From positions 1 to 32,625 of the forward strand of contig CACPON010000002.1 of NCBI GenBank assembly GCA_902635645.1: a DNA stretch of 32,625 nt, written 5' to 3'. Below, piece by piece: positions 1-32,625 of this stretch (the stretch's first letter is position 1; every line of letters starts with the position of its first letter). Under the pieces are notes generated by a model. That model was not told the origin of the DNA, made no database searches, and worked only from the letters and a program-made list of their open reading frames with translations. The DNA is from an uncultured SAR86 cluster bacterium (GTDB lineage Bacteria; Pseudomonadota; Gammaproteobacteria; Magnimaribacterales; D2472). The translations under genes were made by a program, and so were the position numbers.

Positions 1-2
1 TG

Positions 3-170
3 CTAGTCCTTCCTGGTCAAGGCTTATTTACAATCATTATCGGTTTAATGATGAGCAATTATCCTGGCAAGTATTCTATTGAGAAAAAATTTATTGCTAT
101 TCCTACAATTTTAAAATCTATAAACTGGCTAAGAAGAAAATCAAATAAGCCACCGATAAGAATTACTTAA
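3..170 (+). CDS. PGPGW-type small membrane protein, C-terminal part
   Basis: An open frame enters from the left edge and ends at the TAA at 168-170, giving about 55 C-terminal residues. It begins LVLPGQGLFTIIIGLMM, a Pro-Gly-rich turn leading into a hydrophobic segment, followed by a YPGK motif, a basic stretch, an INWLRRK motif and a PPIRI end. This layout (LPG-x-G, membrane helix, PGK, INWLR, PP) is what I know from the small PGPGW-type inner-membrane proteins of gammaproteobacteria, whose role is unknown. The start lies outside the window. Its last 4 bases overlap the end of the convergent gene on the minus strand. Confidence 0.6.
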   Translation, partial: LVLPGQGLFTIIIGLMMSNYPGKYSIEKKFIAIPTILKSINWLRRKSNKPPIRIT

Positions 171-748
171 AGACTAGAAATTTTTTCAATGTACTTTGAT
201 AAGATTGAAAGTCTTTGAGTGGCATCAAATGCTTCAAGTAAATTTTGCTTCTGGATTGAAGTAAGCGGAATCAGGCCTGCAAGATGGTAGGCAACAGAAT
301 CAGCAGAATTAAAATCTACTTTGATTGGAAGTTCATTAACTTTTGGATGCTTTATTATCTGAGATAAGATATTAATTATATCAGGATACTCTGCTAACAA
401 AGCTTGATTGTCAACCTCAGGATCTATTTCGGGCTTGATATCTGCAATATGCAATCCATCTTCAAGTTGGCATATATTGTTAATTGAAACTTTAGTTTCA
501 GCTTTTACAGTTATGCCAAGAAGACCATTTGGAAGATTATTAAAATCAACTATTTCAACATAAGTACCTTTTTTAGAAATTCCAAATTCAGATGCATCAT
601 TTATTTTCAAAACAATTACAAACCCATGGCTATCTGACATACATTTCTTAATCATCTTTAGATATCTTGGTTCAAAAATTTGTAGTGATTGAATGCTACC
701 AGGCAGAGCAACCAAGCCAAGAGGAAAAACAGGCAAGTTATTTTTCAT
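167..748 (-). CDS. Lon N-terminal (substrate-binding) domain protein
   Basis: A 193-residue protein formed only of the Lon substrate-binding domain. The opening residues show the family signature: PVFPLGLVALPG at 6-17, then the IFEPRYLKMI motif at about 24-33. There is no AAA+ or protease domain, so it is not a protease by itself. Stand-alone proteins of this family are widespread in gammaproteobacteria and of uncertain role, perhaps in recognising unfolded peptides. The ATG at 746-748 overlaps the TGA of the upstream mpl gene as ATGA, so the two are very likely co-transcribed and translationally coupled. The 3' end overlaps the convergent PGPGW gene by 4 bases. Confidence 0.85.
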   Translation of the reverse strand: MKNNLPVFPLGLVALPGSIQSLQIFEPRYLKMIKKCMSDSHGFVIVLKINDASEFGISKKGTYVEIVDFNNLPNGLLGITVKAETKVSINNICQLEDGLHIADIKPEIDPEVDNQALLAEYPDIINILSQIIKHPKVNELPIKVDFNSADSVAYHLAGLIPLTSIQKQNLLEAFDATQRLSILSKYIEKISSL

Positions 749-2037
749 GATAAGAAATCAATAATCGGTTCATAAAGTTTACTACTATCTTTATTTGTCA
801 TTAAAAGAACAACATCATAATCTTTTATAATACTTTTTATATTACCAATACATTCATCATGGTGGTTGAAAGATTCATCATCTTTAATAACTTTGTTGTG
901 ATCAAGCCATATTACTTTATCAAAAGCAGTTACTGAATCAAAAATGGCATTACCATGAGATCCAGAGGACATAGTGTTTGATCCAAGCTCGATAATTCCT
1001 AATATTTTATTTTCTTTAAATTCATTTCTGATAGCTTCTGATGCATAGGTTATTGCAGTTGGGTGATGTGCAAAATCATCATAAATTTTCACACCAGAAT
1101 GTTCTCCTTTATATTCCAGCCTTCTTCGCACTCCATTGAAACTTTCTAACGCCTCAATAGAATCGTTTGCTGATATACCGCATGTGGTTGCGGCCATAAT
1201 TGCTGAAACATAATTTTTAAAATTATGCTCTCCAATTAAGGGTAAGGAGTTTAATAAAAATATATCTTCATCTATTTTTATTTCTTTAGAACTAAAATTA
1301 ATTTTTAAATTTTTATCATTAATTTTAATAACATTTGACCAGCATCCCATATCGAGAACATCTAGAACATTCCTATCATCATAAAAACATACGATATTTC
1401 CGTTGGATGGAATAATTTTTAAAAGATGATGAAATTGTTTTTTTATATCATCTAAATTATTAAATATATCAGCATGATCAAACTCTATATTGTTAATAAC
1501 AAGGGTATCGGGCGAGTAATGAATAAATTTTGATCTTTTATCAAAAAAAGCCGAATCATATTCATCAGCCTCAATAACAAATATTTCATCGGTTCCAAGA
1601 GAAGCTGAACCATCAATATCATTTGAAATTCCACCAACTAAATAACCAATATCCCTACCTGATGACTGAAGAATATGTGTAAGCATATAAGAGGTAGTTG
1701 TTTTACCATGTGTTCCTGATACAGCAAATACTTTTCTATTTCTAAGAATTTCACTAAGCATTTCAGGTCCTGATTTAAATGGAAGACGATTATTTAATAT
1801 ATGTTCAACGGATTCATTTCCTCTCGATAATGCATTGCCAATTACATATAAATCAGCCTCAGGAAGATCGTCTAATGCATAACCCTTTATTAAATCAATT
1901 TTTAAAGCATCTAGATGCTCTGACATCGGTGGGTAAAATTGCATATCTGAACCTGAGACATCATGACCGGAGTCTTTGAGTATTTGCGCAAGGCCACCCA
2001 TAAAAGTTCCACAGATGCCTAAGATATGTATCTTCAT
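745..2037 (-). CDS. mpl: UDP-N-acetylmuramate:L-Ala-gamma-D-Glu-meso-DAP ligase
   Basis: Mpl ligates the tripeptide recovered from old peptidoglycan to UDP-MurNAc in the cytoplasm (cell-wall recycling). The 430-residue protein has the Mur-ligase order: a Rossmann-like N-terminal domain opening HILGICGTFMGGLA, the ATP-binding P-loop SGTHGKTTT at about 107-115, a central domain with EADEYDSAFFDKRSKF, and a C-terminal domain with YDDFAHHPTAI. IHILGICGTFMGG and EADEYD.AFFDKRSKF point to Mpl rather than MurC. It is slightly shorter than the E. coli enzyme. No Shine-Dalgarno precedes the ATG; a TATTAT hexamer ends 7 bases before it (2045-2050 on the minus strand), so the mRNA may be nearly leaderless. 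Confidence 0.93.
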   Translation of the reverse strand: MKIHILGICGTFMGGLAQILKDSGHDVSGSDMQFYPPMSEHLDALKIDLIKGYALDDLPEADLYVIGNALSRGNESVEHILNNRLPFKSGPEMLSEILRNRKVFAVSGTHGKTTTSYMLTHILQSSGRDIGYLVGGISNDIDGSASLGTDEIFVIEADEYDSAFFDKRSKFIHYSPDTLVINNIEFDHADIFNNLDDIKKQFHHLLKIIPSNGNIVCFYDDRNVLDVLDMGCWSNVIKINDKNLKINFSSKEIKIDEDIFLLNSLPLIGEHNFKNYVSAIMAATTCGISANDSIEALESFNGVRRRLEYKGEHSGVKIYDDFAHHPTAITYASEAIRNEFKENKILGIIELGSNTMSSGSHGNAIFDSVTAFDKVIWLDHNKVIKDDESFNHHDECIGNIKSIIKDYDVVLLMTNKDSSKLYEPIIDFLS

Positions 2038-2090
2038 ATTAGTTATAATACTTTAACAAATTTTATTACAACATATTTGGGTGGGGAAAA

Positions 2091-3341
2091 ATGAAAAAAA
2101 ATGCTTTATATGCTCAATCTGGTGGTGTGACTGCAGTAATAAATGCAACAGCAGGAGCTTTAATTCTGGAAGCAAAAAAAAGCAATAAGATTGGAAAGGT
2201 TTTTGCTGCTAAAAATGGAATACTAGGAGCACTTCGTGAAGATTTGATTGATACATCAAAAGAATCAAATAATTCTCTATTATCCTTAAGGTACAGACCG
2301 GGTGGTATATTTGGATCTTGTAGGTTTAAGCTCAAAGATCTTGAGACAAGCGAAAAAGAATATAGAAGACTAATTGAGGTATTCAAGGCTCATAATATTG
2401 GTTATTTTTTTTACAATGGCGGGAACGATTCCGCTGATACTGCTTTTAAGGTTTCTCAAATAAGTAAAAAACTTAAGTATCCAATCCAATGTATTGCTAT
2501 TCCAAAAACAGTAGATAATGACTTAGCAATCACAGATTGTTGTCCTGGTTTTGGCTCTGCAGCTAAATATATTGCAACCTCAATACAAGAAGCTTCATTG
2601 GATGTTCAGTCAATGTCAGAAACCTCAACAAAGGTTTTTATTATGGAGGTGATGGGAAGGCATGCTGGATGGATGGCTGCTTCATCAGCTTTGGCAAGAA
2701 AAAACAAAGGAGATGCTCCACATATTATTCTTTTGCCAGAAATTACTTTTAATCAAAAAGAGTTCTTATCACTCGTAAAGAAAACTGTTTCAGATAAAGG
2801 TTTTTGTGTTGTTGTTGTGTCAGAGGGTGTTAAAAACAGCAAAGGTAAATTTCTTTCTGAATCAAATACAAAAGATGCTTTTGGGCATGCTCAATTAGGC
2901 GGGGTTGCTCCTTATATAGCAGAACTTATTAGCACAAAATTAAAACTTAAAAACCATTGGGCTGTTTCTGATTATCTTCAAAGAAGTGCAAGTCATATAG
3001 CTTCAAAAGTAGATTTAGCCCATGCAGAAGCTGTTGGATCCCATGCTATCAAATATGCTTTAGCAGGTATGAATGGCGTAATGCCAATAATTGTAAGAAC
3101 TAAAAGTAGTAAATATAAATGGAAAATAGAACCAGCTCCACTATCTAAAATTGCCAATCTAGAAAAAAAATTACCAAAATCTTTTATTACAAAAAACGGA
3201 ATGGGCGTTACTGCAAAAGCATTAGATTATCTAAACCCACTTATTCAGGGAGAATCAAATCCTCCTTTTAAAAATGGAATTCCAGATTTAAAAGAATTTA
3301 AATTGGTGCCTGTTCAAAAAAAATTAACTACTTGGCGATAA
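2091..3341 (+). CDS. pfp: Pyrophosphate-dependent 6-phosphofructokinase
   Basis: A 416-residue phosphofructokinase-family enzyme interconverting fructose 6-phosphate and fructose 1,6-bisphosphate. The phosphoryl donor can be read from two sites. The GGDGS loop of ATP enzymes is GGNDS here (110-114, with Asp at the usual Gly position), and the PGTIDND loop is PKTVDND (138-144, with Lys in place of Gly). Asp plus Lys at these positions is the accepted marker of PPi dependence. Other motifs are GFGSAA and the MGRHAGW substrate loop. PPi use makes the step reversible and saves ATP. A GGTGGGG sequence lies just before the ATG. It is divergent from mpl by 53 bases, and its stop codon abuts that of the convergent DUF2244 gene. 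Confidence 0.92.
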   Translation: MKKNALYAQSGGVTAVINATAGALILEAKKSNKIGKVFAAKNGILGALREDLIDTSKESNNSLLSLRYRPGGIFGSCRFKLKDLETSEKEYRRLIEVFKAHNIGYFFYNGGNDSADTAFKVSQISKKLKYPIQCIAIPKTVDNDLAITDCCPGFGSAAKYIATSIQEASLDVQSMSETSTKVFIMEVMGRHAGWMAASSALARKNKGDAPHIILLPEITFNQKEFLSLVKKTVSDKGFCVVVVSEGVKNSKGKFLSESNTKDAFGHAQLGGVAPYIAELISTKLKLKNHWAVSDYLQRSASHIASKVDLAHAEAVGSHAIKYALAGMNGVMPIIVRTKSSKYKWKIEPAPLSKIANLEKKLPKSFITKNGMGVTAKALDYLNPLIQGESNPPFKNGIPDLKEFKLVPVQKKLTTWR

Positions 3342-3824
3342 TCAAGGATTAGCATTTAAGTCCTCAATAATTTTTGAAATATTCTCTTTTAGCTCAACCT
3401 TTTCTTTGTCATTTAAGAAAGATCCTATTTCTACATCTTCACCCTTAGAGCGAAAACTTAGTTTAAGTACCTTATTAATATCTTTTGAAATTTGAAAAGA
3501 AGTAAAAGTTCTAAATTCTTCCCAACGATACTCAGCTTTATGAATGCCTTTTTCTACTATTACCTTATCTTTAGACAAGAATATTTTTTCTCTTTTACCA
3601 CTCCACCTAAAATTTAAATAAAATGCTAAAAGCAAAATACTTATTTCTAGACCGGCAAATGGCAATATCAAAGTTGCGCCTACTAAATAAAATATAGTTG
3701 CTATCCCAAGGCAAATAAATGCAATGCTTGAAATAAATATTACTCTGTATGTTCCAGTTAACGAGCTATTAGGTTTTATGTATACTCCAAATGAATTTGG
3801 ACTAATTTTTTGAATAGAAACCAC
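3342..3824 (-). CDS. DUF2244 family integral membrane protein
   Basis: A 160-residue protein. It opens with the PNSSLTG-type family motif (18-24), then two hydrophobic segments at about 27-46 and 48-68 joined by a short turn containing LPFAGLEI, typical of DUF2244. A cytoplasmic beta-rich domain follows, with VIVEKG and a Glu/Lys-rich end. Function is unknown; in proteobacteria such genes often sit beside respiratory genes, which is not the case here. The start is GTG (3822-3824) with no Shine-Dalgarno. Only 15 bases separate it from the divergent argD-like start, and a TATATT hexamer ends 5 bases before the GTG, consistent with a leaderless transcript. Confidence 0.75.
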   Translation of the reverse strand: MVSIQKISPNSFGVYIKPNSSLTGTYRVIFISSIAFICLGIATIFYLVGATLILPFAGLEISILLLAFYLNFRWSGKREKIFLSKDKVIVEKGIHKAEYRWEEFRTFTSFQISKDINKVLKLSFRSKGEDVEIGSFLNDKEKVELKENISKIIEDLNANP

Positions 3825-3839
3825 GATACAATATAACTA
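3825..3839. promoter_or_regulatory. 15-bp divergent gap with overlapping -10-like hexamers
   Basis: This is the whole space between two divergent start codons. On the plus strand TACAAT (3827-3832) would place transcription start at about 3839, next to the argD ATG. On the minus strand TATATT (3835-3830) would place it at about 3823, on the GTG of the DUF2244 gene. Neither strand has room for a ribosome binding site inside the gap. The -35 regions would lie inside the opposite coding sequences and are not convincing. The background is AT-rich, so this is a hypothesis. Confidence 0.35.
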
Positions 3840-5039
3840 ATGAAAAAAATTATTAATGACTATGCAAATTATACGGTGCCTTTTTACGGACCAGCAGATT
3901 TTGTTGTAAAAAAAGCAAAAGGTTCGTATGTATGGGATATAAATAATAAGAAATATATTGATTTTACTGCTGGCATAGCTGTAACAAATTTAGGCCATAG
4001 TAACAGCGAATTAACAAAAATTCTAAATCAGCAATCTAAAAATGTATGGCATTTATCAAACTTATACATAAACGAACATGCCGTTCAACTATCAAAAAAA
4101 TTATGTCAAAAGACCTTTGCTGATAAAGTTTTCTTTTGTAATTCGGGGGCTGAATCAATAGAGGCTGCAGTTAAAACAGCAAGAAAATATACATCCAAGA
4201 AATTCAAAAAAGATAAGAATGAAATTATATCTTTTTCAAGTTCATTTCATGGCAGAACAATGCTCGGTATTGCTTTAGCAAAAGCAAAGAATCTTATTGA
4301 TGGTTTTGCACCTCTGCCTAAAGGCATAAAAAATCATCCATATAATAAAATTGAGGGCCTAGAGAAATTATTTTCAGATAAAACTTCAGCAGTTATTCTT
4401 GAATTAGTTCAGTGGCAGTCTGGAATAACAAAAGCAGATCAAAAGTTTATTTCAAAAATTAAACAACTTGCTAGAAAACATAAAGCTTTAATAATTATTG
4501 ATGAAGTTCAGTCTGGTATTGGAAGAACGGGTACATTTTTTGCGTATGAACAATTTAATTTAGCTCCAGATATTTTATGTTTTGCTAAAGGTATAGCAAA
4601 TGGATTTCCTTTAGGGGGAATTCTTACTTCAAATAAAATAGCTAGTGCTATGACGGTTGGTTCGCATGGAACAACATTTGGAGGTGGACCAATTGCTTGT
4701 GCTATAGGCTCATCAGTTGTTGACACAATTTCTAAAAAATCTTTTCTACAAAAAGTAACTAAAAAAGAAAAGATATTTATAAATGAGCTCGATTCAATAA
4801 GTAAAAAACTGGGATGTATTCAATCAATATCTTCAGCAGGTTTATGGGTTAGCGTTGAATTTAATCAGGGTATAAATATAGATAATTTGATTGCTCTGGC
4901 TCATACGAAAGGTCTTATGATCTTGAAAGCAAATATTAATACAGTCAGATTTTCTCCAAGTTTAATCATAGAAGATGATCTGATTAAAAAAGGTTTAGGG
5001 ATTTTTGAATCTTCTATTCTTGCTCTTCTGAAGAAATAG
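3840..5039 (+). CDS. argD: Acetylornithine/ornithine-type class III aminotransferase
   Basis: A 399-residue PLP enzyme of the acetylornithine/succinyldiaminopimelate aminotransferase type (arginine and possibly lysine biosynthesis). Visible are the cofactor site NSGAES (101-106), FHGRT (137-141), the PLP-binding Asp in [11 protein letters not shown] (D221), the Schiff-base lysine K250 in [13 protein letters not shown], and HGTTFGGGP. The length is normal for ArgD. One unusual point: the family loop normally reading EPVQGEGG is ELVQWQSG here (188-195), so the gating Glu is Gln193, with Trp192 beside it. Specificity could therefore differ from classical ArgD. The 3' end overlaps convergent parC by 26 bases. 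No Shine-Dalgarno sequence is seen. Confidence 0.8.
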
Positions 5040-7275
5040 TTTCAACCTCTTCAATCATTCTATCTACTTTTCTGTAGCCTTGAGGCAACATATTTCCTCG
5101 TTTAGCTCTAGAAGAAATATAGTTCTCTAAATCCTTTAATTTTAAAGTTAAAAATCTTTTGCCGCTCTCAATTCTTAATGAACTAACAGGAGATAGAAGC
5201 TGTGCATGAGCCATGAATTCTTCTTTTGCAACAAATTTTGGTGTTGGAATATTAATTATCTTATTTCCTTTACCTTTCGCAAGAACAGGTAATTCATCTA
5301 TTTTAAATATTAGCAATCTCCCAATATTTGATACAGCAGCAATATAAACATGATCATCTCGAACCCTTATAGCTCTTAAGAGATCAGCATCATTGGGTAG
5401 TTTCATGAAAGCCCTACCTGACTTTTTATTAGAAACCATATTTTTAAATTCTGAAATATAACCATATCCAGCATTATTCATAATCAAATATTTATCATCA
5501 TCATTACCAATTAAGGTCGATATAAATTTGACCCCAGAATCTGCAGTGACTCTGCCTGAAATTGGATCACCCATGCCCCTTGCTGATGGAAGTGAATGAC
5601 TTGGAAGAGAATACGCTTTACCATTTGAATCAAGAAAGACTGCAAGCTGATTACTTTTTCCACGACAGAAATCTTGAAGCTTATCTTCTCCTCGATATGA
5701 TAAAGAACTTGGATCAATTTCATGCCCTTTTGCGCTTCTAATCCATCCAGCTTCTGAAAGAACTACTGTTATAGATTCAGTTACCAGCGTTTCCTCCTCA
5801 GAGAATACTTTTGCTTCAGAAGACTCTTTTATTGGAGACTTTCTTTCATCACCAAACTCATCTTTTATTTCAAGCAATTCTTTTTTGATTAGGGTTTTGA
5901 GTCTAGTTTTAGAATTCAATATTTTTTCAATATCATCTCTTTCCTCAACTAACGAATCTCTCTCTTGTTCAAGTTTAATTTGTTCAAGCTTTGCAAGTTG
6001 CCTTAATCTAATTTCAAGAATTGCATTGGCTTGAATATCTGATAGTTTGAAAGCTTTTATAATTTCTTTTTTAGGCTCATCTGATTCTCTTATGATTTTG
6101 ATAACCTTATCAAGATCCAAATAAACTATTAAAAGACCCTCAAGGATATGAAGCCTATCATTAACCTGATCTAGTCTATGCTCTAATTTTCTTGTAACTG
6201 TATTTTTTCTAAAAACAAGCCACTCTTTAAGCAATTCAACTAATGAGAAAACTTTTGGGCCACCTTTCAAAGAAATAAGGTTCATATTTGCTCTGTAATT
6301 CTTTTGAAGATCGGTTGATGCAAACAGATGATTCATAACATCTTCTGCATTCACTCGATTAGACTTTAATGTAATTACTAGTCTTACTGGTTCTTCATGA
6401 TCGCCCTCGTCAGCTAAATCCACAACCATGGGTATTTTCTTTTTAAGCATTTGGTCAGCTATCTGTTCGAGAATTTTTGAGCCAGAAGCCTGATAAGGAA
6501 GAGCATTAATAATAATTTCATTTTTTTCCTGTTCCCAATGGGCTTGTGCTTTAAACCCCCCTCTTCCAGTCGAATAAATTTCTTCAAGCTCTTCATTGCT
6601 TGCAATAATTGGTGCATGGTTTGAAAAATCAGGTCCTTTAATGATTTTCAAAAGGTCTTTTAATTCTGATTTTGGGTTTTCCAAAACATGAATGGTCGCA
6701 TCTATGACTTCATTAATATTATGTGATGGAATATCAGTTGCCATTCCCACAGCGATACCAGAGGTACCATTTAATAGAATAGATGGCAATTTAGCAGGAA
6801 AAATTACTGGCTCTAAAAGAGAGCCATCAAAGTTTGGCTGCCAATCAACTGTTCCTGACTTGAGCTCAGAGATCAACAAATCTGCAAATTTAGTTAATTT
6901 TGATTCTGTATACCTCATTGCTGCAAATGATTTAGGATCATCTTGTGAACCCCAGTTACCCTGACCATCTACAAGAGGATATTTAAAGGAAAAATTCTGA
7001 GCCATTAAAACCATGGCTTCATAAGCAGCACTATCTCCATGGGGATGAAACTTACCTATGACATCGCCGACAGTTCTTGCTGATTTTTTATACTTAGATC
7101 CCGCATCTAATCCCAATTCAGACATGGCATATAAGATCCTTCTTTGAACTGGTTTTAATCCATCCCCAATATTTGGTAAAGCTCTATCTAAAATTACATA
7201 CATTGCATAATTTAGATAAGATTCTTCTGCGTACTGTTTAAGGCTTATTGAATTTGTATCTGATTGCTCTTTCAT
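5014..7275 (-). CDS. parC: DNA topoisomerase IV subunit A
   Basis: ParC is the cleavage subunit of topoisomerase IV (with ParE), which unlinks daughter chromosomes. The 753-residue protein carries the catalytic tyrosine Y122 in [11 protein letters not shown] and the conserved [12 protein letters not shown] helix. In that helix S82 and E86 match the quinolone-relevant Ser80 and Glu84 of E. coli, so the region looks wild type. Next come the [12 protein letters not shown] segment, the winged-helix/tower region, a coiled coil at about 360-490, and a shortened beta-pinwheel C-terminal domain. ParC rather than GyrA is favoured by its length and by being immediately downstream of parE with a 2-base gap. 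The 3' end overlaps the argD end by 26 bases. Confidence 0.95.
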
Positions 7276-7277
7276 AA

Positions 7278-9173
7278 TTATATTTTTGCTAATGAGCCTT
7301 TTTTCTCAAGCCATTCTTTTCTTGCAGCTGCATTTTTCTTTGATAAAAGAAGATCCATCATTGAGTTAGCATTATCGCTGGAACTAATAGAAAGTTTTAC
7401 AAGCTGTCTTGTTGATGGATCCATGACAGTTTCTCTTAACTGAGAAGGATTCATCTCTCCTAAACCTTTGAATCTCTGAATATTTATCTTTGGTTTACCT
7501 TTTTTAGTTTTAAAATTTTTAACAATCTCATCCCTTTGAGAGTCATCTAAAGCATATAACACTTCTTTACCACAATCGATTCTATATAGAGGTGGCATAG
7601 AGATATATATACGTCCCTCTTGCACTAAAGGTTTGTAGTGTCTTAAGAACAAAGCACATAATAATGTTGCTATATGTAATCCGTCAGAGTCTGCATCAGC
7701 TAAGATACAAATTTTTCCATATCTTAAAGATGATAAATCACTGTTACCAGGCAATACACCAATAGCAGTAGAAAGATTTTTTATCTCTTGAGATTTTATA
7801 ATTTCAGCACTTTCTAAGTCCCATGTATTTAATATTTTTCCGCGTAGCGGCATTATTGCTTGAAATGATCTTTCTCTAGCCTGCTTAGCTGAACCACCAG
7901 CAGAATCTCCCTCAACAAGAAATAACTCAGTTTCATTTAAATCCTGACTATTACAATCAGAAAGTTTACCTGGTAACGCTGGTCCTTTAAAAGTTTTCTT
8001 TCGTTCTACAATATTAGAAACTTTTGCCCGTGTCTGCGCAGAAATAATTGCAAGCTCAGCAATTTTTTCCCCTTCTTCAGTGTGCGTGTTAAGCCAAATA
8101 CTCATTACATCTTTAGTGGTACTTGAAACAAATGACATGTGATCTTTAGAGTCTAGTCTTTCTTTGGTTTGCCCTGCAAACTGAGGATTTTGTAACTTTG
8201 ATGAAACTATAAAAATAGCATTATTTATTATGTCATCTGCATTTATTTTTAAGCCTTTAGGTAGCAAATTTCTATATTCACAAAATTCTTTTATAGACTC
8301 TAAGAGACCTGATTTAAAACCATTGAGGTGAGAACCGCCTTGGGCGGTAGGAATTAGATTTACATAGGTCTCATCAAGTTTATTTTTAGGTGGTTTTGGA
8401 GACCAATTTATAGCAAACTCTAGTTCCTGAGCACTGCCTTCTTTTGCACATATTATTGAATCTTCTAATATAAGCTCTGAACCCTCTGATGATTCATTAA
8501 GGTAACTTTTTAAGCCATCTTCAAAGTGCCACTTCTCTTTATCATTAGGTTTTTTTTCATTAATAAATTCAATGGTTAAACCCGGGCAAAGCACTGCTTT
8601 TGCCTTGAGTAAGTGTTTTAAGGTTTTAACTTGTACATTAATATCTTCGAAATATACCGGATTAGGCTTAAAGGTTATTGAAGTTCCAGTGTTTCTTAAG
8701 CCAACATCTCCAATTTTCTTGAGCTCACTGACCTTATCGCCGTTACTAAAATCTATTTGAAATTCTTGGGAGTCTCTTTTTACTTTGACTTCTAATGCTT
8801 CGGATAGAGCATTTACAACAGATACTCCAACTCCATGCAGTCCGCCAGAGAAATTATAATCGTCACCTGAAAATTTTGCCCCAGCATGAAGCTTGCACAA
8901 AATTAACTCAACACCAGTAACTTTGTGCTCGGGATGAATATCGACCGGCATTCCTCTTCCATTATCTGAGACTTTGATGTTGCCATCCTTGAGGAGTGAT
9001 ATTTTTATATTTGAACAATGACCAGATAAGGCTTCATCAACTGAATTATCTAAAACTTCTTGTATTAAATGGTTGGGGTTGGATGTATCTGTGTACATCC
9101 CAGGTCTTTTTTTTACAGGATCTAAGCCTGATAAAACCTCGATTGCTTCTGCATCATATGAATTTTTTGCCAA
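7278..9173 (-). CDS. parE: DNA topoisomerase IV subunit B
   Basis: ParE is the ATPase subunit of topoisomerase IV. The 631-residue protein shows the GHKL fold: [11 protein letters not shown] with the catalytic Glu at about 47, DNGRGMP (70-76) and GGLHGVG (110-116). The TOPRIM domain follows with [18 protein letters not shown] (from 421), PLRGKILN and DADSDG (493-498), then a C-terminal GLGEMNP motif. The length matches ParE and not the longer GyrB. The start is TTG (9171-9173). It is chosen because the next residues line up with E. coli ParE up to the AIEVL motif and no ATG fits. An AAGG lies about 10 bases upstream. It is the first gene of the parE-parC operon. Confidence 0.95.
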
Positions 9174-9262
9174 TTTTAAGATGCCTTAATAATGATTGAA
9201 CTTATGAGAGATATTCTACTCTAAGAAATATTAAAAAAATTATAAAATATAAAAAATTTGTA

Positions 9263-9283
9263 AATGTTTACACTGTAAACATT
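9263..9283. promoter_or_regulatory. Perfect 21-bp palindrome upstream of tolC
   Basis: Two exact 10-base arms, AATGTTTACA and TGTAAACATT, flank a single C. It lies 22 bases before the tolC start, in the 132-base gap shared with divergent parE. A near-perfect palindrome with a one-base centre and arms one helical turn long is typical of an operator for a dimeric repressor, for example of the TetR type, which often control tolC-like efflux genes. No such regulator is encoded in the window. A TATAAAAT (9241-9248) lies upstream and a TAAAAT (9294-9299) downstream; either could be the tolC -10, and in both cases a bound repressor would block transcription. Confidence 0.5.
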
Positions 9284-9305
9284 AATATTGAGTTAAAATA
9301 ACAAC

Positions 9306-10637
9306 ATGAACAAAATTTCAAAATCATTATTCATATTAATTTTTTCAACTTCTAGCCTTTTAGCAGAAAACTTATTAGATATTTATAATGAGGCTTTAAA
9401 AAATGATCCAACCTTTAAAGCTGCAGAATATTCATATCTTGCAGACAAAGAATTAGTTGTTCAAGGTAGAGCTGCCCTCTTACCAAGCCTAACTTTGAGT
9501 GGTTCAACTAATTGGAATGAGTATTATCAAGATAAACAGCTTCAACAAGAATATAACTCATTCTCGAGCTCAGCAAGATTAACACAGCCTTTGTTCAGGT
9601 TGGATTCTTGGTTTCAGTTTAAACAATCTAAATCATTAACAAATGCTGCTGAAGCTGAGTTTGCATATGAACAGCAAAATCTTTTAGTTCGAACTGCAGA
9701 ACTTTATTTTGGGGTATTAAGAGCTATAGATAATCTAAATGCAGCCATGTCAGAAGAAAAGGCAATAAAAAAACAGCTTGATCAAGCGCAACAAAGATAT
9801 GAGGTTGGTCTTTCTGCAATAACTGGTGTGCAAGAAGCTCAACTGGCATATGACTTAAGTAAAGCATCTAGAATTAATGCAGAAGGAAGTTTATTTTCTG
9901 CAAGAGAGGCATTAAACGCATTAATAGGTAGAGAAATATTTAGTCTTGATGAATTGGGTGAGGGTTTATTAATTGAAAGTCCTGCGCCAAGCTCAAAAGA
10001 AGAATGGGTAGATATAGCATTAGAAAATAATTACCAACTTAAAGCTGCGTATTTAAGAAAAGATGCAGCTAAAAGCAATGCTAGAAATGCTGCTTCTAAT
10101 CATTTGCCTAAAATTGATATTGTTGGGTCTAAATCTGAGTCTGAAACAAATCAATTTAATTATGAGGGTATCAACTTGAATGGCCAGGGCATTCCCGTTC
10201 CTGAAATAACAGGTAGAAGAAATTTTGCTATTCAGTTTAGTATGCCAATTTTTCAAAGTGGAGCTGTCAGCTCAAGAAGAAAGCAGGCTTACGCACAATA
10301 TGAAAGAACTAATGAGAACACTTTATTTACTCAAAGAAAAATCATACAAGACGTTCGATCTGGATACTCTAGAGTTGTTACCCTGGTTGCCAATGTAACT
10401 GCTCAAAAACAAGCTGTAATCTCAGCAACTAGTGCACTTGAAGCTACTCAAGTCGGTTACAAGGTCGGAACAAGAAATGTTGTAGATCTTTTGCAAGCAG
10501 AAAAAAATCTCTATAGCGCTGAAAAAAATCTTGCTAATGCTAAGTATGATTATATTCTTGCTAATCTTAGATTAGATTTAGCCGCAGGAACTATTACTCC
10601 TGGAGACCTTGTTTCAATCAATAATCTTCTAAATTAA
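9306..10637 (+). CDS. tolC: TolC family outer membrane efflux/secretion channel
   Basis: A 443-residue outer-membrane channel for type I secretion or tripartite efflux. The N-terminal signal peptide (about residues 1-20, Lys-rich start then hydrophobic, ending SLLAEN) leads into LLDIYNEALKNDPTFKAAEY, the usual TolC opening. Two internally repeated halves follow, each with long helices; RYEVGLSAITGVQEAQ in the first half is mirrored by GYKVGTRNVVDLLQAE in the second. That duplication and the GTRNVVDLL motif are specific to TolC. No Shine-Dalgarno is visible, and a TAAAAT ends 6 bases before the ATG. mutM follows after 4 bases, so the two probably share a transcript. The partner pump genes are not in the window. 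Confidence 0.9.
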   Translation: MNKISKSLFILIFSTSSLLAENLLDIYNEALKNDPTFKAAEYSYLADKELVVQGRAALLPSLTLSGSTNWNEYYQDKQLQQEYNSFSSSARLTQPLFRLDSWFQFKQSKSLTNAAEAEFAYEQQNLLVRTAELYFGVLRAIDNLNAAMSEEKAIKKQLDQAQQRYEVGLSAITGVQEAQLAYDLSKASRINAEGSLFSAREALNALIGREIFSLDELGEGLLIESPAPSSKEEWVDIALENNYQLKAAYLRKDAAKSNARNAASNHLPKIDIVGSKSESETNQFNYEGINLNGQGIPVPEITGRRNFAIQFSMPIFQSGAVSSRRKQAYAQYERTNENTLFTQRKIIQDVRSGYSRVVTLVANVTAQKQAVISATSALEATQVGYKVGTRNVVDLLQAEKNLYSAEKNLANAKYDYILANLRLDLAAGTITPGDLVSINNLLN

Positions 10638-10641
10638 TTAA

Positions 10642-11451
10642 ATGCCAGAATTACCGGAGGTTGAAACAACTCTCAGGGCAATAAAGAAATTTCAAGGTCA
10701 AAGTCTAACCAGCATTAAAGTTCACAATAGAAACTTAAGATGGGCTGTTGCCAAAGGTCTTGAAAAAAATTCAAGAAATCAAAAATTAATTAATCTTCAT
10801 AGAAGAGCCAAATACATAATCTTTGAACTAGAAAATACTTTTCTATTACTTCATTTGGGAATGTCAGGAAGTTTGAGAATCTTAAAAAGTGAAGACAACT
10901 ATTTTCTAAAACATGACCACATTGAATTTATCTTTGATAATGAAAAGATTATTTACAATGATCCAAGAAGATTTGGTTCGCTTCATATGACAAAAGATAT
11001 TAATAATCACAAATTAATATCTCAGCTTGGCCCAGAACCTCTCTCTGAAAATTTTAATGGAGAATATCTTTTAGACTGCTGTAAAAGATCAAAAACTAAT
11101 ATTAAAACACTCATAATGAACCAAAAAAATGTTGTTGGCATTGGCAACATATATGCGTCAGAGTCTCTTTATCTCTCAAGAATAAACCCTCAGAAAGAAT
11201 CACAAAAATTAGATATTGAAGAATGTAGAAGAATTGTAAGTTCGGCAAAAAAAGTTCTGAGTGAGGCAATTAAGGTAGGAGGAACTACCCTAAAAGATTT
11301 TTACTCAGCTGATGGCAGTCCAGGATATTTCAAAATTAGATTAAATGTTTATGGGCGAAACGATCAAAAATGTAAAAATTGTGAAGAAGAAATATTAAAA
11401 GTTACTATTAATCAAAGGGCTACGTTCTATTGTCCCAACTGCCAGTCTTAA
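10642..11451 (+). CDS. mutM: Formamidopyrimidine-DNA glycosylase
   Basis: MutM/Fpg removes 8-oxoguanine and formamidopyrimidines from DNA and cuts the strand (base excision repair). The 269-residue protein begins MPELPEVETT, with the catalytic Pro2 and Glu3. It has the conserved K57 in HRRAKYI, the NPRR-type DPRRFG loop, the GIGNIYASESL helix-two-turn-helix motif, and a C-terminal zinc finger with Cys244, Cys247, Cys264 and Cys267. All key residues are present. The gene lies 4 bases after tolC and probably depends on its promoter. Its stop codon overlaps that of convergent coaD. In a light-using surface bacterium, oxidative-damage repair is expected; the pairing with tolC looks incidental. 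Confidence 0.95.
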   Translation: MPELPEVETTLRAIKKFQGQSLTSIKVHNRNLRWAVAKGLEKNSRNQKLINLHRRAKYIIFELENTFLLLHLGMSGSLRILKSEDNYFLKHDHIEFIFDNEKIIYNDPRRFGSLHMTKDINNHKLISQLGPEPLSENFNGEYLLDCCKRSKTNIKTLIMNQKNVVGIGNIYASESLYLSRINPQKESQKLDIEECRRIVSSAKKVLSEAIKVGGTTLKDFYSADGSPGYFKIRLNVYGRNDQKCKNCEEEILKVTINQRATFYCPNCQS

Positions 11452-11930
11452 GTTTGTAGTTTTGCTTTTAATGCCTGTTCAACTTTTGGATGAACAAATT
11501 TAGAAATATCGCCCTTTAGATCAGAAATTTCTTTTATCAAGCTCGAAGAAACATAGATTAAGCTTTCTTTAGGTGTTAAAAATATACTTTCTATGTCAGG
11601 AGCTAATGATCTATTCATGGTTGCTAATTGAAACTCGTATTCAAAATCTGATACTGCTCTTAATCCTCTAATAATTGCACATGCATCAAAGTCTTTAGCT
11701 AAATCAACAGTAAGTTTTCTAGGAAAACCAACAACCTCAACTTTGTTATTATCTTCGTATATAGATGTTGCAAGGTTAATCCTATCTTCTAATGAAAACA
11801 TGGGATTTTTTGATTCACTTTTTGCAATTGCAACAACTACCTTATCAAAAAGACCACAACCTCTCTCAATAATGTCCATATGTCCATATGTTATTGGGTC
11901 AAAGGAGCCTGGGTAAATTGCAACTTTCAT
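11448..11930 (-). CDS. coaD: Phosphopantetheine adenylyltransferase
   Basis: CoaD catalyses the penultimate step of coenzyme A synthesis, transferring AMP from ATP to 4'-phosphopantetheine. The 160-residue length is exactly that of the family. The N-terminal nucleotidyltransferase signature is YPGSFDPITYGHMDII (6-21), with T14 and H17 in the T/HxGH motif. Other family motifs are RGLRAVSDFEYEFQLA and the C-terminal YVSSSLIKEI loop that binds ATP. The ATG at 11928-11930 faces the 184-base gap shared with divergent proteorhodopsin. It is convergent with mutM, the stop codons sharing bases. Confidence 0.95.
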   Translation of the reverse strand: MKVAIYPGSFDPITYGHMDIIERGCGLFDKVVVAIAKSESKNPMFSLEDRINLATSIYEDNNKVEVVGFPRKLTVDLAKDFDACAIIRGLRAVSDFEYEFQLATMNRSLAPDIESIFLTPKESLIYVSSSLIKEISDLKGDISKFVHPKVEQALKAKLQT

Positions 11931-12029
11931 AAGCGAATCATACTAAACAATAATATTTAAGCAATATTTTAGAATGAATACTAAATGAATAAGAAAATCA
12001 AGTTATATCAAAAAATATATTTTTAAAAT

Positions 12030-12058
12030 TTGATACATATATCATTTTTAGCTATTAT
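12030..12058 (+). promoter_or_regulatory. Sigma70-type promoter of the proteorhodopsin gene
   Basis: TTGATA (12030-12035) and TATTAT (12053-12058) are separated by exactly 17 bases. Each differs from the consensus -35 or -10 box at one position. Transcription would begin near 12065, giving a leader of about 50 bases that contains a hairpin and an AGGAG ribosome binding site. It is the best-formed promoter seen in the window, in keeping with the high expression known for proteorhodopsin. Confidence 0.7.
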
Positions 12059-12079
12059 CTTAAGTTCATACTAACGGGG

Positions 12080-12095
12080 GAGTAATTTTTTACTC
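12080..12095 (+). promoter_or_regulatory. Leader hairpin in proteorhodopsin mRNA
   Basis: GAGTAA (12080-12085) pairs with TTACTC (12090-12095) around a TTTT loop, just after a run of G. It sits in the predicted 5' leader, upstream of the AGGAG (12104-12108) that precedes the ATG by 6 bases. A small hairpin near the 5' end could stabilise the mRNA; it leaves the ribosome binding site free. No known riboswitch was recognised. Confidence 0.35.
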
Positions 12096-12114
12096 TAAAA
12101 AATAGGAGTTTAAT

Positions 12115-12861
12115 ATGAAATATTTATTAATCTTGGGTAGTGTTATTGCGCTTCCATCTTTTGCTGCTGGCGGTGGCGATCTTGATGCTAGTGACTATAC
12201 AGGTGTTTCATTCTGGTTAGTTACTGCTGCATTATTAGCCTCAACTGTTTTCTTCTTTATTGAAAGAGACAGAGTTGCTGCAAAATGGAAAACATCGTTA
12301 ACAGTATCTGGTCTTGTTACTGGTATTGCTTTTTGGCACTACTTGTATATGAGAGGAGTCTGGGTAGAGACTGGTGAATCACCGACTGTATTCAGATATA
12401 TTGACTGGCTGCTAACAGTACCATTATTAATATGTGAGTTTTACTTAATACTTGCAGCTGCAACTAATGTTGCTGGTTCCTTGTTTAAAAAGCTATTAAT
12501 TGGTTCTCTTGTGATGCTTGTGTTTGGTTACATGGGTGAAGCAGGAATCATGGCAGCTTGGCCTGCATTCATTGTTGGGTGCTTAGCTTGGGTCTACATG
12601 ATTTATGAGCTATGGGCTGGCGAAGGAAAATCTGCATGTAATACTGCAAGTCCAGCTGTTCAATCAGCATACAACACAATGATGTATATTATTATCTTTG
12701 GTTGGGCTATTTACCCTGTAGGTTACTTTACTGGTTACCTAATGGGTGACGGCGGATCTGCCTTAAACTTAAACCTTATCTATAACCTTGCTGACTTTGT
12801 TAACAAGATTCTATTTGGTTTAATCATATGGCATGTTGCTGTTAAAGAATCTAGTGCATAA
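12115..12861 (+). CDS. Green-tuned proteorhodopsin, light-driven proton pump
   Basis: A seven-helix retinal protein of the inner membrane that pumps protons outward in light. The 248 residues start with a cleavable signal peptide (about 1-17, ending in SFA) and match, from memory, the SAR86 proteorhodopsin with only about a dozen substitutions. Key sites by that numbering are H75, R94, the proton acceptor D97, L105 (the green-tuning residue; Gln gives blue), the proton donor E108, and the retinal Schiff-base K231 in the VNKILFG motif. All pump residues are intact. The gene has its own promoter and terminator. No carotenoid or retinal-forming gene (crt, blh) is in the window, so the chromophore must come from elsewhere. 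Confidence 0.98.
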   Translation: MKYLLILGSVIALPSFAAGGGDLDASDYTGVSFWLVTAALLASTVFFFIERDRVAAKWKTSLTVSGLVTGIAFWHYLYMRGVWVETGESPTVFRYIDWLLTVPLLICEFYLILAAATNVAGSLFKKLLIGSLVMLVFGYMGEAGIMAAWPAFIVGCLAWVYMIYELWAGEGKSACNTASPAVQSAYNTMMYIIIFGWAIYPVGYFTGYLMGDGGSALNLNLIYNLADFVNKILFGLIIWHVAVKESSA

Positions 12862-12881
12862 GTAATAGATACTTAAAATTT

Positions 12882-12910
12882 AAAACCCGGTTTATACCGG
12901 GTTTTTTTTT
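12882..12910 (+). terminator. Rho-independent terminator after proteorhodopsin
   Basis: AAAACCCGGT (12882-12891) pairs perfectly with ACCGGGTTTT (12896-12905) around a TTAT loop, followed by more T to 12910. It begins 20 bases after the stop codon, so the proteorhodopsin transcript is monocistronic. Confidence 0.88.
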
Positions 12911-12914
12911 GAAA

Positions 12915-12936
12915 TTTGTTACCAGCTTGTAACAAA
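12915..12936. promoter_or_regulatory. Interrupted palindrome before the small secreted protein gene
   Basis: Perfect 8-base arms TTTGTTAC (12915-12922) and GTAACAAA (12929-12936) are separated by 6 bases. It lies directly after the terminator T-run and 47 bases before the preferred start of the next gene. No U-run follows, so it is not a terminator. It resembles an operator for a dimeric regulator. No regulator can be named. Confidence 0.35.
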
Positions 12937-12983
12937 AAGTGTGTTTTAATAATTTATATTATTGCTTATTGGAGGTGAAAATA

Positions 12984-13427
12984 ATGAAGTACCTTATAAC
13001 AACTTTAGCTATTATTTCTTTTAATGTTTACTCAGATGATCACAAAGGTTTGCCAAAACCATCGGATTGCAAGGGTAGTCCTGCTAATTACTATGTCGCT
13101 AAACTTATTGAAGGTGGAACTATCGAGGGCTGGCTAAATGCAACCAAGATGCATGAGGCTTACTATAAAGATAGAGGTTTTGATGTAGAGGTAGTACCTT
13201 CTATACAATACCTTCCAAGTGAAGAAAATAATGGACCGAGTGAAGAAGTCTTTAGGTTAAGCACTCACGTGGTTCACAAATCTTTGCCTGAACAAGAAAG
13301 ATGGTGGGATTGGAATCAAAATACAAGAACTGAGTCAGATGTTGAAGCAAGAGATGCTTTTGTTGCAGAGTATGATAAAAATAATGAGGTAACAGCAAGA
13401 AGGTATCTTTGCATACTTTCCAACTAG
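12984..13427 (+). CDS. Small secreted protein of unknown function
   Basis: A 147-residue protein I do not recognise. The start at 12984 is chosen over an upstream in-frame ATG at 12939. GGAGGTG (12971-12977) is well placed for 12984, and that start yields a clear signal peptide (residues 1-17, MKYLITTLAIISFNVYS, cut before DDHKG). The mature part is acidic, rich in Trp and Tyr, with two cysteines (in SDCKG near the start and YLCIL at the end) that could form a periplasmic disulfide. It has an ERWWDWNQN segment and a YYVAKLIEGG segment. It lies downstream of proteorhodopsin but is separated from it by a terminator. It ends 3 bases before the end of the convergent SDR gene. Confidence 0.7.
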   Translation: MKYLITTLAIISFNVYSDDHKGLPKPSDCKGSPANYYVAKLIEGGTIEGWLNATKMHEAYYKDRGFDVEVVPSIQYLPSEENNGPSEEVFRLSTHVVHKSLPEQERWWDWNQNTRTESDVEARDAFVAEYDKNNEVTARRYLCILSN

Positions 13428-13430
13428 ATT

Positions 13431-14147
13431 TTATGGAGAAATAGTTTCTCCATCATATGCTAATAAGTTTCCAGAGTCTTTTGTTGTTGCATTTTCAATT
13501 ACATTTGAAAGCAGCTCCCTACTTTGTTCTGGAGTAAATAACTTACCTTTTGCTACATTTTTCTTAAATGGCTCACTAAGATTGCTATCTACTGTTCCAG
13601 GTTGAAGTCCTAAGACAATTGCATTTGGGTTTGTTCTTTTTAATTCAATACTAAAGTTTTTTATTATCTGGTTAAGTGCTGTTTTGCTTGCTCTATATGA
13701 GTACCAGCCACCCAATTTATTGTCTGAAATACTCCCCACCCTTGCACTTAAAAAAGCCAAGACAGACTTAGTGTCTTTTGTTAGTAATGGTATGAAGTAT
13801 CTCCCAACCAATGAAGGACCAATCGTATTAACACTCATAACTTTAGTCATGCTTTCATGATTAATATCTTTAATGCTTTTTTCAGGGCCAAAGCTCTCAG
13901 AATGCAAAATTCCAGTAGCAATAATAATATGATTTAGGTGGTTATCTTTAACTTCTTCTGCTGCATCTTGAATGCTTTCTTGATTTTCAATATCCAAATC
14001 AAAACTTTGAACTTTCTTATTTTCATAACTTTGTTTTTTTCTTGAAAATGCAAATACATTTTTAACTGATTGATCGTTAGAATAATGCTCTACAAAAGCA
14101 TTGCCTATTGCTCCGGACGCACCAATAATTGCTACATTTTTATCCAT
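13431..14147 (-). CDS. Short-chain dehydrogenase/reductase (C-factor-like)
   Basis: A 238-residue classical SDR. The Rossmann dinucleotide motif is GASGAIG (9-15), and the catalytic triad is visible as S135, Y151 and K155 (YRASK). ATGIL takes the place of the usual NNAG motif, a variation seen in the C-factor/CsgA-like subgroup. Substrate and cofactor preference are not evident; an Arg-Lys-Lys after the second strand (SRKKQS) would fit NADPH. The start overlaps the symporter stop by one base (TAATG on the minus strand), so it is the third gene of a DUF4212-symporter-SDR operon. Its 3' end faces the small secreted protein gene. Confidence 0.85.
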   Translation of the reverse strand: MDKNVAIIGASGAIGNAFVEHYSNDQSVKNVFAFSRKKQSYENKKVQSFDLDIENQESIQDAAEEVKDNHLNHIIIATGILHSESFGPEKSIKDINHESMTKVMSVNTIGPSLVGRYFIPLLTKDTKSVLAFLSARVGSISDNKLGGWYSYRASKTALNQIIKNFSIELKRTNPNAIVLGLQPGTVDSNLSEPFKKNVAKGKLFTPEQSRELLSNVIENATTKDSGNLLAYDGETISP

Positions 14148-15895
14148 TAAGGTCTCCTTATATTATCTACCATTTCATAAACATGTTCTGGGGGCTTGCT
14201 ATAAAAACTGGAAACAGCTAAAGCAATAACAATGTTAATCATCATTCCAATAAAACCTATACCTTCAGGTGAAATACCCAAAAACCAGTGTTGGGCATAA
14301 TTAAATTCAATATTAATAAATTTAAAATAGCTAATATATGAAGATGTAAATATTAATCCTGACAGCATTCCTGCAATTGCTCCCTGCATATTTAATCTTT
14401 TATAAAAAATGCCAAGAAATAGAGCTGGAAAAATGGTAGATGCAGCAAGCCCAAAAGCAAAAGCTACCACCTGAGCCACAAAACCTGGGGGATATATTCC
14501 AAACAATCCTGCAACTAATATAGCTACTGCCGCAGAACATCTTGCGTATAACAGCTCTTGTTTATCAGTAATTTTTGGCATGAAAGTTTTCTTAAGCAAA
14601 TCATGAGAAACGGATGCAGATATCACCAAAAGCAATCCTGCTGCAGTTGATAATGCCGCAGCTAGAGCTCCGGCTGCTACGAGAGCAATAACCCAGCCTG
14701 GCAATTGTGCTATTTCAGGATTGGCTAATACCATGATATCTCTATCAATATATACCTCATTATTATTTGCTTGATTAGCGTCGTTACTAACCAGCCTCTC
14801 TCCATAATTGCCCTCGCCTTCAACAAACTTTGGTTTAGTTCCTTCTAAAGCGTTCCCAGCTGAGTATTGAATTAAGCCATCTTCATTTTTGTCTTTCCAA
14901 GCGATTAAGCCTATGTCTTCCCAGTTCTGAAACCACTCTGGTGAAGATTGATATTCAACATTTTGAACAGAATCAATAAAATTAACTCTTGCAAAAGCTG
15001 ATACTGCTGGAGCTGTTGAATATAAGATAGCAATAAAGATCAGTGCATAACCTGCAGACTTTCTAGCATCACTAACTTTTGGTACCGTAAAGAACCTAAC
15101 AATTACATGAGGCAGACCTGCTGTTCCGAACATTAAGGCCGCTGTAATACAAAAAATATCAATTTTACTCTTAGAATTTTCAGTATATGCATTAAACCCC
15201 AAATCTGTTGTGACCTGGTCTAGTTTATCTAAAAGGTAGGTTGAACTATCTACAAGAGTATCCCCAAAACCTAGCTGCGGAACTGGATTGCCAGTTACTA
15301 AAATTGATATAAAAATAGCTGGAACTAAATAAGCAAAAATTAATACGCAGTATTGGGCTACTTGGGTGTATGTGATTCCTTTCATTCCTCCAAGAACTGC
15401 ATAAAAAAATACTATACACATGCCTATAACAACACCAAGATTAATATCTACTTCAAGAAATCTTGAGAAAACAATGCCAACACCTCGCATTTGTCCAGCT
15501 ACATAGGTGAAGGAAACAAATATTAAGCATATCACTGCAACTAACCTTGCGGCATTGGAATAATATCTAGTTCCAATAAAGTCTGGAACAGTATATTGAC
15601 CAAATTTTCTTAAATAAGGGGCTAGCAGTAATGCGAGTAATACATAACCCCCAGTCCACCCCATTAAATAAACAGAACCATCTTTTCCAAGAAAAGCTAT
15701 AAGACCTGCCATAGAGATAAAAGATGCAGCAGACATCCAATCTGCTGCGGTAGCCATACCATTTGCAACCGGTTTGACTCCTTTTCCTGCTATATAAAAA
15801 TCATTTGTTGACTGAGCACGAGACCAAATAGCAATTCCAATGTATAGCGCAAAAGACAGACCAACAAACAAATAAGTTAATGATTGAGTATCCAT
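14147..15895 (-). CDS. Sodium:solute symporter, large subunit (VC_2705 type)
   Basis: A 582-residue inner-membrane transporter of the SSS family with about 13 hydrophobic segments. Family motifs include STNDFYIAGKGVKPVANGMATAAD near the N-terminus, WTGGYVLLALLLAPYLRKFGQYTVPDF, and AAALSTAAGLLLVISASVSHD in the later core. A hydrophilic insert at about 310-390, rich in Asn and Asp, interrupts the core, as in the VC_2705 subfamily. This subfamily is always paired with a DUF4212 small protein, found immediately upstream here with a one-base overlap. Relatives resemble the acetate permease ActP, so a small carboxylate driven by sodium is plausible but unproven. Confidence 0.88.
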   Translation of the reverse strand: MDTQSLTYLFVGLSFALYIGIAIWSRAQSTNDFYIAGKGVKPVANGMATAADWMSAASFISMAGLIAFLGKDGSVYLMGWTGGYVLLALLLAPYLRKFGQYTVPDFIGTRYYSNAARLVAVICLIFVSFTYVAGQMRGVGIVFSRFLEVDINLGVVIGMCIVFFYAVLGGMKGITYTQVAQYCVLIFAYLVPAIFISILVTGNPVPQLGFGDTLVDSSTYLLDKLDQVTTDLGFNAYTENSKSKIDIFCITAALMFGTAGLPHVIVRFFTVPKVSDARKSAGYALIFIAILYSTAPAVSAFARVNFIDSVQNVEYQSSPEWFQNWEDIGLIAWKDKNEDGLIQYSAGNALEGTKPKFVEGEGNYGERLVSNDANQANNNEVYIDRDIMVLANPEIAQLPGWVIALVAAGALAAALSTAAGLLLVISASVSHDLLKKTFMPKITDKQELLYARCSAAVAILVAGLFGIYPPGFVAQVVAFAFGLAASTIFPALFLGIFYKRLNMQGAIAGMLSGLIFTSSYISYFKFINIEFNYAQHWFLGISPEGIGFIGMMINIVIALAVSSFYSKPPEHVYEMVDNIRRP

Positions 15896-16155
15896 TAATG
15901 TTTATCTTCCTCATCATTATGATCTTTGTATTTCTTATCTAATTTATTCATTAAATAAACATAGATAAAGATAAGAACAACAAACAAATAAATACTTCCT
16001 TGTTGTGCAAACCAAAATCCTAGCTTGAAGCCACCAATTTGATACTGATCAAGAAAATCTGAAAATATTATTCCAAAACCAAAAGAAACCAAAAACCATA
16101 TTGATAAGAGAATGATTAGAATTTTGAGATTAGCTCGCCAATAATCTTTATGCAT
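15895..16155 (-). CDS. DUF4212 small subunit of sodium:solute symporter
   Basis: An 86-residue protein with two membrane helices (about 10-30 and 50-72). Its motifs are very typical of the family: YWRANLKI at 5-12, then WFLVSFGFGI, the GGFKLGFWFAQQGSI stretch between helices, and YLMNKLDKKY after the second. It has a charged His/Asp/Glu tail. It is thought to be the accessory subunit of the large symporter that follows with a TAATG overlap. The ATG at 16153-16155 has no clear Shine-Dalgarno. Divergent from the acyl-CoA dehydrogenase by 123 bases. Confidence 0.9.
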   Translation of the reverse strand: MHKDYWRANLKILIILLSIWFLVSFGFGIIFSDFLDQYQIGGFKLGFWFAQQGSIYLFVVLIFIYVYLMNKLDKKYKDHNDEEDKH

Positions 16156-16242
16156 AACTCATTAGGCCTTAATTGATATTCTCCTCTTCTTTTTTACAAG
16201 ATTCCTGATAAAAATTAAATATACCATTGTTATTAATATAGC

Positions 16243-16261
16243 TATAAACTTTTTAAAAGTT
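16243..16261 (+). promoter_or_regulatory. -10-like box and small palindrome before acyl-CoA dehydrogenase
   Basis: TATAAA (16243-16248) overlaps a palindrome with arms AACTTTT and AAAAGTT around one T (16247-16261), 17 bases before the start codon. The site would cover the transcription start, as an operator does. The sequence is AT-rich and short, so this is tentative. Confidence 0.25.
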
Positions 16262-16278
16262 AACTAACAAGAAAAATT

Positions 16279-17493
16279 ATGGGATTTGAAGTAAGCGATA
16301 AAGCAAAAGAAATAAATGAAAGACTTGGAGCATTCATGGAGGAGCATATCTACCCTCGTGAAAGAGACTATGATGAGTTTACAAGCAATCAAGACAACCT
16401 TTGGCAATATCCTGATTGGTATGAAGATCTAAAAAAAGAAGCAAAAAAACAAGAACTATGGAATTTATTTTTACCAAAAGAATATGCTCCATGGAGTCCT
16501 GGCCTAACAAATTTAGAAATTGCAGGGCTTTTTGAAACAATGTCTAAGTCTGCATGGGCACAACAAATCTTTAATTGTAATGCCCCTGATAGAGGCAATA
16601 TGGAAGTATTAGCAAAATACGGAACTCCTGAACAACAAAAAGAATGGCTCGAACCATTATTAGCAGGTGAAATTAGATCAGCATATGCAATGACAGAGCC
16701 AGATGTTGCTTCATCGGATGCAACAAATATGGAACTAGAAATTAGACGTGATGGTGATGAGTATGTTCTCAATGGAAAAAAATGGTGGACAACCGGTGTA
16801 ATTTCACCCAAATGTAAGTTTATGCTGGTGATGGGAAAATCAAATCCTGACAACCCTCGCCATACACAACACTCAACAATTATTGTGCCTACCAATGCTG
16901 AAGGCTTTTCAATCACAAGAGCCCTAAGATCTCTGGGTGAATACCACTCTCCAGGTGGTGAAGGTGATGTTGTTTTTAAAAATGTGCGAGTTCCAGTATC
17001 CAATCTGATATTAGGTGAAGGAAGAGGATTTGAAATAGCTCAAGGTAGACTTGGGCCGGGAAGATTCCAATATGCCATGATGTTTGTTGGTATGGCCCAA
17101 AGATCTTTAGAGCTGATGTGTGAAAGAGCACAAAATAGAGTTGCTTTTGGTGAGGCTCTTATTAAGAAAACTAGCGTTCAACATGAAATAGCAAGAAGTC
17201 GGTGCGATATTGAGCAATGTCGATTACTTGTTTTGTCTGCTGCTGAGAAGATGGACAAATACGGAATTGATGCTGCAAGAGATTACATCTCAATGTTAAA
17301 AATAGTAGCGCCAAAAATGTGTGAGGATGTCTCAAGCAGAGCTATACAAATTTTTGGAGGAATGGGTGTATCTCAGGATACTCCACTAGCCCATATATTC
17401 ACTACAAGCAGATTTTGTCGAATTGCAGATGGTCCAGATGAGGTTCATATGTCGCAGTTGGCAAAACTTACCATAAGATCATTGTCTGGTTAA
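16279..17493 (+). CDS. Acyl-CoA dehydrogenase (ACAD10/11-like)
   Basis: A 404-residue flavoprotein of the acyl-CoA dehydrogenase family, which introduces a trans-2 double bond into an acyl-CoA using FAD. Visible are the helical N-terminal domain, the FAD/substrate loop YAMTEPDVASSDATNM (about 135-150), the KKWWTTG motif, GRFQYAMMFVGMAQR, the QVFGG-like IQIFGGMG motif, and the C-terminal RIADGPDEVHMSQLAKL. The last is typical of the ACAD10/11-like group, usually acting on long or branched acyl chains. The chain-length preference cannot be read. No strong ribosome binding site. It is a single-gene unit ended by a strong terminator shared with the convergent TonB receptor. Confidence 0.9.
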   Translation: MGFEVSDKAKEINERLGAFMEEHIYPRERDYDEFTSNQDNLWQYPDWYEDLKKEAKKQELWNLFLPKEYAPWSPGLTNLEIAGLFETMSKSAWAQQIFNCNAPDRGNMEVLAKYGTPEQQKEWLEPLLAGEIRSAYAMTEPDVASSDATNMELEIRRDGDEYVLNGKKWWTTGVISPKCKFMLVMGKSNPDNPRHTQHSTIIVPTNAEGFSITRALRSLGEYHSPGGEGDVVFKNVRVPVSNLILGEGRGFEIAQGRLGPGRFQYAMMFVGMAQRSLELMCERAQNRVAFGEALIKKTSVQHEIARSRCDIEQCRLLVLSAAEKMDKYGIDAARDYISMLKIVAPKMCEDVSSRAIQIFGGMGVSQDTPLAHIFTTSRFCRIADGPDEVHMSQLAKLTIRSLSG

Positions 17494-17510
17494 ATTCTAG
17501 ATAACCAAAT

Positions 17511-17538
17511 AAAAAAGGGAGCATGAGCTCCCTTTTTT
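17511..17538. terminator. Bidirectional terminator
   Basis: A perfect 12-bp stem: AAAAAAGGGAGC (17511-17522) and GCTCCCTTTTTT (17527-17538) around an ATGA loop. It starts 17 bases after the acyl-CoA dehydrogenase stop and lies 12 bases beyond the end of the convergent TonB receptor gene. Because A and T runs flank the GC core on both sides, it can serve both strands. Confidence 0.9.
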
Positions 17539-17550
17539 ATTTTCTGAAAT

Positions 17551-19959
17551 TTAGAAATTATATTTTACGCTAAAACCTTGAGTTTTTGGTTTCATCATAA
17601 ATACAGCAAAGTTACCGCCGGCTACAGGACTTGGCGATGTTACTAATCTCTCAAATAGCTGATCAGTACCATTTTTAATCCAATAAGCGACCTCCCACTG
17701 ATCATTAGACCAAGCAACCTTTGCATTAAGATTTTCTCTATCTCTTTTCTCTTTATATGAAGCAGGCAAAGTTGCTAATGCAGGTGATGTTGAATAGTTA
17801 GAGGTAACTTCCATCTCATCATCATAAGAATAATCAATACGTGTATGAACTTGTCCGTTGCCTAAAGACATGAAATGAGAAAGGCCAACATTGTATGCCA
17901 TCTTAGGAGTTAATCTAACAGCGGCATTGGTTGATATGTCTGCATCGTCATCATCTAATTTCATGTAACCAAGATTCATAACCAAGCTTTGTGAAAATTT
18001 ATGAATAACATTCAGATCAAGACCAAGTCTTTTTGCAGGTATTGTAGAATTATAAACAGCCGTACCAGTTCCGCTTGGAACCTGTAAAACACCCTGAAGA
18101 TTATCAGTTTCCATATTAAACACTGTTGCATTAAATTGGGTTTTGCCCTCATTAATTCTTGATTTAATACCTACTTCGAAATTGCTTGATTCCTCATCTT
18201 TATATTCTCTTGGGTAACTATCGTCACCGCCGGTAGAATTAAATCCACCTGATTTAAACCCTGTTGCATATGAGGTATAAACCATAACATCATCAGCGAG
18301 ATCTTTTTGAAGACTAATAGAATATGTTGTTGAATTCTTTTCTCTTTTGAACTCGTCATCTACCGGATTCATAAATGCGTTTAAAGGCCATGCTGCTGCA
18401 ACATTTTGTCTAGGAATTGTAGCCCCAGCTAATGCTGGGTTTCCAAGTGCCGCTGCTATGCCTGGACTTAGAGTCATTGTGCCCTCTAATATAGTCCCAG
18501 CATACAGATCAGCTTCCTTAGTCTCATCACTAACTCTAAGGCCAATGGTTAATCTTAAGGTATCACTAATATGATTAGTTGCAGATCCAAAAATAGCCAA
18601 TAAAGAATCATCCCATTTCATATCGTTTTCAATTCGATCACCACTATTAACAAAAGCAACTAGTCCTCCAGTAGCCTGAGCTTGGGCTACCAATGCTTGA
18701 AGTTGTGATTGAGGAGCTAATCCAGCCTGAACAGCTTGTGTTAATTGAGCAATGCTTGCATTTAGTCCTGCCATTACAGCAGCCATAGTTGGATCCCAAT
18801 CAGCACCTATGGAAACAGTTTTATCGCCTCTTTCATAAAGGTCACTGGTATAATGAAACAAGCCTACTAAATATTCCCAGTTACCAATCATGTCTGAAGC
18901 AAATCTAATTTCTGTTGATAATGAGCTTCCTCCAATATTTCTGTCAGAATTAGCCATATCAATAGAGCTAAAGTCAGCATCTACTCCTTTGTAAAAGTCA
19001 TATTTATTTCTTGAAATAATTGTTGTAAGCGTTCCTTTTTCTAAATCATCATCTATTTTTATGCTTGTTAATGATGAATCTAAATCAAACTGAGGCCTAT
19101 CAGTGGCTGAAAAAATAAAGTCAGTTGTATCATTATTTTGAAGAGTTTTTCCAGTAACCGATGCTCCGGCTAACAATACAGGATTATTAGGCTGAGAATC
19201 AGCTGCACAACAGTTACCGTTTTTAGATGTGTCTGTATGAGTGAAAACAACAGAGCGAGTATCACTCGGGTTAAAGTATAACTTAAGAGACATAGTCAAA
19301 TCGTCTTCATTATTTGCTGTTGAATTATCGGCTACATTCTTCATCCAACCATCAGCTTCATTCTTGTTAAATGAAAATCTCATTGCTGAAGTATCACTTA
19401 GGGTTTTTGAGATGCCTCCGGTTATTCTTTCTTGATTGTAATCACCAGACTCTATTTCTATGAATCCCTCATCATCACCAATAACTGGAGATTTTGTAAC
19501 AATGTTAACTACGCCAGCATTAGCATTTTTACCATACAAAGTACCCTGAGGACCTTGAAGAACCTCTACTCTTGCAATATCTGTAAGATCGTTTAAACCC
19601 AAACCTGTTCTATTTAGATATACACCATCAACAATAATAGCAACGCCTGCTTCCAATGAAGTATCTGATTGACTTGAACCAACACCTCTAATTCTCATTG
19701 AGGACTGAAATGGATCAGTATTATAGTTTGTACTCAAGGTAGGAATTCTTGCTGCAACATCTCTCATAGTATCAATGTTTAAACTGTCAATTTGATCTGA
19801 TGTTAGAACATCAAGTGAAATTGGCACGTCTTGAGCGCTAGCATCCTTTTTTGTAGCAGATACTATTACCTCTTCAATTCCTTCTGAATCTTGTGCGATT
19901 ATACTAAAGGGTGTTAGAAGTACACCAAAAAATAACATAAGATTAAATAAATTTTTCAT
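17551..19959 (-). CDS. TonB-dependent outer membrane receptor
   Basis: An 802-residue beta-barrel receptor for energised uptake across the outer membrane. The ATG at 19957-19959 is preferred over one 24 bases upstream because AAGGGGGA sits 8 bases before it and the protein then begins with a clean signal peptide (MKNLFNLMLFFGVLLTPFSIIAQ). A TonB-box-like IEEVIVSATKK follows, then the plug with DVPISLDVLTSDQI, MRIRGVG, VEVLQGPQGTLYGKNANAGVVNIVTK, and the barrel ending in SVKYNF with a terminal Phe. The plug style is that of marine carbon-substrate receptors rather than a named siderophore type. The substrate is unknown. LysR and the catabolic operon are next to it. Confidence 0.93.
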   Translation of the reverse strand: MKNLFNLMLFFGVLLTPFSIIAQDSEGIEEVIVSATKKDASAQDVPISLDVLTSDQIDSLNIDTMRDVAARIPTLSTNYNTDPFQSSMRIRGVGSSQSDTSLEAGVAIIVDGVYLNRTGLGLNDLTDIARVEVLQGPQGTLYGKNANAGVVNIVTKSPVIGDDEGFIEIESGDYNQERITGGISKTLSDTSAMRFSFNKNEADGWMKNVADNSTANNEDDLTMSLKLYFNPSDTRSVVFTHTDTSKNGNCCAADSQPNNPVLLAGASVTGKTLQNNDTTDFIFSATDRPQFDLDSSLTSIKIDDDLEKGTLTTIISRNKYDFYKGVDADFSSIDMANSDRNIGGSSLSTEIRFASDMIGNWEYLVGLFHYTSDLYERGDKTVSIGADWDPTMAAVMAGLNASIAQLTQAVQAGLAPQSQLQALVAQAQATGGLVAFVNSGDRIENDMKWDDSLLAIFGSATNHISDTLRLTIGLRVSDETKEADLYAGTILEGTMTLSPGIAAALGNPALAGATIPRQNVAAAWPLNAFMNPVDDEFKREKNSTTYSISLQKDLADDVMVYTSYATGFKSGGFNSTGGDDSYPREYKDEESSNFEVGIKSRINEGKTQFNATVFNMETDNLQGVLQVPSGTGTAVYNSTIPAKRLGLDLNVIHKFSQSLVMNLGYMKLDDDDADISTNAAVRLTPKMAYNVGLSHFMSLGNGQVHTRIDYSYDDEMEVTSNYSTSPALATLPASYKEKRDRENLNAKVAWSNDQWEVAYWIKNGTDQLFERLVTSPSPVAGGNFAVFMMKPKTQGFSVKYNF

Positions 19960-20001
19960 TATAAAAGTCCCCCTTATAGACATTAATAATTAGATATTAA
20001 A

Positions 20002-20020
20002 AGATAACATAAAATTATCT
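20002..20020. promoter_or_regulatory. Candidate LysR-type site upstream of the TonB receptor
   Basis: AGATAA and TTATCT arms surround 7 bases, giving a 19-bp dyad. Within it T20005 and A20017 form the T-N11-A pattern known for LysR-type regulators, centred on the axis of symmetry. It lies 43-61 bases before the receptor start codon, between that gene and the LysR gene. A short AT-rich dyad can arise by chance, so confidence is limited. Confidence 0.35.
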
Positions 20021-20083
20021 ATTAACTTGTTTGTATACTATCAGAGTATGAGAATTATCCAACAGTACATTTAATATAAAAAA

Positions 20084-20977
20084 TTAGTTCTTTTTTAGAT
20101 TGCTGGCTGTTACAAAGTTCGTACCCTGAAGTAGCTCTTCTATATTTTCTAAAATAGTTTGTTTTACAGCTCGAACAATAGGGTTAGATCGAGAGAGTTC
20201 GTGTTGAATAAGATAGAATCCAATTTTGAATGAATATTCTTCTTTATTAAATGGCACTAATCTTGGGTCATTATCGCCATCTAAATCTGTTAGAAAGGTA
20301 ACGCCGTTACCCGAGGATACAAAAGCATGAGCATCTTGGTATGAATTTGAAGAAATTATTATATTTGGATTTTTAAAAAAAGTATTTACTACAAAATTTG
20401 TATCTGCTTGATCTTTTCTTTTGTATGTTACCCACTCAAAATCATCAATATTTTTAACCTTCTTTAAATATTCTTTGCTGCCATATACATGCATATTTAA
20501 TTCACCAAGCAAAGTTGCTATCGAATCTTCGGGCGGGTTGGTAGTTCCAATGAATCCGATATCATACATTTCTGTAGTCAGTTCACTGGAGTCAGAATGA
20601 TTCATTATATGGATATTTAAGTTAGGGAAATTTTTTCGAAGTTTGGTAATAATATTAGTCATATTTTTACCTCCCTCACCTTGTTTATAAATAACCAATT
20701 TGCCATCCATTAAATCAGGATTAGGTATAAACCTCTCTTTTAGAGCTGAGATTTTAAAATCAATTTTTTGAACCTCTTTATATAAATCTTTACCGTGGAC
20801 TGTTAATGCATACCCTGAATTTCTTCTTTCAAATAATTTGATGGCTAATTCTTTTTCAAGTTTTTCAATTTTCCTAGACACGGTGGAATGATTGACACCC
20901 ATTTCTTTAGCACAGCCACTCAAAGTGCCATGATTTGCACATGAAATAAAATATTCTAAATTTCCCCAATCCAGCAT
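20084..20977 (-). CDS. LysR family transcriptional regulator
   Basis: A 297-residue LysR-type regulator. The N-terminal winged helix-turn-helix (about 6-60) reads LEYFISCANHGTLSGCAKEM, then VNHSTVSRKIEKLEKEL and KLFERRNSGYALT, a standard LysR DNA-binding layout. A linker helix and a two-lobed effector-binding domain follow (about 90-290). The effector is unknown. It is transcribed away from the ten-gene operon starting at 21121, the usual position of a LysR gene relative to its target, and it also adjoins the TonB receptor. It may control both. The ATG at 20975-20977 faces the 143-base divergent promoter region. Confidence 0.9.
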   Translation of the reverse strand: MLDWGNLEYFISCANHGTLSGCAKEMGVNHSTVSRKIEKLEKELAIKLFERRNSGYALTVHGKDLYKEVQKIDFKISALKERFIPNPDLMDGKLVIYKQGEGGKNMTNIITKLRKNFPNLNIHIMNHSDSSELTTEMYDIGFIGTTNPPEDSIATLLGELNMHVYGSKEYLKKVKNIDDFEWVTYKRKDQADTNFVVNTFFKNPNIIISSNSYQDAHAFVSSGNGVTFLTDLDGDNDPRLVPFNKEEYSFKIGFYLIQHELSRSNPIVRAVKQTILENIEELLQGTNFVTASNLKKN

Positions 20978-20991
20978 TGTAAGTTAATCTC

Positions 20992-21013
20992 ATTGTTTAA
21001 ATATGAGCACAAT
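20992..21013. promoter_or_regulatory. Interrupted dyad near the LysR start
   Basis: ATTGT (20992-20996) and ACAAT (21009-21013) are separated by 12 bases, 15 bases upstream of the LysR start codon. The position would suit autoregulation. The arms are only 5 bases, so support is weak. Confidence 0.22.
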
Positions 21014-21066
21014 ATACTACGGGTGAGTAAATATAATCAATATATAAGCTTATTTTTGTTATATGA

Positions 21067-21090
21067 AGTCTATAATTTTTATATTAGACT
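21067..21090 (+). promoter_or_regulatory. -10 box of the catabolic operon inside a dyad
   Basis: A perfect -10 hexamer TATAAT (21071-21076) sits about 45 bases before the first gene of the operon. It overlaps a dyad with exact arms AGTCTA (21067-21072) and TAGACT (21085-21090) spaced by 12 bases. No good -35 box is present, which fits a promoter needing an activator such as the divergent LysR protein, or the dyad may be a repressor site covering the start of transcription. The first gene's GGGAG lies about 12 bases before its ATG. Confidence 0.42.
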
Positions 21091-21120
21091 TTTTAATCTA
21101 GTAGGGAGTAGAAAAAATAA

Positions 21121-22188
21121 ATGAAAGTTCTAAGAACACCGGATTCATGCTTTGAGGATATCAAAGATTATCCTTTTGAGCCGGTTTATACAAATATAGA
21201 AACTAAAGATGGAACTATCGTAAGAGTTCATCATATTGATGAAGGCCCTAAAGATGGTCCCATTTTGCTTGCTATGCATGGCCAACCGGTATGGAGCTAT
21301 CTTTATGCCAGAATGATTCCATTTCTAACCGAAGCAGGAATAAGAGTTATAGCTCCTGACTTAGTTGGTTACGGTAAGTCAGATAAGCCAGCTGCCAGAG
21401 AAGACTATTCTTATCAAAATCAAGTTGATTGGATGGGAGAGTGGTTAAAGAAAAATGATTTTCAAAATTTAACTTTTTTTGGACAAGATTGGGGAGGATT
21501 AATTGGTCTTAGAATGGTGGCAGCAGACCCCGATAGATTTACAAAAATTGCTATGGGTAATACAGGTCTTCCGTATAACCCTGATGCTCCTCAAGAAGTT
21601 ATAGATGAAGTAAATGAGTTTAGGGCATCGAATAAAAAAATAAGTTTCTTTGGAATGACTAAAGAAGTTAGCAAAATGGATAAAAATAAACATATGGCAA
21701 CAAAATTTATGTACTGGCAGAAATTTACCTGGGATTCAAAAAATCTTCCAATTGGTTTAATTAACTCCTTTCAAATGGAGAGTCAGTTTAGGAAATCTCC
21801 GGTCAAAGCCTATATTCATATTCTGTTACAAAAAATAGGACTAGAAAAAATATCACCGTTCTATACTGATTTGATGAAAGCTTATGAAGCACCCTTCCCC
21901 AATCCATCATATAAAATGGGTCCTAGAGCAATGCCAAGCCAAGTTCCAATGATACCTGATCAGTCTTTAGATGCTCAGAGAAAAGCAAGAGAGTTTTTTA
22001 AAACTTCCGAAAAACCTTTTTTAGCTGTTTTTGCAGGCAATGATCCTGTGACAAATGGTGCTGAGAGAGATGTTCTGAGAATGGCTCCAAATGCAAAAAG
22101 TGCTCCTCATATTGGTGGAGGTCATTTTTTTCAATGGACTAAAGCAGAACCACTATCTAAGATATTAATTGATTTTATTAAAGGGTAA
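21121..22188 (+). CDS. Haloalkane dehalogenase-like alpha/beta hydrolase
   Basis: A 355-residue alpha/beta hydrolase resembling haloalkane dehalogenases, which replace a carbon-bound halogen with hydroxyl. The oxyanion motif HGQPVWSYLYA (53-63) resembles HGEPTWSYLYR of DhlA-type enzymes. The nucleophile elbow GQDWGG gives D123, with W124 as the expected first halide-binding residue. The acid D308 lies in FAGNDPVTNG and the base H335 in GGGHFFQW, so the triad is complete. The nucleophile-to-acid distance is about 50 residues longer than in DhlA, meaning an enlarged cap domain with Trp199 and Trp204 as candidates for the second halide-binding residue. It is the first gene of a ten-gene operon. 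Halide release is predicted, not shown; a related hydrolase activity remains possible. Confidence 0.8.
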   Translation: MKVLRTPDSCFEDIKDYPFEPVYTNIETKDGTIVRVHHIDEGPKDGPILLAMHGQPVWSYLYARMIPFLTEAGIRVIAPDLVGYGKSDKPAAREDYSYQNQVDWMGEWLKKNDFQNLTFFGQDWGGLIGLRMVAADPDRFTKIAMGNTGLPYNPDAPQEVIDEVNEFRASNKKISFFGMTKEVSKMDKNKHMATKFMYWQKFTWDSKNLPIGLINSFQMESQFRKSPVKAYIHILLQKIGLEKISPFYTDLMKAYEAPFPNPSYKMGPRAMPSQVPMIPDQSLDAQRKAREFFKTSEKPFLAVFAGNDPVTNGAERDVLRMAPNAKSAPHIGGGHFFQWTKAEPLSKILIDFIKG

Positions 22189-22194
22189 TTTTTT

Positions 22195-22878
22195 ATGATT
22201 CATTTATACACAGCTTCGACACCAAACGGACATAAAGTCTCATGCTTATTGGAGGCATTAGAGATGCCCTACGAAGTTCATTCAGTAAACCTTGCTGAAG
22301 ATGAGCAAAAAAAGCCAGAATTTTTAAAGATTAGTCCTAATGGCAGAATTCCAGCTATTGTTGATACTGATAATGATGACCTTTCGATCTTTGAGTCTGG
22401 TGCAATAATGCTTTATCTTGCAGAAAAGGCAGGAAAGCTTATCCCAAATGATGATAAAGGAAGAGCAAAAGTAACTGAATGGCTTATGTTCCAAATGGGT
22501 GGTATCGGTCCAATGATGGGTCAAGCAAATGTTTTTTTTAGATACTTTCCAGAAAAAATTCAACCAGCTATAGATAGATATCAAAATGAATCAAGGCGTC
22601 TTTTTGAAGTTCTAGATACTCATTTGGCTGACAATGAATGGCTCGCAGGAGAATATTCAATTGCAGACATTGCTAATTGGTGCTGGGTTAGAACCCATAA
22701 TTGGTCAGGTGTATCAATTGATGGACTAGTCCATCTAGAAGATTGGAAAAATAGAATGTATGAGCAGCCAGGGATGATTAAGGGAACTAAAGTTCCAGTA
22801 GATAGAGAAAGTATTTTAAAAAATGAAGAAGACGAAAAGGAATTTATAAAAAACGCACAAAAAATGGTAAAAAAATAA
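22195..22878 (+). CDS. Glutathione S-transferase, Nu class (YfcG/YghU-like)
   Basis: A 227-residue GST. The N-terminal thioredoxin fold opens [20 protein letters not shown], aligning with E. coli YfcG: T9 and N11 are the glutathione-contacting residues of that class. The cis-Pro and glutathione-binding [13 protein letters not shown] motif follow at about 60-75. The helical C-terminal domain contains [11 protein letters not shown] and [10 protein letters not shown], again as in YfcG. Nu-class enzymes reduce disulfides and peroxides and bind glutathione disulfide. The gene follows the dehalogenase-like gene by 6 bases. Here it may handle a glutathione conjugate or recycle glutathione for the neighbouring GSTs (inference). 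Confidence 0.88.
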
Positions 22879-22889
22879 GAAGCAATCTT

Positions 22890-23570
22890 ATGTTAAAAAT
22901 TCACTTTACAGCAGGTACTCGAGCAGGAAGAGTAGTTTGGCTTCTTGAAGAGCTAGGTCTTGATTATGATATTAATATCATGCCTTTTACCAAAAAAGGT
23001 CTTAAGTCACCAGAACATAGGACGCGTCATGCTCTTGGAAGGGTTCCAGTTCTAGAAGATGGTGATATATCAATATTTGAATCTGGTGCCATCATTCAAT
23101 ATATTCTTGAACGACATAAAGACGGAGGTTTAAAGCCTGATGTAAGCTCTAAAGAGTTTCCATATTATCTGCAATGGTTTCATTACTGTGAGGGAATGGT
23201 TATGCCTCCTATGAATCAAATTGTAGTTCAAGCTATTCTATTATCATCCAATAGAAGAGATGAAAATGTCTTAAAACAAGCTAAAAATCTATTAACTAAA
23301 TCATTAGGGCCTGTAAACAAGAATCTTGAGGGCAAAGATTATTTGATTGGTGATTTTTCTGCTGCTGATCTAATGCTTGGTCACTCATGTTTTATGGCTA
23401 ACAGATTAGGATGTGTTCCTGATGAAATGGAGAACATTAAAAATTATGTAGCTCGCATTGAAGCAAGACCTGCATTTCAAAAAGCTATATCAATGGGTGA
23501 AACATTTTTCCATAAAATTTATCGGTGGTGGTCATTTCGTTCAATGAAGAAAAGGACAGTTACTATCTAA
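22890..23570 (+). CDS. Glutathione S-transferase, tandem copy 1
   Basis: A 226-residue GST. The N-terminal domain has TRAGRVVWLLEELGLDY (10-26), typical of bacterial beta/theta-like GSTs, cis-Pro in RVPVLEDGD (P53), and the glutathione-binding E64-S65 in SIFESGAII. The C-terminal domain has FSAADLMLGH, the usual N-capping SxAD motif. Over its first 204 residues it is about 88 percent identical (24 differences) to the next gene. It differs by a 22-residue C-terminal extension that is aromatic then basic (TFFHKIYRWWSFRS then KKR), possibly a membrane-binding tail. It lies 11 bases after the Nu-class GST gene. Substrate unknown. Confidence 0.88.
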   Translation: MLKIHFTAGTRAGRVVWLLEELGLDYDINIMPFTKKGLKSPEHRTRHALGRVPVLEDGDISIFESGAIIQYILERHKDGGLKPDVSSKEFPYYLQWFHYCEGMVMPPMNQIVVQAILLSSNRRDENVLKQAKNLLTKSLGPVNKNLEGKDYLIGDFSAADLMLGHSCFMANRLGCVPDEMENIKNYVARIEARPAFQKAISMGETFFHKIYRWWSFRSMKKRTVTI

Positions 23571-23622
23571 TGTATCAATTAATTTTATAGAAGAGTGATT
23601 TAATAGAAACAAGGAGAATACT

Positions 23623-24237
23623 ATGTTAAAAGTTCATTTTACACCAGGTACTAGGGCTGGAAGAGTGGTTTGGCTACTAGAAGAATTAGGGCTAGATTAT
23701 GATGTAAATATCATGCCTTTTACAAAAGAAGGTTTGAAATCACCGGAACATAGATCTAGACATGCACTGGGCAGAGTGCCAGTTCTTGAGGATGGTGATA
23801 TTTCTATATTTGAATCTGGAGCCATCATTCAATATATCCTTGAGCGTCATAAAGATGGTGGACTTAAACCGAATTCAGATTCTGAAGAGTTTCCATATTA
23901 TCTGCAATGGTTTCATTACTGTGAGGGCATGGTCATGCCTCCAATGAATCAGGTCGTAGTTCAAACAATTCTTTTACCGCCGGATAGAAGAGATGAGAAT
24001 GTTTTAAAGCAAGCACAAAACCTAATAACTAAATCTCTTGGGCCAGTTAATGAAAACCTTGCAGATAAAGATTACTTAGTTGGTAATTTTTCCGCTGCTG
24101 ATCTAATGCTTGGCCACTCATGTTTTATGGCTAATAGATTAGGATGTGTTCCTGACGAAATGGAGCACATTAAAAATTATGTAGCCCGAATTGAAGCACG
24201 ACCAGCATTTCAAAAAGCTATAACCTTAGGAGAATAA
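23623..24237 (+). CDS. Glutathione S-transferase, tandem copy 2
   Basis: A 204-residue GST, paralogue of the preceding gene, with the same TRAGRVVWLLEELGLDY opening, RVPVLEDGD with cis-Pro53, FESGAII glutathione site and FSAADLMLGH motif. Substitutions cluster in two places: around residues 84-88 (domain linker) and around 117-120 (LSSN to LPPD), near the likely hydrophobic substrate pocket. This suggests altered specificity rather than simple dosage. It lacks the C-terminal tail of copy 1. AAGGAG lies 8 bases before the ATG. The next gene starts one base after its TAA. Confidence 0.88.
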   Translation: MLKVHFTPGTRAGRVVWLLEELGLDYDVNIMPFTKEGLKSPEHRSRHALGRVPVLEDGDISIFESGAIIQYILERHKDGGLKPNSDSEEFPYYLQWFHYCEGMVMPPMNQVVVQTILLPPDRRDENVLKQAQNLITKSLGPVNENLADKDYLVGNFSAADLMLGHSCFMANRLGCVPDEMEHIKNYVARIEARPAFQKAITLGE

Positions 24238-24238
24238 A

Positions 24239-24652
24239 ATGAAATATAAAAATAGCGTTCATCCTACCAAAGAACAAATGGAGGGATTTCTTGAAGGTGA
24301 CAATGAAAAACCTATCGCCATGATTAATCTTTTGAAGTTTAAAGAAAAAGCTGAATACGAGGACGGTCGAGATACTGACCTAACTGGCGAGCAAGCATAT
24401 GCCATATATAGTGAAGAGGTTATTGAACATTTAAAAAAAGTCGGTGGCAAAATATCTTTTGGCGGATCTATAAATCGCCTAATGCTTGGAGAAGTGGAAG
24501 AGCTTTGGGATAAAACGTTTATTGCTAAATATCCTAGTAAAAAAGCAATGCTCAAAATGATTACAGATCCTGACTATCTAGAAAGCAACAAACACAGAGT
24601 GGCAGGACTTGCTGGACAGCTTAATATAGAGGTTGAGGAATATAAATTTTGA
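24239..24652 (+). CDS. DUF1330-like dimeric alpha/beta-barrel protein
   Basis: A 137-residue small protein. The segment PIAMINLLKFKEKAEY, then YAIYSEEVIEHLKKVGGKISFGG, then FIAKYPSKKAMLKMITDPDYLE matches the strand-helix-strand pattern and the YPS-x-x-A-x-x-M motif of the DUF1330/ferredoxin-like dimeric barrel group. Members are often found beside catabolic enzymes and some bind or isomerise small organics; no reaction is established. It is tightly packed in the operon: one base after the GST stop, and its TGA overlaps the start of the next gene (TTGA). Confidence 0.75.
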   Translation: MKYKNSVHPTKEQMEGFLEGDNEKPIAMINLLKFKEKAEYEDGRDTDLTGEQAYAIYSEEVIEHLKKVGGKISFGGSINRLMLGEVEELWDKTFIAKYPSKKAMLKMITDPDYLESNKHRVAGLAGQLNIEVEEYKF

Positions 24653-25755
24653 GGCAATTACAAACATTAAAGAGTGATCTTTCAAAAACCAGAATCGTTG
24701 AAACAAAAAACTCTGATATTCAAGAAGAAGAAATTTCAGTATCAATAGAAAGTTTTGCTTTCACTTCAAACAATGTAACGTATGGGGTAGCAGGAGACAC
24801 GATAGGTTATTGGCAATTCTTTAAAACAACTGAAGATGCTAATAATGAATGGGGCTGCATACCAGTATGGGGATTTGCAAAAATTATTAAATCAAATGTA
24901 GAGGAATTAAATGTTGGAGAAAGATTATTTGGATATTTTCCTCCAGGCGATATCTTAAATTTAAAGCCTATCAAAGTTACAAATCAAGGATTTGTAGATG
25001 GCAAAGAACATCGTATAGATCTACCAGCGACATATAACAACTATTTAAGATTGTCTGGGGAAGTTAATTACGATAACTCATTAGATGACATTAGATCATT
25101 ATTATTTCCATTGCACATAACATCTTTTTGTATATGTGATGCATTGAAAGATGGGGGCTATTTCGGTGCTGATCAAATTATTATAGTTAGTGCATCAAGT
25201 AAGACTGCGATTGGTGTTGCTCAGGGGCTTCAAGAAGCTTCTGGTGCTCCATCAATATTAGGCCTTACTTCTAACAAGAATCTAGATTTTGTTAAAAACT
25301 TAGATTGTTATGATGAAGTGATTACATATGATTGTCTATTAGATATAAATTTTAATCTTAAGTCTGTAATGATTGATATGGCGGGAAGCCGCGAGATTCT
25401 GGGCACTCTTCATGGGTCACTTGGTGACAAAATGCTTAAATGCCTAACAGTTGGGATGACTCATTGGGATAATGAGGTTACTGCTGAAGATGCTCTGGGT
25501 CAGGCCATGCTTAGAGAAAGAACAGAATTCTTTTTTGCTCCAGCTCATATTCAAAAACGAGTAAAAGATTGGGGTTATGAAGGCTATAACCAAAAGATAA
25601 ATGAATTTATGAAAACTAGATCTAATCAAAGCACTGATTGGATGCAAGTGAAAAAAATTATTGGCCTTGAAGATTTTATATCTATGTATGAGAAATTTGT
25701 AGGTGGAGATATAAATCCAAACGAAGGAATCATTGTGGAGCTAGGTGATGGCTAA
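24649..25755 (+). CDS. DUF2855 family protein, medium-chain-reductase-like
   Basis: A 368-residue protein of the DUF2855 family, distantly like quinone-oxidoreductase-type medium-chain reductases. Family features: the opening SDLSKTRIVE, SFAFTSNNVTYGVAGDTIGYW, IPVWGFAKI, GERLFGYFPPG, and a nucleotide-binding-like stretch IIIVSASSKTAIGVAQGLQ in the middle (about 178-196) followed by LGLTSNKN. The GxGxxG of true reductases is replaced by SASSKTA, so cofactor use is uncertain. The start is TTG overlapping the previous stop as TTGA, with GAGG about 10 bases upstream; coupling by reinitiation is likely. Role unknown; perhaps a carbonyl or alkene reductase in the pathway (inference). Confidence 0.78.
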   Translation: MRQLQTLKSDLSKTRIVETKNSDIQEEEISVSIESFAFTSNNVTYGVAGDTIGYWQFFKTTEDANNEWGCIPVWGFAKIIKSNVEELNVGERLFGYFPPGDILNLKPIKVTNQGFVDGKEHRIDLPATYNNYLRLSGEVNYDNSLDDIRSLLFPLHITSFCICDALKDGGYFGADQIIIVSASSKTAIGVAQGLQEASGAPSILGLTSNKNLDFVKNLDCYDEVITYDCLLDINFNLKSVMIDMAGSREILGTLHGSLGDKMLKCLTVGMTHWDNEVTAEDALGQAMLRERTEFFFAPAHIQKRVKDWGYEGYNQKINEFMKTRSNQSTDWMQVKKIIGLEDFISMYEKFVGGDINPNEGIIVELGDG

Positions 25756-27382
25756 AAAACTCATGGTTTCTTTAGTGGTATTAATAGTTTCTGGTTTTGT
25801 TGCCTGGGAATATAAAGTAAATATTCTTGTATGGGCTATACCCAAAATATCAAATGTTACCATTCAAGAAAATATTCCAACCACTTGGTCTAAGGGCCCA
25901 GATACACCAGTTGATGATAATAGACCAAATATAATTTTAATCCTGGCCGATGATATGGGCTATAACGATATATCTATTCATAATGGTGGAGCGGCTGATG
26001 GAACCCTTCAAACTAAAAATATTGATGCATTAGCAAAAAGTGGAATTCTATTTACTAGAGGCTATGCTGCTAATGCAACTTGTGCTCCATCTAGAGCATC
26101 GATAATGACTGGGAAATACCCAACTAGATTTGGCTATGAATTTACCCCAATACCTTCTTTAGGTAGAACAGTTCTGGGTTGGCTTGCCGAAGAAGACAAC
26201 TTTGAATTGAAACAAAGGATTGACCGAGAGGTGGTTTCAAAAATGCCACCTTTTATGGAACAGGGAATGCCAACAGAACAAATAACCATAGCAGAAGTTT
26301 TAAAAGATGCTGGATATTACACAGCTCATATTGGAAAATGGCACCTTGGTCATGCTTATGGCATGGATCCACTGAATCAAGGCTTTCAAGACTCTCTAGG
26401 TTTAGTTGGGCCCCTCTATTTGCCTGAGAATCATCCTGATGTTGTAAACGCAAAGTTTGATACAAGAATAGATAAAATGGTATGGAGTAATGGTCAATAT
26501 TCCGCAACTTTTAATGAAGGTGAGATATTTGCGCCTGATAAATATGTTACAGATTACTATACTGATGAAGCATTAAAAGTAATTGAAAATAATAGAAATA
26601 GACCTTTCTTTTTATATCTCAGTCATTGGGCAATTCATAATCCACTGCAGGCACTAAGAAGCGATTATGAACAAATGAGTCATATGCACGGTCATAATCT
26701 TCAAGTTTACTCAGGAATGATAAATGCTTTAGATAGAAGTGTTGGAAAGATTATTGAAAAGCTCAAAGAATTAGATATATATGGTAAGACTTTAATCATA
26801 TTTACAAGCGATAATGGCGGGGCTAATTACATTGAATTAGAGGATATTAATAAACCCTATAGAGGATGGAAGATAAGCTTTTTTGAAGGAGGGATAAGAG
26901 TTCCTTATATTGTTAGCTGGCCTGATGAAATCAACCCTGGAAAAAAATCAGATAATGCTGTTCATCATTTTGATATTTTTCCTACTATTGCAAAGGCTGC
27001 GGGTATTGAATTATCTAATAAAATAGATGGTGTAGATTTACTACCCTTCATAAATAATAATAGCTCTTCTAAGCCTCACAAGACACTTTTTTGGCGATCT
27101 GGAAATCATCAAGCAGTTCTTCATGAAAACTGGAAATATATAATTAGTAAAAATGAAAATTTTAGATGGTTGTTTGATACTTCAGTGGATCCAACAGAAA
27201 AAAATAATCTACTTCAAAGTCATCCTTTAATAGTAAAGGAAATCGAAGAGCTTTTAGCCAAGTTTAATTCAGAACAAAAAAATCCTTTATTCCCTTCATC
27301 ATATGATGCTCCAATAATGATAGATAAATATGATGGGAAAGAATACGAAGAAGGTGACGAATATATTTATTGGTCTAACTAA
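25748..27382 (+). CDS. Membrane-anchored arylsulfatase (Cys type)
   Basis: A type I sulfatase of 544 residues. The motif CAPSRASIMTGKYP has the Cys (residue 112) that is converted to formylglycine, followed by the required Pro and Arg. Metal-binding Asp pair LILADDMGYND (68-69), GKWHLG and the FTSDNGG motif complete the active site. An N-terminal hydrophobic helix (about 3-20) is a signal or anchor, placing the enzyme in the periplasm. ATG 25748 is preferred to an adjoining GTG at 25745, with GGAG 7 bases upstream; it overlaps the previous gene by 8 bases. The maturation enzyme is not in the window. It would release sulfate from an organic sulfate ester; the substrate is not evident. Confidence 0.9.
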   Translation: MAKKLMVSLVVLIVSGFVAWEYKVNILVWAIPKISNVTIQENIPTTWSKGPDTPVDDNRPNIILILADDMGYNDISIHNGGAADGTLQTKNIDALAKSGILFTRGYAANATCAPSRASIMTGKYPTRFGYEFTPIPSLGRTVLGWLAEEDNFELKQRIDREVVSKMPPFMEQGMPTEQITIAEVLKDAGYYTAHIGKWHLGHAYGMDPLNQGFQDSLGLVGPLYLPENHPDVVNAKFDTRIDKMVWSNGQYSATFNEGEIFAPDKYVTDYYTDEALKVIENNRNRPFFLYLSHWAIHNPLQALRSDYEQMSHMHGHNLQVYSGMINALDRSVGKIIEKLKELDIYGKTLIIFTSDNGGANYIELEDINKPYRGWKISFFEGGIRVPYIVSWPDEINPGKKSDNAVHHFDIFPTIAKAAGIELSNKIDGVDLLPFINNNSSSKPHKTLFWRSGNHQAVLHENWKYIISKNENFRWLFDTSVDPTEKNNLLQSHPLIVKEIEELLAKFNSEQKNPLFPSSYDAPIMIDKYDGKEYEEGDEYIYWSN

Positions 27383-27412
27383 TAAATTATTCAAATAAAA
27401 ATAGGAGAAATA

Positions 27413-28450
27413 GTGAAAGAAAAAATAAAAGTTTTTGGGGTCCCTGCCTCACCTTATACACAGAAAATGATCTCTATTTTGAGGTATCGCCATATTGCCT
27501 ATGAAGTTTTCATGGGAGATGTTCCAGGAAGATTAAGCAGGCTAGAAGGAATAGAGCCACCAAAACCTGTTTTACTTCCTACTCTGCTTTTAGAAGATGA
27601 AAGTGGTAAATTAAAAGCAACTACTGATACCACCCCAATCATTAGAAGATTTGAAAACGAGTATCCAGATAGAAAATTATTACCTGAGGACCCTGCTTTA
27701 TCTTTCATAAATTATTTATTAGAAGATTTTGGAGATGAATGGGTTACTAAATATATGTTCCATTACAGATGGTATTTTGATGAGGATGCTGATAATGCAT
27801 CAACCATCCTTCCATTGAGTGATCTTGCTGTGAATTTGCCTGATGAAATACTAAAGGATGCAAAAAAATATGTTCATGATAGACAGACTGGAAGGTTATG
27901 GGTTGTAGGCTCAAATGATACAACAGCTGGTTTAATCAATGCTAGTTATAAAAGATTCCTAAAATTGATGGATGGTCATCTATCTATTAGTAAATTTCTT
28001 TTTGGTGAAAAGCCTTCTTCTGCTGATTTTGCTATCTATGGGCAATTAACTCAGCTCATTGGGTTTGAACCTACATCAAGAAAAATTGCGTATGATACTG
28101 CATTAAGGCTTGTTTCTTGGCAAGATGTAATGGCTGACTTGTCTGGTCATGATGTTGAGAATAGCAACTGGACTCCTCTTGAAGAAAGCCCTGATTCTTT
28201 AAAAGAAATCATGAAAGAGTTTGGCAGGATGTATGTTCCAGCTTTGCTTGCAAATGCAAATGCAATTATGAAGGGCGAGGAAACGTGGGAGACCGAAATT
28301 GATGGGTCTGTGTGGAAACAAAAAGCCTTTCCTTATCAAGCTAAATGTTTAAAGTGGATTAAAGAGGAGTTTGGTGCGCTTAATGAAAATGATCAGTCAA
28401 GAGTTAAAACTTTTCTTGATGGAACTGGGTGTGAAATATTATTAGGATAA
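27413..28450 (+). CDS. Long glutathione S-transferase-like protein
   Basis: A 345-residue protein with a GST N-terminal domain: IKVFGVPASPYTQKMISILRYRHIAYEV (5-32) is a thioredoxin fold with a SPYTQK active-site position, LLPTLLLED supplies the cis-Pro (about 56), and TTDTTPIIRRFE stands where glutathione is bound, with Thr instead of Ser. The C-terminal helical part is about 100 residues longer than normal and contains SSADFAIYGQL as the SxAD motif. The function is unknown; related long GSTs occur in marine and soil catabolic clusters. The start is GTG with AGGAG 5 bases upstream. It is 30 bases after the sulfatase, the second-largest gap in the operon. Confidence 0.8.
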   Translation: MKEKIKVFGVPASPYTQKMISILRYRHIAYEVFMGDVPGRLSRLEGIEPPKPVLLPTLLLEDESGKLKATTDTTPIIRRFENEYPDRKLLPEDPALSFINYLLEDFGDEWVTKYMFHYRWYFDEDADNASTILPLSDLAVNLPDEILKDAKKYVHDRQTGRLWVVGSNDTTAGLINASYKRFLKLMDGHLSISKFLFGEKPSSADFAIYGQLTQLIGFEPTSRKIAYDTALRLVSWQDVMADLSGHDVENSNWTPLEESPDSLKEIMKEFGRMYVPALLANANAIMKGEETWETEIDGSVWKQKAFPYQAKCLKWIKEEFGALNENDQSRVKTFLDGTGCEILLG

Positions 28451-28454
28451 AGAT

Positions 28455-29267
28455 ATGGAAATAAAAAATAAAAGAGTAGTAGTTACTGGTGCTGCTAGCG
28501 GGATTGGATATGCGCTGTGTGAAGAATTTCATACTAGCGGAGCTCAGTCTATTGTATGCGTAGATCTCAATGAAGACGGCACTAAGGAAATTGCAGAAAA
28601 AGTTAATGGCCTTGCGGTGACAGCTGATGTATCTAATGAACAAGACATAATTAATGTTATTGAAAAAGCTAATGAATATTCAGGAGGAATTGATATATTT
28701 TGCTCCAATGCTGGAATCGGTGGTACTCCTATGCTTTTAGAAACTACATCTGAAGAGTGGAATAATACTTGGGGAGTCAATGTAATGTCTCATGTACATG
28801 CAGCAAAACATGTTTTACCCCAAATGCTTGAAAGAGGAGAAGGTTATTTAATGAATACAGCATCAGCTGCAGGACTCTTATCTCAAATAGGTGCTGCTCA
28901 ATACGCTGTTACTAAATCAGCGGCTGTAAGTTTTGCTGAATGGGTAAAAATTACATATGGTCATAAAGGAATTGGCGTTTCATGTCTTTGCCCACAAGCA
29001 GTAAGAACCGCAATGACTGCTCAAGGCGCTGGAGTTGCTGGAGTGGATGGTATGCTCGAGCCAGATGTAGTCGCTAAAGATGTTTTAGATGCCATTGAGA
29101 ATGAAAGATTCTTAGTATTGCCTCATAAAGAAGTTGCTGAATATGTTCAAAGAAAAGGCAACGATAGAGATAGATGGATATCTGGCATGCAAAGATTACA
29201 AAAACAATTTGAAGAATTTTATCAAAGTTTAGCTGATCAAAATAAAGGAGAAAATGATGAAAACTAA
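28455..29267 (+). CDS. Short-chain dehydrogenase/reductase, NAD-type
   Basis: A 270-residue classical SDR. The cofactor motif is TGAASGIG (11-18), D37 at the end of the second strand favours NAD, and the SNAGIGG motif (84-90) and catalytic S137, Y150 and K154 (YAVTK) are all present. A Gly-Ala-rich active-site loop (about 192-204) and an acidic C-terminal tail follow. It probably oxidises an alcohol. In this operon the obvious candidate is the alcohol made by the dehalogenase-like hydrolase or the sulfatase (inference). It starts 4 bases after the GST-like gene and overlaps the next gene by 11 bases. Confidence 0.88.
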   Translation: MEIKNKRVVVTGAASGIGYALCEEFHTSGAQSIVCVDLNEDGTKEIAEKVNGLAVTADVSNEQDIINVIEKANEYSGGIDIFCSNAGIGGTPMLLETTSEEWNNTWGVNVMSHVHAAKHVLPQMLERGEGYLMNTASAAGLLSQIGAAQYAVTKSAAVSFAEWVKITYGHKGIGVSCLCPQAVRTAMTAQGAGVAGVDGMLEPDVVAKDVLDAIENERFLVLPHKEVAEYVQRKGNDRDRWISGMQRLQKQFEEFYQSLADQNKGENDEN

Positions 29268-30225
29268 AATAACAGAACTATTTGGTATTGAGCATCCAAT
29301 TATTCAAGGTGGCATGCATCATGTAGGATTTGCTGAACTTGCTGCAGCTGTTTCTAATGCAGGTGGGCTGGGAACTATTACTGGTTTAACTCAAGGTACG
29401 CCTGAAAAATTAGCAAATGAGATTGCAAGATGTAAGGAAATGACAGATAAGCCTTTTGCAGTAAATTTAACTTTTCTACCCTCTCTAACACCCCCGGATT
29501 ATCCTGGATTGATCAAAGAAATAATCGATGCAGGAGTGCCGGTAGTTGAAACTGCTGGAAGAAACCCTGCAGAATATTTACCTGCTCTCAAGGAAGCTGG
29601 AATAAAAGTTATTCATAAATGTACTTCTGTTAGACACTCTATAAAAGCTCAATCAATTGGTTGTGATGCTGTATCAGTTGATGGTTTTGAATGTGGTGGT
29701 CACCCTGGCGAAGATGATATTCCTAATTTTATTTTATTGCCTAGAGCTGCCGAAGAATTAGAAATTCCATTCGTGGCATCAGGTGGAATGGCTGACGGTA
29801 GAAGTTTGGTTGCTGCTATGGCACTTGGAGCAGAAGGAATGAATATGGGAACAAGGTTTATAGCAACACAAGATGCTCCAGTTCATCAAAATGTTAAAGA
29901 AGCTATTGTTAATGCAACAGAACTTGATACTAGATTGATTATGAGATCATTAACAAATACAGAAAGAGTTCTTAATAATGAAGCAGTAGAAAGACTGATG
30001 GAAAAAGAAAAAAGATTAGGCGATGATCTCAAGTTTGAAGATATTCTTGATGAAGTTGCTGGTGTTTACCCAAAAATTATGCATGAAGGAACCATGGAAG
30101 CAGGTGCTTGGTCTTGTGGAATGGTAGCTGGACTTGTTAATGACATCCCAACAGTCCAGGACTTAATAAATAATATTATGTCCCAGGCTGATGAGATTAT
30201 TAAATCAAGACTGCAAAATTTCTAA
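29257..30225 (+). CDS. Nitronate monooxygenase-like FMN enzyme
   Basis: A 322-residue TIM-barrel flavoprotein of the nitronate monooxygenase/enoyl-ACP reductase II family. FMN-binding motifs are PIIQGGMHHVG near the N-terminus, VKFVHK-like IKVIHKCTS, DGFECGGHPGED, VASGGMADGRS and GAEGMNMGTRF. The GGHPGED loop is typical of the nitronate monooxygenase branch rather than FabK. Two adjacent ATGs exist (29254 and 29257); the second fits AAGGAG better and gives the usual MKTKITELFGI opening. It could oxidise a nitronate with nitrite release or act as another FMN oxidoreductase; annotations in this family are often wrong. It is the last gene of the operon, with no clear terminator. Confidence 0.85.
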   Translation: MKTKITELFGIEHPIIQGGMHHVGFAELAAAVSNAGGLGTITGLTQGTPEKLANEIARCKEMTDKPFAVNLTFLPSLTPPDYPGLIKEIIDAGVPVVETAGRNPAEYLPALKEAGIKVIHKCTSVRHSIKAQSIGCDAVSVDGFECGGHPGEDDIPNFILLPRAAEELEIPFVASGGMADGRSLVAAMALGAEGMNMGTRFIATQDAPVHQNVKEAIVNATELDTRLIMRSLTNTERVLNNEAVERLMEKEKRLGDDLKFEDILDEVAGVYPKIMHEGTMEAGAWSCGMVAGLVNDIPTVQDLINNIMSQADEIIKSRLQNF

Positions 30226-30228
30226 AAA

Positions 30229-31425
30229 TTATTTTTTATAATTTGCAGCTTCTTCTGATCCGTCGGTTGCTGTACCTTTTGTGTAAGAATGAGCGCCCAT
30301 GCCTGCGAGGTCACCGTCTTTAACAATTAAATACGGCTCTCTAATTGGTTCTCCAGAAAAGAAACACTCGAGTATTTCTCTTACACCAGCAGCATACCTA
30401 GCTTGAGCAGATAATGATGTTCCAGATGTATGAGGAGTCATCCCATGATTAGGCATTGTTCTCCAAACATGATCATTAGGAGCTGGTTGCGGGAACCAAA
30501 CATCTCCAGCATAACCGCTTAACTGGCCAGATTCTAAAGCTCTTGCAATGGCATCTTTATCACAAATTTTTCCTCTAGCAGTGTTAACAATATAAGCACC
30601 GCGTTTCATTTTTGCGATCATCTCATCATTAAATAAGTGTTCTGTCTTTGGATGAAGTGGACAACTAATATTAACCACATCACAAACAGCAACTAAAGAT
30701 TCAACAGAATCATGATAAGTAAGATTAAGTTCTGCCTCGACCTCATCTGGTAATTTATGTATATCAAAGTAATGCAGATGAACATCAAAAGGTTTCATTT
30801 TTCTTAACATGTCGATACCTATTCTTCCTGCAGCTACAGTTCCTACATGCATACCCTCAACATCATATGATCTTTGAACAGCGTCAGCTATATTCCAACC
30901 ACCCTCATTAACTATTCTATGTTGATTGTGGTAATCCCTTACCATTGAAAGAATCATCATAACAATATGCTCTGCAACTGATCTCGAATTACAGTATGTC
31001 ACTTCCACAACATCTATGTTGTGGTCCATGGCACCTTGAAGATCAACGTGATCTGAACCAATTCCAGCAGTTATAGCCATCTTAAGATTTGGAGCGGTTT
31101 CCATCTTTTCACGAGTTAAATAATAAGGAAAGAATGGTTGAGATATAACGATATCAGCGTCAACTAATTCTCTATCTGCCTCACATCCTTCACCATCTTT
31201 ATCAGATGTAACTACCAATGTATGTCCAGCATCTTCAAGAAATTTTCTAAGACCCAATTCTCCTGAAACACATCCAAGTAATTCTCCTGGAGTAAAGTCA
31301 ATGCCTTTTGGAGAAGGCAATGTCATCCCATCTGGATACTTATCAATTTTTGGTAAATCGTCTCGTGCATACTTTTCGGGCATGCCAGTTTTTGGATCAT
31401 CGTATAAAACGCATAATACTTTCAT
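30229..31425 (-). CDS. fdh: NAD-dependent formate dehydrogenase
   Basis: A 398-residue D-isomer-specific 2-hydroxyacid dehydrogenase family member that oxidises formate to CO2 with NAD. It closely follows the methylotroph Pseudomonas sp. 101 enzyme as I remember it, with the same numbering: I122, N146, R284 (NTARGK) and H332 form the formate site, and D221 after the nucleotide-binding AAGRIG dictates NAD over NADP. The VLYDDP opening, CVSGELGLR, AYIVNTARGK, GYAGDVWFPQPAP and the SYTKG-(A)T-GSEEA end are hallmarks. The ATG is preceded by AAAGGGGGAG. It is convergent with the operon, 3 bases apart. Formate oxidation would supply NADH; it is cytoplasmic and metal-free. Confidence 0.96.
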   Translation of the reverse strand: MKVLCVLYDDPKTGMPEKYARDDLPKIDKYPDGMTLPSPKGIDFTPGELLGCVSGELGLRKFLEDAGHTLVVTSDKDGEGCEADRELVDADIVISQPFFPYYLTREKMETAPNLKMAITAGIGSDHVDLQGAMDHNIDVVEVTYCNSRSVAEHIVMMILSMVRDYHNQHRIVNEGGWNIADAVQRSYDVEGMHVGTVAAGRIGIDMLRKMKPFDVHLHYFDIHKLPDEVEAELNLTYHDSVESLVAVCDVVNISCPLHPKTEHLFNDEMIAKMKRGAYIVNTARGKICDKDAIARALESGQLSGYAGDVWFPQPAPNDHVWRTMPNHGMTPHTSGTSLSAQARYAAGVREILECFFSGEPIREPYLIVKDGDLAGMGAHSYTKGTATDGSEEAANYKK

Positions 31426-31503
31426 AAACTCCCCCTTTATGTAAATAATTCAACTTTAACTAGAACAGAAATTATTTAAAAAAACAAGAAAAATATTAGG
31501 AAG

Positions 31504-32394
31504 TTAAGCTTTGATAAGTGGGTTATGCTTAACTCTATCTGGAATGTCTTCTGCACCTGGAACACCCCTAGCAATTAAAAAAGGCTTTAGCGCTTCTATG
31601 GCTCTGGGCTCATCATAATGGCCAATACCAGGATGCAGGTGATGTATAAAATGGAGTTGCATTGAATGATTTAAATATCTAGGCATCCAGTGGCTCCAAA
31701 ATCTTGTATCTTTATATCTTCCTGTTTCAGCTTGATAATGAGGATACCAGCTGAAAAAGACTGAAAGATAAATGACTCCGAACTTACTTGGTAGCCACCA
31801 TAATAAAAGTGTTTCCAAAGGAAAAAATACAACTAAAGTTAAAAGAATTACTCTATATAACATTCCTATATTCAAACCTTTATTAAAAGATTTCATGAAT
31901 GCTTTATCATTTTCATAGATTTCAGCTATTGCTTGATATTTCGATATACCCTCCTGAGTGGCAACAATAACCCCCCAAAGAGATTTAGCAGATGCAGTAT
32001 CATGATCTGGATCTTTTTCTGGATTATTTGTATATGCATGATGTTTCATATGAGTGGCTCTCATTAAATCATGAGGGAACATAAGGGTTATTAATGTGTA
32101 ATGGCTTACAAATGAATCGATCCAACGTCTTTTTGGATTTCCCCTTGAATAATTACCATGCTGTGCTTCATGCGAAGGCAGGTATGCAAAACAGGCACAA
32201 ATAGTTGCAATTGCAGAACCAAGTAATAAAGAAATATGTCCATTAATTACTAATGGCCAAAGAGAAAGCCAAACCGTTGCTTGACCAACCCCGATTAAGA
32301 TCATCTCCCATTGAAACCTTTTTGAGAAACTTCTAGCAATCTCTTTTTCTTTATCAAAGGAAAATTCTTCTGAAATCTTCTCTAGATTTTCCAT
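31504..32394 (-). CDS. Membrane di-iron fatty acid desaturase/hydroxylase
   Basis: A 296-residue integral membrane enzyme. Three histidine boxes are visible: HEAQH (75-79), HMKHH (115-119) and HFIHH (248-252) with HPGIGHYDEPR after it. Hydrophobic segments at about 31-50 and 55-72 precede box one and two more lie at about 175-215, the layout of the fatty acid desaturase superfamily. The third box and the ending (EALKPFLIARGVPGAEDIPD) do not let me name a substrate; lipid desaturation or carotenoid modification are both possible. The start at 32394 is preferred because GAGG is 9 bases upstream; an ATG at 32400 is only 3 bases from it. It overlaps the upstream small membrane protein gene. Confidence 0.85.
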   Translation of the reverse strand: MENLEKISEEFSFDKEKEIARSFSKRFQWEMILIGVGQATVWLSLWPLVINGHISLLLGSAIATICACFAYLPSHEAQHGNYSRGNPKRRWIDSFVSHYTLITLMFPHDLMRATHMKHHAYTNNPEKDPDHDTASAKSLWGVIVATQEGISKYQAIAEIYENDKAFMKSFNKGLNIGMLYRVILLTLVVFFPLETLLLWWLPSKFGVIYLSVFFSWYPHYQAETGRYKDTRFWSHWMPRYLNHSMQLHFIHHLHPGIGHYDEPRAIEALKPFLIARGVPGAEDIPDRVKHNPLIKA

Positions 32395-32582
32395 AACCAT
32401 GTTCCTCTTATCTTTGCTATAAGGCCGAGACATAAACCTAAGATATAACAATAAATAGTAATATCATTAAATTGATAGCGAATAGCTATAGCATTAAAGA
32501 CGCTTCCCCAAAAAATTAGGCCAAACCAAACCATATTCCAATTGGAAATATGATCTGTAAGAATTTCCTTAAATTTATCCAT
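32382..32582 (-). CDS. 66-residue small membrane protein
   Basis: A short open frame ending inside the start of the desaturase gene. The protein has a polar N-terminus (MDKFKEILTDHISNWN), two hydrophobic stretches at about 17-35 and 41-57, and a basic end (KIRGTWLWKI), a layout consistent with a real two-helix membrane protein. The overlap with the desaturase start (13 bases) would allow coupled translation. No Shine-Dalgarno is visible before the ATG and I recognise no family, so it could be a chance frame, but the hydrophobic pattern and the absence of any other gene here favour a coding role. Confidence 0.55.
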   Translation of the reverse strand: MDKFKEILTDHISNWNMVWFGLIFWGSVFNAIAIRYQFNDITIYCYILGLCLGLIAKIRGTWLWKI

Positions 32583-32625
32583 TTTGTTAATTATTTACTA
32601 TTTTAGCCATAAAATCGAAGCGAAA

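Follow-up and report, generated by a model that had tools for sequence, protein, structure and literature searches.

The ten genes that run along the plus strand of the window (the whole stretch of 32,625 nucleotides analysed here) are an operon-like, co-conserved SAR86 cluster, modular and rearranging, and not the oddity of a single genome. The first gene encodes, by sequence and modelled fold, a subfamily-I haloalkane dehalogenase (HLD-I) with an enlarged cap. Tentatively, and at somewhat less than an even chance, we read the run as part of a modular cluster, spread across SAR86, that would serve the catabolism or detoxification of bulky lipid-like organohalogens and would be opened by this large-cap HLD.

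Organization of the gene run

An earlier note on this DNA had described ten plus-strand genes behind a LysR regulator and near a TonB receptor, and the list of open reading frames agrees with it (Table 1). The ten frames extend from 21121 to 30225 with intergenic gaps of, in order, 6, 11, 52, 1, -4, -11, 30, 4 and -14 bases, which bears out the four touching or overlapping junctions counted before; the last gap would be -11 if the NMO gene started at its second ATG (29257), as its relative in locus L044 does. The divergent LysR gene is 143 bases from the run and the receptor gene lies past it. The family names given earlier were likewise upheld by the profile matches (HLD, GSTs, DUF1330, DUF2855, sulfatase, adh_short, NMO).

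Table 1. Features in and around the ten-gene run. Occurrence is given as the number of SAR86 loci, among 43 picked for DUF2855 or HLD, in which the gene lies near the large-cap HLD; g1 is the genus of the window.
Feature	Coordinates	Strand	Basis	Occurrence
ACAD, acyl-CoA dehydrogenase family; outside the run	16279..17493	+	Pfam	
TonB-dependent receptor	17551..19983	-		7/43, all g1
LysR-type regulator, divergent from the run	20084..20977	-		7/43, all g1
Large-cap HLD-I (D123, W124, W199, D308, H335; HGQP at 53-56)	21121..22188	+	profile, model, tree	
GSTnu, YfcG/YghU-like glutathione transferase	22195..22878	+	profiles, structures	29/43
GSTa, tandem paralogue of GSTb, C-terminal extension	22890..23570	+	dN, dS vs GSTb	GSTa or GSTb, 31/43
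GSTb, glutathione transferase	23623..24237	+	profiles	GSTa or GSTb, 31/43
DUF1330 protein	24239..24652	+	profile, alignment A4	40/43
DUF2855, predicted MDR double-bond-reductase fold, TTG start	24649..25755	+	profile, model	27/43
Sulfatase, Cys-type (CAPSR), N-terminal hydrophobic segment, GTG start; optional	25745..27382	+	profile	22/43
GST345, 345-aa GST-like protein, GTG start	27413..28450	+	profiles	34/43
Short-chain dehydrogenase/reductase (SDR)	28455..29267	+	profiles	16/43
NMO/FabK-like FMN enzyme	29254..30225	+	profiles, structures	23/43
NAD-dependent formate dehydrogenase (FDH)	30229..31425	-	NF005750, 667 bits vs cut-off 329	7/43, all g1

Scanning for sigma-70 promoters and terminators was uninformative when compared with shuffled sequences (43 promoter-like sites vs 61.5 expected, 10 terminator-like sites vs 9.2 expected), therefore the ten genes would share a single transcript on the grounds of spacing and conservation alone. 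The cluster genes are under purifying selection (dN/dS 0-0.14 for the window genes against orthologues in two comparisons, G098 and G089).

The large-cap haloalkane dehalogenase

The HLD scored 325.5 bits against NF002043, over the curated cut-off of 265, and its structure model (pLDDT 94.6) predicts an alpha/beta-hydrolase core with a helical cap, nearest to HLD-I structures. The pentad (Asp, His, Asp and two Trp) is intact in 63/63 rows of alignment A2. W199, which we take to be the counterpart of DhlA Trp175, was aligned to the FxxW Trp of DccA and DmrA via short, weak segments of 2.5-3.2 bits. The cap region of the window protein holds about 60 extra residues; rows of the large-cap clade are 334-363 aa long, and compared with the canonical enzyme of L100, the D123-W199 spacing is 76 residues against 40 and the W199-D308 spacing 109 against 86. 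HGQP stands in the place of HGEP, this position being Q in 64/64 large-cap rows and E in 11/12 others, and in the tree of these rows (64 vs 12) the large-cap enzymes form one clade (100/100). Since the cap is larger than usual, although the usual size is not strictly defining, the enzyme was filed as a variant of HLD-I and not as a typical member. We infer that the large-cap HLD dehalogenates its substrate.

The accompanying enzymes

In three of the glutathione transferases the N- and C-domain matches were both over the cut-off; in GST345 the N-domain match was over it and the C-domain match under it. The nearest solved structure of GSTnu, presumably a class Nu enzyme as its name says, is 4eci (1.7e-88); YfcG, 3gx0, matched with 7e-51. 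GSTa and GSTb differ with a dS of about 1.0 and a dN of 0.067. The DUF1330 profile was barely over its cut-off (23.7 vs 23), and the SDR matched adh_short with 141 bits. By profile (PF03060, 200.7 bits) the last gene belongs to the NMO family, with PA1024 (2gjl/6e2a, E 1.8e-109) as its nearest solved relative; its nitronate or quinone activity is putative.

DUF2855 (profile match of 305.5 bits) gave a model with a pLDDT of 81, residues 45-54 and 270-287 being of low confidence, which matched CurA with a Z of 23 and LTB4 12-hydroxydehydrogenase and plant double-bond reductases with about 22. An MDR fold, similar to prostaglandin and double-bond reductases, is thus predicted by the model, with putative NADPH binding and ene-reductase activity. 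The literature search found no paper on DUF2855, to which a likely fold class is now given.

The sulfatase matched PF00884 with 178 bits, and the CAPSR read in its sequence fits the CxPSR motif. A formylglycine-generating enzyme (FGE, PF03781) was found neither in the window's own genome (66% complete) nor in 25 of 26 other SAR86 genomes, among them all 14 genomes that have a sulfatase near the HLD; it was found in the remaining one. Likewise, anSME (TIGR03942) was over the cut-off in 0/26 of these other SAR86 genomes. The sulfatase may be matured by another route. The halogenated and/or sulfated substrate proposed earlier is still conjectural, and its sulfated half is weakened because of this lack of FGE. 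The degradation of chlorosulfolipids by HLD and sulfatase, an attractive idea, was rejected, the sulfatase being present in just 22/43 loci and FGE being found in neither the incomplete own genome nor 25 of the 26 others; the literature search found no paper titled for bacterial chlorosulfolipid degradation.

Conservation of the neighbourhood

The linkage count used 43 SAR86 loci out of 50 stretches picked for DUF2855 or HLD; L041, L048, L051, L058, L059, L061 and L100 were left out since they lack the large-cap HLD. DUF1330 is the steadiest partner (Table 1). The count of sulfatases pools two sulfatase types. An MBL-fold protein lies near the HLD in 25 of the 43 loci, a DsbA-fold GSTk in 8 and a DJ-1 family gene in 4. 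The order and content of the cluster differ by genus, with members gained and lost, and the same families re-associate in differing contexts, in four SAR86 families as well as in L206, L210 and L222. Lack of conserved gene order had been named as a refutation of the operon; this refutation fails, as the orthologues remain clustered in further genera of SAR86. The description as a ten-gene unit holds for this genome, but as a local edition: the order-wide partners NMO2, MBL and P163 are absent from the run, ACAD lies outside it, and sulfatase and SDR are optional.

ACAD was within 9.5 kb of the HLD in 11/43 SAR86 loci (4/4 in family f4), which may be an undercount because many stretches extend just about 5 kb upstream. 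With about 70% identity it also stands beside DUF1330, GST345 and sulfatase in L206, L210 and L222, and it is probably a cluster-associated gene beyond the run. The LysR, TonB and FDH flanks are confined to the genus of the window. Control genes were counted on HLD-centred loci, since the DUF2855-centred stretches stop short of them; within the best 80 of 584 relatives, PR was found in 4/39, SSF in 4/39 and TolC in 2/39 SAR86-like loci.

Distribution of the large-cap HLD

The full-length enzyme is present in 122/203 SAR86 genomes and, by hand count, in 21/22 genera, the orthologues in other genera having mostly 65-75% identity to the window HLD. Among the matches listed, relatives occur also in Porticoccaceae, where the HLD loci have no cluster partners, Halieaceae, Myxococcota and Acidobacteriota. 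The loci of relatives are the best 80 of 584; those counted as outside SAR86, 41 in number, comprise L193-L235 minus L217 and L229 (HLD identity <=63%, none titled SAR86). L161, L168, L169, L172, L173, L185, L188, L217 and L236 were set aside as SAR86-like despite other titles (68-93% HLD identity). Titles such as Flavobacteriaceae, Nitrospinota, PS1 and Woeseia probably reflect mis-binning.

Within these best 80 relatives, DUF1330 lies near the large-cap HLD in 12/41 loci outside SAR86, including Halieaceae and Myxococcota, GSTa/b in 2/41, and GSTnu, DUF2855, NMO, NMO2, MBL and P163 in 0/41. Near canonical HLD-I outside SAR86 (9 stretches, 8 genomes) DUF1330 was found in 0/9 loci, a small contrast to 12/41. 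Two of these canonical loci, L113 and L115, carry a SacchDH-like gene. SDR relatives with 51% identity are beside the HLD in L224 and L227. Among 369 class genomes, GST345 was matched in 2 genomes outside SAR86 (E <= 1e-30); matches to DUF2855 there came, apart from the own genome, from 11 genomes, in 10 of them over the cut-off; no cluster partners were found in the 4 GST345 stretches (two genomes) and 11 DUF2855 stretches (G386 not among them) outside SAR86, except GST genes in L157.

The HLD is separable from the cluster. DUF2855 is carried by 45 SAR86 genomes, 10 of which, all incomplete, have no large-cap HLD, and in G035 (L059) and G046 (L048) the cluster is present with the HLD cleanly missing inside, by two clean deletions. 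Conversely, the HLD stands without partners in HTCC2143 (L195) and also in G150 (L094). HTCC2143, which we take to be a cultured strain, is a possible host for study; the literature search found no paper on a dehalogenase of HTCC2143/BD1-7.

Proposed function and alternatives

In the proposed route the HLD would hydrolyse a carbon-halogen bond first, D123 attacking and H335 and D308 activating water, and the halide would be held by W124 and W199 and perhaps Q55; the enlarged cap would admit a substrate bulkier than the classical haloalkanes. The SDR would oxidise the resulting alcohol to a carbonyl, DUF2855 or the FMN enzyme would reduce a conjugated double bond if there is one, the glutathione transferases would take up electrophilic intermediates, and the chain would enter beta-oxidation via ACAD. 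Where present, the sulfatase would strip a sulfate ester beforehand, in the periplasm. The order of these steps is suggested by the enzyme classes only. Likely substrates would be lipid-like organohalogens of algae or animals, e.g. halogenated fatty acids or oxylipins; for SAR86, the accessible part of PMC11582366 speaks of lipids, steroids and aromatics as substrates, and of tfdA-like genes and numerous GSTs. Several observations count against the organohalogen reading: SDR, sulfatase and NMO are variable members, HGQP departs from HGEP, the cluster occurs without the HLD in L048 and L059, the HLD occurs without partners in HTCC2143 and G150, and, within the best 80 of 584 relatives, GSTnu, DUF2855, NMO, NMO2, MBL and P163 are seen in 0/41 loci outside SAR86.

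That the HLD-like protein does something other than dehalogenation in the cell, its clade having shifted to hydrolysis of epoxides, lactones or C-C bonds in the degradation of steroid-like or polycyclic compounds, seems somewhat unlikely. Such a shift would suit the steroid and aromatic degradation proposed for SAR86 (PMC11582366, in its accessible part), the Q of all large-cap rows and the extra residues of the cap, and OleB, turned to beta-lactone decarboxylation, offers a precedent (PMC10503415, same limit). However, both halide-site Trp and the whole pentad are invariant (63/63), which functional drift need not keep, and the closest solved structures are HLD-I dehalogenases. Quite improbable is a glutathione-based defence against electrophiles and oxidants, with HLD and sulfatase as passengers, in which GSTs and DUF1330, together with DUF2855 and the FMN enzyme, would deal with quinones and reactive carbonyls that stem from algae or arise through light. 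Such a defence leaves unexplained why no partner accompanies the HLD as constantly as DUF1330 (40/43 loci, picked for DUF2855 or HLD), which stays with it also outside SAR86, where GSTnu does so in none and GSTa/b in two of the 41 loci from the best 80 of 584 relatives, although the four GST-type genes of the window, the occasional GSTk and DJ-1 genes, the nearness of NMO to PA1024, the match of the DUF2855 fold to alkenal/enone reductases and the retention of the cluster by G035 and G046 would all fit it.

About as improbable is a hot spot of small genomes at which catabolic genes gather independently of each other and serve no single pathway. The variation of order and content by genus, the partnerless HLD of Porticoccaceae, the 10/45 DUF2855 genomes without HLD and the fact that most SAR86 partners are never beside it in the 41 loci elsewhere (within the best 80 of 584 relatives) speak for it; against it, renewed association of these gene families is seen across four SAR86 families and at L206, L210 and L222, junctions overlap in the window, the LysR, TonB and FDH flanks stay within genus g1 (7/43 each), and the control genes PR, SSF and TolC are infrequent near the HLD (at the counts given above).

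If the HLD dehalogenates, an abundant and hardly cultured lineage would be linked to organohalogen turnover through testable enzymes. SAR86 accounts for about 2-6% of the microbes in the global ocean community, and an isolate, another possible host for study, has been reported (both in the accessible part of PMC11582366, where no word begins with 'halo' and 'dehalogenase' is absent). The accessible part of PMC8371827 does not contain 'dehalogen', and in that of PMC13390413 the HLD assigned belongs to Marinobacter. The SAR86 genomes holding the large-cap HLD were assembled at 0.7-1.8 Mb; the retention of a dehalogenase-type gene in 21/22 genera of such small genomes hints at a steady, ubiquitous substrate. 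A bolder version of the organohalogen reading, which we consider unlikely, is an order-wide SAR86 pathway whose first enzyme belongs to a large-cap HLD-I clade of its own, its halide site being made of the second Trp of HLD-I and the amide of Gln55 at the place of the HLD-II/III Asn, and that acts on halogenated, sometimes sulfated lipids or oxylipins. If true, SAR86 would remove organohalogens from the sea on a large scale, as a sink that has gone unrecognised. The chlorosulfolipid idea survives solely within this version.

Comparison with known systems

The lindane (lin) pathway uses the same broad enzyme classes, HLD, SDR (LinC) and GST (LinD), as the cluster, and the earlier note had seen a partial parallel. 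This parallel fails: the hydrolase is of the HLD-I type (Z 41 to DmrA/DccA vs 30 to LinB) and the NMO-type enzyme is nearest to PA1024. Membership in a lindane-type pathway was accordingly rejected, with LinB, the sole lin enzyme compared, ranking below the HLD-I enzymes. OleA is of the thiolase and OleC of the AMP-ligase family; the profile search found neither family among the ten genes, and an OleABCD-like route was likewise rejected. According to the accessible part of PMC10503415, LinB is an HLD-II, and OleB, a putative HLD-III with beta-lactone decarboxylase activity, is an HLD-like hydrolase in non-dehalogenase chemistry. A halide residue of HLD-III is Asn (N63 in DhmeA) in the same source, whereas the window HLD has Gln55 and the second Trp instead.

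Among the MDR enzymes, LTB4 12-hydroxydehydrogenase/15-oxo-prostaglandin reductase, CurA and the plant double-bond reductases match the DUF2855 model over 296-319 residues (Z 21-23), with 8-16% identity. The literature search found no paper on a haloalkane dehalogenase with Glu56. The window HLD shares the fold, the nucleophile Asp, the Trp-Trp halide site and the Asp/His pair with the HLD-I enzymes DmrA (4mj3), DccA (5esr), DpcA (6f9o) and DhlA (1b6g), the first three being 43-44% identical to it in the structural alignment; it differs from these solved enzymes, which have about 300 aa and HGEP, by its 355 aa and its HGQP, and from the canonical enzyme of L100 by its longer D123-W199-D308 spacings.

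The ten-gene run in the window

The earlier note had described a run of ten plus-strand genes, and all of them were found at the coordinates it claimed, with spacings of 6, 11, 52, 1, -4, -11, 30, 4 and -14 bases (the last becomes -11 if the start is placed at 29257). The family names given there were also borne out; DUF1330 was barely above the cut-off, and in the case of the fourth 'GST', a 345 aa protein (GST345), the N-domain match exceeded the cut-off and the C-domain match was sub-threshold.

Features in the window and in locus L081
Feature	Location	Positions	Strand	Remark
Ten-gene run	window	21121-30225	+	
HLD, haloalkane-dehalogenase-like	window	21121-22188	+	first gene
GSTa/GSTb	window	22890-24237	+	tandem pair
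Sulfatase	window	25745-27382	+	Cys-type, hydrophobic stretch at N-terminus
NAD-dependent formate dehydrogenase	window	30229-31425		convergent with the operon
Proteorhodopsin-like gene	window	12115-12861		upstream, recognised by eye
Ceramidase-family membrane protein (PF05875)	L081, genus g9	13369-14343	-	convergent with the cluster

The window spans bases 1-32625 of contig C2; the source genome measures 0.89 Mb and is 66% complete. The orthologous operon genes gave dN/dS values of 0-0.14 against genomes G098 and G089, where the sulfatase compared is a paralogue (49% identity), and noisy values, up to 0.55 from few changes, against the near-identical G096. For the GSTa/GSTb pair dS was about 1.0 and dN/dS about 0.07; G093 and G098 carry a single copy. 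The formate dehydrogenase match scored 667 bits (cut-off 329); this gene is 97-100% identical in the stretches read from g1, the genus of the window, and does not adjoin the cluster in other genera.

Composition of the cluster in SAR86

The comparison covered 49 stretches, each 10-20 kb long and taken around a DUF2855 or HLD gene; two came from the window's own contig and 47 from 46 other genomes. A large-cap HLD lay in the stretch in 43 SAR86 genomes, the window's among them, and genes at most 9.5 kb from it with at least 40% identity were counted as its partners. DUF1330 was present in 40, GST345 in 34, GSTa/b in 31, GSTnu in 29 and DUF2855 in 27, a share inflated because the stretches were picked for DUF2855 or HLD. 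They were followed by MBL, a metallo-beta-lactamase-fold protein (25), the membrane protein P163 (25), NMO (23), the sulfatase (22), a second NMO, NMO2 (20), SDR (16), P126 (12) and ACAD (11). The LysR, TonB and formate dehydrogenase flanks occurred in 7 genomes each, every one in the window's genus, and the window's PR (proteorhodopsin-like), SSF and TolC genes recurred in 4, 4 and 2 of 39 HLD-centred SAR86-like loci among the best 80 of 584 relatives. Thus the cluster keeps its own members together more than its surroundings.

The window's genus represents one edition, with NMO2, MBL and P163 in 1, 1 and 0 of 9 genomes and the run closing with SDR and NMO. In the 43-genome count GSTnu was confined to family f1, and GSTa/b to f1 and one f2 genome. 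The PF05875 match of the Ceramidase-family gene was tested in L081 only; L040 has a 316 aa gene of similar size and look at the same position. In G104 (L052) HLD, GSTnu, GST345 and DUF2855 are each broken by stops or frame changes, which reflects assembly error or decay.

By sequence no solved relative of DUF2855 was found. Its structural model (pLDDT 81, weak in two stretches) has the shape of an MDR enzyme; CurA is the nearest match at Z 23.0, with leukotriene/prostaglandin and plant double-bond reductases at Z about 22. NMO was closest to PA1024, GSTnu was YfcG-like, and the MBL protein of locus L044 was closest to PNGM-1 and an arylsulfatase, 8gyg; P163 and P126 of the same locus matched no Pfam family. 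FGE was found neither in the 66% complete own genome nor in any of the 14 of 26 other SAR86 genomes with a sulfatase near HLD; one of the 26 (G150) had it, and none had anSME above the cut-off. Cys-type sulfatases of this and other SAR86 genomes thus lack a recognisable maturase in these searches.

Distribution of HLD within and outside SAR86

Among 203 genomes of the order, HLD matched at E <= 1e-40 in 171, and in 39 of the 40 best genomes, paralogues counted in. By hand count from the same listing, 120 genomes including the own one held a full-length copy at 64-100% identity, two (G190 and G197) one at 53-54%, and 8 further genomes copies that were partial or broken. Genomes with a full-length copy represent 21 of the 22 genera; the exception, g3, has an HLD of about 295 aa, next to which the single stretch read shows a GST345 gene.

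Loci L082, L083, L085, L088 and L090 carry further HLD-type paralogues. One kind, in open frames of 366-406 aa, has a hydrophobic segment at the N-terminus and in some cases adjoins the cluster; the other kind is HGNP-type HLDs of about 285-342 aa. In genus g22 (L096-L098) some HLDs of family f4 are 78-79% identical to that of the window, against 64-71% in f2/f3, which hints at transfer within SAR86.

HLD is associated with the cluster, though either can occur without the other. No large-cap HLD was found in 10 of 45 DUF2855-bearing SAR86 genomes, all ten incomplete (G017, G024, G029, G030, G031, G032, G035, G038, G046 and G051); in G035 and G046 it is cleanly absent within the cluster. G150 has HLD and none of the partners.

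In a class-level search of 369 genomes, 4 of them SAR86, HLD matched at E <= 1e-50 in 8 non-SAR86 genomes, always by its first part only and in open frames of about 300-350 aa; none of their 9 neighbourhoods contained DUF1330. The 4 SAR86 genomes were the only ones with close DUF1330 relatives (at least 58%); below these, the best match reached 42%. A pattern scan of a species-genome collection gave, among the best 80 of 584 relatives, full-length large-cap HLDs under the record titles Porticoccaceae, SAR92, HTCC2143, Halieaceae, Luminiphilus and K189A, and in Myxococcota and Acidobacteriota records. At the 41 loci of these best 80 with at most 63% HLD identity, DUF1330 was found 12 times, GST345, window-type ACAD, sulfatase and SacchDH 4 times each, and GSTa/b and SDR twice each; GSTnu, DUF2855, NMO, NMO2, MBL and P163 were found at none. 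In L206, L210 (Halieaceae) and L222 genes for TetR, a sulfatase, DUF1330 and ACAD lie beside HLD together with two GST345-like genes, and in L224 and L227 (Myxococcota) an SDR relative at 51% lies near it. The Porticoccaceae-type loci had none of these partners, apart from a DJ-1-type gene in L197, and in HTCC2143 the HLD neighbours read as groES/groEL.

Possible role of the cluster

Observation covers the anatomy and conservation of the cluster only. Judged from the enzyme classes, our best explanation, held tentatively, is a route degrading a bulky lipid-like organohalogen: HLD would remove the halide, the resulting alcohol would be oxidised, a double bond reduced and glutathione used in a capture step, with beta-oxidation as the end of the route. 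An HLD-fold enzyme with a different activity is rather unlikely, and a GSH-based defence cluster is improbable. A loose accretion of genes seems slightly less probable still; it is favoured by the ten DUF2855 genomes without a large-cap HLD and by the absence of DUF2855, NMO, MBL and P163 beside HLD at the 41 loci outside SAR86 (among the best 80 of 584), and for these reasons we weighed accretion higher and organohalogen degradation lower. A study of SAR86 (PMC11582366) reports the degradation of lipids, steroids and aromatics, together with tfdA-like genes and numerous GSTs; no word in its main text begins with 'halo'. No earlier report of this cluster was found in the literature searched, a scope outside which Dupont et al. 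2012 lies.

Comparison of HLD with known haloalkane dehalogenases

Residues D123, W124, W199, D308 and H335 were kept in 63 of 63 aligned large-cap proteins, W199 being aligned to the FxxW tryptophan of DccA and DmrA via short segments of 2.5-3.2 bits. The D123-W199 spacing is 74-85 residues in the clade and 40 in the canonical L100; that of W199-D308 is 105-109 in 54 rows, 87-90 in nine and 86 in L100. The HGxP residue is Gln (HGQP) in all 64 large-cap rows and Glu (HGEP) in 11 of 12 other HLDs. In a tree of 76 rows one branch with 100/100 support split off these 64. According to excerpts of PMC10503415, it is chiefly the pentad and the cap that set HLD subfamilies apart, and the HLD-II/III pentad includes a halide-binding Asn, N63 in DhmeA; in DadB it is N37 (excerpt of PMC3938430). 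Since pentad and cap are the main differences, the changed cap and HGxP residue make a meaningful variant. Gln at the HGxP place together with two Trp would form a hybrid halide site; the halide-binding Asn of HLD-II/III occupies the HGxP position.

The AlphaFold2 model of HLD was confident (pLDDT 94.6, pTM 0.93), with about 60 of 355 residues unaligned to solved structures. Its closest solved structures were of subfamily HLD-I, namely DmrA (Z 41.4), DccA (41.2), DpcA (40.4) and DhlA (36.7), whereas LinB, with Z 30.4, ranked below them.
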